A DNA stretch of 64,000 nucleotides from Zelonia costaricensis (Eukaryota > Euglenozoa > Kinetoplastea > Trypanosomatida > Trypanosomatidae). Positions 1-64,000 of the stretch are shown piece after piece. The stretch covers positions 1 through 64,000 of the forward strand of contig JASAOO010003463.1 in NCBI GenBank assembly GCA_030849075.1. Reading direction: 5' to 3'. A program made the position numbers and the translations under genes. How positions within the stretch are numbered: the stretch's first letter is position 1; each line of letters starts with the position of its first letter. The notes beneath the pieces were generated by a model that ran no database searches, was not told the origin of the DNA, and saw only the letters and a list, made by a program, of their open reading frames with translations.

Positions 1-1957
1 GGGGGGGGGGGGGGGGGGGGCTAGGGGAATGGAGAGGAAGCAAACAAGAACAACAACAAAGCGGTGAAGCAGGCAAAGAAGAGTGACGTAAGAAGAGTGA
101 GGGGGACGGGAGGGTGATGTTCTCTGCGGTGACGGAAAGAACTGGCAAGCGGTGAGGGCGAAACAGCAGGAAGAGACGTTTACGGAAATGGAGCAGCCAA
201 GGAGGTGAAGGACAGGGTATGAAACGGGGGAAGGAAGGAGGGGTAAGGGGGGAGGAGTGGGGGTGGAGAACAGACAAGAAACAACAACACGCTGTCCTGT
301 TTGAGCCGTGCAAGGTGCCCGACGTGCTACTGAAGCTCCGTCGAGCGTGGGTTTTGGGAGGAGGCGTAGGATATGAGCAGAACGCGTCTCTTCTTCTCCC
401 ACGCGTAAGGAGCCGCGCCAACGACTCACTCGCCGATGGCGTCCGTCAACTCCTACTCTCCGCTTCCCTCGATCGGGTAGACGGCTCGCCACTGCGTGAG
501 GACCAAATACAGGGACGCGGGACGTGCTCCCTCCTTCTTCTGAGGCCGGAGTGACACCGCCCGCTCTTTGCCGGTTCGCTGCTCCTTCCTGATTGCTCGT
601 GTCCCTTGCTCTTCCGTTCTTTTTTTTCCTACTCGCACGGGTTGCCGCCACGCAAGCACCCGCGACTCATACACTGGCGCCAGTGCGATTGCATTCATGT
701 GTGTTGGTGGTGGAGGTTGGAGTGAGAAAGAGAGGAGGACGGAAACGCGTAGCATGCGGTGTTGGTGAGGCATAACGGAGGGGCAGAAGGGGCGTGAGTG
801 GAGGGGCGAGCAACAGTGTATCCAAGCAGAGGACGCAGACCGGCGAACGCGGACATGTGGGTAGGCCGCTTCCCCGTCGCTTTCGTAGCACCGCTTCTCG
901 CGAAACGTAAGCTTGATCAGCTGCTGGCAAGAGCGCCGGGCTGCATATCATCCTGTGCACTGCACCGCACATCTCGGCAGAGCCTCCGAAGTCTCCAAGG
1001 CGCCGCTGGGGAGACTGCAGACAGCCGCAATTTACACCAGCTCTTCAGTGGATGATGGCGCTTCATCAGTCGAGGACCGTAACACGCGTGTCATTTTTTG
1101 TTTCTTGTTCCGCTTGCAGCGCCGCGCCGCTGCGGATGGAGCGGCACTGCGAGCAAGTAGCCGCACGACACGGTGCCTACGGTGACGTGTGTGTTTCTTG
1201 TTCCTCCTCCATCACAAGAATAACGAAAGAAAACACACGCGGTCGGCTGTGACCACGAGGCCACCCTCGCTTCAGCTAGCCCACTTGCTGCGTCGCCAGA
1301 CGCGTACGTTGGCAGAGCAAGAGTGAAGGAGGCAGGTGGCAGGGAAAAGTACCCACGGCGGAGAAACGACGAGAGGCGGCATGGCGAGTACCTCATCTTG
1401 AGCGCCTGCGTCCCCGCACACCTCGTAGACCCGCACCGACACTGCGCACACGAACGCGGGTCTTGAAGTGAAGGAGAAAAGAAGAAGAAAAAGAAGGCAC
1501 ACACACAAGACAGCAGGGGATGCTACTCGGCGATTCCACTCGCCAACACACAGCACCACAAACGCACACACATACGCTAAAAAAAAAAGTAAATGCGTTG
1601 GTGACAAGGACCGGGGCCGGCGGTGGGAGAACGGACAGGAAGGAGCCAGGAGCCGAGCACGGGGAGAATCAAAACCAAGGAAACAAGCGAGGCAGCCCAA
1701 CGGAAGAGAGAGAGAAAGGGACGAGAAAAGAGACAAGAAGAAAGCGCAAAGGCGCCCCGTAGAGAGTCAATCGGGGGAAGAGCGCACACGTATACGTAAA
1801 AGAGCACCAACAACGACAACCACAACAACAAAAAAGGGGAACGCTGACGCTGCGCCCATCAACTCCTCAACGCCACAGGCGTGCGTGGGTCCGCATCGGA
1901 AACGCGGGTGGATGCAGTGACGCCACGTACTCCTGGACATGACACGCGCCGCCCGCA
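1..1957. other. Non-coding end of window, no gene seen
   Basis: The stretch opens with a run of 20 G, which may be a contig edge or a simple-sequence tract. The rest is purine-rich on the plus strand with short open frames on both strands, none with recognisable protein content. It probably holds the 3' UTR of the RABL3-like gene and the leader of the next minus-strand gene beyond the window. Confidence 0.6.
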
Positions 1958-3466
1958 CTAGCGCTTCTCTTCAGGCGCGTCGTCAAACAGGAGGACATCA
2001 AAAAAGGCGAGCAGCTCGTCGAGCGAGGACTGCAGCGACATGTCGCTGTCCAGCCGACAAACATGGGCCTGCGCCACGCACTGCTCATCCTTGAGCAGCT
2101 GCTCTAGTGTCTGCTTCGTGCGGGAGTGGCCCAGGGAGACGGCCTCCTGGTACGGTCCGAAGAGCACCACCGCCATCACGTACAGGAGCGCCTGCTCGGC
2201 CTGGTAAAGCAGCCAGACACCGCGCTCGACGAGGCGCGTGCACAGGGTGATCAGGCGATTGCGCCGTCCCCGCTCCTCCCGGTACTGCTCCGAGAGAAAG
2301 AAGAAGGGATGCCACAGGCACCACAGCGCGCGGCAGGGCCACGCTAGACTGTGACCGACGCTCCAGAGCACGCGCCGCGCGCGCCCGCCCTTCACCGGCG
2401 TCTGGGGCGACTGCAGGGTGCGCAGCCTCAGCTCGAGATTGCCGTCCAACAAGGCTTCGTCTGAGATGGCACCCGAGGCGATGTGCAGGGTTTCGTTGAC
2501 GTCCTTGTTCAACCCCGCGGCGGCGGCAGGGAGCTCGTCGCCTGGCAGCTGCGTACCGACCAGCATAAAGCGCGGCAGCGCGGCGCCACCGCCCTTGCCC
2601 GCCCTCCGTGGGCTGTTGACGCTCACGCCGCCGACGCTGGGCGCCAGCGCCGCCTGCAACCACTGGTACCACTCCTTGAGGTACAGCGTGCTGGTGAGGT
2701 TGCGCCGGTGGTACACAAAGAGGACGCCGTCGTACTGGATCTGCCGCAGAGGCAGCCGCGCAATGTCGCGGTAGCCATGTGTGCCGCCGAGTTCGTGGAA
2801 CTCCACGGTTTGCGACACCGTCTGACGCCGCGGGCGTGCGGCACCGGCGCCGTTCATCTGGTGCGGTGGCGGCGCAAACGGATTGGCCGCCACGGCGCTG
2901 CGGCTGCCACCGCCGCCACCCTCGGCGACCTGCCGACGGTACGGCCCCGCACCAGCGCCGCCCATCCCGCCGTAGCCGTTGAAGGGGGCTTGCGCGGCGC
3001 CGTAGAGAGACGAAGCGGCACCGTAGCCGCCCGCGTCGCCCGGGTACAGGCCCGTTAACGCCGTCCCACCCGAGCCATTGGCGGAGTAGAGCGAGGACAT
3101 GTTCACGCCCCCGGGCGCGGCCACGGCGGCATCGCTGAGCAGCGTGGTGGTGGTGCGGCGCAGGGCATCGACGGCGAGCCCCACCGTGGGGCCCCACTCG
3201 GGCCCAAGGTCGTCCTCGTCGGCGGCGCTGCGGCGGCGACTACGCGGCTGTGCTTCGTCCGACGGCGCGGGCCCGTCATCGATGGCCTCCTCGATGGTTG
3301 TGTCGCCGAAGATGTGGTCGCACAGCCGCCGGATGAGGAGGGTCTTGCCCACCTTTGTCTCACCGACAACGAGAATGCGTGTGATGCGGTCGGGGCCGTT
3401 GCCGGGGAGCGGCGGGGTGCCGCTACTGGCGGTGGGGGAGGCGTCGAACGTCGCGTAGTACGACAT
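1958..3466 (-). CDS. RABL3-like small GTPase-related protein, 502 aa
   Basis: Ras-superfamily protein closest in pattern to RABL3. The P-loop GETKVGKT lies at residues 35-42, and the stretch WGPTVGLAVD (91-100) resembles the RABL3 switch I region. A Gly/Ala/Ser-rich insertion of about 110 residues follows before the switch II equivalent, which reads HELGG (224-228) where DxxG is usual. The guanine-specificity motif NKxD is not recognisable; GTQLPGDE (304-311) occupies its place. Two hydrophobic stretches (about 367-393 and 415-441) suggest membrane contact, unlike typical Rabs, and there is no C-terminal prenylation cysteine. The ATG at 3466 was chosen because the open frame above it only reads through leader-like (CA)n repeats. 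Human RABL3 acts in membrane trafficking and prenylation-linked Ras signalling; the role here is inferred only. Confidence 0.85.
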   Translation of the reverse strand: MSYYATFDASPTASSGTPPLPGNGPDRITRILVVGETKVGKTLLIRRLCDHIFGDTTIEEAIDDGPAPSDEAQPRSRRRSAADEDDLGPEWGPTVGLAVDALRRTTTTLLSDAAVAAPGGVNMSSLYSANGSGGTALTGLYPGDAGGYGAASSLYGAAQAPFNGYGGMGGAGAGPYRRQVAEGGGGGSRSAVAANPFAPPPHQMNGAGAARPRRQTVSQTVEFHELGGTHGYRDIARLPLRQIQYDGVLFVYHRRNLTSTLYLKEWYQWLQAALAPSVGGVSVNSPRRAGKGGGAALPRFMLVGTQLPGDELPAAAAGLNKDVNETLHIASGAISDEALLDGNLELRLRTLQSPQTPVKGGRARRVLWSVGHSLAWPCRALWCLWHPFFFLSEQYREERGRRNRLITLCTRLVERGVWLLYQAEQALLYVMAVVLFGPYQEAVSLGHSRTKQTLEQLLKDEQCVAQAHVCRLDSDMSLQSSLDELLAFFDVLLFDDAPEEKR

Positions 3467-3625
3467 GGCGCCTCGAAGCGCTTGCAAGGGGAGCGGGGAA
3501 AGGGATGAGACGGGGAAGGGAGGGGCACACGAGCTGCCAGTGCGGGGATAGACAGGGCGGCGATGAGTGAATGAACGGGGTCGATGACGATGGTGGGAGA
3601 AAAAAATCAAAGCAAGAAAACAAGA

Positions 3626-3661
3626 ACACACACAAACACACACACACACACACACACACAC
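3626..3661. repeat. (CA)n microsatellite
   Basis: Near-perfect CA dinucleotide tract on the plus strand. It lies between the predicted splice acceptor and the ATG of the RABL3-like gene, so it is probably in its 5' UTR. Confidence 0.9.
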
Positions 3662-3790
3662 GTACCGGAAAACGCAATGACGGAGTCGGATGGGAAGAAA
3701 CGAAGAGATGGGAAGCTTGAGAAAACGGCGCGCACGCCCAGGCACAGGGAAACGCGCACAGCGACACGTTCGCAGCAATGCCAGCCGCGG

Positions 3791-3823
3791 CTCCAGGGAG
3801 GGGAGGGGGGGGGAGGGCGGGGG
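3791..3823 (-). promoter_or_regulatory. Candidate spliced-leader acceptor, RABL3-like gene
   Basis: On the minus strand a C/T-rich tract (complement of 3793-3823) is followed at once by the first AG (complement of CT at 3791-3792). Use of it would give a 5' UTR of about 324 nt. Confidence 0.5.
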
Positions 3824-4494
3824 CAAACGGGGTCGCAGTTTTCGAGGAAGCGCGCTAGAAAAACAGAGAGTACGAGCAGGACAGTGTGGGAGCAATGCCG
3901 ACTGGGACGCAATGAAGAATGGAAAGGCGTGCGTGAGCTGCGGGGCAAGACGCTCGCAAACAGCGCACTAAACACACGGCTGGGAGATCTGAGTTTGGGG
4001 GACCCTGCGGAGGACGGGGAGAGGAGGAGCGAGAGAAGAGAAGAGGAGTGAACGTATGCGTGCAGTAGTCCTGCCGCTACGCTGCCGCCTCTTGGCACGA
4101 GAGCGGAGGCCGAGAGCAGACTCACAGATTGGTGCAGCTTTGACTCCACGCCAAGAGGCATTCCGTAGTGGCGACGGAGAGGGCTTTTAGTGCATGTTGA
4201 TGGGTCGCGTTCCGATGCGTGTGCAACAAAGCACCAGACCCGAAGTGCCGAGGTAGTTCCCCCGCAGATAGCAGAGAGCACCCCTCGCGAAGTTCTCCAT
4301 TCCTTGATTTCCCTTTTTGTTGTTGTTGTTAATTGGGAGTAGTGGAGAAGCCAGCACGTGCTTGGGAGTGCCTCAACACTGTGGCACACTTGCACAGACG
4401 CGAGTCTCGTCGCTGTCTCTCTCCCCCTTCACTCAGCATAAAAACCCCTCCCTTCCGAATACAAACATACCGAAGACGCCACTTCGATGCTATG

Positions 4495-6027
4495 TCAGTC
4501 GCGCATGCGCCAAATCTTGACGCTCTTGTCGCTCTCAGCCGTGATGAGCCGCGTTCCGGACACGTCGAACGTCATGGCGTTGATGCCGCCCTCGCCTTGC
4601 AGCGTGCCTGGCAGCGACTTGGTCTTCGTCCACTGGTACGGGGCGTAGTGCTTGCCCACCACCCGCCGCGGCTGCGGGCGATTCCAGTCGTACAAGGCAA
4701 GCTCGCCGTCCTGGCTGCCCACGGCGAGGACGTTGCGCGGACTCATCGCGCAGCAGCTCCAGCGATAGGCGAGCTCCTCCTCAGTTTCCGCCTCGGCCGC
4801 CCCGCCTTTCCGCCTGCTGTGGTAGTCGTCTACCACACGCGTGCTGGCGTTGGCGACGAACTCGCCGGTCGGCAGCTTCCAGACCCGCACCTCGTCGGCG
4901 CCGCACGATACGAGCGTGTCGCCAGACGCCGTGAAGGCCATCCCGCGCACCGGCTTCTTGTGCCGCGTGAGGCGCTGCACTGGCCTACCGGCTGCCAGGT
5001 CCCAGAGGAAGATGAACCCGTCGCTGCCCCCAGAGAGCACCTGTGGCTCCTCCTGCTGCACGAGCAGCGACATGACGCTGTCGGTGTGGCCCACCATGGT
5101 GTGCACCACGGCACGGGAACGCAGGTCGAAGACCCGCACCGTCTTGTCGCGACTGCCACTCACCACAATGTCCAGCGATGGGTGCGCAGCGACGCAGTGC
5201 ACGGAGCTCTTGTGCCCGAAGAACTCGCGCACCACCTCGTTGCGCTCGAGGTCCCAGCACTTGACGGAGTGGTCGTCGCTGCCGCTGAACATGTACGGTG
5301 AGACCTTGCTCAGCGCGATGGCGCGCACGCACTCTTTGTGCCCCGTCAGGTTCATCTTGAGCACCCCCGTCTCGAGGTCCCAGACCTTGATCACAGCGTC
5401 AAAGCCGCCGGTGGCGAACCACTTGTTGCCCGGCTCGACCGCCGTGGCCCAGACCCAGCCCTGGTGCCCCACCAGCACCTTCGCCAGCTTCCACTTGGGT
5501 GGAGGGGAGTACTGCTGCTCGGCCGCTTCGTCTGCCGCGGCTTTTGAGATGACCAGCGCGCTACGCGCCTTGAGCTCCTCCGGGTTCACGTTGAGAATGT
5601 CGCTCCCACTCTCGCGGGCCCGCTTCAGGGTGAGGGCGCCGCTGCCCATTGGCGCAGCCGCGTGCTTTCTGGTCCGCGCTGCACTGGTGTCCGCCACCAC
5701 CGTCAAGATTCCCTGCCGCACCGCCTCCTGGCCGGCGACGTGCGGCGGCGTGGCACCGGCGTCGGTGCGGTGCGCGGTATCTGCCGCCGACGGAGGGGGA
5801 GGCGCAACGGGCGGGGGTGCGGTGCGCGGGTACAAGGCACGCCAGAGTACGTTGGCGCGGAGCCGCAGCGCGTCACACATGATGGCGGTGCCATTCTTGC
5901 CGCTGCGAGACAGGTGTGGCGGCTCCTCCGGGTCGAAGCTCGGGGCGCTCATGATGGCAACCCCGTGCAGCTCCTGGGCGGCGGCCGCGTTGGCCACGAG
6001 CAGCTCCGGTGGACTCGTCGGCTCCAT
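4495..6027 (-). CDS. PRL1: PRL1/Prp46 WD40 splicing factor, 510 aa
   Basis: WD40 protein of the pleiotropic regulator 1 (Prp46/PLRG1) family, a core component of the Prp19-associated complex of the spliceosome. An N-terminal region of about 175 residues, Pro/Ala-rich, is followed by the PRL1-type lead-in [19 protein letters not shown] (175-193) and seven WD repeats to residue 507. Repeat motifs include [11 protein letters not shown] (248-258), [13 protein letters not shown] (290-302) and the terminal [12 protein letters not shown]. Repeat 6 contains a loop of about 20 residues, as other family members have. The ATG at 6027 opens the frame and lies about 20 nt below the predicted splice acceptor. 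In trypanosomatids this factor would serve trans-splicing and the rare cis-splicing, in the nucleus. Family assignment is firm. Confidence 0.95.
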
Positions 6028-6942
6028 GACTCACACCTTTCCTCGTGCTGAGCGTGCGTGTTTGTGCGTTGAGTGAGGTACAGTTGGAAGAGAAAGGGTT
6101 GGGTGAGTGATGGGGAGAGTACAAAGGAGAAAAAAAGAAGCGGTTTGACCACGGTGTCCCCGGAAAGGCAGTCATCGACGTGTCGGTACACCAAGGGAGC
6201 AAAAGTGGAAGGCAAAAGGCGAAGAGGGTACGTCCTGGGTGAAACCTGGCGGCTGGCGTCTTTCATGACATCCATACTCGACGAGGAGGCTGTACTCGTG
6301 TCAGTTTGCACACATACGCAACGAGGTTGTGGCTTTGTTTTCGCCGTGTGGGACTGCGTGCGTCCTTCGTGCCCAGGCTGGCGGCCATGGGAAGTGAGGG
6401 AGGGGGTGGGGGGAGCGCGAAGGACCCACAGGGGCAGAGGACGCACGGAATCCTCGATGAGACGTCCGCCAGTGCCGCGGAGAGCAAATACTTGACTGCG
6501 TGCAAGGGCCTTTGGCTGCTCGTCGTCTCGCACCACACTGGGCATCTGCAACTGTCTTCTTTGTTTTTCTTTCGGTCCTCGCTGCACCCCTGTGGATGCC
6601 CTTTGCAGAAGCGGGCGACGAAACAAACTAGAAACACGCCCACTGGGCGTCTCAGGACCACGTTGGTGAGAAGGCGGCGGCAAAGTGGGTGTGGCGAGCA
6701 CTCGTCCGACAACGTGGTGCCTTCCCTCCCCCCCTCCCTCCCGCCCCCGCCCCAGACGTGCTTGTCCACACAAACGCAGAGAACTCCCACGCCATGCACC
6801 AGTCCACGTTTAATCTGTGACAACCCTCACACGAAGCTGACGTACCCCAGCACCGCTAAGCACGTCATGCAGAGATGACGATGCGCGCCACGGACATTCA
6901 CACAGCGCACGTGAGGACAAAGGCCGTCAGCGCACCCGCGTC
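6028..6942. other. Intergenic region between PRL1 and PPR genes
   Basis: Contains the leader of PRL1 and the 3' UTR of the PPR gene. Short open frames on both strands are low-complexity and not convincing. Confidence 0.6.
6048..6146 (-). promoter_or_regulatory. Candidate spliced-leader acceptor, PRL1
   Basis: A pyrimidine-rich minus-strand stretch (complement of about 6087-6146, interrupted) leads to the first AG at the complement of 6048-6049, about 20 nt before the ATG. Confidence 0.4.
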
Positions 6943-7779
6943 TCACTTGCCCTGCTCTGCGGCGCGGATGGCCGTGGCAGGGTCGGAGTCGGGCACATAC
7001 GCATCCCACTTCGACGCCTTCACCCGCACCGCCAGGCTATCTGCCTGCCCGTCGAGCGCGGTGCCCTGGAAGACTTCCTTGAGCAGCGTGCGCGTGTACT
7101 CGAGCGGCTCGTAGCCGTCCGCCACCATGCGAGCGTACACGCGCTGCGCCGCCGCGTGGTCCTTGGCCGCCGTGCAGGCGCCGAGCACGGTGTTGTAGGT
7201 TACCTCGTTCGGCCGCACCTGGCTCGGATCCGTCATGCGTGTCGCAAGGAGCGCCTCGGCGGGGGCGCACACGCCGGCCCGCCGGCAGCCGTCCATGGCC
7301 GCCGTGTAGGTAATGACGTTGGGCGCAATGAGAAGCTCCTCGCACTGGTCCAGCACTTGGAACGCCTTCTCCCACTGCCCGCACCGCGCACACGCCGTGA
7401 CGAGTGCCGTCATGGTCGTGACGTTCGGTGGCACCTCGGCGAGTCGCATGTCGGCGAAGACGCGCAGAGCCAGGTCCAGCTTCTTGGCGTTGGCGCAGCC
7501 GTTGATCAAAGTGGTGTACGTGTACACGTTCGGGGCCACCTTGTTGGCCTTCATTTGCCGGAACATCGCCATGGCCGTGTCCATCTCGCCAGCCCGCGCA
7601 CACGCCTTGATCACCGTCGTGTAGTGAAACACGTTGCGGTGCACGAGGCTCGTCTGCTGCATGTGCTCAAAGGTGCGCAAGGCGCCCTCCCAGTTACCTG
7701 ACCGCGCAAAAGCGTTGAGCTCCTCGGTGAGCCACCGCGACGTGAAGCGAGCCACGCGAGCCTCCGAAAGCGACGCCAT
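6943..7779 (-). CDS. Pentatricopeptide repeat (PPR) protein, 278 aa
   Basis: About six consecutive PPR motifs fill residues 16-226. Each carries the 35-residue pattern with Pro-Asn at the repeat boundary (VAPNVYTYTTLINGC at 81-95, VPPNVTTMTAL at 116-126, IAPNVITYTAAMDGC at 151-165, VRPNEVTYNTVLGAC at 188-202). PPR proteins bind single-stranded RNA, one base per repeat, and in trypanosomatids most act in the mitochondrion on kinetoplast transcripts or ribosomes. The first 17 residues, MASLSEARVARFTSRWL, are basic and amphipathic, consistent with an import signal. The ATG at 7779 is preferred over the open frame extending to 7875, which would cross the predicted splice acceptor near 7877. The tail after residue 230 has no repeats. 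RNA target unknown. Confidence 0.93.
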   Translation of the reverse strand: MASLSEARVARFTSRWLTEELNAFARSGNWEGALRTFEHMQQTSLVHRNVFHYTTVIKACARAGEMDTAMAMFRQMKANKVAPNVYTYTTLINGCANAKKLDLALRVFADMRLAEVPPNVTTMTALVTACARCGQWEKAFQVLDQCEELLIAPNVITYTAAMDGCRRAGVCAPAEALLATRMTDPSQVRPNEVTYNTVLGACTAAKDHAAAQRVYARMVADGYEPLEYTRTLLKEVFQGTALDGQADSLAVRVKASKWDAYVPDSDPATAIRAAEQGK

Positions 7780-8632
7780 GGAAACGCAGCGACAGGTGTG
7801 GCACGCTATGAAGTGAATGCGTTGTCTTGCTTGTGGGCTTCTGTCACGAGATACCCGGCCAGGGCAGCGGCTCACGCTGAAGAGAACGAGAGGGGGGGGG
7901 GAAGCAGGAAAGTCCTAAAAATGCCCCAGGCAGGTATACAACTATAAATATATATATACGTGTGTGTGTCTGCAACGTGTGCGCGCTTGGCGAGAACGTG
8001 TACCGCGCACGCTGTTTACGACACCGAGCAAACCGAGAGCCCGCTGCACACACTGCGTGTACTTCTCTTCTTTTTCTTTTCCTCCGCTTGCCGGCCCCAC
8101 GGCGTCCGCGTAGCGATACGTCCACGACAGAAAAGAAGCAAGAGAAGGGCCAAAAGGGTGAGGGAGGACGGTTGGCAGGGAGGACAACGCGCGACGGCAC
8201 GTTCACACGGCGTTGGATGGTCTGGCGCTGGGGCCTCGAAGGTGCGTCAGCCCCCTCCGTCCCTCTTCGTCTCTCGACTGCGGGCCGAGAAAGAGAGAAG
8301 GAAAGCAACGATCGAATTGCCCCTTCGACACGTTTCGGTCAACCGCCTTCAGCTGGTGTTTTTGTTTCTCCTTTTCCTCCGCTATTGCCCACAGCGCCGC
8401 TTTTTGAGCGCGCACGCTGTCTCTGTACTCGGAAAAAAGCAAAACGAGTTGGACAGTGTGAGACACGAAGAGAACCCACGCTTGTGTGTGTGTGTGTGTC
8501 TTTGCTCGGCGTTGCTTGTCCGGTTTCTTCGTGCGGAGTCCAGCCAGCTGCGCTGCGCTGCACCGCGGAAGCAAGCGTCTCCACAAGGCACGCTCACAGA
8601 GGGTGGCATTCACGCCTACGCACATTCCTGCT
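7780..8632. other. Intergenic region between PPR and methyltransferase genes
   Basis: Holds an AT/GT tract at about 7944-7969, the splice signal of the PPR gene, and the 3' UTR of the methyltransferase gene. No other gene supported. Confidence 0.6.
7877..7911 (-). promoter_or_regulatory. Candidate spliced-leader acceptor, PPR gene
   Basis: A minus-strand C/T tract (complement of 7879-7911) ends in TTCAG, the AG being the complement of 7877-7878. Predicted 5' UTR is about 98 nt. Confidence 0.5.
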
Positions 8633-10132
8633 TCACGATGTCCAGAGTCGGCTGCGTACTCCGTTGTGCTGGTAGGTTTTCGCCTTGACAAGCCACGAGT
8701 GGTGCGGAAGCCAACCCGGAAGCAGCGCTTCGTAAACGTTGAAGGCTGCGTCGGCGTCCGACTTGGTTATCTTCAGTGAGCGGGCGTCCGTCACCGCATC
8801 GCCGGCCGCAACGCAGACCACGACGCTCTCGCTCCACCCGCGCAGGTTCACCGCCTGCACGTTGCCCTTGCCAAACACCGTTTGGTACGGCGCCACGGCC
8901 TCTGCGGACGGAAGCTGGTGTTCATTCAGTACGAGCAAACCACCAGGGCGCAGCTTCGCGCGCGCGGCACGGACCCACGGGTGTAAGTTGCGCATGGTCG
9001 CCTGCATCGGCTCGAAGACGTCCATGTAGATGAAGTCGAAGCTGCGTGACGGCAGCTTCGCAAAGCACGTCTCAGCGTCCTGAAGATGCACATGCATGTT
9101 TGTGTCCGCGTCAGAGAGGGTGCTCATCTGTCGGCACGAGGCCACCACGGCCGGCTCGACCTCCACCACCTCGATGACGGCCTCGCTGCCGAGGACGAGG
9201 CGGAGGGCAAGGGCCATGCTGTTGCCGCCCATGCCCAGGATAAGCACCCGCGCCGTTGGGGGTGGACACCACTGCCGCAGCGTCGCGGTAGCATTGGCGA
9301 CGGCGCTTGTGCTCGCTACCGCGGCGGCAACAACGCCTTTCCTTGTTGGCATAGGCGGCTGCTCCGTAGGTGGAGGAGGTGCCACAGGCATCGGCGCTGC
9401 CTCGCCGGGTCCGTTGCCAGAGGCGGCGGCACCGGCAACGGCGGCGGCGCGGCACACCTCGATGGGCGCGTCCAGCTCCCGCATAAGCTGCGACACGGCG
9501 CAGCGCCGCTTCGCGCACGTGTGGTGCAGCCGCAGTGATGTGTACACGACAAAGGAGAAGGCCACCATGGAGCCGCCGACACACTGGAGAACGTGCGGGG
9601 CGTCGCGCAGCACGACAGACTGCACGTGGAAGCTGTGCGTGCTGCCAGCGCCATTCTTGTAGGCGTCCTCGTGCACAAAGTGCACCGTGTCGATGGTGTG
9701 CACCCGCACCGCCTCGTCGCTCGCGTCGTCAGAGGACTGCGTGGCACCCGCCTCGGACGGCGACGGCGTGACGGCCTCAGCCGCCGCCGCGCAGTCCATC
9801 TTGAGACTATGGCACCGGCTGGTTTTGCGCGTGGCCTGTGGCGGCGCGCGAGCGGGCCGCAATCTCACCGTGGTGCGGGCCCAGACGACGTCGACGCGCT
9901 TGAACACTTTGCACGGGATGCGGCAAAGCAGGCTCGTGTTGCGCGACTCTACCGTGGGCAAGCGGCGGGTGGCGATGCGCAGGTCCTGGAAGCAGCGCCA
10001 GAACGGCAGCGTGCGGTCCACCTCCGTCTCCACGCCGCGTTTGATGAACTCGTCGGAGACGCGGCGGCGCTTCGTCGTGTGGAAGCTAAGCTCGCCGGCG
10101 CTGCGCTTCCGCCTCTGCGCTTCAGGCGGCAT
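8633..10132 (-). CDS. Spermidine-synthase-like methyltransferase, 499 aa
   Basis: The C-terminal 210 residues form a class I (Rossmann) S-adenosylmethionine methyltransferase-like domain of the spermidine synthase type. The glycine motif is VLILGMGGNS (296-305), an acidic end of strand 2 is VEVEP (324-328), an acidic residue precedes the substrate site in DAETCF (352-357), and strand 4 reads FDFIYMDVFEP (365-375). LRPGGLLVLNEHQ (395-407) completes the fold. The order resembles the C-terminal half of METTL13-type protein methyltransferases; polyamine synthesis cannot be excluded, but the N-terminal beta domain of true spermidine synthases is not obvious. The first 110 residues are basic with a KRRR cluster (21-24) that could direct it to the nucleus. 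An Ala/Pro-rich loop sits at about 230-290. The ATG at 10132 is the first in frame below the predicted acceptor. Confidence 0.88.
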   Translation of the reverse strand: MPPEAQRRKRSAGELSFHTTKRRRVSDEFIKRGVETEVDRTLPFWRCFQDLRIATRRLPTVESRNTSLLCRIPCKVFKRVDVVWARTTVRLRPARAPPQATRKTSRCHSLKMDCAAAAEAVTPSPSEAGATQSSDDASDEAVRVHTIDTVHFVHEDAYKNGAGSTHSFHVQSVVLRDAPHVLQCVGGSMVAFSFVVYTSLRLHHTCAKRRCAVSQLMRELDAPIEVCRAAAVAGAAASGNGPGEAAPMPVAPPPPTEQPPMPTRKGVVAAAVASTSAVANATATLRQWCPPPTARVLILGMGGNSMALALRLVLGSEAVIEVVEVEPAVVASCRQMSTLSDADTNMHVHLQDAETCFAKLPSRSFDFIYMDVFEPMQATMRNLHPWVRAARAKLRPGGLLVLNEHQLPSAEAVAPYQTVFGKGNVQAVNLRGWSESVVVCVAAGDAVTDARSLKITKSDADAAFNVYEALLPGWLPHHSWLVKAKTYQHNGVRSRLWTS

Positions 10133-11051
10133 CAGAACAACGAAAAGGAAGGAGACGCCAGTGAAGGGAGGGGTGCGATGGCGACCCACGCCTGCCTGCG
10201 ACGCACTCCGTGAGCACCGTGCCTCGCTGCTCTTGTTCCCTGGGGAAAGGCCTACGTGCTGGGCCAGGTCTTGTGGTTCTAGTAACCGAAGAGGAAAGAG
10301 AGAACGTGGGGGTGGGTGGTGGGGTGGGTGAGGAATATGAGGAAGTGGTGTGTGCGGTGCACCTTTGCAGGTGTGGTCTGGCGCAGAACACGTCACCCGT
10401 GCGCGTGCGCGTTTGTGCGTCAGCGTCTATGAGGAGTGGACGGGAGGGCGGGAGGGGGGGGGCAAAGGTACGGAATCTATGTGGTGCTGGTGTGCAGCGA
10501 CGGCGGTGCGGGGTGGCAAAAAGCGAAGACGCAGGGCGTGAAAGAGGCGGCGATGGTGCTAATACGTGATCGGGATGGGGGAGGGAGAGGGCACAGGCAG
10601 GTGGATGGAGTGGGTGCCCGGAGTTCCAAAGAGTCGCTCGAGAGCTTGCGTCCTGCCTGTGGCATGGCGGCGCTGCGGGTGACGCGCAGCCAACGCCAAA
10701 AAAAAAAAAAAAATGTCCACGCTAATCCGTCGCCCCTCGTCGCCTTCCAGCGGAAATGGGCAAGCCAAAGTGCGTACGCCTTTTCGTGCTTCGTCGAAGC
10801 TGGAAAGCCGCGGTACAATACAACCAGAGAAGAGATGCGGCGAGAACTGCTACTGGGCTCGCACAGCACAAAACAAAAAAAAAGACAGCTCTAGCCTGGA
10901 GAAGCACACAAGCAGAAAAGCGTGCGCATCACCTCCTCCGCTGCCGCCTAGACTCGCCGTGTCGAGCTGAGACTCAGAAAAAAAAAAAAGTCGGCAAATG
11001 CGTCCCCTTTCTATCGACCACACGTTTGGCCCTCCCCCCTCCCACGACGCA
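10133..11051. other. Intergenic region downstream of the FxPx-motif gene
   Basis: Contains the leader of the methyltransferase gene, A-runs at about 10698-10713 and 10980-10989, and the 3' UTR of the 975-residue protein gene. No extra gene seen. Confidence 0.6.
10279..10325 (-). promoter_or_regulatory. Candidate spliced-leader acceptor, methyltransferase gene
   Basis: A minus-strand pyrimidine tract (complement of about 10286-10325) is followed by TTACTAG, AG at the complement of 10279-10280, giving a leader of about 146 nt. Confidence 0.4.
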
Positions 11052-13979
11052 TCAGAAGCGACCGCGCAAAAACGCCAGGTGGTCCGCATCCAAGTGCCGC
11101 GTGCGCTGTCCCTGCCGCGCATCCGTCGCACGAGACGCCTCGCCGTCCTCAATCGCGAACGAGACGGAGCGGGAGCTGCGGCGGCGCTGTGAACCCGCGG
11201 TGGGCCGCTGCGCTGCACCCTTGAGCGCCGACAGTCCGGTTACCGGGCCCTTTCCTCCGGCGCCTCCGACGTGCGCCGCACTAAGACCTCGGCCCGAAAA
11301 CGTGTTAGGAGAGATGCAGGAGAAGAGCGAGAGCTGTCCGTTCGACAAAGCCTGCGCGTCAGGCGTCGAGTGAGCCGCGGCGAGTGCACTTCCTCGCTCT
11401 CTCGGATCTGTCGAGCCAAGACGAACCCTGCCGTCGTCTTCGTCCCCGTCCTCGCCGTCCTCGTAGCCGTCAACCCACTCGTACGCACCCGCATCGTCCA
11501 CGTACACGACATCCTCGTCCTCCTCGCTGTACCCGGGCAGCGCACACAACGGCGCCTGCGAGTTCGCGGTGTACCGTTGGTGCGACTCTGCGATGACGTC
11601 GTGCAGGGCTCGCTCCGCCGTCGTAAGCCCCGCCACGGAGAAGACCGCCGGCTCGCTGCATTCGCGTCCGCCTGCTGGCGAGCACGACGACCGCTGGCGG
11701 AGCTTCTCCGTCTGCAGCCTGAACGGGCTGAGGACGGTGACGCCACTGCTGGAGACGCTCGCGCCGCCGCCACCGCAGCCGCTGTGGTGGCGCGGCAGAC
11801 CCATGTTGCGCACCATCTCGTCGTGCTCGACCTTGCGCTGCCGTGCGGCGGCCTGGCGCTCGAGAAAGTTTGTCACCCCCGTGACGCGGCTCACCGAAGA
11901 AACCGCACCACCACCGCCGCCCGTCGGCAGTTCGCCGCTCTCGTCGCGGCTGGTGCTGTTGTTGGTGCGAGGGCGAAACGTGCACTCCACCAGCTCCTGC
12001 ACGGCCTCCCCCTCCTTGCGCTCCTGGATTAGATCTTGCCGCTGCTGAAGCGCGGTGATCTGACGCTGGTAGAAGTGCTCGATCTGGTCGCGCGTCACGG
12101 TGGGTCGCCGCTGGCGCTTTGGCTGCTGCTGCTGCTGCTCGTGAGGCGACGGCAGCGCAGTGGGTGTTGCATCAGCCGCACCGGAAGGCTCCCTTGGCGC
12201 CTCGACTCTCCCGACCGGTGCAGTGCGGGCGGACGCACTCTGCGAACGCGACGCTGACCGCGCCTGCCATGTCGGCAGCGCAGCCTCTCGCGAGTCGAGT
12301 GCCCTTTCCGGTCTGCTGGAGTGCGCCGGGCTCGGGACACGGCTGCGGCCCTGCCGCTGCAGTCCTCGCGCCGGCACAGGGGCGTAGAGGTCGCGCTCTG
12401 CACCAGCGTCGGGCCGCCGCGTCGCCGTCGGCCCACTGCACGGCTGCGCGGTGAGTCGCCGCACGACGTCGCTGTCACGGCAGTTGTCCATGTGCCGCAG
12501 CACCGTACGGGTGCCGGGAGACAGCTGCGGGCGGAACGGACACTCGCGCGCCGTCAGTGTCGCCTCGCGACGCTGCGCGGCGGCCTCAGCCGTCTTCTGC
12601 GCGTCGTAGTAGAGCCGCTGGGTGAGCTGTCGCCCATTGACCTTCTGCGTCGGTGCTGCCGCTCCGCTGGTGGACTGGTTTGACTGCGAGGGCGACTTTT
12701 GCGCGTCCTCTTCGTGCTGCAGCACGCTGGCGAGGAGGGCGACCTCCTCCCGCTTCACCTCCTCGTAGAGTGTCTGGCGACGCACGAAGTCCGTCTCGAA
12801 GAAGGAGCGGTGCGCACTCTTGGCAATCCACTTGTCCGAGGTGGGGTTGGTGACGGGCTGGTGCGTTTCCGCGGCGCCGGTGGCTGCCGTGACACTCGTT
12901 GCCCCGCCGCTTTGCGGCGTAATGGAAGCCCGGGAGCCGTTGCCGTTGGCAGCGTCTCCCTCCTTTCCGGCGCGCTGGCGAGACACGGCCAAGGCGTACA
13001 GGGCGTCACTGCGTCGGCTGGCATTTGCGGCGCTCTGCTGGTTGGAGATGCTCAGCGCGGGTCCATCCACGGAGCGGCTGAGAAGCTGGCTTAGCTCGGT
13101 GTGCCGCACATCGTTGGCCAGGCGCTGCCGAGCCTCGTCGAGCGCCGCCGAGGTGGTTGAAATGCGCGGCTGAAAGGAGAAGGCCCCGGCGGCGGTGGCC
13201 TCGGCGGCCTGCCGGTGCTGATCCCGCTCGGCGAGGAAGCGCGCGCTGCGTGCCTCGAACTCGGCCCGCTGCCGCCGTCGCTCCTCGGCGTCTGGCGGCT
13301 GCCGCCCGCTGCTCCCCACAGCCGAGACCTGCGCCGCCTGCCACGCCGCCGCCTCCTCCAGGTCCTTCAGCTCCTGCTTGCGCTGCCGCTCCCGCGCCAC
13401 GTGCTCGCCGTAGTGCAGAAGCCGCGTTTCGACCGGCACCGTCTGCAGGTGCTTGAGCCGCTCTGCGTGAGCCGGGTCCACCTGGTTGATGTGGGGTTGA
13501 AAGGCGCCGCGCAAGGCGGCGGCCTCGGCACGGCGCTGCTGCTCCTCGCGGTGGCGTCGGCGCAGCTCGAGCTGGGCAGCCTGTGCGGCGAGGCGGTCAA
13601 AAACGGGCCTGGCCGGGGCAGACGCCGCGTTCGGCTGGCTACTGGACCCACTGTTGGTCGCGGGCTGCACATCAGGGGTCGCGGTCGCAGTGCTACCCCC
13701 TCGCTGAGGCTGGAAGGGGTGGGCGGTGCGAAACTGCTGCTCTGCCTCGTAGGCGGCCGACTGCTGCCGCACGCGACGCATGCGCTCGTCGAACATGTGC
13801 CGCTCCTGTGTGCCCAGGCGGTAGTAGCGGGCAAGAGGGGACTTGCTCGCACCGGTGGGGGCTGTGGCGCCCGGCTCCTCTGCCACCGTTGTCGCCGGCG
13901 CTGCCTCCCGCACAGCAGGCTGCACGCCGGATGGCACCTCGTGCACCGTGTACGTGCTCTCGTCCGACTCAGAGAACAT
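11052..13979 (-). CDS. Conserved-type coiled-coil protein with repeated FxPx motifs, 975 aa
   Basis: Family not recognised. The protein is rich in Arg, Gln, Ala and Glu with helical coiled-coil-prone stretches (about 125-155, 190-260, 400-475, 630-665). Five short copies of a Phe-Gln/Arg-Pro motif are spaced along it: HPFQPQ (87-92), AFQPHI (159-164), FSFQPRI (267-273), CPFRPQL (480-486) and CTFRPRT (666-672). Such motifs are frequent in trypanosomatid cytoskeletal and flagellar proteins, which is a weak hint only. An acidic patch rich in Glu/Asp lies at 819-850 and a basic RRRSSRS cluster at 932-938. The ATG at 13979 is the first in frame and is close below a good splice acceptor. A microtubule- or flagellum-linked scaffold is possible; no enzyme domain is visible. 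Confidence 0.9.
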   Translation of the reverse strand: MFSESDESTYTVHEVPSGVQPAVREAAPATTVAEEPGATAPTGASKSPLARYYRLGTQERHMFDERMRRVRQQSAAYEAEQQFRTAHPFQPQRGGSTATATPDVQPATNSGSSSQPNAASAPARPVFDRLAAQAAQLELRRRHREEQQRRAEAAALRGAFQPHINQVDPAHAERLKHLQTVPVETRLLHYGEHVARERQRKQELKDLEEAAAWQAAQVSAVGSSGRQPPDAEERRRQRAEFEARSARFLAERDQHRQAAEATAAGAFSFQPRISTTSAALDEARQRLANDVRHTELSQLLSRSVDGPALSISNQQSAANASRRSDALYALAVSRQRAGKEGDAANGNGSRASITPQSGGATSVTAATGAAETHQPVTNPTSDKWIAKSAHRSFFETDFVRRQTLYEEVKREEVALLASVLQHEEDAQKSPSQSNQSTSGAAAPTQKVNGRQLTQRLYYDAQKTAEAAAQRREATLTARECPFRPQLSPGTRTVLRHMDNCRDSDVVRRLTAQPCSGPTATRRPDAGAERDLYAPVPARGLQRQGRSRVPSPAHSSRPERALDSREAALPTWQARSASRSQSASARTAPVGRVEAPREPSGAADATPTALPSPHEQQQQQPKRQRRPTVTRDQIEHFYQRQITALQQRQDLIQERKEGEAVQELVECTFRPRTNNSTSRDESGELPTGGGGGAVSSVSRVTGVTNFLERQAAARQRKVEHDEMVRNMGLPRHHSGCGGGGASVSSSGVTVLSPFRLQTEKLRQRSSCSPAGGRECSEPAVFSVAGLTTAERALHDVIAESHQRYTANSQAPLCALPGYSEEDEDVVYVDDAGAYEWVDGYEDGEDGDEDDGRVRLGSTDPRERGSALAAAHSTPDAQALSNGQLSLFSCISPNTFSGRGLSAAHVGGAGGKGPVTGLSALKGAAQRPTAGSQRRRSSRSVSFAIEDGEASRATDARQGQRTRHLDADHLAFLRGRF

Positions 13980-14043
13980 GGAGGATGCACCGCAATGCGG
14001 CCGCGATCAAAGCTGAATAGTAGTTGAGAAGAACAAAAAAAGG

Positions 14044-14072
14044 CTGTTAAAGAGAAGGGGGGATGGGGGGAG
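14044..14072 (-). promoter_or_regulatory. Candidate spliced-leader acceptor, 975-aa protein gene
   Basis: The minus strand has a C/T tract (complement of 14050-14072) leading to TTTAACAG, AG at the complement of 14044-14045, about 64 nt above the ATG. Confidence 0.55.
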
Positions 14073-14480
14073 CTGGCTACGAGGGGAGACGCTGATAGAG
14101 TACGTGCACAAGGTGCCCACTCGCATCGGCGAGGCAACAACAACAAAAAGGCGAAGCCGGCGTGTTCTATGCCAGGGCGGCGCGAGCGCGTCCTGATAGA
14201 CCAGCAGGCGATAAGGCAGAAAAGGGCAACAAGCCCCAATGACCGGCCCAGAGCGCCGCAAGCGCACCAACGGAAGCGCAGTGACGTCCAATGGCAAAGG
14301 AAAGAAATACCAAAAAAAAACCAGCGAGAGAGGGAGAGAGAGAGCCGTGGTAACGCGTGCTGTCTCTTCGCGGTGTGCGACTGGCTTGCACGAAGGGGGA
14401 GGGGTTATGCGATGCCTCAAGTTTCTATGATGTGGGAGGGAGTCGGCTTCGAAATAAGGGGCCGCGCAGCACCGCTGCGG

Positions 14481-14530
14481 TGTGTATGTGTATGTGTATC
14501 TGTGTGCGTGTGTTTTTGTGTGTGTGTGTG
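14481..14530. repeat. TG-rich microsatellite
   Basis: Imperfect TG/TATG dinucleotide-type repeat on the plus strand in non-coding DNA. Confidence 0.85.
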
Positions 14531-16031
14531 CACGATTCCGTTTGTGCTGGGTGAACCAAAGGACGGGGAGGGAGAGAGAGTAGGCGAGGCGAGGCGCATG
14601 CAAAAGGGTGGCAAAGGGCAGAGCGGGGACAGCGAGAAAAAAAAAAAAGAAAACTCATTTCCTACTTGTCAACACGTGCGCGAAGCCCGGTTATCATTCG
14701 TCTAAGTCCATCGGTTGCAGAAGCATGCGCACTCAAAACTGACGGCGAGGAGCCCCATCCAGGTAATAACTCTGTTGAAGATAGGAGATAGACTCGTGGA
14801 GCGGCGCCGCGCCAAATCCTCCTTTGCCGGTTACCCGCCCAAAGCACTCTGGTGTGTCTCTGTTTGACGCATGACGCCGGGCTACCACAGTTATGTGTTT
14901 CTTCTTTTTGGGGGTTCTCGTGGTTGGTGCTGCTGGCGTTGCTTTCCAGTTTCCAGCCAGCGCCAGAACGCAAAAAAAGGTAATCCGTGATCCTCGATTA
15001 GAAACAAAGCACCCTCTGGCAGTTGGTTTGCTGACCTAGTGAACATCGATGAGAAAAGAAAAATGAGATAGTGATAGCCAGCGCAAGGGTGGAGGGAGGG
15101 GGGGGGGGTAGAGGTACAACAGACAAACAAAACAGTTCGGCATTTTCGACCCGGTTTGCCGTGAACACGTGCAAAGAAGACGCTCAACGCTGCACGTCAG
15201 CACCACCGTGACTATCCGATTCTGTGCGTGCCGTGAGCATCAAGTGTCACTGGAGCGCACAAGGTCAGCTGCTAGCAAGACCACCATCAGATTGTTGTGC
15301 TCTAAGTGCCGTCCGCCGTCATAGAAATCAAACTGCCGGATTACCAGACATCACACCTTCACACGGAAGGAGAACACAGCACGTCCAACACCGCACGTCC
15401 AGCAGAGCTGCCGAGGGACAAGACGACAACAGTGCCTCGAGAAGGAGGGGGAGAAAGAAGCAGCTTCGGCTCAACCTGGCAAGTGCATTGCCTTCACAGC
15501 AAGTGTCCCCTGCGGGAAGGTGACACAGGTCGACGCACACACACAGACGCACACAAAACACGGGCGAGAGCGTGCGTAGGCGTTCCATCCGAATACGCAA
15601 CGAGGAGGTCGTGGTTGGGGAAAAGAAGTAAACGTTGATCGCGTGACGTTCTCACGGTGTCGCGCAAGTGCGGCCCACACCTCCTCCCCCACGCCCCCCT
15701 TTGCGTGACAGAGGGAAATGACACTCTTCCTTTCTTTTTTGAAGAAGCACAGTTTTCAGCCGCCACCCCGGTTTAGGCGCCAGCTTCACTCCTTTTTTCC
15801 TCCCCCCCTTTGCCCAGTGCCGGGTTCAAGTCGCCAAGAAGACGTGTTACATGGTACAGGGCGGCGGTGCGCCGCTACCGCGCGCGACTTCACGGGAGGG
15901 TGGAAGAGAGAGAGAGAGAGATCAAAAAGAAGTGGAGTCTATGGGCGTGCTTGTTTGTGTGTTGGGACGGGAGGGGTGGGGGTACCTGGTAGGGACAACA
16001 CGTGCTGTTGCGCGTGCGGTGCGCCCCACCC

Positions 16032-16985
16032 TTAGGCGCAAAGTGCCTTGGCAAGCTCAACGCGCTTCTTGCGCTCCGCCTCCACGGCGTCGGCGGCGGC
16101 AGCAATTTTGCGCTGCTCGCGTCGCTGGTCGACGCGTTGCAGGAAGTCGTACACCGTCTGCGCGGCGAACGGCCCGTTGCCGCGGAGGAAGCGGCGGTGC
16201 TCATCCACGGTGGCTGGCAGGAGCGACACCTGCACCTCCTCTGCTGGCAGACCGATTGCCTCGCGTGCCGCCCGCTGCACCATAGGCACCGCAGCCTCAG
16301 CAGTCTTGTTATACGAGGCCTCGGTCGAGACCAGGAAGAGCGTCGGCACGACCAGGCCCCGCAGTGTTGACCTGCACGACGCACCCGCTTCACCCACGGC
16401 GGGCTGCCACAGCGCCTCCTGGAGGGTCAAGACGGCGTTGCGGTGCAGCCGCGCCGGGGTGATGGCAATGTCGTACACTGCCGCCATGGCCGTGGTGTCG
16501 TCGCCACGCTTCTCCGCGACCAACGCGTGCGCCTTCTCGACGCGCTGCTTCGTTGCCTCCGGCGTGAAGAGCGTGCTGCGCTGCGGATTGACGATACCGC
16601 CGTGGAGCACGACTCGAGTGACGAGGTGGGCGTGCGCCGCCGAAGACATCACCTCAATCGCGACCTGCACCCCGGTTCCGCTGGCGTAGAGGGTGATCTC
16701 CTCCATCTGGTGGTCCTTCACGAGGGTAGCAACGGCGGCGTCGACGTCGTCGGCGTCCGCCTCGTGGTCGACGATGCCGCGGCCTACAATGCTGCTGCCG
16801 AGGGTCACCTGCGCGACAGCCCACTCCCCCTTCACCGTTTCCACCATCTGCTCAACGTACGGCGTGGAAAACAGGGACTCGGACTGCGAGCCGACAACGA
16901 GGATGCAGCGGCGCGCCGTGCCGCTCACGAAGAGCGCCCCCTTGTGCACGCCATCGCGTGGGAGAACAACGAGACGACCCTCCAT
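16032..16985 (-). CDS. DUF1749-type alpha/beta-hydrolase-fold protein, probably inactive, 317 aa
   Basis: Overall layout matches the DUF1749 (UPF0613) alpha/beta-hydrolase family: a short N-terminal sheet, an early VVGSQSES segment (30-37), a central strand-helix step, VVLHGGIVNP (125-134) and a C-terminal His in VDEHRRFLRG. At the nucleophile elbow, where family members carry Gly-His-Ser-Thr-Gly, this protein reads ASGTG (101-105), placing Gly where the Ser is expected. That suggests loss of hydrolase activity, or a different alignment in which Ser102 serves. The ending is a charged helix (about 275-317). The ATG at 16985 is chosen because the open frame above it (to 17102) only translates a GT repeat. 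Substrate and location are unknown; no signal peptide seen. Family call moderate, gene call firm. Confidence 0.88.
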   Translation of the reverse strand: MEGRLVVLPRDGVHKGALFVSGTARRCILVVGSQSESLFSTPYVEQMVETVKGEWAVAQVTLGSSIVGRGIVDHEADADDVDAAVATLVKDHQMEEITLYASGTGVQVAIEVMSSAAHAHLVTRVVLHGGIVNPQRSTLFTPEATKQRVEKAHALVAEKRGDDTTAMAAVYDIAITPARLHRNAVLTLQEALWQPAVGEAGASCRSTLRGLVVPTLFLVSTEASYNKTAEAAVPMVQRAAREAIGLPAEEVQVSLLPATVDEHRRFLRGNGPFAAQTVYDFLQRVDQRREQRKIAAAADAVEAERKKRVELAKALCA

Positions 16986-17027
16986 TGTCGTGACCAGGTC
17001 AACGAGGCTGATAAGACAGTGCGTCCG

Positions 17028-17063
17028 TTTGTGTGTGCGTGTGTGTTTGTGTGTGTGTGTGTG
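17028..17063. repeat. (GT)n microsatellite
   Basis: GT tract on the plus strand lying in the predicted 5' UTR of the DUF1749-like gene. Confidence 0.9.
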
Positions 17064-17268
17064 ACGAGACGCACCAAAAATGGGAGGTGAGCTCTCTGGC
17101 AATTACTTGGTTCAACTTGCGGCGCAGAAACCACACCAGGTAGACGACCACAAGTCGCGGTAGACGATGAACAGCTGAGAGAGCCGCAGGTGCTACACGG
17201 CGCAACAGGGAGACGCGTGAATGCGTATGCGAGCGCAACGGGGCTTATAGAGAGCCGCGGTGTGAACT

Positions 17269-17311
17269 CTAAAACGTGGTGGCGAGGGAAGGGGGGGGAG
17301 GGGGAGAGCGA
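17269..17311 (-). promoter_or_regulatory. Candidate spliced-leader acceptor, DUF1749-like gene
   Basis: A minus-strand C/T tract (complement of 17284-17311) is followed by GTTTTAG, AG at the complement of 17269-17270, about 284 nt above the ATG. Confidence 0.45.
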
Positions 17312-18044
17312 GTCCAGCGCGATGGAGAGGAAGCGGAACTTGACCAAGTGCAAAGCTGAGCACAAAGCCAGGCCACTGTGACGGGCGCGGAGGCTGAAGA
17401 GTGGGCAGCAGAGCAGTTTGCTTAGAGAAACGGGAGCGAGGGCAGAACACGGAGGAGATGACAGAGACAGAGAAGCGAAGAGAGAGAGAGGGCGAGACGG
17501 AGAGCGTTGGGGCCGTGTTGACTGTCGTGTACGAAGCCGATGTGCACCATGTGGTGGTGCAAGAGATCATCAGAAGTGGGAGTTGGGTGTTGGGTGGAGA
17601 GACCAGAGGTGCACCGGTTGGAAAGAAGGAGACAGACGCCATACAGGCCTTCTGGGGGTCGAAGCAGGGCACTTGATGTGGTCCATCCGCTGTCAGCTGC
17701 AAGGATGCGCTTTCCTTCGTGACATTGCCCTGTGGTGCCGGACGAAGCCATGTCAGAAGGTCTCCAGACCGTTTGACCGTGACGGCAGTGTGTGCGCACA
17801 CAGCTCTCTTCTGCTCTGTCCAAGCGCTTCCCCTATCTTTCTCTCTGGTTTCCTTTCTTTGCTTTCTTGTGACGCACAACAAAAAAACGAGCAACCGCCA
17901 CGTTCACCGCACCGCAGTAAAGGCATCAACGCAGCGACGCCCACGCAAACTCGGAACGGCGCACCCGCGCCACCGCGCGCCCGGTTCCTTTTCCCTCCGC
18001 CTTACCCAGTGCGCGCGTCTGTGACGAGCTATCCTGCGTCGCTC

Positions 18045-19697
18045 TTACCGGTCCGACATTCGGCTCACCGCGCCTCGCTGGACCAGCACCTGCAGCTCCT
18101 CCGGCATGTCCGGCGTGATTTCCTTCACAAAGTGCATGACGCGATTTGCAAGGCAGCGATAGGGAAAGTCCTCCTCACACTTCAGCTGCACAAGGTAGCG
18201 GTTGGCGCGCTCGACCTCCTGCAACGTCAGCGAGTGCGACATGTTTGCCACGTGAGAGGCAAGCACCTTCAGCATCTTCAACGGCACCTCGTCGTGGAAG
18301 CAGAGGCCCATGAGGATCGGCTCCAGAATGGTCCAGTCCTTGAGCCCGAAGCGGAAGACCGTCTCGGCGGCCATCATGTAGAACTCCTGGTCCCGGTAGC
18401 CGAGGTGGGCCAATCCCCGCGTCGCCCTGGCAACGTCTTGTGCAGAGAAGATCTCCAGTCGCAGCCGCGCCTGGCGCCCAAAAACCTCGGCGATGGCGTG
18501 GCTGCGTGCGCCCGGGTACTGGGCCACAATGTCCAGGATCTCGGCCAGTGCGGTGGGGTGCAGCACCCGCGTGCACTCCACGGCGCGGTCGAGGAGCAGT
18601 CGCATGAGGGAGTCGGTGTTAAAGGCGACGCTGCTGCAAATGTCCATGACGCTGCCGATGAGGTTCGGATCGAGAGTCTTGGCGCACCGCACGAGGTACG
18701 GCGCCAGAGCCACAAAAAGCTCCTCGTTGAGGAGGTTCAAGCGTTGCAGCGCAACGAGGGATTGGACAAGCTGCCGCTCGTCAAGGTCGCTGGCAACGTC
18801 CACGAGCGCGTCGGCGAAGACCTCGATGTGGTCGCGCTTGGCGTAGTCCAGGAGGGTGAAGGTGACGAGAAAGTGGGTGAGCGTCACGGCGTCCATGCTC
18901 TCCACCGCGTCCAAGCCGGCCTCCACAAGCCTCACCAAGGTGCGACTGTACTGCTTGCCAGCCGCCTGGAGCGCCTGCAGCACGCTCACGTAGTCGTCCT
19001 GTTGGAAGTCTCGCACCCGCTGCTCGGAAAGCGCGAAGGCACGGCGCAGCGTCGCGAACGGGATGCTGCGCGTAGTCGCGAGCGCGCGTGTGACGGACGT
19101 CACCTCCATCACACCGAGGTCGTCTGCGTTGGTCAGTAAGTGCTTGGCCATGCGGTTCATGACCTCGCCATAGGGACAGCGGAGCTTTGACAGCTCACAG
19201 ATGGCGAGTGACAGCTGCGTCGTACTGAACTCTTCCAGCAGCGGCGGAATGTGCTTCAGCACTAGGGCCATCTTGCGCTCATCGCGTGTGCCGCGGTTGC
19301 TTGTCATGGCACGCAGCACGTTCAGGAGCGACTCGGGCGACACCGCGTCCTCCTCTGGCACCATCACCTCCTTGGGGGACGCGTTGATGCCGGCGCGGCG
19401 CAGGGTGTCCATGACGAGGCTTGTCTGGAAGGGATTCAGCACCCGCTGATCGGAGCGCTGAAACGCGTCGGCGATGCCGCGCATAAACTCGGCGTCCTGC
19501 ATCATGCCGATCGTGTCATTGTTGTACGCAACGGCGCACACCTGGTAGATGTCCTGCGCGTTGAAGGGCACGAGACTGAGGCGCACGCGGTGGAACACGT
19601 ACTCAAGCGAAGCTCGTCGGGTACCTGTGGAGAGGGCCGAAGGAAAAAGGTTCGGCACCGCCACCGCACCCGCCACACCGCCGGCAACACGACTCAT
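18045..19697 (-). CDS. Helical-repeat protein, probably mitochondrial, 550 aa
   Basis: No family recognised with certainty. From about residue 40 to 520 the sequence is a chain of paired amphipathic helices with repeated Leu/Ala spacing, for example DERQLVQSLVALQRLNLL (306-323), HPTALAEILDIVAQYP (380-395) and SAQDVARATRGLAHLGYRD (418-436). This style recalls the helical arrays of FAST-kinase-like, RAP and OPR RNA-binding proteins. The first 30 residues lack acidic residues and contain Arg, Ser and Ala, as an import presequence would. The next gene upstream in the unit (20644-22473) has similar style, so the two may be distant paralogues. The ATG at 19697 lies only three bases after the first AG following a strong pyrimidine tract. 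An organellar RNA or ribosome-assembly role is inference. Confidence 0.9.
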   Translation of the reverse strand: MSRVAGGVAGAVAVPNLFPSALSTGTRRASLEYVFHRVRLSLVPFNAQDIYQVCAVAYNNDTIGMMQDAEFMRGIADAFQRSDQRVLNPFQTSLVMDTLRRAGINASPKEVMVPEEDAVSPESLLNVLRAMTSNRGTRDERKMALVLKHIPPLLEEFSTTQLSLAICELSKLRCPYGEVMNRMAKHLLTNADDLGVMEVTSVTRALATTRSIPFATLRRAFALSEQRVRDFQQDDYVSVLQALQAAGKQYSRTLVRLVEAGLDAVESMDAVTLTHFLVTFTLLDYAKRDHIEVFADALVDVASDLDERQLVQSLVALQRLNLLNEELFVALAPYLVRCAKTLDPNLIGSVMDICSSVAFNTDSLMRLLLDRAVECTRVLHPTALAEILDIVAQYPGARSHAIAEVFGRQARLRLEIFSAQDVARATRGLAHLGYRDQEFYMMAAETVFRFGLKDWTILEPILMGLCFHDEVPLKMLKVLASHVANMSHSLTLQEVERANRYLVQLKCEEDFPYRCLANRVMHFVKEITPDMPEELQVLVQRGAVSRMSDR

Positions 19698-19700
19698 CTG

Positions 19701-19765
19701 CTGAGAGGACCAGGCAACGCAGGCGGCGGGTCGAGGGAGAGGGGGCGGCGGGGAAGAGGGAGGAG
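19701..19765 (-). promoter_or_regulatory. Candidate spliced-leader acceptor next to the start codon, 550-aa protein gene
   Basis: After the minus-strand C/T tract (complement of 19733-19765) no AG occurs until CTCTCAG (complement of CT at 19701-19702). That AG is three bases above the ATG, so the 5' UTR would be essentially absent. Confidence 0.5.
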
Positions 19766-20117
19766 TGCGCCACGTGTTGCACACAGACAAAAACCCGCAG
19801 AGACGACGCGGAGCTGAGCTCACTGAGAACGACGGACCAACGCAAGGCACCAAAAAAAAAAAAAGGGGTGCGACGGAGAGCGAGATCGAAAGAGGCAAAG
19901 AGCAGCGTGAAGAGAGCCACTTCTGTGGTACGCACTGCATTGTACAGGGGCTCTGAGTGAGCGAGGCTCGAAGGAGGGGGGGGGGGAACAGTAGCGCACC
20001 CTCATCCCCCCACACCCTCCGGTTTCGCTTCCGTCTTTCCGTAAGCGGCTGAGTATGGTGTGGTGACAGACACAAGCGATTGCTCAACTTGACACTTTTT
20101 CCAGCCGCCTCCCTCCC

Positions 20118-20148
20118 TACACACCCACACACACACACACACACACAC
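20118..20148. repeat. (CA)n microsatellite
   Basis: CA dinucleotide repeat on the plus strand in non-coding DNA. Confidence 0.9.
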
Positions 20149-20643
20149 GTGCCCCATCGCACGCGCGGCGGTGCAGCCAAAATGGGACAGAGGACCGTCG
20201 TGCAAGAGAGATCGAGTGTCACGCAAGATGCAAAACACAAATCAGTTTTTCTTCGTTTCGTATCTGCCACACCGCCAGTGCTGCTCACAGAACACCGCAA
20301 GACGGCGCCGAGACTGCCAAGCAGCGCGCGGGAAACCAGACAGGTGACTGTGAGAACAGTGACACACCCGACACACTCGCGGAGGTGGCACGCATGTACG
20401 CGAACACGCACGGACGCAAAGCAAAAGGAACAGCCCACAGGACGGGCACCGACGGCGGCGCCAGCTGGAGAGCGGACAAGTGTGAAGAGTAGGCATGTCT
20501 GGATGCAACAGACGGGTACAGTGGTCGCCGACTACCCATCTCTAGCCTCATCAGGCCGCTTGCCCCCCCCCCCGCCCCACACACCCTTCCCCTGTCTGCG
20601 TCGCTGTGGATCACTTCACCCGGCCGTCCCTCTTCTCACGCTT

Positions 20644-22473
20644 TCACAGTAGGTCAGCCATAGGGTCGGTGTAGCCGCCGCGACGCTTCTTGCGCAGCGG
20701 GCTCGACGGCGGCGCGTTGTTCGGCTTCTTGGCGGTGGAGAACATGCTCCGCAGCACGTCGGGGTCCTGCACCCCGAGTTTCCGCAGAGCGCGGCGGCAC
20801 GTGAGCACCTCCTCCTCGCTCATGACGTGGACCATGGTGCTCACCACACTGCCCAGCATTCCCAGTCCGCGGCGTGTCGCCGCCACCTCTGGCGTGAGGT
20901 GCTCAAGCAGCTGCAACACAGACGCGAAGTTGCGCATGCCGCCCTTCTGCGCCTGCAAGACGTGGGCGACGGTGAAGAAGTCGTCCGTGAAGAGCTGCAG
21001 CATGGCAAGCGAGACAATCACGCTCTCCAGCGACTCGACGTCCAGCGCCGGGGCGCGCAAAGACGCGGCGTACGCCAGTGACACGACGGCGACGTCGCCC
21101 TTGGCGGGCGGGTAGCTGGAGAGGAGGTGCAGGATGTACACCAACTGCCCCACACTGAGCAGCCCAGCTTCACTCTCTAGCCGGTGCAACAGTGCTCGCA
21201 TGCACGACTCGCTCAAATGCATTGGTACCATGGAAAGGAGGTCCATCGCGCGGTCGATGTTGCGCACCTCCATGCTCGGTGCCAGATCCGTGAGCCGCTC
21301 CGTGAGATGGTGCAGCCCGTCGAGCTGCGCAGATCCGACGAGCGTCGTGACCGCCTCGAACAGGCAGAGCACGTCCCTCTGCGTGGACGAAGCGCGCCAT
21401 CGATGCGCCCAGTGCCGAAGCACGGCCTGCACCGCAGTGGTCTGGGAGATGTGGTAGCGCGCCATCGACACGAGGAGCGCGCGGTGGTAGCTCGGTGCCG
21501 TCGCGTCGTCCAGCTTCTTGACCGCCCGTGGCAGGATGCCGAAGAGGAGCTGCTGCGAAGCGGAGGACGTGTACTCCTGGCGCTCCAGTGAAAATGTGAG
21601 CCGGCGGATCTCCTCCGCGGAGAGCTCGTTCGCGTGCTCAAGGATGTGGTTGATGATGGACACGCACGAGTCGCGGGTGTGCAGCCTGTGCAGGTTGTAA
21701 AAGAGCTGGCAGAGGTCGCGGTGCGACAGCTGGCTGGCCACTTCGCACCCGCGCCGCGTCAGCCGCTGCGTGTGCTCGTAGTTGCTGTGATTCAGCTTCG
21801 CCAGCTTCGAGACCAGCACGAGCGTCTCTGCGCCGGAGAGCTGCCGCAGGTGTGGTTCGAGCGCCGTAAGATGGTCGTTCAACACAGCAGCGCGACTGCT
21901 GCCCAGCGCCTCGCCGACGCCGGCGGTGCAAACCTCGCCAGCACCGTCCTCGTCGAGCGCTGCGTCGCTGTGTGCGCCAGACTGCGCCTTTGCTGCGGCC
22001 CGCCCTTGCTGCGGCACTGCACGGTAGTAGTCTCCCTCGACCTCCTTGATGAGCTCCATAATGGCGTTGAAGTACTCACGGGCAGTGACGGGTGGCGCAG
22101 CATCGGCGGGCACCGCGGCGGCCGCGTGCGTCGCCAGTGCAGAGTCCGTGGCCGATGCCTGCGGGCTCGTGCCACTAGGGCTTGAGGTAGCACACGCGGG
22201 GCCGCGCAGAAGCACGACGTCGAGAAGAGACCTCTGGAAGGGCGTGGCCCCGCTGCGGAGCTGCTCGTAGCGGCTGCCGAGACTGCGCAGGAGGGCATCG
22301 TTGCTGCGGAGCCCGAGGACGTCGCTGGGGTCCTTGATGAGAATCCCCAGCTTGAAGAGCTCGCCGAGGTCGAGGCGCTCTGGGTGGCGCGTGCAGTGCT
22401 GTTGCAGCCGCGTCAGCGTCGAGAGGGCCACGGCGAACTGCTGAAGTCGCACGCGCGACCGCTGCAGCAGCAT
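20644..22473 (-). CDS. Helical-repeat protein, probably mitochondrial, 609 aa
   Basis: Family not recognised. Residues 1-90 and about 190-570 are mostly amphipathic helices in an array (LSGAETLVLVSKLAKLNH at 213-230, SHRDLCQLFYNLHRLHTRD at 250-268, SVGQLVYILHLLSSYPPAKGD at about 440-459). A less ordered Ala/Ser/Thr-rich insertion lies at about 93-195. The N-terminus MLLQRSRVRLQQF is basic and amphipathic, which suits mitochondrial import. The C-terminus carries a KKRRGG cluster (595-600). No enzyme motif is visible. It resembles in style the adjacent 550-residue protein and trypanosomatid organellar RNA-processing or mitoribosome-assembly factors; this is inference. The ATG at 22473 is the first in frame below the predicted acceptor at about 22559, with no other in-frame Met between them. 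Confidence 0.9.
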   Translation of the reverse strand: MLLQRSRVRLQQFAVALSTLTRLQQHCTRHPERLDLGELFKLGILIKDPSDVLGLRSNDALLRSLGSRYEQLRSGATPFQRSLLDVVLLRGPACATSSPSGTSPQASATDSALATHAAAAVPADAAPPVTAREYFNAIMELIKEVEGDYYRAVPQQGRAAAKAQSGAHSDAALDEDGAGEVCTAGVGEALGSSRAAVLNDHLTALEPHLRQLSGAETLVLVSKLAKLNHSNYEHTQRLTRRGCEVASQLSHRDLCQLFYNLHRLHTRDSCVSIINHILEHANELSAEEIRRLTFSLERQEYTSSASQQLLFGILPRAVKKLDDATAPSYHRALLVSMARYHISQTTAVQAVLRHWAHRWRASSTQRDVLCLFEAVTTLVGSAQLDGLHHLTERLTDLAPSMEVRNIDRAMDLLSMVPMHLSESCMRALLHRLESEAGLLSVGQLVYILHLLSSYPPAKGDVAVVSLAYAASLRAPALDVESLESVIVSLAMLQLFTDDFFTVAHVLQAQKGGMRNFASVLQLLEHLTPEVAATRRGLGMLGSVVSTMVHVMSEEEVLTCRRALRKLGVQDPDVLRSMFSTAKKPNNAPPSSPLRKKRRGGYTDPMADLL

Positions 22474-23112
22474 AGGCTCGAAGTGCGGTGCGCCGCTGGC
22501 GCTCTGTCGATGTACGTGGTACCGGTGACCTTCTTGTTGTGTGTGTACAGAAGGTTGGCTCAGATGCGTGGGAGGGGGGTCATAGGAGAAAAAACAATAG
22601 CAATACGACCGGTGCCCTTCAGGATGACAGAGAGTCTTGCGCATCGGCCGAGGGCTTTCACGGACACCAGCATACGGGGTGCTATGCGCCTTTTCCCGTT
22701 GTTGCCTCACCCCAAAGCGTACGAGAGTCTCCGCTGCGTGTTGCCTTTGGGCCACCGATGAGAAACCTGCTGATGAGTTGCAGTTACCCGACCGTGGCTT
22801 GACCTTTTTTTGTTGTTGTTGTTTCGATCTTGAGTAGGGGGGCGGGGGCTCCAGTAGCAGCCCGCGCGTTTCCTGCGCCGGGCGCACCGGGGCCACCGCC
22901 AGCACACAAACGTGCTCAAACAGCAGCAGCAACAAAGGCTCGCAGGTGGGAAAGGAAGGGGAAGGGGGGTGGGCAGGGGAGGAGAAACGCGGTGTCTGGT
23001 GCCGGCATAAGCTGTCGAGTGCCCATTCTTCACAGTGTCACTTCGTAGGTCACCTCGGCCACCTCCTCCTCCACCCCTCAAATTTTCCTTTACTGGGCGG
23101 CTGCTCTGTGCG
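22474..23112. other. Intergenic region between PIG-P and the 609-aa protein gene
   Basis: Holds the splice signal of the 609-residue protein gene and the 3' UTR of the PIG-P gene. No additional gene seen. Confidence 0.6.
22559..22601 (-). promoter_or_regulatory. Candidate spliced-leader acceptor, 609-aa protein gene
   Basis: A minus-strand T/C-rich tract (complement of 22568-22601) leads to GCATCTGAG, AG at the complement of 22559-22560, about 86 nt above the ATG. Confidence 0.45.
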
Positions 23113-23520
23113 CTACCGCACCTTTTCCTTCCACGGTTCAAACATCAAGTGGCTGGAGACCGACACAGGAATGTCCACCCACGGCGGCACGCTGCTGTTC
23201 GAGTCGGCGAGCGCGCCAACTTCGATCTCCTTCTCGCGCTTACTGTCCACATCTGTGACGCAGCAGCCGTCCGTCAGCGGGTGCGTCGTGATGAGCACGA
23301 GAAGCCACGACGTCGTGAAGTAGTAGAAGATGAACATGACCACCATGGCGGGCACCGCTACGGCCCAGTATCGGTCCGGGTAGTAGGTGAGGTGCAAGCA
23401 GTGCAGGGCCTCATCGGGCAGCACCGCCCAGAGAACGTACGTGATGGAGCCGACGACAATGAGGAGCGACGCGATGAAGCCGTTGATGGCGATCTGCGCC
23501 CGCTGGCTATCCTCCGCCAT
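23113..23520 (-). CDS. PIGP: PIG-P, subunit of GPI N-acetylglucosaminyltransferase, 135 aa
   Basis: Small ER membrane protein of the PIG-P family, a subunit of the complex that adds GlcNAc to phosphatidylinositol in the first step of GPI-anchor synthesis. Two membrane segments are visible (about 11-34 and 51-77). Between them is the family hallmark HLTYYPDRYWAVAVP (43-57), and the C-terminal stretch PPWVDIPVS (112-120) corresponds to the conserved tail motif of PIG-P. A hydrophilic linker rich in Asp, Lys and Glu joins the two. Length is normal for the family. The ATG at 23520 gives the expected N-terminus, and the predicted splice acceptor is only about 14 nt above it. GPI anchors carry the major surface proteins of trypanosomatids, so this gene should be important. 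Family call is firm. Confidence 0.95.
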   Translation of the reverse strand: MAEDSQRAQIAINGFIASLLIVVGSITYVLWAVLPDEALHCLHLTYYPDRYWAVAVPAMVVMFIFYYFTTSWLLVLITTHPLTDGCCVTDVDSKREKEIEVGALADSNSSVPPWVDIPVSVSSHLMFEPWKEKVR

Positions 23521-24183
23521 TGCTATACAAAAGGCTGTGAGTGTGGGGAGGGGGGAAGGGGGGGAAGCTGCAGAAGGAAGCAGCTTGAGGTGCCTCACAG
23601 GCGTTGGGTGTGTCGCGTATCTGGGAGTGTATGCGAGGAGTCGGGGTTGACAGGTCCAAACACGGCTTGCTCCCCGTTGCGTCAGCAAGCAGCACGATCT
23701 GAAAACAGAACTCGCGACACCGCAAGATCAATAGGAGAATGCAAGGAGGCGGTGAGCAGAGATGAAGTGCAGAGATTGGGAGCGGTGAGAAGAAAAAAAA
23801 GTGAAAAAGCCGCGGGCATCTTCTTGTTCGCTTCCCCAGTGCGATAAGGAGGCCTTCGTACGTTTGGTGCTCTCGTAGGGCGTAAATGGAACGCAGTGAA
23901 GGTCTCACCACGAACCGGGTCGAGCGCAGCAAGGGCAAGTCAGGAGACCGGGGAATCCACGGGAAAAAGTAAAGAAGGTGCTCGTTGTGCATTCACTGGC
24001 TTTGTGAGCTCGCGTGAGAAGCGGTTGCCGTCCCGCGTACCAGGCTCGTGTGCAACGTAGGCTTTGCTCATGCTCGTCACACGTCACGGTCGCGACCAGC
24101 AGCCCGTGGAGTAACGTGCGCCGAAGGGAGGCGAAAAAACAACCGCAGAGGGACTCTCAACGCGGTGCGGCCGGAGAGTCGCA
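23521..24183. other. Intergenic region above PIG-P
   Basis: Contains the splice signal of PIG-P and the 3' UTR of the 1441-residue protein gene. No other gene supported. Confidence 0.6.
23535..23577 (-). promoter_or_regulatory. Candidate spliced-leader acceptor, PIG-P
   Basis: A long C/T tract on the minus strand (complement of 23541-23577) runs into ACTCACAG, AG at the complement of 23535-23536, leaving a leader of only about 14 nt. Confidence 0.55.
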
Positions 24184-27100
24184 CTACGGCGACGGCGCCC
24201 TCGACAGCGCGCTTGCACTCATCGAGGCTGCAGGCTGCTGCGACGACACGTCCGTCTCGGCCAGCTGCGCGCCAAGGTCGCTTTGCAGCGTACGCGCGGC
24301 GGAGGTGGCGGACTCGACCGTTATGCCGGAGAGAGAGCGCCGCCGCTCACCAAAGACGGCCGCGCTCGTTGCAGGCGAGGCGGCCCCACTCGTCCGCCGC
24401 GGCACGACGGAGGCCTCAAAGCGGTCCCGCAGCGGCGACATGGCCGCCACGTCTCTCGAGTCTTCTTCAAGCGTTGTCTGCACCTTCACCCGCCGCCGCC
24501 GCTGCAGTGTTGGGCGGAGGCTCGGCGAGAACGAGAACCCCCGTCGCGTCGGCTGGCGATGGCGCCCGTCGCGCAAAGCTGCCTTGAGCTGGTCGACTAC
24601 GACCTGCTGCTGCGCCAGCGCCTCGTAGAGGTCGTGCTTTTCCTTGTGCGCGAGCTCTGCAAGGTTGACCTTGCCCAGCCGCTCGAGAAGGTCTAGCACC
24701 TGCGTCGTCTCCTGCATAGCAGATGGGGTACTCACTGTGGAGGCGGCGGCGCTGCGAAGCGAGCTCGGGTACGCACGCGACGCGCTAGAGTACCAGCTGT
24801 CCTCGTCTTCCCCGCGTCGGTGGCGCCGGCGTAGCAGGTCCACTTCCGACGTCGCGACACCCTCGAGCAGGGAGGCGTAGTCGGAGCCGTACACCTCGGA
24901 CACGCTCAGCGTGAGTGCCGGCGTCGGCGGCGTCAGCGCCCCCGAGTCGCTCAAGCCGCGCGCAGGCGAGTCCTCGAACGCGGTCGCCGGCACCCGGTGA
25001 TGACGCCCGGCAGAGCGGGAGTAAGAGTCGGGTTGAACTGGCGACGGCGACATCACGCTGAGTTGCGGCGTGCAAGCCGGCGCACCGGCTGTGGGTGAAG
25101 CGAGGGAGGGAGCCTCGGTCACAACGTAAGGATGCGCCGGCGTCACTCCAACCTCCGAGAGATGCGAGGCGGGATCTAGGTGCGGCTCCCGAGGCGCCTC
25201 GCGCAATTCTGCGCCGGGCATCTCCTCTGCTTGCAAAGCTGTTTTTGATCCCCTCGGCGGAGAGGCCGAGCGCAGTGGTGCGTCACGCGGGACTCTCGGC
25301 GTCGGCCCTTCGTCGCCGCTCGCGGCCATCAGGGAGGCCTCGTCGTCTTCCACCGCGATGTCGGTGACACTCAGGCTGGGTGAAGAGGCGCCTTCGGCGT
25401 CGCCCTCGTCGCAGGGGATGGGGCCTCGTGCGCTCGATGATGGCGCCTCCGGGTCGCCGCGTGCCGAGTCGTCAGCCCTCGCCACGCCGTTCGGTCGCGC
25501 CGTTGACATGGGGGTGGCGCTGGACCATGAAGAGGGAGAAGAAGAGGCGCCGTCGCTCTTGTGCAGCGGTGCGGCGGTGTCGTCGCCGGCGTCGTCGTCC
25601 GTGTCGCCTTGCTGACTTTCCTGCAAGACGGAGCGGCGCACGACGGGCACGCTGCGGGAGCCCGGGGCGGGCGTGCCCGACTCGAACACCTGTGGCGATG
25701 CCGTGACAAACACGCCAGGTGCGTCCGCCACCACTTTCCTCGCAGTTGCCCGGTCCTCTCTCGTCTCCACAGTGGAGGCAGCACACGGCGTGTGCACCTC
25801 GTCGCCGCGGTCATCGTTAGGTGGCAACTCCGGCACCGTGCTGGCGGCCCACGCCGCCACCGCGAGCCCAGTGGTGACGCGGCGCACAACAAAGTCGACG
25901 CTCTGCGTGAGAGACGAGGAGGCGGCTGAGTGGGAAGAGGGCGGCGCTGCATTCACGGTAATCAGGTCTTCGTCTGCGAAGCGGTCAGGAGCGGCGTTGG
26001 CAACGCTCGAGTCATCAGAATTCCCAAGAGGGGTTCTGGCCGCCTCTTGTACCGTCACAGCAACGACGCGTGCGTCAGATTTGTGCTGCTGGGGGTGCGC
26101 TGCGGGCGCGCGCGCCGAGAACCCCGGCAACGCTGCCTCCACTTCCCGGGCGTGCAGGAGGGTCTCCGCAGCGGCGGGTGCGCGAGGGCTAGTCGGCAGC
26201 GCTTCGGACCGCTTCACTTGAGCGTCCCCGTCGTCATCGCGTCGCACGCGGCTCCCCGTTCCCGTCCGTGGCGCGTCTTCTTCAGCCATTGCGTACGTGT
26301 CCACCGCGTGGGTGCCCAACTCCACCCCGCGCCGTGGTGCGGCCGTGCGCGCCGCGGCAGGCGTCTCCTGTCGTGGCGCCGTCCTCTGTACGGCGGGTGA
26401 GTCGATGGACGCCGTGGCGGCTGTGGCAGAGCCGGAGAAGGCGGCGCTGGTACGTGTGCTGCTGCGTCCTCGCACCATCGGCCGCAGCACCGACGTCGCT
26501 GTCTCCACGGTCGTGTCTCGTGCTGGGCGGTCGCCGCGGTGCTCGCCCCGCTGCGTTCCTGCAAGTCGAATGGAAAACTCCGTCAACGACCCTGCATCCT
26601 CGCTGTCCGCGTCCGAGCGCAAAACAGCCTTCTGCGTCCTACTTGTGACGTCCGTGCCGGTGCCAAGGGGCCCGAGCACCTCCTGGGTGGCGAAACTTCT
26701 TTCTACGGCAGCCCTGTCCGCTCCTACGTCATCAGTAGCTCCTTCAGGGCCTTTGCCTCCCGACTGCTGACCTCTGCGGGCGGAATCCGTGCGCACCTGC
26801 TCGGCTTCACCCTCGGGGACCGGGTAGGACTGGCGCACGAAGGCTGACGGAGGGAAGGCCCCGCTCACGGAGCGACGCAGCAGCTGCTGTGCACCCGAGA
26901 AACTTGAGCTCGACGGCAGCGTGGGCACAGTTCCGGCTGCATCGGCTCGATCCGCTGCACTGCGCATGCGCGCTGACAAGCCGTCAGCGCTCTGCATCAC
27001 CTCCCACCAGGCCGTGTCCGCGCTCACCCGCACGTCCTCCTCCGCGTTGGTCGCGAGCACCGCAAACAGCTGCTGCACGAACCGAAAGAGGTGCAGCGGG

Positions 27101-28509
27101 AGAGCCGTGCGGCCGTGGGCGACCACCTCTCCCGGACTCAGCAGCAGCGGCACGCCAAGCTGACGCGCCGCCGCCGCCGCCGCGGTCCAGTAGCAGAGCG
27201 ACTGATGCCGCTGCAGCCCGACCCGCGCCTCGGCGACATCTGCTGCGTCACCTGTGCCAGCCTCAAAGTACGCGGCACCCTCCCGCAGCGCCGTCGCGAG
27301 CCCGTCCAGTGCCACGGTTTCCGGGTAGTAGAAGAGGAGCGCTACGCAGACGCACTCGCCACTCTGCACCAGCCGAAACAAGTCGCGGTCGGCCGACTCC
27401 ATCGCGTGGGCGCAGAAGGGGCCGTTTTGCACGTAGGCCTGCAGCGGCGCGCACCTCCGCATTCGTGCTAGCACCGCGGCGCCGTCCTCCGAGAACCGGA
27501 TGCTGTCCATCACCGTCTGGAACCAATCGAGCAAGGCGCCCTCCACGCTGTTTGGTGGCGGCGCCGACGGGGACCGCTGCCGTGGTGGCGGCAAGGCGGC
27601 TTGCAACTGCGTCACGTGGGCCATGACCCCCTCGCAGGTGAGCAAGGTGGCGCAGTACTGCAGGAGCAGCGAGCGCGTCAGCAGCAAATGTGCGCCGAGA
27701 AAGAACGGCACGAGCTTGGCGAGGTGCAGCGCCAGTTGGCGGTGGCGACTGAACTGCTGCTGCTGCGCCGTGGCCGAAATCCCCGAATGCACGTCGTCCG
27801 CACCGGGGCCATCCGACTCGAGTGTCGTCGCCAGCTCCTCCTCAGCCAGCACGCCTTCCGAGAAGAGCCACCGCAGGAGCAGCAGCATGGCCTGCACGGC
27901 GCTGCCCATCACATCCACGTCCGCCAGCGCCGCCACGTCGTCGCTGGCAGGATCGATGGCGGCCAGCGGCTGCGCGTCGAGGCGGCGGTACGACGAGGAC
28001 GACGCCAGCGTGCCCGTGGCGCGGCGATCACCGGCAACGTCGTCACCGTCTTCGTCGTCGGTGTCAGCGCTGGGGAAACTGACGTTGAGGTCGGGGTGCG
28101 CCGCTCCTTTGCTAGCCGGCAGCGGCGACGATGAGGGCGATGGCGCACGCATGCGGGGCTTGTGCGACGCAGGTGCCGTCACCGCGCGTTCGAGAAAGGC
28201 GTGCATGGTAGGCGGACACCCGCCCAGCAGGTGGTCCGAGACGAGCAGGTACAGCACCGCCTCGCGGGAAAGGCGCAGCACGCCAAAGGGGAGATCGGCC
28301 AAGGTGCACCCGCCGTCAAAGGTGAGGCGGGTCATGATGGGGTTCATCGTAGCCGCAGACTGGATGAAGGCGGGGTACCGCTGCTCGATGGTGGGGTCGA
28401 GGAGGCTGGCGGCGTACCAGAGGAGCCAGCGCATGTTCACCGCGTACTCGAGGACGTAGAGGTCCACGTCGGCACCGCCATTGAGGGTGCTGCTCGATAT
28501 ACCCGCCAT
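24184..28509 (-). CDS. Large protein of unknown function, 1441 aa
   Basis: No family recognised. The first 520 or so residues look folded and mainly helical, starting with a hydrophobic region (about 17-37) and containing several Leu-rich helices such as FGVLRLSREAVLYLLVSD (75-92). Ser/Ala-rich loops interrupt it. The middle (about 525-1240) is low complexity, rich in Ser, Ala, Thr, Asp and Arg, and very probably disordered, with many potential phosphorylation sites. A coiled-coil-like helix follows (about 1255-1315; LDLLERLGKVNLAELAHKEK), then an Arg-rich tail with RRRR. The ATG at 28509 is the first in frame. The architecture, a folded head, long flexible spacer and terminal coiled coil, suits a cytoskeletal or membrane-tethered scaffold, but nothing in the sequence proves this. 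Confidence 0.9.
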   Translation of the reverse strand: MAGISSSTLNGGADVDLYVLEYAVNMRWLLWYAASLLDPTIEQRYPAFIQSAATMNPIMTRLTFDGGCTLADLPFGVLRLSREAVLYLLVSDHLLGGCPPTMHAFLERAVTAPASHKPRMRAPSPSSSPLPASKGAAHPDLNVSFPSADTDDEDGDDVAGDRRATGTLASSSSYRRLDAQPLAAIDPASDDVAALADVDVMGSAVQAMLLLLRWLFSEGVLAEEELATTLESDGPGADDVHSGISATAQQQQFSRHRQLALHLAKLVPFFLGAHLLLTRSLLLQYCATLLTCEGVMAHVTQLQAALPPPRQRSPSAPPPNSVEGALLDWFQTVMDSIRFSEDGAAVLARMRRCAPLQAYVQNGPFCAHAMESADRDLFRLVQSGECVCVALLFYYPETVALDGLATALREGAAYFEAGTGDAADVAEARVGLQRHQSLCYWTAAAAAARQLGVPLLLSPGEVVAHGRTALPLHLFRFVQQLFAVLATNAEEDVRVSADTAWWEVMQSADGLSARMRSAADRADAAGTVPTLPSSSSFSGAQQLLRRSVSGAFPPSAFVRQSYPVPEGEAEQVRTDSARRGQQSGGKGPEGATDDVGADRAAVERSFATQEVLGPLGTGTDVTSRTQKAVLRSDADSEDAGSLTEFSIRLAGTQRGEHRGDRPARDTTVETATSVLRPMVRGRSSTRTSAAFSGSATAATASIDSPAVQRTAPRQETPAAARTAAPRRGVELGTHAVDTYAMAEEDAPRTGTGSRVRRDDDGDAQVKRSEALPTSPRAPAAAETLLHAREVEAALPGFSARAPAAHPQQHKSDARVVAVTVQEAARTPLGNSDDSSVANAAPDRFADEDLITVNAAPPSSHSAASSSLTQSVDFVVRRVTTGLAVAAWAASTVPELPPNDDRGDEVHTPCAASTVETREDRATARKVVADAPGVFVTASPQVFESGTPAPGSRSVPVVRRSVLQESQQGDTDDDAGDDTAAPLHKSDGASSSPSSWSSATPMSTARPNGVARADDSARGDPEAPSSSARGPIPCDEGDAEGASSPSLSVTDIAVEDDEASLMAASGDEGPTPRVPRDAPLRSASPPRGSKTALQAEEMPGAELREAPREPHLDPASHLSEVGVTPAHPYVVTEAPSLASPTAGAPACTPQLSVMSPSPVQPDSYSRSAGRHHRVPATAFEDSPARGLSDSGALTPPTPALTLSVSEVYGSDYASLLEGVATSEVDLLRRRHRRGEDEDSWYSSASRAYPSSLRSAAASTVSTPSAMQETTQVLDLLERLGKVNLAELAHKEKHDLYEALAQQQVVVDQLKAALRDGRHRQPTRRGFSFSPSLRPTLQRRRRVKVQTTLEEDSRDVAAMSPLRDRFEASVVPRRTSGAASPATSAAVFGERRRSLSGITVESATSAARTLQSDLGAQLAETDVSSQQPAASMSASALSRAPSP

Positions 28510-29365
28510 GGAACCCGCGTGCGCGAGAGCGATGCCGGAGGTGCGGACGTATGCGGCGAGCAGCAGCTGTCGGCGTCTCGGGGAGACAACTGGGACGGAG
28601 AGAGTGTATGAGAAAGGAGCTCTGTGTAGGAGCGCAAGGGCGCCTTGCTACGAGTTGTGCGTCTATTGTGAGAAGAGGGGGAGGGGGGGGGATCAGACAA
28701 GAAAGAAAAAAAAACGGATTTTCGCGAGCGAAAGGAAGCGTTGTGCTGCAGCACTTGTGACGGAGGGGCGGGGGAGGGGGTACGGGGTGCGTGACCCGCT
28801 CCTGCCTGACAGCCGTCTCGGAAAGAGTTCCGATGCCACACTTGACGTAATCACGCTAGCACAAGAAAGAAAAAAGACAACAGGAAAGACAGGCGGAGGT
28901 GTCGTGCGACACACACACAAAAAAAGGTGCAGTGGATTCGGTTCGAAGGAGATGTTCGTAGAGATGGAAAGAGTCACGGTTGGAGCTCGAATAGCGGGAG
29001 CCTGTGCACGAAGAGCGGCGTACAGCACGCCTCAGATGCTGAGTTTCTCAACATTCCTCGCTCTCAGAGACTCGCGCGTCTGTTTCCGACGTCAAGTGCA
29101 CCTGCTGCGCAGCTCGCCCTTCACGTTGCACACGCAGATCCGAAGAAAACGCGCTCTTCGCCGTGGCGCCCCATCAGGTGCGAGTCGTGGTGATCCCAGC
29201 TGGCACCTGTCCTTATCTTTTGGGTAGGTATGAGATTCCTTTCCTGTCATGGGGTCAGGAGACTCGATGACTGTCACATGTTTGTGTGCTTCTATGACGA
29301 TTCTAGGAGGGCGGCGCTCTAGAGCTGAAACAACAAAAGGCTCTATAAGCTGCGCAGGCACCACG
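28510..29365. other. Intergenic region between the 1441-aa protein and TBC1D31 genes
   Basis: Contains the splice signal of the 1441-residue protein gene and the 3' UTR of TBC1D31. A minus-strand open frame at 29092-29364 starts with GTG and shows no recognisable content. Confidence 0.6.
28663..28692 (-). promoter_or_regulatory. Candidate spliced-leader acceptor, 1441-aa protein gene
   Basis: A minus-strand C/T tract (complement of about 28673-28692) is followed by CACAATAG, AG at the complement of 28663-28664, about 154 nt above the ATG. Confidence 0.45.
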
Positions 29366-32300
29366 TTACCGGGGGTGCAACGGGCGCACTTGCGATTGCT
29401 GGCTCGTGGCGTGGGAGGGGGAGGAGCTGCTGCGCGTTGTCGAGTACGAGTAGGAGTCGTACGACGTGTAGCTGGACGGGGTCACGTAGCTGCTGCTCTT
29501 CGTGTACCCCGTGCTGGTGGACGGCGTCGCCGACACGCTCGCGCTCGTCGAGGTCATCGTCACTGCGGACGTGGTCGCCGTCGTGGCAGACGGGCAGGCG
29601 TACCGCCGCGGCGGAGCGCCGCGTCTCGCGGGTTCTTTGGCAGCACTTGCACGATCACGGTTGGGATCGTAGTTGTCGAAAAGCCGCCGTCCCGCCGAAG
29701 ACGTGAGTGAGGACGGCGTCTGCGAGGTGACGCACGACGAGCCGGTCACCGAGCGCGAGGTTGTGGTGCCGTCCCCCCGGTACGGTGGTCGGTACCGTCG
29801 CAGCGGATCCTCTGCGCGAATGTCGCCGCTTACGCCGCCGCGGCTCGCGTGGAGCTCCGCTCTGAGTAGAACGCGGTCGCGCAGCTCGAGAAAACGCTGC
29901 TGCGACACGAGGCGCGTCATGGCAGCGTCGCTCGGCGTGCTCTGATTGTACATGTGGCGGGGCAGGGGCGGGTGGTGCCGCCGGTTTTTCTTGGGCTCCG
30001 GCGAGTGTGCGTAAATGTGCGTCTCCTCCGCCGCGGGTTTCGCGTCCTCGGCAGGGTGCGGTGCCTGAGGCTGCGCGGGTGGTGGTGTGGCCGGTGCGTT
30101 TGGAGGCGAAACGACTGCGTGAGCAGCGCCGCCGTCCTCTGTGTCGTGGTGGGCCGGGGTGCCATGCTCTTTCATCGATGGCTGCGCCTCACCTTCGTCA
30201 TCGCCGCAGACACGAACCGTTTCTTCGCGTGCGTCGCCCCCGACGCGACCTTCTGCGGCTGGAGGCTTCACATCCTCCCTCTGTTGCACTGCAGCGGGGC
30301 GCTCGTGCGCGGACTCTGCGGCGGACGCGGCCACGCTTTCCTCGTCCCCCACGTCAGCCTCACCTGTCGCCTCCGCGTGCACGTCGCTGGTGTGAAGGAG
30401 CGGCGCGGTAGGGTCGTAGTGCTGCATCACCTCCGCTTGCTGCCGCTCGTCTTCCTCGATGCGCTGCACGGCCCGCTGCACCTGCGCGTCCGCGTCGCTC
30501 TGCAGCCGATGCAGCTCCTCGTCCGTCAGGTGCGCTGCCAGCCGCCACTGCAGCTGCTCCATGTGCCGGTCCACCATGTCGTGCCGCAGCTGCGACTCCA
30601 CCACGTTCATCTCCGCGTGCAGCGCTGCCAGCTCCTCCGCACTGCGAGTGCGGGACTGCAGCGCCGCCCAGCGCAGCTCGCGCTCCTCCGCGTCACGCGC
30701 CTGCCGCGCCTGCTCGACGGCGAGGTGCGTCTCCCACGTCGCGGCGGACGCGTCGTACTTCGCCGCCACACGCGCCCGCTGCTGCTGCACCAGGGCCGCC
30801 TCGGTCGCCGCGGCAGCCTCCGCCGTCGTGCGCAGCGCCTCGAGGCGCTCCGTCGCACGCCTCTCCTCGTCGCGGCTCCGCTGCAGCAGCGAGAGCTCGC
30901 GCAGCTTCTCGGTGAGCACAACGGGGTCGTGGGCGAGGCTGACGCGATACACGAAGCTGGCGGAGAGCGTGGCCAGCGTGTCGTAGGCGGAGATGTCCGC
31001 CACGGTGCTGCGCGGCGCGAGGCGCCAGCTCTGATGTAGTCGGTAGCTCTCCTCCAGCACCCGCTGCATTGATGACGGTGCCGGCGCAGTCGAGTCCACT
31101 GGCGAGGGGAGCCGTCGAAGCACGGCACGCACCTCCTCCACACTCGCGGCTGCGAGGAGCTGTGAGCGTAGTCGGGTGCGGACGAGCGTGACCTGGAAGG
31201 CGAAGAGCCACCCCGGCGACGCGGCCAGGGCGTGGTCCATCACCTGCAGCCACTCCGCCCCCGTGAGCACCTCCGTAAAAAACGAAGTCAGCAGCTCCCA
31301 GCCCCAGACGGCGACGCCGGCGCCCATCGCGTCGAGGTGCTGGCACAGCTGCTCATCACCGCAGCGCAGCTGGTGCTCCAGTGCCATGAGAAGCGCCGCA
31401 GGGCCGTGCGGGTGGCACGAGAAGAAGTCCCTGCCCCAGTTCATGAAAAAGACGAGCACCAGCTCCACGACGGACTGCACCGCATCGCGGAACAGCATCG
31501 TGAGTGGGTAGACGAGGACCGGCAGGTACGAGGCGAGGGTGAAGACTGGAGAGGCCCAGCAGAGGCACGACAGCGCCGACTCCACGGCGGTGCGAGTCGA
31601 CGACGGCGGCAGCGGGAACGGCGCCATGAGCTGCGACACGGCGAGGTGGGTGGGCCGCCGTGCGAGCGCGGCGAACTGCGAGGCCGTGCGTGCCGGACTC
31701 GGGAGGGCGCACAGAAAGCGCCAGATTGCTGGCCGGTGGGCCTGCGGGAAAACTCCGTGCTTGATCAGGTGGGTGTGCAGCTGCGTCAGATTGTGCTGGC
31801 ATGAGGTCGGCGACAGCGTGTCACAGTACGTCGCGCTCGCTGACCACGAGCGCGGCAACGTTGTGGCATCCTCGCCGGAGCCCGTGCCTTGCAACCGTGC
31901 AGCAGCAACAGGCGCCGGAATCGGTGCTGCGGCTGCTGCACTTGGCCGCGGCGACCGTGTGTCCACCTCGCTCACATTCGCCCACGTCCTCGGGAAACCC
32001 TTTCTGGGCACCGCGGTGGCCGGGCGACACCCCGACAGCACCGCGAGGGCCGCATCCACGACGGGCAGGGGCGTCTCGACCACATGCGCGACTGGCGACG
32101 GGCTCGCTGGGGCCGCGCGTTGCGGACGAAGAAACGACTGCGCCAGCACGACGGCGGACGGCTCCGCCACAGCGCCGCCCGCCCCTGCGACGGAGCCCCG
32201 GCGCGGCTTCACAGGGCTGTGCCGTGCTGCGGTGTGCGCCGGTACTCGCCCGACTTCAGCCGCACTCGCCTCTGCCTCGGCGCGGCGTGCGGAGGGCAGG

Positions 32301-33634
32301 TGAAGAAGCGTGAGCAGGTGCTCACGCCACAGCACCCCGAACGTAGGGCCGGACGGCGTGAAGCTCCACTGCGAGCGGGGGGCGAAGCGCAACGCCGCGC
32401 TGGCGAGCGCCGGCGGGCGCACGGTAAAGACAAGGTGGAAAGTGCTCGGGAGCACAACGTGCACGACCCCACTGCTGAGAAGGCATGCGACGCAGTCCGA
32501 CTGCAGCGTGCTGACTTGTGTGACGGTGACGGCGCGCTGCCGTGAGTCTGACGGGGCGGTGTTGGTTGGCAACCGCACAACGCCGGCCCCACCAAGGGTG
32601 TGGGCCTCCACAAACGCCACCACCGGCCCCACCTGGCTACCGGCCGCGTCGGTGGTCACCGCGTCAGCTCCCACCGCGACGAGGGCGCCGCAGAGGGCGG
32701 AGCAGCGCACGCGCAGGACCGGCGGCACGGCAGCGCTGCACAGGAGGCGCGGTTCTACGTCACGAGCACGCGCTTCTGCTTCGTCGGAACTCGCACTCGT
32801 TCTCGCCCACAGCGCCAGCACGCCGTCCGTGGCCACCGTGAGGAGTGTCGCGTGGGGCAGCAGGTGCACGTTAACGAGACGCGTCGCCGAAACTCCTCCC
32901 GTGTTGTCCGTGTCGCCCCCGCCACGGCTGGGTCGGGCGGCCTCTTTTGCGAGGGCCGCTGGCGTAGGCCGCAGGCTGCTCGAGCAGGCGTAGCGCGGCA
33001 TCGAACCACCAGAGGCGGCGGCGCGGCTCTGCGGCGATGGCGCTGCGGCGTCGCCGTAGCCGCCGGCTCCCCCATCCCCGTGTCGACCCGTCTGCGAGGT
33101 CGGCGCAGATGCACCGCCCGGACCGGCGTCAGCGTCAGCGAGCGGCTCCCAGCAGGACACCGCGTCGCTGCTTACGGCGCAGAAGAGAGGCTCGGTAGAG
33201 GCGCCGGCGACAAGTCGCAGCAGCGGGCGGTGATGTGCCGTGGCCTGCACGTCCTGCAGCACCGTCCCGCGTTGCCAGTCCACAAAGACAAGTCGGCTGT
33301 CCCCGCAGCCGAACACCACGATGGGGCTTGTCAGGTAGCCGGGGCAGAAAACAGCGCACCGCAGCGCGTTGCCGGGGCCGAGGTCGGCCAGGAGAAACAG
33401 CTTGTCCTCCTGCAACGAGACGCCAAACGCCTTGCCACCCTGCGTTCCGAGCGCGAAGCACGACTCGTCCACCGGGTGGAACGCGACGGAGGTGACGGCG
33501 TCGTCAGCCTTGGTCGGGCTCGGGCCCAGGTGCACCGACAGGAACGCCCCGTTTGGGTGCAGCGGCACGGCGGCCGCCTCACCAGCCCCCCACAGCGGCG
33601 ACACAACCGTGTTGCTGGAGACCAGCACCGACAT
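29366..33634 (-). CDS. TBC1D31: TBC1D31 (WDR67) homologue, WD40 plus TBC domain, 1422 aa
   Basis: Three-part protein matching human TBC1D31. A degenerate WD40 region spans about residues 45-450 (VTSVAFHPVDESCFALGTQGG at 47-67). A Rab-GAP-type TBC domain spans about 615-830, with HRPAIWRFLCALP (633-645), YLPVLVYPLTMLF (703-715), MNWGRDFFSCHPHG (731-744) and TEVLTGAEWLQVMDHAL (787-803). These correspond in order to the vertebrate protein. A charged coiled coil follows (about 905-1070). The C-terminus is low complexity, ending Ser/Tyr/Thr-rich. The usual TBC catalytic Arg and Gln fingers are not evident, as expected for this subfamily, so GAP activity is doubtful. The vertebrate protein is a centriolar satellite component, so a basal-body or flagellar role is likely here. 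Start at the ATG at 33634. Confidence 0.93.
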   Translation of the reverse strand: MSVLVSSNTVVSPLWGAGEAAAVPLHPNGAFLSVHLGPSPTKADDAVTSVAFHPVDESCFALGTQGGKAFGVSLQEDKLFLLADLGPGNALRCAVFCPGYLTSPIVVFGCGDSRLVFVDWQRGTVLQDVQATAHHRPLLRLVAGASTEPLFCAVSSDAVSCWEPLADADAGPGGASAPTSQTGRHGDGGAGGYGDAAAPSPQSRAAASGGSMPRYACSSSLRPTPAALAKEAARPSRGGGDTDNTGGVSATRLVNVHLLPHATLLTVATDGVLALWARTSASSDEAEARARDVEPRLLCSAAVPPVLRVRCSALCGALVAVGADAVTTDAAGSQVGPVVAFVEAHTLGGAGVVRLPTNTAPSDSRQRAVTVTQVSTLQSDCVACLLSSGVVHVVLPSTFHLVFTVRPPALASAALRFAPRSQWSFTPSGPTFGVLWREHLLTLLHLPSARRAEAEASAAEVGRVPAHTAARHSPVKPRRGSVAGAGGAVAEPSAVVLAQSFLRPQRAAPASPSPVAHVVETPLPVVDAALAVLSGCRPATAVPRKGFPRTWANVSEVDTRSPRPSAAAAAPIPAPVAAARLQGTGSGEDATTLPRSWSASATYCDTLSPTSCQHNLTQLHTHLIKHGVFPQAHRPAIWRFLCALPSPARTASQFAALARRPTHLAVSQLMAPFPLPPSSTRTAVESALSCLCWASPVFTLASYLPVLVYPLTMLFRDAVQSVVELVLVFFMNWGRDFFSCHPHGPAALLMALEHQLRCGDEQLCQHLDAMGAGVAVWGWELLTSFFTEVLTGAEWLQVMDHALAASPGWLFAFQVTLVRTRLRSQLLAAASVEEVRAVLRRLPSPVDSTAPAPSSMQRVLEESYRLHQSWRLAPRSTVADISAYDTLATLSASFVYRVSLAHDPVVLTEKLRELSLLQRSRDEERRATERLEALRTTAEAAAATEAALVQQQRARVAAKYDASAATWETHLAVEQARQARDAEERELRWAALQSRTRSAEELAALHAEMNVVESQLRHDMVDRHMEQLQWRLAAHLTDEELHRLQSDADAQVQRAVQRIEEDERQQAEVMQHYDPTAPLLHTSDVHAEATGEADVGDEESVAASAAESAHERPAAVQQREDVKPPAAEGRVGGDAREETVRVCGDDEGEAQPSMKEHGTPAHHDTEDGGAAHAVVSPPNAPATPPPAQPQAPHPAEDAKPAAEETHIYAHSPEPKKNRRHHPPLPRHMYNQSTPSDAAMTRLVSQQRFLELRDRVLLRAELHASRGGVSGDIRAEDPLRRYRPPYRGDGTTTSRSVTGSSCVTSQTPSSLTSSAGRRLFDNYDPNRDRASAAKEPARRGAPPRRYACPSATTATTSAVTMTSTSASVSATPSTSTGYTKSSSYVTPSSYTSYDSYSYSTTRSSSSPSHATSQQSQVRPLHPR

Positions 33635-33697
33635 GACATTCGAGGCGACTCGTACAGAAGAGAAAAGAAGGCGTGTTGAGTGAGTGTACTGGGAATC

Positions 33698-33726
33698 CTG
33701 TTCGACGCAAATGAAGGGGGGGGGTG
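33698..33726 (-). promoter_or_regulatory. Candidate spliced-leader acceptor, TBC1D31
   Basis: A minus-strand C/T run (complement of 33711-33726) is followed by GTCGAACAG, AG at the complement of 33698-33699, about 63 nt above the ATG. Confidence 0.4.
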
Positions 33727-34606
33727 GTGTAGGTCACGCAACGCTGCGTTCTAGACGCGGTGGCCCCTCATGCCATCGAGCGGCACGGTGTCGAGGTGGC
33801 GGCCCAGTTACGGCAACGCCCATCGCACACAAGAAGTGAGTAGACGGACAAGGAAGGGTGAAGGTTGAAAACGGAGCATACTCGCACACAACGCACCAAA
33901 CATGCATCTTGATACCGTGTGGCCTCTGTTGCGTTGTAGCCGCGTCAGAGGCGACAGGCCCGGCGACGAGGGTGAGAGACAGAGAGAGAGGACTACACTT
34001 GCGCTCTAGTGGAAGCGAGTCGCGACGCGTCGCAGCGACGATGAATGGACAGGGTGGCCACTCAGCGTTGAGCAGCAGCAGCTCTGCGCGCGTGTGCGTG
34101 TTCACGTGGACTTGTCAATCACGTTGCTTCCGTCTCGGCGCAACTTGCATTTGGGTGCGTGAATCAGTCTCTGTGTGTGTCTTGGCATTGGGCTACTTAT
34201 TGTTTCTCCGCAGTGGTGCCCATGAGGGCTGTGTGGAGTTGACAAGTCTACGCTGACGTGAAGTGGGAGCCGGAAACGTGAGAAAAGGAGGTGTGCAGGG
34301 CCACCCGATGGCGCAAGACACACGCGCGGTTCAGGAGTGAACGGCGCGTGGCGGTCCCCCTCGGCGACGCACACAGAGAGAGCGCGGGGAGGGGGGGGGG
34401 CACTGCGAGCAGTGCGCGGTTATAGGAAGGAGAAGCGCCAAGTCACAAAAACAAGAAAGCCAGCACAGCAGTACGTGAAGGGATTCCGTCGCCCCTTCTC
34501 GAAGGTAGACGTTACCGTCGCTTCGTACGGGAGCGTCGGGAAGAGGGGAGGTGGATGAGTAGGTGAGAAAGCCACCATGCCGGTTTTCATTAGGAAAAAT
34601 GGAGCG

Positions 34607-34625
34607 ACACACACACACACACACA
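34607..34625. repeat. (AC)n microsatellite
   Basis: Short AC repeat on the plus strand, in the predicted 3' UTR of the flavodoxin-array gene. Confidence 0.85.
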
Positions 34626-34703
34626 GACAGACCAGAGCGGAAGCCGCCGCGACACATGCGTGAACAGCGCGCACTCACCAAACTCAGACCACTCACGGAA
34701 TCC

Positions 34704-37700
34704 TCAGAGGCTCGTTGACCAGACGTCGCGTAGATACCGCCCATCTTTGCTCATCTGGTCCAGATACGCTGCCGCACCCGCTTCGGTCAGCGACAGATGC
34801 TGCTGAATGAGCTCGCGCAGGGTGTTGTGCACCTCCTTCGCCATGTTGTCCGCGTCGCCGCAGACGAAAACGTGAGCGTTGCGCTGCAGAACGAGGTCCA
34901 TGAGCGCCACGCCGCACTCCATCATCTTGTCCTGCACGTAGCAGCCGCCGTACCAGAAGCCGCCATCGTTCACGTCGCGCGAGAAGGCCACCGTGAGGGA
35001 GTGCACGACCCCGGTGTCCTCCCACGTGGCCAGCTCATCGCGGTAGAGGTAATCCTCGCGCCGGCGGCGACACCCAAAGAAGACGTCGATGCTGCCGCAC
35101 AGGGCGTGACGGTGGTGCGTCGCCTCCTCGTACGGGCACCCGCACAGCTTCCCGGTCGCCGGCGCGGGGCTGCACTGCCGCTGCCGCTCCTCCAGCCACG
35201 CCTGGCGCTCCTGCAGAAAGGCCCGAAACGGGGCGATGCCGGTGCCGGGGCCGATGAGGATCATGGGCACGAGCGGGTCACGCGGCATGCGGAACTCCGC
35301 GGCACGGCGAATCACGAACGGAATGACGACGCGCCGCTTTGCCACAACGACCGTGTTGGCGTGCACCGGCTGGCGCACCAGCGCGTGCGCCGTCTTCTTG
35401 TCCCCGCGCGACGGCGGGTCGGCGGCGGTGGCGGAGTGTGGGAGCCCCGCCGCCCACAGGCACTGCTCGTACATCCACCCGGTGCACAGACCGTGCTCGA
35501 CAACCTTGAAGCAGATGGACAGCGTCGTCGGGTCGGCGCGGTGCGAGCTGCAGATCGAGTACTGTCGAGGCTGCACCAACGCCAGGTTCTCGACTATGTG
35601 CCGGAACGGCGGCAGCGCGTCCGCCACCGCGGCAACCGCCTCGAGCACCTCGCGCAGGTCACGCGGCGTGCGGTCGGCCAGCAGAGCCGTGTACATCTCC
35701 TGCACAGTCACCCGCGCCGCCGCGCTGCTGCAGTGCCGCTCCAGAAGCTGGAAGAGCGCCTTGTGTCCAGCACTGACGCGCAGCTCCACGTAGCGCAGCA
35801 GCACCATCCCACAGCTCACCGGAAAGTCGACGGCCGCGTACAGGGGCGAGTTCGGGAACGCCGAGGCATCCGCGCCGGCAAGGGAGAGGGGATGAAACGG
35901 CTCGTGGTGCCGCACGCGCAGCACCCGCAGCAGCGCCTCCACCGCCGCCGCGTTGTTCGACGGCAGCACGGCGATTGTCTGCCCCGGCGACCACTGCGTG
36001 CCCTGCGCGACAGAGAGGTTGAGCTGAAGCACTGGGTGCCGCACCGTCGGACACGTCAGCAGCGTCCACGACTGCACGACGCCGTCGGCCCGGTCGCCGG
36101 CGTTGGCGGCGCTATAGGCGACGCGGTTCACCATGGACGCCTCGGTGCGACCGTCAAGCAGCGTCGAGGCGTTGTCGGCGCTGCGGCTCCCCACCTCGGC
36201 CGATACGGAGCTCTGCGCATCCTCGCCGCCCTCCTCCTCAGCGTCCTCGCTGTCCTCGCCGAGGCCCTCGTCCTCCGTCGTCGCCCCTGCCGCGTCATGT
36301 GCGACACCCCCAAACGACTCTTGTAGCTGAGTCGAACGGCTGCGGGCGGCGGACCGTTGCGAGCGCGGCGCCTTCTTCTCGCCGTTCGGACCCTGTGCGA
36401 CGGCGCCTGCTACCCCGCTTGCGGCGGTGGCGGCCGTCGCCGCCGCTCCGGTACGGTGCAGGCGGCGCAGCAGTGCGTCAGCCCCGCTGCTGGAGCGCTC
36501 GGCCGTGCTGCTCGCCGTCTTCGGCGCCGTTGCATTGCCGGCGCCGCTGCTGCGTGGAAGGCGTTGGTGGTGGCCTCCGTCCGTGCCGGGGCTGGACTGG
36601 ACGGCGCTGCCGGCGGTGGGGCTGTCGCAGAGGGAGACGAGCGTCCCGAGAAGGCCGGCGCTCCACTTCTCCACCGCCCGCTCGAGGCGGAACGAGTCCA
36701 CCACCTCCCCGCGAGCGTGCACCCGGGTGCCACCCAGCTCCTCGACACGCCGGTCGAGCTGCCGCGCCGTGTAGCACTCCGCGGCGTTGCTGTCCGAGAC
36801 GGCGAGCACCGTGTACGCGACGGCCGCAAACATGTCCAGCGGCGCCGTGCGCTGTCGCACCACCCGCGAGAAGGCGGTGCCGTTGAGCGGGTACTCGGCA
36901 TTCTCCTCGCCATCCCCAACAACAAAGACGATGACGTCGAACTCGCTGCGCCAGTTGCGCTTCACCAGCGCGTTCATGGTGCACGCTGTCACGACGAGCG
37001 TCGTGTTCTCGCGGATGAGCTGGGAAAGGTACTCGACGAGCTGCGACACGACGCTGGTCTGCGTGCAGCAGTAGGCCAGCACGGCGCGTCGCTGTCGCGC
37101 CGGCGCCGCAGGGGCGGCGACCGCGACGGAAACAGCGGACAAGTTTTCGATCACTGCGGCGCCGCACCTCCCCGGGCGCGCGAGGCCCGTGACAGGGTGT
37201 GACACCGCTGCCGACTCGAGTGCACCGGGTCTCGCTGCGGCGAGCTCGGCGACGACGCGCTGCTGCGCCGTGGCGCGGGCCCCGAGCGCGGCAAACATAA
37301 TCGTGCGCCACGCCTCCACCGGCGCGGCTATCGCCTGCGCGGCGTCCACCGTGCCCACATCGCAGAGCCGCGTGCCGCCGAGCTCGGCCATGCGGCGGTC
37401 CAGTCGCACCGCAGCCCGGCAGAAGGAGAGCGGGCCCTGCGCCGTCGCCGCCCCGTTGCCGAGCCCGAGGACGGCGAACGCCGTGCCACCAAGCAGCATG
37501 CTGGGCTGCTCCTTCGCGAGCAGGTAGCGCGCAAAGCTGCGCGCGTTTCGCGGGAAGCCGCCTGGCGCGGTCGGGATCGTGCTGCACACGAGCACGACCG
37601 TCGCTGTCGACAGAAAGTTCATCTTCTGAAAGTACTTCATCGCGGCGACACGGGAGAAGAAGCCGCGGCCGAGTGCCTCGCGGTGCAGGTCGCGCGCAAT

Positions 37701-40673
37701 CGACTCGGTGATGCCAGTCGAGCTGCCAAACAGGAACACAACGCAGCGGTGCGGGTCGGCAGCCGTGGCCTCGTCCGCCCCGGCGGCGGCGCTCATGGCA
37801 GCAGGCAGTGCAGCAGCCTTGGCAGCATCTGTGAGGAGGCTTGCCGCGCCGCCCTCTGGTACGTTCACGGACCCTGCAGACGTCACCGTGGCGCTGGCGG
37901 AAGTGCCGTTCTGGGCCGCTGGCAGCTGTGCCGGTGGTGGCGAAGGCATCAGGGCCATGGAGGACAAGACGCAGTCCACCCACGGCATCGCGAGCGAGTG
38001 CAGCTGCGACATCGAGGCCATAATGACCACCGGAAACACCCGATTGGCCTGCAGCCGGGACAGCAGCTTTTCCCACAAAAAGGCTGGATGCACGACGTTC
38101 GCGGCCGTGGCGCCGAGACCCAGCACGGCAAAGCGCACAAACGACAGCGCGTCTGGTCGGTGCGACGGGTTGGTCAGGAACTTCTTGAAGCGGCGGCCCC
38201 CGTTCGACTGCCCATCCGGCCCTGCCTCGCAGAAGAGGACAAGGTTGGGGTAGGCGTGGTAGTCCACCGCCTGGAAGTCGGCAAAGGCGTGCATGGCGGC
38301 GGGGAAGCCCTTCTCCCGGGCACTCTGCATCGCGTGCGCCGCCATCGTCTTGGACATGCCGGCCGAGGCGTACAAAAAGGCAATCGACGTGTGCTGCGTG
38401 TTCTCCTTGTGCAGCGGGATCGTGTCCCACGGGAAGAGGGCGCCGGCGAAGCTGGCCACCCCCGCGCTGCTGTCTGCGTCGACAGAACCCGTCGGCAGCA
38501 CTGGCGCCCCGCCCACCGGCGATGACAAGGGCAGCTGTCCATTCGCCAGCGGGTCGCTGTGAGCGGGCAAGGGAAAGGGAAAAGGGCTGCTGCTCCCATT
38601 CGCCATGCGCCCAAGCACTACCGCCGCAGTGGCACCTTCCACGGCGGCTACTCGGCCAGCCGCCTCTGTTGCTGCTGCAGCTGCGGCGGCTGTGGTGGTG
38701 GTGGTGGGTGAGCCGCTTGAGGCGGCGGCCAGTAGCGGGCCCCGCTGTGCCACGATGTTGGGCGAGGCCACGTCGAGGTAGGCGGCGCTCTTCATGGGGT
38801 GCACAACGGCGCTCCAGAGGTTGACCTCCCACGACTCCAGGATCGGGACGAGGCTGCTGCAGTCCGCGTCGGCGAGCCCGGTGCAGTGGATCTTCGTCGC
38901 TTTCATCTCGAGCAGCAACGTCTCCAGCTCGAGCGCACATGTGTTGAAGCGGTCACTCTGCGAGGTGCTGTCGATGCCGAGGATGGCGAAACTGACGCCG
39001 TCCACCTGCCTGCCCTGTGCCTGCAGCGAGCGCAACACCTTCAGCACGCGCGCCATCGACCTCGTCAGCGCCCCAGACACAACAAAGATGAAGGTGGCGC
39101 GCCGCGGGAAGCCGGTTTGCCGGAAGTTGCTCACCTCACAGATGGAGCTGCGCAGGTGATGCTGGCGGGCACCGCTGAAGATGTCCATGGCCACCTGTTT
39201 GACGAACGCCGAGCCGTCAGAGTACAGAAACACGACCGGCGTCAGCAGGTCATCCAGCACCTGGTGCGTCTTGTTCACCGGACGCCCATCCGCGGTACTG
39301 GGCACCGTGCCGTGGGCTGAGCTTTCGGTGCGGTCGTGCTCGGCATCCGCGCTATGGCGCAGGAACCGTCGCCGCGTGTGCGTCGACACGGTCCGGCTCG
39401 TGCCGCCGCCGTCGTCGCTCTCCGCGGCGCCGTGACGCCCGTCCGGCAGCGCTTTCGCCGCCGCGCACGCTCGAAAAGCTGCCCCAACGCGGTTGTCGAA
39501 GAAGTGCTCCATCGTGCCGTGGATGCGGGCCGTGTCGGCGGTGACGCCTGGCAGGCTGTCCAGCACACCCTCAATCCACGAAAAGGTGTCCGCATCCTGG
39601 ACTGCGATGGAGGGCAGCTCGCCGGTACCCTGGCGCCGACAGAGAAACTCGAGCTTGCACGCTGCGGCAATCGCCTTGAGGCTGGCATCCAGCGCGGCGG
39701 CGGCGCGTGCGGCGGCGTCGTCCTTGGGACAGATAAAGAGAGAGTTGAAGAAACGGATGGCCGGGTCCGCTAGCCAGCGCTGCAGCCCCTCCGCCCCTGC
39801 TGGCGGGGTGCCGGGGGCGTTGCCGCACACCCACGCGCTGAACGGCCCGACCGGGGGCAGCAGCTGCACCGCCGCGGCGCACTGCTCGCACAGCGTGTCG
39901 GCATCGCACTCGGCACCGAGGACGAAGAGCACGACCTTCGGCGGCCGTGTGAGGCTGGTGCTTGGGTTGAAATATTGGATGGGGTACAGGTCCGCCTTGC
40001 CACCGAGCTCGATGATGCGTTCGTAGAGGAAGAGCGCCGTCACCGCGCAGAGATGCACCGCGTTGGAGTAGAGAATGGCGGCCTCTTGTGCCACAGACAT
40101 GTCGACGCGCGTTTCGCCCGTACTGTACGTCTCGCGCCCCACAGCAGGCGCCAGCTCGTCAGCGCTCCACCGCAGCGCGGCCCAGAGTCCGTCCATCCAC
40201 GGGTCAACGACGAGGTGTAGCCCGACCCCGTCGTCCGCCTCCCCACGTGGGTAGCAGCGGACGGCACCCAGGTCGTTCAGTCGGTTGTCCATGAAGATGC
40301 CTGGCGCGCAGAAGTTGTTGTAGTTCGTGTCCCCGAGCGCCAAAAGGCAGTAGCGAACCTTGTGCAGTGTACCGGTGGTGTTGCGCAGCCAGCGCCGAAA
40401 CCGCGACGCGTTCTGCGGCGGCTCCCCCTCGCCCATCGTGCTGCACACAATGACAAAGCAAAGCGACTTTGCAGCATCGTCGGCCAGCTGAGCGTCCAGC
40501 AGCTTCTTCGTGACCACCTGATTGAGCGTCATGCACTCCGCTTCCGGGAAGCCGTGCGTCGTGGTCGCGTCGTGGTGCAGGCGTTTCGCGATGCTCTCGG
40601 CGTTGCCCGTCTCGGAGCCGTAGACGAAGTACAGCCGCTCCGCCGCCTCCCCATCGCACGCCTCGCCACTCAT
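34704..40673 (-). CDS. Giant diflavin-reductase-like protein with about six flavodoxin-like domains, 1989 aa
   Basis: The ends match NADPH-cytochrome P450 reductase. Residues 14-170 are a flavodoxin domain with FMN phosphate loop GSETGNAES (19-27), CSTMGEGEPP (77-86) and LALGDTNYNNF (111-121). The last 450 residues are an FAD/NADPH module: RQYSICSS (1703-1710) and GLCTGW (1728-1733) for FAD, GPGTGIAPFRAFLQER (1808-1823) and FFGCRRRREDYLYRDEL (1865-1881) for NADPH, and VFVCGDADNM near the end with Trp1985 close to the terminus. Between them lie five more flavodoxin-like units at about 246-375, 479-620, 763-905, 977-1130 and 1197-1345. Number 5 keeps GSSTGITES (983-991); the others have degenerate loops. 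A disordered acidic linker spans 1350-1520. Normal reductases are about 600-700 residues with one flavodoxin domain. No membrane anchor is visible. Electron acceptor unknown. Start at ATG 40673. Confidence 0.93.
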   Translation of the reverse strand: MSGEACDGEAAERLYFVYGSETGNAESIAKRLHHDATTTHGFPEAECMTLNQVVTKKLLDAQLADDAAKSLCFVIVCSTMGEGEPPQNASRFRRWLRNTTGTLHKVRYCLLALGDTNYNNFCAPGIFMDNRLNDLGAVRCYPRGEADDGVGLHLVVDPWMDGLWAALRWSADELAPAVGRETYSTGETRVDMSVAQEAAILYSNAVHLCAVTALFLYERIIELGGKADLYPIQYFNPSTSLTRPPKVVLFVLGAECDADTLCEQCAAAVQLLPPVGPFSAWVCGNAPGTPPAGAEGLQRWLADPAIRFFNSLFICPKDDAAARAAAALDASLKAIAAACKLEFLCRRQGTGELPSIAVQDADTFSWIEGVLDSLPGVTADTARIHGTMEHFFDNRVGAAFRACAAAKALPDGRHGAAESDDGGGTSRTVSTHTRRRFLRHSADAEHDRTESSAHGTVPSTADGRPVNKTHQVLDDLLTPVVFLYSDGSAFVKQVAMDIFSGARQHHLRSSICEVSNFRQTGFPRRATFIFVVSGALTRSMARVLKVLRSLQAQGRQVDGVSFAILGIDSTSQSDRFNTCALELETLLLEMKATKIHCTGLADADCSSLVPILESWEVNLWSAVVHPMKSAAYLDVASPNIVAQRGPLLAAASSGSPTTTTTAAAAAAATEAAGRVAAVEGATAAVVLGRMANGSSSPFPFPLPAHSDPLANGQLPLSSPVGGAPVLPTGSVDADSSAGVASFAGALFPWDTIPLHKENTQHTSIAFLYASAGMSKTMAAHAMQSAREKGFPAAMHAFADFQAVDYHAYPNLVLFCEAGPDGQSNGGRRFKKFLTNPSHRPDALSFVRFAVLGLGATAANVVHPAFLWEKLLSRLQANRVFPVVIMASMSQLHSLAMPWVDCVLSSMALMPSPPPAQLPAAQNGTSASATVTSAGSVNVPEGGAASLLTDAAKAAALPAAMSAAAGADEATAADPHRCVVFLFGSSTGITESIARDLHREALGRGFFSRVAAMKYFQKMNFLSTATVVLVCSTIPTAPGGFPRNARSFARYLLAKEQPSMLLGGTAFAVLGLGNGAATAQGPLSFCRAAVRLDRRMAELGGTRLCDVGTVDAAQAIAAPVEAWRTIMFAALGARATAQQRVVAELAAARPGALESAAVSHPVTGLARPGRCGAAVIENLSAVSVAVAAPAAPARQRRAVLAYCCTQTSVVSQLVEYLSQLIRENTTLVVTACTMNALVKRNWRSEFDVIVFVVGDGEENAEYPLNGTAFSRVVRQRTAPLDMFAAVAYTVLAVSDSNAAECYTARQLDRRVEELGGTRVHARGEVVDSFRLERAVEKWSAGLLGTLVSLCDSPTAGSAVQSSPGTDGGHHQRLPRSSGAGNATAPKTASSTAERSSSGADALLRRLHRTGAAATAATAASGVAGAVAQGPNGEKKAPRSQRSAARSRSTQLQESFGGVAHDAAGATTEDEGLGEDSEDAEEEGGEDAQSSVSAEVGSRSADNASTLLDGRTEASMVNRVAYSAANAGDRADGVVQSWTLLTCPTVRHPVLQLNLSVAQGTQWSPGQTIAVLPSNNAAAVEALLRVLRVRHHEPFHPLSLAGADASAFPNSPLYAAVDFPVSCGMVLLRYVELRVSAGHKALFQLLERHCSSAAARVTVQEMYTALLADRTPRDLREVLEAVAAVADALPPFRHIVENLALVQPRQYSICSSHRADPTTLSICFKVVEHGLCTGWMYEQCLWAAGLPHSATAADPPSRGDKKTAHALVRQPVHANTVVVAKRRVVIPFVIRRAAEFRMPRDPLVPMILIGPGTGIAPFRAFLQERQAWLEERQRQCSPAPATGKLCGCPYEEATHHRHALCGSIDVFFGCRRRREDYLYRDELATWEDTGVVHSLTVAFSRDVNDGGFWYGGCYVQDKMMECGVALMDLVLQRNAHVFVCGDADNMAKEVHNTLRELIQQHLSLTEAGAAAYLDQMSKDGRYLRDVWSTSL

Positions 40674-41511
40674 GACACTTGTCGACTTGGGTCTGGTGCT
40701 GCCGGGGGGAGGAGGGGGGGAGGAGTAAGACAGACGGGGAAAGGCAGAAAAGCAAGAACTGCAGTTCTCCCCTCTACCACTCCAGCGTCACGCGTCTGCG
40801 TGCGCGGGCTAGGATATGATGCTAGGGTGCAATTCTACGTATGTGTCTCTTTCCCTGTCCGCGTTGTGGGGCCTACGCGACTTCTCCCTTCCACTGACCG
40901 TTGAGGGCCCGTCGATGAGGTTGCTTGGCTGGGTGTCGGTGAGGTCGCCGCGGCGCGAGAAGGGCAGCCTTGCCGTAGTTGCTGTGAGATAACCAAAGCG
41001 ATGGAGAGGTGGAGAGGAGGTCGAAACCGTGCAGGTCTGCAGAGCTTTATAGGCCGCTTAAGAAGAATCGTCACGGCGGCGCAGAGCAAAAAAGAAAAAA
41101 ACATGCGATAGTTGCGCACACTCCTGCAGCGCGACGCCACCATCTTCGATCGCTTCTCGCAGCGTCTGGCTGCGTGGCGAACTTTTTTTTTTCCGCCTTT
41201 GCGTCCCTTCGAGGAGGGTGCAAGACGCACGTTTGTTTCTGCGCTTGTCCACCACTTCCAACTTCGTTCGTTGTGAGTCCTTAACGCTGGGCGCAGCAGT
41301 GCTTGCTCGGGTCAGGGAAAGAAAAGAACGAGGGCTTTACACGGTTCGCAGGTCCACCCGCACCTTGTGTGCGCGGCGTGCCGCTTGCGAGAGAGATAAT
41401 GTAGTGTACATCGTGCACCGCCTCTCCGCGACGGTGATCAGACACAGGCAGTAACGCACCCCAAACAAGGCTGTCGCCCCCACAACACAAAAAAAGGTTT
41501 GCCGCATCCGG
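40674..41511. other. Intergenic region between flavodoxin-array and Cys-rich protein genes
   Basis: Contains the splice signal of the flavodoxin-array gene, a T-run at about 41184-41193, and the 3' UTR of the Cys-rich protein gene. No other gene supported. Confidence 0.6.
40699..40730 (-). promoter_or_regulatory. Candidate spliced-leader acceptor, flavodoxin-array gene
   Basis: A minus-strand C/T tract (complement of 40703-40730) ends in CCCGGCAG, AG at the complement of 40699-40700, about 25 nt above the ATG. It supports the ATG at 40673 as start. Confidence 0.55.
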
Positions 41512-42003
41512 TCACGCTGACACATTGGCGATGCCGCGCGGCAGTGCGGACGCACCGCGCTCCTGCCCAGAGCCGCCCTGCTTGCCGTCAAGGAAGCGCA
41601 CCGTCGTGCGGCGGCGCGACGTGGTACGGCGATTGGTGCTGCCCATCATCTCGCCGCGGCCCGGCCCGACGTCGGCACCGGTGAGCGGCTCGACGCCAAT
41701 GACGACGCGCTTGAAGCGGAAGGTGCACTGCTTCTCGTAGCAGTGTGGGCACCAGCGCGTTTTGCCTTGACAGAACTTGCACGGCTCCTGGCAGACGGTG
41801 CACCGGGGCAGGTGCGGGTAGGCGTCGCAGGTGGTCCGCTGGTAGACGCAGCCAGGGTTGTGGACAACGGGTGCGGGGCTCTTCTTGCCCTTGGGTGGTG
41901 CCCGGTACGTGTCGGCGCCGCAGCCGCACGGCTCCGGCGGGTGCGCCTTCTTCTTCGGCACCGCGGCGTCGTCCTTGCCCTTGGCCGGGGGGAGCGGTGG
42001 CAT
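41512..42003 (-). CDS. Small Cys-rich, probably zinc-binding protein, 163 aa
   Basis: Family not recognised. Eleven Cys are present, eight of them in residues 68-93 with the central spacing CxxCxxxCxxCx6CxxCx4C (CTVCQEPCKFC at 68-78, CPHCYEKQC at 85-93); Cys26, Cys28, Cys52 and Cys59 precede. This suggests one or two zinc sites, of a treble-clef or B-box-like kind, but no known finger type fits exactly. The N-terminus (1-45) is rich in Lys and Pro, and the C-terminus (125-135) in Arg and Thr. No membrane segment or signal peptide is seen. The ATG at 42003 is the first in the frame and lies below a purine-rich plus-strand run with two possible acceptors (about 6 and 46 nt above). Protein-protein or nucleic-acid binding is possible. 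Confidence 0.85.
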   Translation of the reverse strand: MPPLPPAKGKDDAAVPKKKAHPPEPCGCGADTYRAPPKGKKSPAPVVHNPGCVYQRTTCDAYPHLPRCTVCQEPCKFCQGKTRWCPHCYEKQCTFRFKRVVIGVEPLTGADVGPGRGEMMGSTNRRTTSRRRTTVRFLDGKQGGSGQERGASALPRGIANVSA

Positions 42004-42770
42004 GGCCAGCTAAAGAACAAAAAGGAGCAGTGGCGGACGACTACGGAGATGCAGGCAGTAGGGAAAGGGGGGGGGGTTGCGAAGTGGTACCGTGTCGATG
42101 CCCTTGGGGTCTGTGTGGGTGTGGGTGCGTGGGTGAGCGGCGAAGGCGCGCAAGTGGAAACGCAGCCGACCTTGCAGCACTGCAATGGACGCTGAGGGGG
42201 GGAGGGAGGGAGAGGCGGGGGCAGACGTGGGATCAGTGGCACCGTTTTCGTGGCGCGAGCTGAGTCAGGATGAGAGTGGGACGGGGAAAGCGGAGTTTTG
42301 TCTTGCTGTCGTGACAGCAAAGGGCACAACCGCCGTTTGTGCACACAGACGGTCATCTGAAAATGAGCTCCGAGCTGGCACGGTTAGCTTCAACCCCGAT
42401 AGAAGGGAGTTCGGGTGGAGCAGGTGGAGAACGTCAAGAGCCCTCACCCCGTCGGTTTGACTTGCCAGCGGTACGTCGCGTGAGCCTCCTCCCCTCCCCG
42501 CCCCACCACGCACGAGGCGCCCAAATTTCAGTTGTATGTGTCTCCTACGTTGTGCACCCACCCCGGGTGTGAGGGTGCTGCCTTACGCGCGAAAGATTAC
42601 TCGAAACAACTCTGAACCTCAAACAAAAGAAAAAGAAAAGGGAGGGAGGGAGGGGCGCGTCGAAGGATGCAGGGGGGAGGGGGGAGCTCGTGCTGTAGGT
42701 CGTGCACCCACTCAGCACACACCCCACGTGTTGACGCCACCGACTCCTCCCTTACCCGCTCATCACACCA
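42004..42770. other. Intergenic region between Cys-rich protein and WDR55 genes
   Basis: Holds a G-rich run (about 42066-42076), the leader of the Cys-rich protein gene and the 3' UTR of WDR55. Nothing else seen. Confidence 0.6.
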
Positions 42771-44927
42771 TTAATCGTCGTCGTCGTGGTTCACCATGTC
42801 ACCAAAGAAGCCGCCAACGCGGCGGCGCCGCTTCTCGTACGTGAAATTGATCTTCTTGCGGCGCTCCTCCTTGAGCCAACGCGCCGCCGCGGCACGCTCG
42901 CGCTTCTTCTGCCGATCCGTGCGGTACGCCTCCATCGAGTCGACGGCGGGCACAGCAACCGGCTCGCTGGGCGACATCGCAGGCGCCTCCGCCGCGTCCC
43001 CCGACTGCTTCTTCTTTTTCTTCTTTGCTGGCGGCTCCAGTGCGCCGGCGTCGCCGTTCGCCGAAGGGGCAACCTGTGACACCTGCTTGGACCGCTTCTT
43101 CTTGGGCAGCGCTACCGACGCCGCGTCCCCGTCGGAAGCTGACGTGGCACTGCTGCCCACGTCGAGCTTCCGCGCCTTTGCAGCGGGCTTACCGTCGGCG
43201 CTTTTCCCTGCCTTTTGTTTGGCGGCCAGCTTCGTTGCCTTGGCGGCCCGCCGCGCGTCCTCGCCGTCGCTGTCGCTCCCGCTGCTGCCCTCCGCCTGCG
43301 AGGCGGTCCGCTGGGTGACGCCGAGTTGCGCAAAACGCAGCCGCAGTGCCTCGCGGCGAGCCAGCGAGGCCTGCGCCGCCGCCTCCACCGCAGTCGCGTC
43401 GCCGGCGCTAGAACGTGAGCTCGCGTCGTCGTCCTCGTCGTCGCTAGAGGACGACGCAGCGCTTGCGGACTTCGCGTCGAGCTCGCCGTCCGCGCCCCGG
43501 CCCTCCATCATGCGCAGCTCCCGCTCGTCTTCCTCATCCCGCTCACGGTCCAGGTCGCGCAGGGTGCGCAGGTGCCGCTGCTCGGCGCGACCGCGCAGCT
43601 GGTCCAGCTCCGCCTCGTCGTTGAGGAAGGCGATGTCGACAAAGTCGATGATGTTGTCCGCACCGCTGACGGCGAGCAGATTGGCGTCGTACGAGACACG
43701 CATGCGGCTTATCGCCTCCTGCCCGCGGGCGCGGCGCGCAACGTAGTTGCCCTGTTGCTGGTGACCGCCGCTGCTGCTCTGGTGGCCCAGCACGCTGGAG
43801 TGGGAGTAGGTGTAGTCGCGCGCACTCAGCTGGCAGAGATTCCGGCGAACCGGGTACATCTGCAGCACCCGCACCAGCCCATCGCACGCGCCGGTGAGGA
43901 TGAGGTTGTGGTTGAAGGCGGTGTTTTCGCCGTGGAAAGAGATGATTGCCTCACACTCGGCCGGGTGGCGGTCCATGACGTCGTACGGCCGCGCCCACGA
44001 GCCGTACTTCCAGATGGGCAGGCCGCCGTGCGGGGTGCCACACACGATGCTCGGGATGAAGGTGGCGTTGCTGATGCCGCTGCTGTTGATGAAGGCGAAG
44101 CAGTTCAGCTCGTCCTTGCGCCGGACGCTGAAGTCGCGCACCTTGCCAGCACGCATGTCGTACGCCCCGAGGCACGTGTCGCCGCTGCTGGACACCAGCT
44201 CCTGCGCGTCGGTGAAGTAGCAGAGCTGCGAGACGTAGTCGCCGTGCTCGTGGTAGACGTGCACCGGCTTGCGCTCCCGCATGTCCCACACGGCGATGAG
44301 GCCGTCGTCATCGCCGGTCGCGATTACGTTCTCGTCGCACACGTTGAGGCACGAGATGCCGTACTTGTGCGGGTTGACAGGCACCACGATGCCCTCGCCC
44401 GCGGCCGACTTCTTCAGCGTCATCCGCTTCGATCCCTTCACGGCCGGGTCGTTCTTTTTATTCTGCGCGTTGAGCTTCTTCTTGGCCGCCGTGCGGGCCC
44501 GCACGTCGTCGGACGGGATGTGGATGACAAGCCGCAACGAGACGCAGTCCATGACGGAGATGCTGCGGTCCCCACTCGCCGTGACGAGGTAGGTGCCGTC
44601 GTCGGTGAACTCCATCGACGACACACCGCCGGCGGGGTGCATGAGCATGTTCTGGTGGTGGTAGTTCATCACCACCTCGTCCTCGCTGTACTGCCCCTTG
44701 AAGATCCACGACGAGAAGTCGTTCTGCAGCGGAATCTTCACCATTTCGTCGACGCTCTTGCGCTCGTAAATCTCAACCTCGCCGGTGATGAGGCCGGCCG
44801 CCATGATGGGCAGCTGCGGGTGGAAGCCGATGTCCAGCACAGGCGCCGACGCCACCACCGCTGCCGGCACCGTCGCCTCGTTTGTGTCCCCCATCAACAC
44901 ATCCTCCTTGAGGTCGCTGAGCTCCAT
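42771..44927 (-). CDS. WDR55: WDR55 (Jip5) WD40 ribosome-biogenesis protein, 718 aa
   Basis: WD40 protein of the WDR55/Jip5 family, nucleolar and needed for rRNA processing in other eukaryotes. Repeats run from about residue 28 to 440: APVLDIGFHPQLPIMAAGLITGEVEIY at 28-54, TASGDRSISVMD at 116-127, ATGDDDGLIAVWDMRERK at 203-220, and SSSGDTCLGAYDMR (246-259), the order typical for the family. An unusual Lys-rich loop (about 145-180) interrupts blade 2. The C-terminal third (445-718) is charged and disordered, with acidic Ser/Asp tracts, KKKRSK (609-614) and a KKKKKK run (635-641), and ends in GGFFGDM. Basic clusters fit nucleolar targeting. The ATG at 44927 is used; the 14 codons above it have only a non-conserved in-frame Met. 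Family call firm. Confidence 0.93.
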   Translation of the reverse strand: MELSDLKEDVLMGDTNEATVPAAVVASAPVLDIGFHPQLPIMAAGLITGEVEIYERKSVDEMVKIPLQNDFSSWIFKGQYSEDEVVMNYHHQNMLMHPAGGVSSMEFTDDGTYLVTASGDRSISVMDCVSLRLVIHIPSDDVRARTAAKKKLNAQNKKNDPAVKGSKRMTLKKSAAGEGIVVPVNPHKYGISCLNVCDENVIATGDDDGLIAVWDMRERKPVHVYHEHGDYVSQLCYFTDAQELVSSSGDTCLGAYDMRAGKVRDFSVRRKDELNCFAFINSSGISNATFIPSIVCGTPHGGLPIWKYGSWARPYDVMDRHPAECEAIISFHGENTAFNHNLILTGACDGLVRVLQMYPVRRNLCQLSARDYTYSHSSVLGHQSSSGGHQQQGNYVARRARGQEAISRMRVSYDANLLAVSGADNIIDFVDIAFLNDEAELDQLRGRAEQRHLRTLRDLDRERDEEDERELRMMEGRGADGELDAKSASAASSSSDDEDDDASSRSSAGDATAVEAAAQASLARREALRLRFAQLGVTQRTASQAEGSSGSDSDGEDARRAAKATKLAAKQKAGKSADGKPAAKARKLDVGSSATSASDGDAASVALPKKKRSKQVSQVAPSANGDAGALEPPAKKKKKKQSGDAAEAPAMSPSEPVAVPAVDSMEAYRTDRQKKRERAAAARWLKEERRKKINFTYEKRRRRVGGFFGDMVNHDDDD

Positions 44928-44981
44928 TGCGCGGCGTCGAAACAGAAGAGAACAGCGAAGATGCACCACCTCTGACGTTGC

Positions 44982-45009
44982 TGTGTGTGTGTGTGTGTGC
45001 GTGTGTGCG
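44982..45009. repeat. (GT)n microsatellite
   Basis: GT tract on the plus strand in the predicted 5' UTR of WDR55. Confidence 0.9.
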
Positions 45010-45099
45010 CGTAGATGTGTGCTGCACGCCTTTCTTCAGAGGCGGTACTTCTATCTTTTTTTCGAATCCCTGACAGGGCCGGCAGCTGCACGTGTGCCG

Positions 45100-45146
45100 C
45101 TAGGAGGGTGGGAGGGGGGGGCGGGGTAAGGAGGCGAGGAGCAGGC
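45100..45146 (-). promoter_or_regulatory. Candidate spliced-leader acceptor, WDR55
   Basis: A strong minus-strand C/T tract (complement of 45103-45146) leads directly to CCTCCTAG, AG at the complement of 45100-45101, about 172 nt above the ATG. Confidence 0.5.
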
Positions 45147-45345
45147 AGGGACCAGAATGCATAACAAAAGGGATGAAAGAGACGTGGCACACAACGCGTG
45201 CACTGGTCCGGCACGGTGATGCACCGGCAGCGACACAGAGCGGCCCAACACCACACATTAGCGGCATCATCGGTGAACAGCTACAGAAACAAGCTGCGGG
45301 AAGCGTCCTGTCAGCTCACTAACTGCGTCGTGGCGTCACCTGCTC

Positions 45346-45588
45346 TCAGGAACTGAATGCACACGTACACACAGACTCTTGACGCTTGCGCTTCGGCCCG
45401 CACAACTTACAGTGGTCTCGCCTTCTCTTTTCTTTGTGTGTGGTAGGAGCGGAGCCTGACAAACCCAGCGCTTCAAGCGGTATAGCCGTGACATCGTCGA
45501 AGCGGCACAGGGGGTGGGGGTCTTCTCCGACCAGTCGCCTCTTTGAGCATCCAAATGGCACGGCCGCAGAGTTGTACACGTGACGCAT
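45346..45588 (-). CDS. Possible small protein with CxxC and CxC motifs, 80 aa (doubtful)
   Basis: An ATG-started frame of 80 codons in otherwise gene-free DNA, on the coding strand. The deduced product is moderately basic and ends with DHCKLCGPKRKR followed by a CTC motif. No family is recognised. A second minus frame is also open across the same stretch, and the region is short enough to be simply the 3' UTR of the hydrolase gene, so the evidence for coding is weak. A possible acceptor AG lies near 45630. Confidence 0.22.
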   Translation of the reverse strand: MRHVYNSAAVPFGCSKRRLVGEDPHPLCRFDDVTAIPLEALGLSGSAPTTHKEKRRRDHCKLCGPKRKRQESVCTCAFSS

Positions 45589-45644
45589 GATTCTTGCGAC
45601 CACAAGGTAACACCTTTACCTCGCGAAAGCTACAAGATCAAACG

Positions 45645-45649
45645 GTGTC

Positions 45650-45681
<32 letters not shown>

Positions 45682-45683
45682 TG
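45645..45683. repeat. (GT)n microsatellite
   Basis: GT repeat on the plus strand, 200 bp below the hydrolase stop codon. Confidence 0.9.
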
Positions 45684-45883
45684 AGCCAACGGTTAAAAAG
45701 GAGAAGAGAGAATCACGCGCACACACTCGACCACGAAACACGTGTGGAGAGCAGAGGCGCAGTGTTGTCGGCCAATCTGAGGCAAGCACTCGACCGCTGA
45801 CTCGTTGCAGGGTCTTTGCGCTCTTTCTCGTTCTCGTGACGTGTACTGTTTCTCTTCTTTTTTGCCCCGTACGTGCGTCTGCG

Positions 45884-48874
45884 TTAGACCTCGTCCGCGA
45901 ATTCCGGCGTTGCCGCGAGGAACTCGGCAATGCGGTCGGCCACCTTCTTCTGGTACTTTTTCTCGGCAAAGAACCAGTGCCCGCCGCCCTGCACCTCGAC
46001 CACGTCCGAAATGCCATCGCGCCGCCGTCGGTGCTGCCGAATGTAGGTGCACCAGTGATCGGCGTGGAACATGTAATCCTTGCCGCCACCGTACATGTAC
46101 AGGATGGGGATCGACAGCGGCACGAAATAGCGCACGGTGAGCAGCGGCGAGTAGTGACGCGGCTGCAGCACCACATCGCCGTTGCCCGGCAGCGTCGAGA
46201 CGTCCGCCGCCAGCGAGGGTGGGGCGGGCAGGCGGCGGTAGATGGTCGTCATGGAGGTCGTCATCACGTTTGACGAGCTCCGGCCCGCCGCCGACGCCGG
46301 GCCCTCACTCATCGCGCTGGAGGGGGTGGCGCTCTGCCCGAGCAGCCGCGACACCGCGCTCACGACAGCCATGAGAAAGACGCTTAGCCAGAACCGCAGA
46401 TAGATCCAGGACTGGCGCGGAGAGGCCCGCACGGGCACGGCTGGCCGCAGCGGCGCGGCGCGATTCTTCCGCCGCAGCCGGCTCAACACCGTCGTGCGCG
46501 TCCCGTCGGAGCCGTTGCCGGAGCCGCTGCCGTCGTCCGTCTCGGCGTGGAACCCCGACGACGCCGTTCCGCCGGTCAAGCTGCCGGCCCCGTTGACGAG
46601 CGGGGGAAAGACGACGGCCTGGTAAAAGATGCGGCGCTTGGCCACCTGCACCTGACCGGAGGGCGGGCCCTGTGCGGAGGCGCGGCTGGCGAAGGCACCG
46701 ACGCCACCGGTGTGCCCGCCTCGGCCGCCGTTCATCATCGTGCCGTCTGCGGACATGAGAAAGTAGTCGTCGCCGCCGCTGGTGCCGCTGCGGCTCGGGT
46801 CCAGGAAGCTCTGCGCCCCTGTGAGGGCTAGTGGGTCGGCGGCGGCCCACGGCGGCGGGGCCACGTCTTTCACCGCCGTGTACGGATCGAGCTCCCCACT
46901 GCCACCCATCGGGAGACGGCCAGCGCTGCCGACGTCCACGGTGCCGGCCAGCATGGCGTCCCACTCATCCACCACGAGGCCGGCCCCTTTCGCGTAGGAC
47001 GAGTAGACCACGTTGCCACACTCCGCGGCGCTCCTCCGCTCCCCGCCGGAGCTGCCCACGCCACGCAGACCGTCCAGCGCGTCGGCGACGTCCGCTGCGC
47101 TGCTGGATGCACTGCGCGAGGAAGAGGAGGCAGAGGCGGAGGGCTCGTTGCGCAGGTACCCACGCTGCCCAGCCAAGCCTGTGCGCGTTGTCGTGCGTCG
47201 CAGACCACCGCTCCCTGCCTGCTCACCGCGTCCCCCGACTGCGGGACTGTGCGGGCGACTGGAGGCCGCGCGATGCCTATGCGATGTGGCCTCGCTTCGA
47301 ACGCCGGGTTTTGTGGCCAGCGGCACCAGCGGCGGTGCACTGCACGGCTTCTCGACGTAGGGGATCAGCATGATCTTCCACCCCGGTGCTGGTGGCAGTC
47401 CAGCGGGTTTCGTGCGGTTGTGGCCGCTCTCGGCGGTCGTGAGGGCTGGACTCGTTGCGGTTGCCGGCGATGCCGGGCGCCGCGCTTTCTCGGTGCACTG
47501 CAGCAGCATTGCCGCCTGCATGGCGCCGCGGTTCTCGAGCGCGTACGGGTGCCGCGCAAAGAACTGGACATTCAGGGTGTGGTTGAGCAGCTCCATCGTT
47601 GGTGTCGCCACCATCTGGGGGTCGTACGAGTAGGGCTGCCGGTGACCTAGGTTGGCGAAGCTGTTGACGAGCCAGCGCGAGAGGCGACGCGGCACGAGGA
47701 AGCCGCAGACAATGAGAAAGAGCTGGTAGCTCACAAAAAAGAGGGCACGCCGAAACTCGCCGCGACGTTGCGGGGTGGTGCCTTTGCGGTTGCGTATCGC
47801 GTACTGCGAGGCGAGGGAGCGCTTTGTGATCGAGACGGACGAAACGCCACGCGTGGGCTGTGGGGCTTGCGTCGTGGCGGGCGCAGCGAAGCGACCACCT
47901 CCAGAGACTCCGTGGGCCACTGTCGCGGGCGAGGAGAGGCCGTCGTCGTGCGGCGGCGACCCACTCGACCGCCGGAGCAGCGGCGATGAGGTTGACGCAG
48001 CGAACGACTCCTTGCGGCTGCCAGCCGTGTCTATAGAAAGCCCTGTCGCCTTCCTGCGCGTGGGGTCGCTCTTGTCGCCTCCGGCGGCATTGGCCGGGCT
48101 GGGTGTGGTGCGCCCATCCTGTCCGGACACCAGCGCGCACAGCCGTTCCACATGCGCGGCATCGCGCTCGAAGATGGAGGCGCCAACGTCCATGGCGACG
48201 ATGCGGGAGAAGAGGCCTGGTCGCGCCAGCAGCAGTTCGTACGCGAGCACGCACCCCCAATCGTGCGCGATAAGGACGGGCCGCGTGTACGTGGGGGGCA
48301 GCTGGTGCGCCGCCACACCGTCCGCGCTCCCCTGCGACGCGTCTGTCTCGGCCGCCGCGCCGCTCGACGCCGGTGGCATTGCGGCTGGGCAGTAGTTGCA
48401 TGTCTCCATCGCGGTGTCCACGGCGATCTCGAGCAGCGTGACGAGGTCCTCGAAGCTGTGCCCGCGCAGTGGAGTCGTGAAGGGCTCGAGACAGTCGCTG
48501 CGGTCTGGCAACCCGAAGGCCTGCAGCGGGGCTCGGTCGTATCGGCCAGCGGCGAGGCCGGCCAGCGACGCAGGGGGTACGGCTTTAGGCGACGGGAAGA
48601 GGCGGAACGGCGAGAGCGCTGTCCACCACGACGTGTCGCCGTGACGGCGCCGCTGATCCTCCTGGCGGGCGAGCTGCACGGCTTGCTCACGCTCCCGTAG
48701 GTCTTGCAGGAAGGGGTGCTCGTCGTCGAAGCCGGGGATGGTAATGCCAACGATGCGGTGGTCGGCGGCCAGCGTGGCCATCACGTTGTCCCGGAAGACA
48801 TCGCACGTGTCTGGCCAGCCGGCGATGAAGATCACCGTTGGCTTGCTGAGATTACCGGAGATGTGGATGTTCAT
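45884..48874 (-). CDS. Alpha/beta hydrolase (Asp-nucleophile type) with a long insertion, 996 aa
   Basis: The two ends make an epoxide-hydrolase/haloalkane-dehalogenase-like core. At the N-terminus, FIAGWPDTCDVFRDNV (16-31) carries the Trp-Pro-Asp oxyanion-loop motif, ITIPGFDDEHPF follows at 44-55, and LIAHDWGCVLAYELLLARP (201-219) is the nucleophile elbow with Asp205 as candidate nucleophile. At the C-terminus, GGGKDYMF gives Asp933, and GGGHWFF gives His966. The roughly 690 residues between (about 235-920) include Ser/Gly-rich disordered stretches and two hydrophobic segments (about 377-395 and 822-846) that could be membrane-embedded. Family members are usually 290-350 residues. The catalytic set appears complete, so it may be active on an epoxide, ester or halide substrate, not identified. 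The ATG at 48874 is the first in the frame and about 7 nt below the likely acceptor. Confidence 0.9.
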   Translation of the reverse strand: MNIHISGNLSKPTVIFIAGWPDTCDVFRDNVMATLAADHRIVGITIPGFDDEHPFLQDLREREQAVQLARQEDQRRRHGDTSWWTALSPFRLFPSPKAVPPASLAGLAAGRYDRAPLQAFGLPDRSDCLEPFTTPLRGHSFEDLVTLLEIAVDTAMETCNYCPAAMPPASSGAAAETDASQGSADGVAAHQLPPTYTRPVLIAHDWGCVLAYELLLARPGLFSRIVAMDVGASIFERDAAHVERLCALVSGQDGRTTPSPANAAGGDKSDPTRRKATGLSIDTAGSRKESFAASTSSPLLRRSSGSPPHDDGLSSPATVAHGVSGGGRFAAPATTQAPQPTRGVSSVSITKRSLASQYAIRNRKGTTPQRRGEFRRALFFVSYQLFLIVCGFLVPRRLSRWLVNSFANLGHRQPYSYDPQMVATPTMELLNHTLNVQFFARHPYALENRGAMQAAMLLQCTEKARRPASPATATSPALTTAESGHNRTKPAGLPPAPGWKIMLIPYVEKPCSAPPLVPLATKPGVRSEATSHRHRAASSRPHSPAVGGRGEQAGSGGLRRTTTRTGLAGQRGYLRNEPSASASSSSRSASSSAADVADALDGLRGVGSSGGERRSAAECGNVVYSSYAKGAGLVVDEWDAMLAGTVDVGSAGRLPMGGSGELDPYTAVKDVAPPPWAAADPLALTGAQSFLDPSRSGTSGGDDYFLMSADGTMMNGGRGGHTGGVGAFASRASAQGPPSGQVQVAKRRIFYQAVVFPPLVNGAGSLTGGTASSGFHAETDDGSGSGNGSDGTRTTVLSRLRRKNRAAPLRPAVPVRASPRQSWIYLRFWLSVFLMAVVSAVSRLLGQSATPSSAMSEGPASAAGRSSSNVMTTSMTTIYRRLPAPPSLAADVSTLPGNGDVVLQPRHYSPLLTVRYFVPLSIPILYMYGGGKDYMFHADHWCTYIRQHRRRRDGISDVVEVQGGGHWFFAEKKYQKKVADRIAEFLAATPEFADEV

Positions 48875-48881
48875 TTTTGCG

Positions 48882-48958
48882 CTGTCAGAGTTTGGTGGAG
48901 ATGCGGGAGGTAAAAGAGTGTGTCGAGGAGGACGGAAAGCGAGAGAGAGGGGGGGGGG
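48882..48958 (-). promoter_or_regulatory. Candidate spliced-leader acceptor very near the start codon, hydrolase gene
   Basis: Minus-strand C/T-rich DNA (complement of about 48925-48958) is followed by the first AG at ACTCTGACAG (complement of CT at 48882-48883), about 7 nt above the ATG. Confidence 0.45.
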
Positions 48959-50455
48959 TAAGCAGACGCCACAAGACGGCTATAGTGGAGAAGGGCGATG
49001 CAGTTAGTTTAACTTACGGCAAAAGAAGCGGGGAGAGGGGGAAAAAGGAACGAGCGCGGCGACCCCCCACCACAAAAACAGAAAAGGAAGCAGAAAGAAG
49101 AATCCAACTACAAAAGGCCAAAAAGAAGCCGGAAGCCGAGCGCCACGAAATACACTCCTCCCCGCCCTCGGAAAGGAAGCGATGCGAAGCTCGACGAATT
49201 GAGCGTCTTTGTTATTTTTCCTTTTTTTTTGGTGGTCGTTCAGCAAGGGTAGAGACAGACGCAGAGAAGCACTACAAAAAAGATGCGGGTGAGATGGGAG
49301 CGGAGGGGGAGGGGAGGAGCGGTCGGCTTGACGAAGTTGCGCGTGTGTTAAGGAATCCGCGCGCGCGTAAGTGTGTGTGGAAGTGTGGACGGGCTTGTAG
49401 GCTGTGTAAGTCGATATCGGGCGAGTTTGAGCAGCAGCGCCAGCGGCCTGTGTAATCAGTGGGCTTCCCAGGACACTGCGTCCGGCCTCCAGAGCCTCGA
49501 ACCTGGCGGCGGGGGTAACGTTCCAATTTCGGGTAAGAGAACGCCGTCGAGACAGTCCGCTAGATGCTTGACACGTTATGGTACCCTCTGTGGGGTGTGT
49601 GTGCGACGTGCCTCAAGACGCGCTTTTTTGTTGTGTTCTCTTCTGTGGTCGCGTCACTTCTTCAGAGGTCAGTGCTTACGTCGAGAAGAGGCAGCGGAGA
49701 GAGAGGCGCTGCAGGGCGGAGCAGAAGAGTTGGCGCGAGTTCGGGTGTGCAGTGAAACAGCCACAGAGAGAAAGAGAGAAGCAGAGAGGGGAGTGCTTTG
49801 TAGGGTGCAACTCCGACAAGAGACCAGGCTCACCGAAGAGTTTGCTACCCTCGCGAGGCCGAAAATGACGCATAGCGTGGCCAGCTCTGTCTTGCACACA
49901 TCTACGACGTACACGCCCCCGCCTCTCTACACCTCAATTCCCGCTACTCCGTCTTCTATAAACGTAGTACGCTCCTTTTTGTTTTTCGGGCAGTCTGGCA
50001 CGCTTTCTGGTGGTCGCCGCACACCCCCGCTCGGTGTTGACGCTCCGTGCTGACGGGTGACTCACGTAGAAACGTGAGGCCTGCTGATCTCTTTTTCTCG
50101 TGTGTTGTGGACTTGTCCTGCACAATTTCCTGTTTTAGTCAATACCGGCATGACGAAGCTTGGCGCCCGTCGCGCAATTGTAAAGCAGTGAAAAGGGGGG
50201 GGGGAAAAGCGGAACGAAAGACAGTGCCCTTCCCGACAAGACGCGTGAGGGGAGAACATACGGGGCAAAGGAAAAGGGGGTTCTGTCAGTGTTAACGTTC
50301 GGAAGATGCGCTTGCAACTCGGTGCGAGACTCTCTGTCCGTTGAATTCTGCAGAAGCCTATTGCAGGGTCGCGCTCCGCGCGCGCATTCAGTGACGGCCA
50401 GCACGTAGCGAGACAGCGCGCAGTCGCAGCAGCGGACACACAAAGTGCCCCTGAA

Positions 50456-50489
50456 CGCGCGCGCGCGCGTGTGTGTGTGTGTGTGTGTG
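50456..50489. repeat. (GC)n(GT)n compound microsatellite
   Basis: Alternating purine-pyrimidine tract on the plus strand, GC repeat passing into GT repeat. Such sequence can adopt Z-DNA; nothing more is implied. Confidence 0.9.
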
Positions 50490-52606
50490 GCGGCGTTTGC
50501 ACTGTTGGGCGGAGAAAGGCTGGGGCAGCGGTAGAAGCAGCGAGGCGAGGAGCTGGCAGAGGAAAGCAAAGCGTCTAGCGAGAAGAAGAGGGAAAAGTAG
50601 TCGCAGGCAAACGTGCCGAGAACAGAGTGAAGAACGATCGCGGAGGCGACGCGTGCAGGCACGTGCACAAGCAAAGTGACGAAGGTAGATGGGCAATCCG
50701 CACACAAAACACCGTGTGCCGACCGACTGCCGTGCTTGCACGAGGGCCTTTGTCGGTGAGAAAGAGCTCGCTGCTCACCAGGGTTCACCACCTGAACCTA
50801 TTCCCCCTTCTCTCGTGCATTCGATCTACCCTTGCCCACTACGCACGGTGTGCGTCTCCGCATATGACCGGGTCGGCCTCGGTTCCTGTTTTGTTTGGTT
50901 CACCTCGCCTTTCATCTCTGGCCGCGATCGTGGCCTCGCCACGGCAGTGTAACGGAGCGTTCACCAACACAGACAAACACGGGGCGGGCACACACGAGGA
51001 GGGAACAGGCTAAGCGTCACCGTAGGGGGTGGGGAAAGCAAAACGCAACAGACCAAGACAGGATTGCGATGCAAGCACACATCAAGCCCGTGAGAGGGGG
51101 GCGGGGGCAAAAAGAAAGACAGATTTGAACTAACGCGAGAGGAGGAGGAGCACAAAACAAGAAAAGCAGAACACAAGAGAGGAGGACGACGAAGCGTCGA
51201 GAGCTCCGCCGCCCCGACACGGGGACACACGCACAAACGCAGCGCGTCATCGCACTCGCGAGTCTGGTGCTCCCCCCACCTTCCCATGTTCCCAGTGAAG
51301 CGGCCGCTTTCGTGAGCGTCGTGATCGCGTAAACCACCCCTTCACTCGGAAAAAAAAGGGGTGCGTCCTGCCCCCGTCACACACTAAAGCTCTCATTTTT
51401 TTTTTTGCTGTGGAGAGGTAGAATAGTGGCTCATGAGTACGCCTGCTTTTGTTTTTATTCAGGTGTGTGTCAGCGTGCGTGGCTGTGCGCTCGCTCACAC
51501 ACACGCGCCACCGCTGGGGGGGGGGGGGAACTTCTCCGTACGGCACTGGTGAACGAGCCGAGCAAAAACCAGCGCCACGTGGAGGCTGCAGTTGAATGAG
51601 GCAACGTGCAGGGAGGGGGGAGGGGGGGGGAAGAGAGGCCGTGTAGGCGGAGTGAAGGGAGAAGCACCGGGAAGGAAGACGAGAAAACAAACGAGACCGA
51701 ACGGTGAGGAGTGGGGGGGAGGAGGAAGTTGCCGGCCCGCGCCTGCTTGAGAGTAGAGACTCTCTGCAGAACACAGACTTGTAAAGCAAGATTGGGTGGC
51801 TGGGCAGAGCAGCGGAGAAGAGAGGAGAAGAAATGCCAGAGAGGCCTGAGGCACATCGCTCCGGTGGCTGCCAAGGGTGTGTAGGCGATCAAGGTCTTTG
51901 TCAGCCTCTCAGGCGAACAGGTGAGACATGATAGGCTCGCACGTACACGCATCGCCTAATACGACGCCCCTCCTCCCCTTCGCCCTTTCGGCCGGTCTTT
52001 TTTGCCCATTCATCGTCCCTCGGCGCTGCTCGTGGTTGAGATCGAGTGTTGAGACACGCTTGTCTGTGTAGGTCCTCGCAGCAGGCGCCGCCGCGCATCA
52101 CTCAGCATCGCGGTACTTCAAGCAGTACTCAAATTCGTGTGAGTCACTGGAAGGAATTTCGCCGCTGTTGCGAGGTGACAGGCACGGCGCTCTACATGAG
52201 GGGGGGGGAGGACACAACACAAACGGGGGAGCCTCATTCCACACTCTCTCTCGTATCTCACTTCTAGTAGCGCTCCGTGCGCTCTTTCACAGGGGTCGCG
52301 CGTCCAGCGACCAGCCTGGGCTGGGTGTCGCGAAGCGTACCCCAGAAACGAGGAGGAGGAAGAAGTTACTAGCTTCTTCGCAAAGGGGAACGCACAGCAC
52401 GCGGGTTGGTCCCGGTGCCTGCCCCCGCGACAATTAGCCCGATTCCCCTACGCGTCGCCGGAGATTGGTACTGACACACGCACACGGACACACCAACAGG
52501 CAGACGGACTGGCCCGAGTTGCGGCATTGCCTCCGTTTAGCCCCCTCTCCACGACTGTACCGAGAGCGCAGACACACAGCGCTGCCGACACATAGGCCAG
52601 CTCCAC

Positions 52607-55600
52607 TCAAAAGCGGGCTTGCTCTTGCTGATGCTGCTGCTGCTGCTGGTACTGGCTGAGCATCTGCTGCGAGAGCTGCGGTGTCGCCGTCATGATGTAC
52701 GAGCCGTCGGGCGCAATCTGGTACGTGACGCCGCCAGTTTGCCCACGCGCAGCAACGGCAGCGGCGTTGTTGTACAGGTACTGCTGCTGCTGCTGCTGCT
52801 GTACTTGTGCCAGCTGAACACTCGGCGCCTGCTGCACCATCCCGTTGGCGTCCACCATGTACACCGGCTGGTTGTACGCGACGGGGTAGAGCGCCACCTG
52901 CCCGTCAGGCGTCCGCATCATCATCATCACGGTCGACTGCTGCGGCACGCTCGGCACCGCCGCCGCGTGCATGTGCTGCATCGCGTCCGAGACGGTGGCG
53001 GCCTGCTGCAGCACGATCTGATCACTCAGCGACGGCCGCGAGCTCTGCACCGCGCGGAGACGCGACATGACAGAGCCCCGGTCCGCCACCGGCACCGCGA
53101 CCGCCGCGCCGCTGGCCTGGCCATAGCTCGACTGCGACAGGGTCGGCGAGGTGATAAAGTTCATCGTGGACACGCTGAACGGTATGTGCGACGACGACGA
53201 CACGCGCGAGTCCACCGGCGGCGATGGCGGTGCACCGCCCTGCTGGAGGTGGTAGTACGCCGGCGGCGTCCCCGCCGCCGTGAACTCCGCCGCGGGCGTC
53301 GCATCGCCAGAGTCCCGCTGGCTCTCCATGTCGCCGGGTCGTTGCAGCGGGTTGATGTGCCTCGGCGCATTCGACAGCGACGCCCCTGCGTGGGGCTGGA
53401 GGGAGGCCGAGGCGGCGGCAGCTGCACCACTGGGATGGGTGGAGAAGACGTGAAAGCTCGGTGCACTGGAGGAGGGGGCCAGGTACCCGGGGGAGGCGTA
53501 CGACTCGGCATTGTAGTCCGCCCTTCCGCTGCTGCTGCTCCCCTTCGCTGTCCATTCCGAAGCCATCTGCGTCGGCTGCGAACCGCGCTGCTTCGGCGTC
53601 GCCGCCGCCGACCCACCGTTGAGCAGCTGCACCGCCGGGGAGCTCTCGGACGGCTGCGGCACCGTGCTGAAGACGTTGACGCCGCCACCGAGCGCCTCCA
53701 GCATCGCCGTCGGACTTGTCCCGCGCAGCGTCTGCGGCGCCCCCTGCGTCGTCGCCGTCGATCGCTCCGGCGTCTCGGTATGCACAAAGGTGGTGGCGTG
53801 GTGGTGATACGGTCGGTTCGAAGCAGCCGAGCTGCTGCGGTCGTCCTCGTCGTCCTCGTCCTCGTCCATCTCGGCTGAGTAGTCCATCTTCAGCTTCAGG
53901 AAGTGGAGCACGCGGTCGAGGTCGTAACTGACGTCCGTGTCGTCGCCCTCCTCGGCCGGCGGCAAAGGGTTCGTCGACGACGGTGCCGGCGCCGCGGCAG
54001 ACGCAGCCGCCACCGGTGCCGGCGTCTCGGCCCGCTCGTCCTCCTCGAATATCATTGCCGCAGAGCCGTCAGCAGCGGCAGCAGCAGCGGCAGCGGCGGG
54101 TAGCAGCGTCTGCGGAGCGGTGCTGGCGCGGCGCACCTCCCGCCAGGCTCGCTGCAGCGGCTCCTCCGGCCGCGGCACCGGCACCACAGGAGTTGCCTCC
54201 GGCGTCGGCGGCGTCGTCGCCGCAGCGAGCGCAGGCGACGAGGGGGCCGGCGGTGTCGACTGCTGCTTCGGTGTGGGCGCAGACGCCGGCGTCCCCGCCG
54301 CGGCTGTCGGTGTCTTCTTGGCCTTGGCGTTCTCGGCAGTGGCACTCTCCGCCGCATTACCCGCCGGCGCAGGGGCACTTGCGGCAGGCTTGCTGGCCGC
54401 AGCAGCAGCTCCAGCGTTCGTCGGCTTGTCGCTGGCCGCATTTTTCTTCTCCGGCGGCGGAAAAGTTGTCGCCGTGGTTGCGGCAGCGGCGGCGGCTGAC
54501 GCTTTGGGGGTGGCCGCCGGCGCAGGCGCCGACGGGGAGGCGGCTGCGGCCTGCTCGTGCCGCGGTTTCGGCAGGGGGAACGGGACGGGGCCATCGATGA
54601 TGGCCGCCGCCGCTGCTGCCCGCAGTTCCGCCGCCGCGGACGCCGCCGCCGCCGCTGCTGCCGTTGCTGCTGCAGCTGCCGTTGGTGTTGCTGTTGCAGT
54701 GGACGGTGGTGCCGCTGTGGCGCTACCTGACTTCGGCGTGGACGCCTCCTTTGCGTCCTTTGCGGTCGGCGCCGCTGCCGGGGTGCCAGCCGACGCCAGC
54801 GACGACTTCCGGACCTCCGCGGCGTCCTTGGCGGTCTTGGGCTTCTCTTGTTTGGTTGCTACAGGCGACCCCGCGGATGTGGCCGGCACAGACTTCATCG
54901 TCGGTGGCGTGGCAGTCTTCACAGTTGGCGGTGTCGCCGTCCCCGACGGTCCCTTCTTATCGCGCGCCGCCGCAGTCGCCGGCTTGCTCGTCGCCACAGG
55001 TGCAGCGGCGGCCGCTGTTGACGGCTTATCGGCGTCCGAGCTCTTCCGGAGCTCCTCCGTGCGTGAGCGAGGCACGGGCAAGAACGACGACGAGTTCGAA
55101 GAGGTCGGCGTCGCGACGCTGGACGACTTGCGCCCGCTCGGCGACCGGTTCTTCACCTTGGTGACCGGCTGCTCCTGTGCCGGTACGCTCCTGGCCAGGG
55201 TCGGTGGCGACCGCTTCGTTGTTGCGACCCGCTCGCGCTCCCGTTCCCGCTCTCGTTCACGCTCCTCCTCGCGCTGGCGGGCCCGCCGCTCTCGCCGCGT
55301 CTCACGGGGGGTGTCGCCGACGGTGGAGCTGCGGCTCGTCAAGGAGGCGGCAGTGGGCCCGTCGTGCCGCGGAATGGAAGCCGAGGTTGAGCTCAAGTCT
55401 GACTGCGACACAGCCGACATCAGCGTCGATGCGTGCTCGTTCCCTCTCTCCTCTGGGACCGCGCTGCTTACCTGCGTCGTGTCCTTCACACAGCCAGCTG
55501 ACGGCTCCGGCGCTGGCGCCGCGTCGTCCAGCCGCGCCGACGACGACGGCTGTTCCACCCTCGGCACCGCGTCCTTCTCCTGACCGACGCGCCCCCTCGA

Positions 55601-58066
55601 ATCCTCTGAAGTCAGCCCGTGCGGCGACCACGGAGTTGCCGTGGCGGCGGCGACATCCGTGTCAGTGACACCCTGCGCCTCGTACGACGCCGACGACACT
55701 GCTGCGCCGGCGGGCGAGAGGGAGTGCCTCTTGCCCTCACCGCTCTTGCTGAATGCCTCCATGCCGACTGGGGCAGTGGAGGGCGCCTCCTCCGACGCAG
55801 CCTCGAACGCCGCTACAGAGACGCTGCATCTGAGGTCGCCCTCGGGGGCGGGGGTGCCGGCGTCGCTCTCGCTCGCCAGGCGGGCTGTCACGGATGCCGC
55901 CTGCTGTGACACCCGCCGCGACGCGCTCGACGCGGCGGACGCGGATTTGCCACCCTGCACCGTCGCCTTGCTGCGTGCGCCGTTGCCGTTGGTGTTGCTC
56001 ACCGAGGCCGCGCTCTGCGGCCCATTCACGCCGCTCGCGCTGTTGTTGTTGCCGCTCGTTGTGGTAGCGCTAGTGCCCCCCTGCCGCGACGTAGTCAAGT
56101 TGGCGGCGCTGCTCGACTCCGTCTTCGTCGGCACCGCCGTGGCGGCCGGGCTCGGTGACGAGAACCGCACCCCCTCCACGATAACCGCACGCGCGGTGGT
56201 GGACAAGAGCAGCATCGAGCCGAGCACAACCACGTTGAAGTGTAGCAGCTGGATCCCCTCCTCGCTGAGACCCTTGGAGAGCAACTGCCAGAACGTGATG
56301 CACACCACGCGCAACAGGCTCAGCGCCTCCTCCTCCGTTTCAAGGCTGCCGTACCAGACGGCGTGCGCCGCGTTCGAGAAGCTGCCGCGCGTGCCGGAGT
56401 CGAACGCACCCCACACCATCACCTCCCCCGACCCTCGCGCCGCACCCATCTTCTCGAAGAGATAGACGCCCATCATCGCCACCCACAGCAGCACGTAGGC
56501 GCTGCCGCCCGGCTGCTTGTACTCGCACCGTGCCGCCACAAAAAAGAGCACCACCACCGCCTGCACGGCGTTGGACAGAAACGACAGCCCGCTCCAGGGC
56601 ACCGCGTAGGCGATCCCGAGCGCCGTGAAGGAATAGAAGCAGCAGTACACCGCCGTGTCACGTATTGCCCGCGCCGGGGCGGTCGTCCACCCGCACCCGA
56701 CCAGCCACGGCACCACCATCAGCAGCGCCGCAATGCCAAAAATCGAGATGCCCGCCGCCGTCTCCATCAAGACGAGCGAGTACCAACACGCCAGACCAAG
56801 AAAAAGATAGAAGTCGACAAAGTACAAATACTCGCACCGTACCCGCGCACAGGCCTGCACCACGCGCGCCACAACAGGATAGTGCCCACCCACGCGCAGC
56901 AGCCGCTGCGGCAGGCTGAAGACGGCCTGCACGAGCATGCGGCGCACGTCGTCGAGCAGCAATGTCTCGGCAAACAGCAGCGTTATGCAGAGCGACGCGC
57001 AGTACGCGGACATCACGCGGTGCACGGGCGTCTGCAAAAACGTCACGCCCAACACCCCCTCATCCATCTCGTACGACGGTATCCAGTACATGAATACCAC
57101 GACCAGCGCCGCCCCCAGCCAAGCCAGCGCCTTGGCCGAGTACAGGGGCAGCCAGCCCACAACGTTCGCGAAAAAAGCGGCCACGGCTAGCCGCTGCAGC
57201 GAGACCAAATCCAAGGTCGCGGACAGCACCGCGAACCACGCCGTCTGCTCCACCAAGAACGCCGACGGCGAGTAGAAGCTAGAGTAGAGGTAGGAGCGCA
57301 ACGACTCTTGCCGAATCATGTGCGTCGCCTTGCGGCCCACGAGGTACCGCACGAGGTTGCCGCCCGTATACGAGCCGCCCGCCCCGCCGTACGCGGCGGC
57401 GGAGGCGCCGTTCATGGCCGCCGAGCCCGCTAGCCCACCGGCGGCGGACATTCCATTGCTCATCCCACCACCGGCCTGCCTCCGCCCCGCGGCGGCACCG
57501 CCGGAGCCGTTCGACAGCGCCGGCACGCCGCCGTTCACGCCCCCCTCCACCGCCGACCAGTCGAACGTGCTTGGTGACAGGAAGCCCGTGCAGAAAAGAC
57601 TCCAGCCGAGCTGCTCCTGCGTCACCTGCGCGAGGTGCGACACACAAAATAGAATCTCACCCATCACGGGCGAGCCGCCGCTCATCAAGTTGCCCAGACG
57701 CCGCGAGTAGGCCGTGAAGGCCATGAGCGTCGCGATAGCGATGAAGTGCCCTGTCAGCATCGAGGAGGACTGCTGGTGAATGAACTCCTCCTCGATGAGC
57801 CCAGGAACGGCGGCCACATTCTGAGGAATAATAAAGCGGTCCTCGATGGTGTACCAAATGTCCTGCACCGTGTCGTCCATGAGCTGCCACAGCACCTCCA
57901 GCCACGTCTCCGCCGTCTCGCTCTCGTGGTCGCCACTGCCGTTCCCGGCTCCAACCTTACGCGCCTCGGCGTCGGTGGCGTCGGGTGGCGGCAGCCCTGC
58001 CGCACCACCACCCGCAAAGTCGTTTGCCGCCGCGCTCGGGCCCGAGTGCCTCTGCGCGCGCCTCAT
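52607..58066 (-). CDS. Giant multi-pass membrane protein with long disordered, Gln-rich tail, 1819 aa
   Basis: No family recognised. After a charged N-terminus (1-50) and an amphipathic segment with Trp (53-75), about ten or eleven hydrophobic segments lie between residues 105 and 630 (for example 272-292, 313-331, 352-372, 418-437, 440-460, 498-512, 524-540, 608-626). A Gly/Ala/Ser-rich loop (175-240) interrupts them. From about 640 to the end is low complexity: Ser/Thr/Ala/Pro with an acidic-basic RERERERER stretch, poly-Ala regions, and a C-terminus with runs of Gln (QQQQQQQ; QQQQQHQQEQ). A membrane transporter- or channel-like body with a huge cytosolic tail is the simplest reading. The ATG at 58066 was chosen; a frame to 58081 starts with TTG. 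The AG just before the ATG is the first after the nearest pyrimidine-rich stretch, so the leader may be nil. Confidence 0.88.
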   Translation of the reverse strand: MRRAQRHSGPSAAANDFAGGGAAGLPPPDATDAEARKVGAGNGSGDHESETAETWLEVLWQLMDDTVQDIWYTIEDRFIIPQNVAAVPGLIEEEFIHQQSSSMLTGHFIAIATLMAFTAYSRRLGNLMSGGSPVMGEILFCVSHLAQVTQEQLGWSLFCTGFLSPSTFDWSAVEGGVNGGVPALSNGSGGAAAGRRQAGGGMSNGMSAAGGLAGSAAMNGASAAAYGGAGGSYTGGNLVRYLVGRKATHMIRQESLRSYLYSSFYSPSAFLVEQTAWFAVLSATLDLVSLQRLAVAAFFANVVGWLPLYSAKALAWLGAALVVVFMYWIPSYEMDEGVLGVTFLQTPVHRVMSAYCASLCITLLFAETLLLDDVRRMLVQAVFSLPQRLLRVGGHYPVVARVVQACARVRCEYLYFVDFYLFLGLACWYSLVLMETAAGISIFGIAALLMVVPWLVGCGWTTAPARAIRDTAVYCCFYSFTALGIAYAVPWSGLSFLSNAVQAVVVLFFVAARCEYKQPGGSAYVLLWVAMMGVYLFEKMGAARGSGEVMVWGAFDSGTRGSFSNAAHAVWYGSLETEEEALSLLRVVCITFWQLLSKGLSEEGIQLLHFNVVVLGSMLLLSTTARAVIVEGVRFSSPSPAATAVPTKTESSSAANLTTSRQGGTSATTTSGNNNSASGVNGPQSAASVSNTNGNGARSKATVQGGKSASAASSASRRVSQQAASVTARLASESDAGTPAPEGDLRCSVSVAAFEAASEEAPSTAPVGMEAFSKSGEGKRHSLSPAGAAVSSASYEAQGVTDTDVAAATATPWSPHGLTSEDSRGRVGQEKDAVPRVEQPSSSARLDDAAPAPEPSAGCVKDTTQVSSAVPEERGNEHASTLMSAVSQSDLSSTSASIPRHDGPTAASLTSRSSTVGDTPRETRRERRARQREEERERERERERERVATTKRSPPTLARSVPAQEQPVTKVKNRSPSGRKSSSVATPTSSNSSSFLPVPRSRTEELRKSSDADKPSTAAAAAPVATSKPATAAARDKKGPSGTATPPTVKTATPPTMKSVPATSAGSPVATKQEKPKTAKDAAEVRKSSLASAGTPAAAPTAKDAKEASTPKSGSATAAPPSTATATPTAAAAATAAAAAAASAAAELRAAAAAAIIDGPVPFPLPKPRHEQAAAASPSAPAPAATPKASAAAAAATTATTFPPPEKKNAASDKPTNAGAAAAASKPAASAPAPAGNAAESATAENAKAKKTPTAAAGTPASAPTPKQQSTPPAPSSPALAAATTPPTPEATPVVPVPRPEEPLQRAWREVRRASTAPQTLLPAAAAAAAAADGSAAMIFEEDERAETPAPVAAASAAAPAPSSTNPLPPAEEGDDTDVSYDLDRVLHFLKLKMDYSAEMDEDEDDEDDRSSSAASNRPYHHHATTFVHTETPERSTATTQGAPQTLRGTSPTAMLEALGGGVNVFSTVPQPSESSPAVQLLNGGSAAATPKQRGSQPTQMASEWTAKGSSSSGRADYNAESYASPGYLAPSSSAPSFHVFSTHPSGAAAAASASLQPHAGASLSNAPRHINPLQRPGDMESQRDSGDATPAAEFTAAGTPPAYYHLQQGGAPPSPPVDSRVSSSSHIPFSVSTMNFITSPTLSQSSYGQASGAAVAVPVADRGSVMSRLRAVQSSRPSLSDQIVLQQAATVSDAMQHMHAAAVPSVPQQSTVMMMMRTPDGQVALYPVAYNQPVYMVDANGMVQQAPSVQLAQVQQQQQQQYLYNNAAAVAARGQTGGVTYQIAPDGSYIMTATPQLSQQMLSQYQQQQQHQQEQARF
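52627..52648 (-). repeat. CAG-type trinucleotide repeat encoding Gln, near the C-terminus
   Basis: Repeated CAG codons on the coding strand (CTG on plus) encode a Gln run near the end of the giant membrane protein. Length may vary between strains. Confidence 0.85.
52781..52800 (-). repeat. CAG-type trinucleotide repeat encoding Gln
   Basis: Pure CTG repeat on the plus strand, encoding a poly-Gln run in the same tail about 60 residues before the end. Confidence 0.88.
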
Positions 58067-58444
58067 CTTCAACCGCGCCAAGAAGACAAGTTGGATAGAA
58101 GAAAACAGAACAGCCGACGCGGTTTTTTTTTTGGGGGGGGGGGGAGTGACGTGCCAAGAGAATTCAAGAGCGGCTTACCACTCCGACAACTTGTAAGCGT
58201 CGCTACCACACCGCAGAACGAGACACACAAGGGGGGCTGAGAGCAAGAGAAACCAAGTAAACAAAACACAGAGATGAGAGCGCAGAAAGGCCAAAACGCC
58301 TCGCAGAGCACAGGGTAGAGAGCGTAAGGCAGAGGTGTCTGGGGCTCTCCAAACGGGGAAAAGAAAAGGAAAGGACGGCGTCACGACCACACACGCTTTT
58401 TAAACCTCAACACAAAGCCGTGTACCTTGTTGGGTGCGTCTCTT

Positions 58445-58446
<2 letters not shown>

Positions 58447-58477
<31 letters not shown>
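58447..58477. repeat. (AC)n microsatellite
   Basis: AC dinucleotide repeat on the plus strand, about 400 bp above the giant membrane protein start. Confidence 0.9.
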
Positions 58478-58478
<1 letters not shown>

Positions 58479-59423
58479 GCAGAGAAGAGGACGGAATATA
58501 TCAATACTGCTCGCTCTGCACGAGCTCCTCCGTCTCAGCCACCGCCGACAAGGTCCCTGTTGAGTTACTCGGTTTGCCAGTGTCGCGGCACAGGCTGATA
58601 CCTTCGCCAGGAAAGCAAAGTTGCGCGTTGCGGCCAACACACAAGAGGTTTAAGAGGAGGGAGAGAAAAGACAAAACGAAAAACGAAACGGAAAGGCTAA
58701 ACGGTGCAGCGCAGGGGTCGCGTGTTCACCTTTTTTTTTGCTTAGGCACGCACACAAACACAGACACGGAATCACCCTCGGCAAACAGAAAACCACGAAA
58801 AACAAAAGCAAAGCAGTGAACGTCAAAAACGAACAACCAAGGCAACAGAAAAAACGAGCGGACCGACAAGCAAACCAACGGAAGGCACGCAAACGGTCAA
58901 ACTGGTGAGACTACAAGCGAAGCGGGAGAACGCAGACAGGCAGAGAAAAAAAAAAAAGCGAAGTCGAGAAGATGCAGTGCACCCGGGAAGATGCCGGCCG
59001 AAACGAGAACACGAAACGCAAGAATTCACGACAAACAAGGAAGAACGAGAAACGTCGAGGCTGAGGGTGTGGGTGCGGCTGCAGACGCGCAGAAGTTCGG
59101 AGCACTCACGCGAGGGACGGGAGGCCCCAAAAGGGAAGGGAGGGAGGGAAACGGAAACGGGAATGATGGACGTCAACGCACGCGACGTGTCTATTCGCTC
59201 TCTTTTTTGTGTGTTTTGCTTGTTGGGTTGAGTGAGTGTGTGTCAGAGCGTGCGTTGTTTGCAGACTCGTCAAAGCGTTTGGGAGCACTCGATGCACGGA
59301 CAAGATGACCCGTCACCCGCTCACACACGCGCGTACGCACACGTACAACGCGCGGAGTACGGATGGAGAGGTGGTCTCGAACGAAAATAAAGGGAAGGCC
59401 TGAGTAGTGTGGAGTGTATGGCG

Positions 59424-59470
59424 TGGGGGGGGGGGGGGGAAGGGACACAGAGGGAGAAAGAACAGGGGGN
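59424..59470. other. G16 run with a nearby undetermined base
   Basis: A run of 16 G is followed about 30 bases later by GGGGGN, with one undetermined base at 59470. Sequencing uncertainty is likely here; it is not in a supported coding region. Confidence 0.8.
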
Positions 59471-61024
59471 CGGCGTACGATGCACGGACAGACAAAGGTG
59501 AAGCGCAGGTGTAGGAATGGCGCACTGACGTGCACGAAGACCTCTTCTCTCAGTAGCGAGGCCACGCAACGGGCACCGACTGAGACCCGCGTACACGGCA
59601 GTGGGGAGAACAATAAATAACCACAAGAAAAAAAAGGTCAACGCAGTCAAGAGAGCGCACGAAGCTGCGTGCCGTCTGTGTGCTAGGCTGGCTGTGCTAG
59701 TGGCTCAGCGTTCGGCAGAGAGGAGGACGGTGGTTCGACCTCGCTCGAGAGTGAAGCAAAATGTGGCAATGAAGAAGGCGTCTCCGTCTGCGTGTGGGTT
59801 TGCGTCGGGTCCAGGGGGTTGGGGGGAGAGTGAGAGGGGGGGCAGCAACGTTCACCGCAGCGGGCAGCCTCGTTTCTGTTCGTCTGAAAACTAGAAAAAA
59901 AGCAAAACGTAATGCCTGCTTGCGTGTGTTTTTCTCTCAGTCGCAGAGTCGCACCGCCACACCCGTCGATGCAGCAAGAACGCAGTGTGGGGGAGCGCGT
60001 CGGATTGCAGGAGAGGAAGGAAACGACACAGCAAAAACCAGGTCGAGCAAGGGAGTTGCCACAGATGGCGGAGAGAAGGGGGGCAGGGCAGCTAAAGAAC
60101 GCCGCACAACGCCGCAATAGGCAACGAAACGGGACGGCACTGCGCTCCACTCGAGCCACAGCGTGCCCTGAGAAGGCGTCTACTCGATTCCAGCAACACC
60201 ACCGCCACCAGTCGAGGAAGCGGAGCGCGGCGGGAAGGCGCTGGGGCGAGGGACGATGGAGAGGAGGAAATGCGACTCTGCCGGTGCAGAGAGGTGCGTC
60301 TGTCTCGTCGGGCGTGTGATGACGACTGAGGAGATCCGCGAGCGCACACGAGCGAGAACCTCCGTCCGCTGCAGACGAGCAGAGGCGGGGAAAAAAAAGC
60401 AAATGACGTGCACCAGGTATAGCAAGACGAGGGCACTGCTGCTGACGTGCAACAGCTGCTTTGACCCCCCAGCGACGTCGTCGTTGGGTTGGGAAAAAAA
60501 GGCGGAAAAATGTGTCTACCAAAGCCCCCCCCCAGGGCTTCTCTACGAGACCCTGTGACGCGCGCTCCACAACCCACCTGGCGGCTACGGTGGCTCACGT
60601 CCGAAGCGACTCGACGGTGAGGTTGTCAACTTCGTACCAGCCGCGTCCTGCCACTCTGAGGTTGCCGCCTTTGTGGCTGTCTCCACACCAGGCACCTCGG
60701 TAGGGGCGAAGCACGGATAAGGTGAAGGATCTGAGGTGAATCTCTGGGGGGGTCGTGCGAGGGGGAGGGGGGGGGGTAAGAGAGAGCGACGGCGCACGGA
60801 TTCGAGCCAGGCAGAACAAGATGATCACACTCCAGCGACTCAACTCTACAGCAAGGCGGCGAGAAAGAGACAAGGGAGGTGAGAATGGGAGGAAGCAGGT
60901 GAAGCCGCTGAGGGCCGCAAAGCGGTGAACCCTCGGCAACTCTTTTTTTTTTTTGGAGGGGGGGGTCGGGAGTGAAGAGGTTAGAGGAGTTGGCTCACGG
61001 CTCCTCGATGACACACGACGACGA

Positions 61025-61050
61025 ACACACGCAAACACACACACACACAC
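61025..61050. repeat. (AC)n microsatellite
   Basis: AC repeat on the plus strand in non-coding DNA. Confidence 0.85.
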
Positions 61051-61825
61051 TTAAGCGCGCCCCCCAAAAAACGAGCGTGGGGGTTTTGCGTTTCGGGGAC
61101 GGAGTGTCCCACTGATACGGAGATTCAGAAACGAGGGATACGGCAGCACTGCCAGTTTTGTGGCCACGGTGCGAGGGGTGCGGTGGAGCAAACCCCGAAT
61201 GGTGCAGTACATGTCGAGGAGAGAAGCAGCAGCAGAGTAGAGTGGCGAGGGGGGGGTTGAGAGGTGGATAAGAGGGGGTGATGGAGGCGTTTCATGGCGA
61301 ATGGGCAGCAGCGCCCACATCCGCGGTGACGCGGAGGTGAGTGCCTCTGCGGACTCACAACCGAAGTGCCTGTGATGGCCTTACTTTCTCACCGGGAAGC
61401 GGCCGCGGGTATCGGCGAGGCAGGGGGGAGGGGGCGCGAAAGTGAAGTACTTTTGGAGGAGACTCTCCCTCTTTTTTTTTTTTTCGAGTTTCATTGCGTC
61501 GAATCACCAATGCACAGGGGAGGCAGCGTGCGTCGCGGAAAGAGTCGACAGAGCGGTGTCAAGGTAAGGACAAAGTGAAAGCGAGGAGATGCCACGTTAT
61601 CGTGACCGCGAAGCGTACGTAAACAACTGCGCCAACGACGAGGGGAGAGGGAGGTGAGACCGCTCAAGACAGAAAGTGAGAGTTCGCGGAGCTGCAAAAG
61701 CACAGCCTCGACAGCTCTAAGCGACGTGAGCAGACGCAGCGAGCTCTGATTGTAACGACCCACGTCAAACACGCCGCATCTGCTGCAGGTAGGCATGAAA
61801 GGAAAAAAACGAGAGGCGAATCGCA

Positions 61826-62065
61826 TCAGTTCTTCAGCTTGCCAATCAGGTACTCGTTCAGAATCGGCTTCACACGCTCGGGGTTGTGGTGTTCGTGGAA
61901 CATGATCGACCCATCCTTGCCGCCTGCCTCCAGAATGGCGAGTCCGCCCGTGTGCAGCGCTGTCACGAACTCGACATCAAAGTGGTACACGTGTCCGTCC
62001 ACGATGGTCCAGAAGTCGCGCGGCGTGCGGTGTTTTGCCACCTCCTCGCGCGTGAACTCCTCCAT
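61826..62065 (-). CDS. Short cytochrome b5-like haem-binding domain protein, 79 aa
   Basis: Single-domain protein of the cytochrome b5 type. It starts EEFTREEVAKHRTPRDFW, close to the usual start of the fold, and has the strand DGHVYHF (23-29). The haem signature His-Pro-Gly-Gly is HTGG (38-41), so the first axial His is kept but Pro is replaced by Thr. GGKDGS (48-53) and a His-rich FHEHHNP (56-62) follow, providing candidates for the second axial ligand; YLIGKL (72-77) is the typical end. There is no membrane anchor or signal peptide, so it is a soluble form. The ATG at 62065 is used because the frame above begins with GTG. Electron-carrier function is likely if haem binds; the Thr substitution makes haem binding less certain. 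Partner unknown. Confidence 0.85.
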   Translation of the reverse strand: MEEFTREEVAKHRTPRDFWTIVDGHVYHFDVEFVTALHTGGLAILEAGGKDGSIMFHEHHNPERVKPILNEYLIGKLKN

Positions 62066-63231
62066 TGACACACAAACGCAACCGAATTGCGGCGCGCAGG
62101 TGTCGCGAGATAAACTCAGTATGCGGCGGCGTACGAGACCGTGCGTGCGTGTATCTCTCTGCGTGTCTGCGTGTGCTTTTGTGTTTCAATACGTGTGCGT
62201 ATGGGGGTGGGCTGCAGGCCTCGACGAGCTCAACCCCGTCTGTGCGCACACTGTGGAGGGTTCAGTTCACCACGCGCAGCGGTTTCGAGCATGTCGCGCA
62301 CGAAGGCCGTGTGCACAAAAAAGAGAACGAGCCGACGAATGAAGAGAGGAGATGCGAAGAGGAATGGGGGAGAGGGGCAGACAAAGCAGGGGAAGGGTGC
62401 GTGCGCTGCGTTGGGTGCGCGCGAACGTGCGTCATGGTGCCGACAGGCTCGCCAAACAGAAAATGCAGGCGGTGGTGGAAAGGTATAGCCGACTGACGGT
62501 CGACGCTATTCGTCTTTTTTTTTTTTACGATAGTTGCCGGGTGTGGACCATGTAGGGGTATGAGGAGCGGAGTTACCACCACACCCCACCATGTTGGGCA
62601 AGCACGAGGTCGCGGACTCGGCGGTGAAGCGGGAACTCGCACTCCTGTCGCCACGGGAGAACGCAAGAAGGATACTGCGTGCAAATAGGAGTTTCCCACC
62701 AAGTAGGATTCTCCCTTCCCCCCTCCCTCCACCCCGCGCACATTTTCGCTTTTCAATGCCACAATTCTTGTGAGTTAAGATATCAAAAGTAGACACGGGA
62801 CGCAGCCCCGTCGTCGTCCGCGCCTAGACGTACGTCTAGACACCCCCGGTACTCAAACACACCGTACGCATTGCCACTCGCCCACGTGAGGACTGCACCA
62901 ACGCACCGGTCCCGGTGTAGCAGACCAGGAAACGCGGGCATTAGGCAGACACACAAAAGACCCAACAAATGCAGGCATACGCCCGCACAATCACACGCAG
63001 TTACTCACCAAGACACAACCACGCCGGCGCACACTTCGTTGCTTGACGTGAGGAAGGGAGGGGGGGGGGGGGCAGAGGAGGAGGTGGATGGACGAAGGGG
63101 TGAAAGGGCGCGTGCATCAGTCCTGACGACCCCGGAGAAACGAACGGTGTCGCTGCGTGAGAAACAGAAATGGTGCCAGCGCTGGGGAACGCCTTCTCTC
63201 TTCAGCACAGTCCACTCCTTCTCACCCTCCA
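62066..63231. other. Intergenic region above the cytochrome b5-like gene
   Basis: Contains a T-run (about 62513-62526) and a G-run (about 63060-63072). It is likely the leader of the cytochrome b5-like gene and the 3' UTR of the coiled-coil protein gene. A purine-rich plus-strand stretch at 62336-62376 may be a polypyrimidine tract. No gene seen. Confidence 0.55.
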
Positions 63232-63543
63232 CTACTTGGCCGCGCCACCCTCGATCTCCGCGATGGTGCGGAGAAGGTGCTTGGCGCGGTACTCGCCCTT
63301 GAGCACCTGCGCACGCAAGCGCGCGTTCTCTTCCTTGAGCTCGTCGCGCTGCGCCCGAATCGTCTCGCACTCCTCGCGGTCCTCGAGCATGAGCTTCAGC
63401 AGCTCGCGCAGGCGCGCCTCGAGGTCGTTGCTGCCGGCCCCGCCCTCGAGCTTCACCTGGAGCGCCTGCAGCTGCTTCTCCGCGCCCGCTGCCCGCTTCT
63501 CCAGTTGCGCCACCTGCGCCTCGGTAGACTGCCCAGACGTCAT
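63232..63543 (-). CDS. Small coiled-coil protein, 103 aa
   Basis: Family not recognised. Apart from ten N-terminal and a few C-terminal residues the protein is one long charged helix with heptad-like Leu/Ala spacing (AQVAQLEKRAAGAEKQLQAL at about 9-28; ELLKLMLEDREECETIRAQR at about 47-66, then ELKEENARLRAQVLKGEYR to about 86). A Gly-rich break (GGAGSN, about 34-39) splits the helix. It probably dimerises. No membrane segment. The ATG at 63543 was chosen, as the open frame above it begins with TTG and reads an Arg/Ser/Thr-rich stretch; that extension could also be a mitochondrial presequence if a non-ATG start were used, which is unlikely. Function cannot be guessed; cytoskeletal or small adaptor roles are typical for such proteins. 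Confidence 0.75.
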   Translation of the reverse strand: MTSGQSTEAQVAQLEKRAAGAEKQLQALQVKLEGGAGSNDLEARLRELLKLMLEDREECETIRAQRDELKEENARLRAQVLKGEYRAKHLLRTIAEIEGGAAK

Positions 63544-64000
63544 CGGGGCGACGGAAGCGGTCAGCGACGTGGACAGGCGAGTCAGGCAACTGGGCCGAAG
63601 GAGACGACGCAGGGAAGACGTGTTGGCGATGCGGGAGCTTTGCTGCAAGTTCTAGACTCTCTGTCTTCTCCTTGACTGTGCGAGCGTCGCGAAAGCGAGT
63701 CTTTGTAGATTGGCAAGAGACCGTATCGGACGTTGCGGGATGGACTTGACACAGGGATCGACTCTTCGTTTCCGTTTACGAGAAGGGAAGCGTGTACGAG
63801 CTGCGTTGAGATGACGTTGTGAATTCAGGGGTGTTGTGTTGCGGAGCGGCGGAGGGGTGGAGGAGGTCAAAGCAAGACAGAAGAGGGAGAACAAGTGTGA
63901 AAGAACAGCAACAGACCCGGGGGACAGCAGCTGCGACACTTCGCACAGGCCCAGCTCAGTGGGTGAACTTGGTACCGAGTGTTCGCCAACTGCACACCCA
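63544..64000. other. Leader region of the coiled-coil gene, end of window
   Basis: Non-coding DNA above the small coiled-coil gene. A purine-rich plus-strand stretch (63841-63895) could be the polypyrimidine tract of its splice site. No further gene start is visible before the window ends. Confidence 0.55.

What the first reader, a model, noticed from the sequence alone, without database searches (positions are those of the whole stretch)
34704..40673. Reductase with about six flavodoxin-like domains feeding one FAD/NADPH module
The sequence shows a complete N-terminal flavodoxin, five further flavodoxin-like units (about 246-375, 479-620, 763-905, 977-1130, 1197-1345) and a C-terminal reductase module with FAD and NADPH motifs. 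Known diflavin reductases (CPR, NOS, methionine synthase reductase, Ndor1) have one flavodoxin domain. Unit 5 retains a phosphate loop with Ser-Ser-Thr-Gly, unit 6 a TQTS variant, and others are worn. The array may be an electron wire with one or two active FMN sites, or mostly scaffold. If real it is an unusual redox machine in a trypanosomatid.
Basis: partly seen in the sequence, partly recalled or inferred. Interest (0 to 1): 0.85.

Follow-up and report, generated by a model that had tools for sequence, protein, structure and literature searches.

The report
Methionine synthase reductase with six flavodoxin folds
This trypanosomatid gene most likely encodes the enzyme that re-activates vitamin B12-dependent methionine synthase, but it carries six flavodoxin-type domains where the textbook enzyme has one; only the first still looks able to bind its FMN cofactor, and the other five are conserved worn copies strung out like beads.

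Summary
A 1,989-codon ORF on the minus strand (40673..34704) encodes six flavodoxin folds and one FAD/NADPH module. Five units are found by a profile built without kinetoplastid sequences; unit 2 is shown by structure prediction. The reductase module groups with methionine synthase reductases (MTRR), apart from the genome's own CPR, CPR-like and Ndor1 genes, and the genome holds a full B12-dependent methionine synthase. So this is the MTRR by descent, in an unusual architecture. It is not a six-FMN wire: only unit 1 keeps all FMN loops. Yet the worn units are about as conserved as the working parts, between variable linkers, so they are not spacer. Ten of 17 kinetoplastid records have all six; in seven Leishmania records units 4-6 were lost in three combinations, units 1-3 never. 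Other protists (diatoms, labyrinthulids and others) have MTRRs with two or more intact FMN domains, up to six in one metagenome fragment. Ten searches of an open-access library listed no paper that I could recognise as describing this. Best reading: one FMN shuttle on a chain of cofactor-less flavodoxin folds acting as tether or docking scaffold.

The parts
34704..40673 (-). whole ORF, 1,989 aa, MTRR-like reductase with six flavodoxin folds
   Evidence: one full-length locus in the assembly
40158..40646 (-). unit 1 (residues 10-172), flavodoxin with complete FMN loops SETGNA / STMGEGEPP / LGDTNYNNFC / ADDGVGL
39468..40091 (-). unit 2 (residues 195-402), flavodoxin fold without recognisable FMN loops, with an insert
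   Evidence: present in 17 of 17 kinetoplastid records
38754..39248 (-). unit 3 (residues 476-640), flavodoxin fold, FMN loops lost
37944..38402 (-). unit 4 (residues 758-910), flavodoxin fold, FMN loops lost
37269..37760 (-). unit 5 (residues 972-1135), flavodoxin fold, keeps a P-loop (GSSTGIT, about 37707-37727) but not the other FMN loops
36624..37100 (-). unit 6 (residues 1192-1350), flavodoxin fold, FMN loops lost
36087..36623 (-). long variable linker between unit 6 and the FAD module (residues 1351-1529)
   Evidence: mean pairwise identity 0.28 among nine six-unit orthologues
34707..36086 (-). FAD/NADPH reductase module (residues 1530-1989) with RQYSICSS, GLCTGW, GPGTGIAPF, VFVCGDADNMA and terminal DVW motifs

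Best explanation
The gene is the methionine synthase reductase of this leishmaniine trypanosomatid, in an enlarged form. Inferred working: NADPH reduces the FAD of the C-terminal module; the single working FMN domain, unit 1 at the far N-terminus, takes electrons one at a time from the FAD and carries them to the cob(II)alamin of methionine synthase (MetH) for reductive re-activation. Units 2-6 are flavodoxin folds that have lost FMN. They hang on disordered linkers between the shuttle and the FAD module and act as a tether and probably a docking arm that sets the reach of the shuttle or helps hold MetH. Shown here by computation: ORF, folds, family, intact reductase motifs, one complete FMN site, conservation of the worn units, MetH in the genome. 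Inferred: electron path, MetH as acceptor, tether or docking role.
For: Family: in the profile search, after 16 kinetoplastid records and eight multi-flavodoxin protist records, the next hits are fish MTRRs at about 365 to 299 bits, above P450-BM3-type enzymes at 220 to 210 (best 120 of 173 hits listed). In a tree of 46 reductase modules, kinetoplastid, protist and fish MTRR modules form one group (SH-aLRT 96, quick method) apart from the genome's own CPR, CPR-like C743 and Ndor1 (a long branch), BM3-type and CysJ-type. Partner: one MetH locus with five Pfam domains. Co-loss in print: Endotrypanum/Porcisia lack both methionine synthase and its reductase (section 3.10 of PMC8004069). One FMN site: loop table and conservation test, loops 0.92 vs rest 0.65 in u1 (random segments reach it in 0.5% of 2,000 draws), not raised in u3-u6. 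Worn units kept: mean identity among nine six-unit orthologues u1 0.71, u2 0.57, u3 0.72, u4 0.70, u5 0.69, u6 0.58, FAD/NADPH 0.62; five of six linkers 0.16-0.28. Beads on a string. Units 1, 2, 3 and the reductase are in 17 of 17 kinetoplastid records.
Against: I know of no measured activity, flavin content or MetH binding for any of these kinetoplastid proteins; the name rests on similarity. The tether or docking role is inference. Unit 5 keeps a P-loop, and in the outgroup record P0027 also a Tyr in the third loop and the ADD loop, so a second FMN site is not excluded. Seven Leishmania records lack some of units 4-6, so these are dispensable at least there. The usual arrangement (FMN domain next to the FAD module) is absent: unit 1 ends about 1,360 residues before the FAD module. 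PMC8085122 (passage) states that methionine synthase reductase is conserved independently of B12 use in fungi, so presence alone does not prove the role. The low pTM (0.32) of the units 3-6 model says nothing about how the units sit together.
Confidence: 0.7

Rival explanations
1. Electron wire or reservoir: two or more units of this protein bind FMN and pass electrons along the chain.
For: Unit 5 keeps SSTG; in P0027 unit 5 has SVTGSA, a Tyr in loop 3 and ADDCKG. Related protist MTRRs carry two or more intact FMN domains.
Against: In the window protein units 3, 4 and 6 have lost the FMN loops and unit 5 keeps only the phosphate loop; a cruder motif test gives unit 1 all three motifs and units 3-6 none, although it does not count unit 5's SSTGI. 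Their loops are no more conserved than the rest, and long low-confidence linkers would not hold flavins in a fixed chain.
Confidence: 0.08
2. Neutral relic: the extra units are leftovers of an old tandem expansion, kept by chance and now being deleted.
For: Leishmania records have lost units in different combinations (u5-u6; u4-u5; u4-u6); with the clean profile u3 and u4 of L. tarentolae score near chance (E 0.059 and 2.9), though a profile trained on the family still finds them; in four Leishmania records u3/u4 are less conserved than u1 (0.74/0.72 vs 0.87).
Against: In six six-unit records outside the Leishmania group u3, u4 and u5 (0.85, 0.80, 0.80) are at least as conserved as u1 (0.78) and the FAD/NADPH module (0.72); the units keep the fold in prediction; units 3, 4, 5 and 6 each form one group including the distant P0027; units 1-3 are present in 17 of 17 records.
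Confidence: 0.15
3. A reductase of MTRR descent that now serves another acceptor, with the worn units as partner-binding modules.
For: No biochemical evidence for any acceptor; very different architecture.
Against: MetH and methylmalonyl-CoA mutase are in the same genome, this is the one MTRR-group reductase among four FAD_binding_1 loci found, and MetH and MTRR are reported missing together in Endotrypanum/Porcisia.
Confidence: 0.1

Closest known systems
Vertebrate methionine synthase reductase (MTRR; e.g. P0036, Solea senegalensis, isoform X1)
   Same: Flavodoxin_1 - FAD_binding_1 - NAD_binding_1; FMN loops STTGDGEPP / LGDTNYANFC / ADDGVGL close to those of unit 1; reductase modules in one group
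   Different: One flavodoxin domain and 776 aa against six and 1,989 aa; FMN domain near the FAD module against about 1,360 residues away
Database orthologues in Novymonas, Leptomonas and Leishmania, several named 'methionine synthase reductase, mitochondrial precursor-like' (P0002-P0015)
   Same: Same protein, 52-68% identity for P0002-P0015; an L. infantum gene of that name, LinJ.36.4950 (taken by its name to be the same gene), appears in two expression studies (passages of PMC6794121 and PMC4784933)
   Different: Seven Leishmania records have three or four units; the repeated domains are not mentioned in the passages seen; the first strand starts at about residue 12, leaving no room for a usual mitochondrial presequence (inference)
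Protist tandem-flavodoxin MTRRs (Nitzschia, Thalassiosira, Chaetoceros with two; Hondaea and Mucochytrium with three; P0028 four; fragment P0132 six)
   Same: Same family (P0132 by similarity of its flavodoxin domains only) and the same idea of a repeated N-terminal flavodoxin
   Different: FMN motifs intact in both domains of 93 of 103 listed two-domain proteins and in all domains of P0133, P0134 and P0132; some duplications are their own, as copies pair within a protein (P0029, P0049, two of three in P0030)
NADPH-cytochrome P450 reductase and Ndor1
   Same: Same diflavin reductase domains and motifs
   Different: Separate genes in this genome (C587 and C743; C580), outside the MTRR group; the names CPR and Ndor1 for these loci are my reading of their sequence

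Membership tests
Methionine synthase reductase (MTRR) | Flavodoxin, FAD-binding and NADP-binding domains in that order on one chain | tested here: met
   Pfam PF00258, PF00667, PF00175
Methionine synthase reductase (MTRR) | Reductase module groups with MTRR, not with CPR, Ndor1, BM3 or CysJ | tested here: met
   tree of 46 modules, SH-aLRT 96, quick search; profile scores
Methionine synthase reductase (MTRR) | At least one flavodoxin domain with complete FMN loops | tested here: met
   unit 1
Methionine synthase reductase (MTRR) | B12-dependent methionine synthase in the same genome | tested here: met
   MetH with five Pfam domains at C561
Methionine synthase reductase (MTRR) | Typical, not defining: exactly one flavodoxin domain, next to the FAD module | tested here: not met
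   six flavodoxin folds; hence 'new variant', not ordinary member
Methionine synthase reductase (MTRR) | NADPH-dependent re-activation of MetH | not testable with these tools
   needs enzyme assay
Cytochrome P450 reductase | Groups with CPR; N-terminal membrane anchor | tested here: not met
   falls in the MTRR group apart from own CPR; N-terminus has about a dozen residues before the first strand
Multi-FMN reductase (as in protist tandem MTRRs) | Two or more units with complete FMN loops | tested here: not met
   1 of 5 sequence-detected units complete in P0001, unit 2 without recognisable loops; 2 of 2, 3 of 3, 4 of 4 and 6 of 6 in P0029, P0030, P0028, P0132

The most novel reading that the evidence does not exclude
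MTRRs of protists repeatedly turned into multi-FMN machines: several separate expansions gave enzymes with two, three, four or even six complete FMN carriers per FAD, a kind of diflavin reductase ('electron reservoir' or multi-armed shuttle) that seems undescribed. In kinetoplastids such an array was later converted: one carrier kept its flavin and five became conserved flavodoxin-fold docking or tether modules for MetH, and Leishmania is now trimming them.
Probability: 0.35. Interest if true: 0.8.

Novelty: new variant of a known kind. Interest (0 to 1): 0.62.

Why it matters
How diflavin reductases move one FMN domain between donor and acceptor is a long-standing question. A natural series from one to several flavodoxin domains on the same reductase, some arrays fully loaded and others emptied of flavin, lets one ask directly whether extra carriers store electrons, extend reach or hold the partner. 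The conserved FMN-less copies look like redox carriers kept as folds without their cofactor, and the step-wise losses across Leishmania give a ready comparative experiment in B12-dependent methionine synthesis.

Tried and rejected
Chance or pseudo-ORF: rejected; 15 orthologues, P0002-P0015 at 52-68% and P0016 at 41% identity. Disordered spacer: rejected for the units, true for five of the six linkers. Unit 2 as a non-flavodoxin domain: left open by sequence, answered by its own model. CPR, Ndor1 or sulfite reductase identity: rejected by tree and profile scores; NCBIfam's best model is cysJ, below its cut-off, as it is for a fish MTRR run beside it. Mitochondrial enzyme, as the inherited name says: no room for a usual presequence, inference only. 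Structure search with the four-unit model: the list is filled by unit 5 (model residues 502-842), so units 3, 4 and 6 rest on sequence profiles and modelled secondary structure, not on a fold match. Direct profile comparison of units 3 and 4 with unit 1 is weak (hhalign about 52-62% and 93-95%) and of unit 2 with unit 1 nil (2-4%); all but unit 2 match the clean flavodoxin profile at 99% or more, and the FAD/NADPH module, as control, at 0.3%. MMACHC search of the genome: nothing, but no control rang either, so uninformative. Tandem DNA repeats in the window: none at score 80. Single-unit trees are short and deep: which unit begot which is not resolved, apart from a hint of u3 with u4 (support 91/89). 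Frequency of tandem MTRRs: not estimated; the census query was itself made mostly of multi-flavodoxin proteins (10 of 11) and the best 120 of 1,567 hits were listed. In the motif count the control rows P0036-P0122, printed as 'fish', include several that are not; 82 of 87 had one domain with all three motifs. The motif test is three regular expressions and is rough. The paper hits (15 of 112 listed, e.g. PMC10913485) and most were seen as listings only.

Full report

WHICH UNITS CAN BIND FMN. I aligned the units with rat CPR and read off the FMN loops (the CPR residue numbers are recalled). Unit 1 has SETGNA, STMGEGEPP, LGDTNYNNFC and ADDGVGL, close to the loops of fish MTRR. Unit 5 keeps only the phosphate loop; units 3, 4 and 6 have lost them. 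In the outgroup record P0027 unit 5 is better preserved. Among nine six-unit orthologues the three FMN loops of unit 1 have identity 0.92 against 0.65 for the rest of the unit (random segments reach this in 0.5% of 2,000 draws); in units 3, 4, 5 and 6 the loops show 0.63, 0.67, 0.63 and 0.52, not above the rest (0.74, 0.70, 0.70, 0.58). The reductase module has its FAD, NADPH and catalytic motifs. So the sequence predicts one FMN and one FAD.

THE WORN UNITS ARE KEPT. Mean pairwise identity among the nine is 0.71, 0.57, 0.72, 0.70, 0.69 and 0.58 for units 1-6 and 0.62 for the reductase; five of the six linkers lie at 0.16-0.28, the short linker between units 1 and 2 at 0.53. In six six-unit records outside the Leishmania group (P0001-P0006) units 3, 4 and 5 (0.85, 0.80, 0.80) are at least as conserved as unit 1 (0.78) and the reductase (0.72). 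In four Leishmania records (P0009-P0012) the order is reversed: unit 1 0.87, reductase 0.81, unit 3 0.74, unit 4 0.72. In L. tarentolae units 3 and 4 barely score with the clean profile, though a profile trained on the family still finds them.

ORTHOLOGUES AND LOSSES. I records kinetoplastid: P0001-P0016 and P0027; P0004, P0005, P0008, P0016 and P0027 bear no species name and are placed by the trees or by identity. Ten have all six units (P0001-P0008, P0016, P0027; unit 6 of P0016 is weak). P0009-P0012 (L. mexicana, infantum, major, tarentolae) lack units 5-6; P0013 (L. martiniquensis) lacks 4-5 and keeps 6; P0014 and P0015 (Leishmania sp. Namibia, L. enriettii) lack 4-6. Units 1-3 and the reductase are in 17 of 17. 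P0007, in the Leishmania group of the tree but with its species name cut in the listing, has six. The unit tree puts units 1, 3, 4, 5 and 6 of five kinetoplastid records each in one group (support 100/100, 100/97, 100/99, 98/99, 93/81), so the array is older than the split from P0027 (unit 2 was not in that tree).

WHAT FAMILY. A profile search of the family meets fish methionine synthase reductases at about 365 to 299 bits, above P450-BM3-type enzymes at 220 to 210 (120 of 173 hits listed). In a tree of 46 reductase modules the kinetoplastid, protist and fish MTRR modules form one group (SH-aLRT 96, quick search) to the exclusion of this genome's own CPR (C587), CPR-like gene (C743) and Ndor1 (C580, long branch), BM3-type and CysJ-type. 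The fifth flavodoxin locus (C233) looks by its sequence like TYW1 (family recalled). The genome holds one B12-dependent methionine synthase locus with homocysteine methyltransferase, pterin-binding, two B12-binding and activation domains and a methylmalonyl-CoA mutase. In print, Endotrypanum and Porcisia lack methionine synthase, its reductase and two methylmalonyl-CoA enzymes (section 3.10 of PMC8004069 read). An L. infantum gene named methionine synthase reductase, LinJ.36.4950, which I take by its name to be this orthologue, appears in two expression studies (passages only, PMC6794121, PMC4784933). Against a tight link: a fungal survey says the reductase is kept independently of B12 use (passage of PMC8085122).

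TANDEM FMN DOMAINS ELSEWHERE. Related proteins in other protists also repeat the flavodoxin domain, with intact loops: P0028 four, P0030 three, P0029, P0031, P0034, P0049 and P0123 two each; P0116 and P0119 have two of which one is worn. A last search with these gave 106 further listed proteins: 103 with two domains (93 with both scored intact, 10 with one), two with three of three (Hondaea fermentalgiana, Mucochytrium quahogii; labyrinthulids as I recall) and one, P0132, with six of six. That is from the best 120 of 1,567 hits and from a query in which 10 of 11 proteins were multi-domain, so no frequency can be drawn. P0132 is a metagenome protein with near-identical repeats; Pfam finds no FAD domain in it, only its end looks by eye like the start of one, and an assembly error is possible. 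Named diatoms among the two-domain proteins are Nitzschia, Thalassiosira and Chaetoceros. 'EG_transcript' P0229, probably Euglena (inference from its name), has two, the first cut at its start, and groups with P0029 (100/100); these two, P0028, P0034, P0185 and the kinetoplastids form one group (100/100). Copies within P0029, P0049 and two of three in P0030 pair with each other, so expansion happened more than once.

MECHANISM. From knowledge of diflavin reductases (abstract and passages of PMC3509625): NADPH to FAD to FMN to acceptor, the FMN domain moving between donor and acceptor, which use overlapping faces. Here the one FMN domain sits at the far end of a chain of flavin-free flavodoxin folds and flexible linkers. 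The simplest reading is a long tether that lets the shuttle reach MetH and come back, with folds that may dock MetH or the reductase. Units 1-3 are the invariant core. Steps shown: anatomy, conservation, family, partner gene. Steps inferred: electron path, acceptor, docking.

PRINT. Ten full-text searches of the open library listed no paper that I could recognise, from titles, abstracts and the passages opened, as describing reductases with several flavodoxin domains. Some lists were cut (one search showed 15 of 112), most subscription papers are not in the library, and supplementary files were not read. A survey of B12 genes in plants and algae scored MTRR by its three Pfam domains; the passages seen do not mention repeats (PMC11439496).

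VERDICT. A real and odd architecture: a methionine synthase reductase by descent, with one FMN domain that looks complete and five conserved worn ones. New variant of a known kind.

Noticed in passing
P0132 (metagenome protein, 1,839 aa): Six near-identical flavodoxin domains, all with complete FMN motifs, and an end that looks by eye like the beginning of a reductase; true multi-FMN enzyme or repeat mis-assembly.
   Followed up: partly
P0028, P0034, P0185 (protist MTRRs): They carry repeated segments that look PDZ-like (sub-threshold Pfam PDZ hit in P0034, PDZ listed for P0185, by eye in P0028), and a worn flavodoxin piece at the N-terminus.
   Followed up: no
P0012 (L. tarentolae): Units 3 and 4 are close to unrecognisable to a general flavodoxin profile while unit 1 and the reductase are well kept: erosion in progress.
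   Followed up: partly
window 1-64000, minus strand: All ten ORFs of 700 aa or more are on the minus strand (one, 36478-38940, is another frame inside this gene), as expected of a trypanosomatid polycistron. Of nine other ORFs scanned, six have no Pfam hit at E 0.001, among them 24184-28509, 29366-33634 and 52607-58081.
   Followed up: no
window 4495-6027 and 42771-44969, minus strand: Two WD40-repeat proteins.
   Followed up: no
database names such as those of P0002, P0003, P0006 and P0009-P0012: 'Mitochondrial precursor-like' seems an inherited name; the flavodoxin fold begins about 12 residues from the start, leaving no usual presequence.
   Followed up: partly
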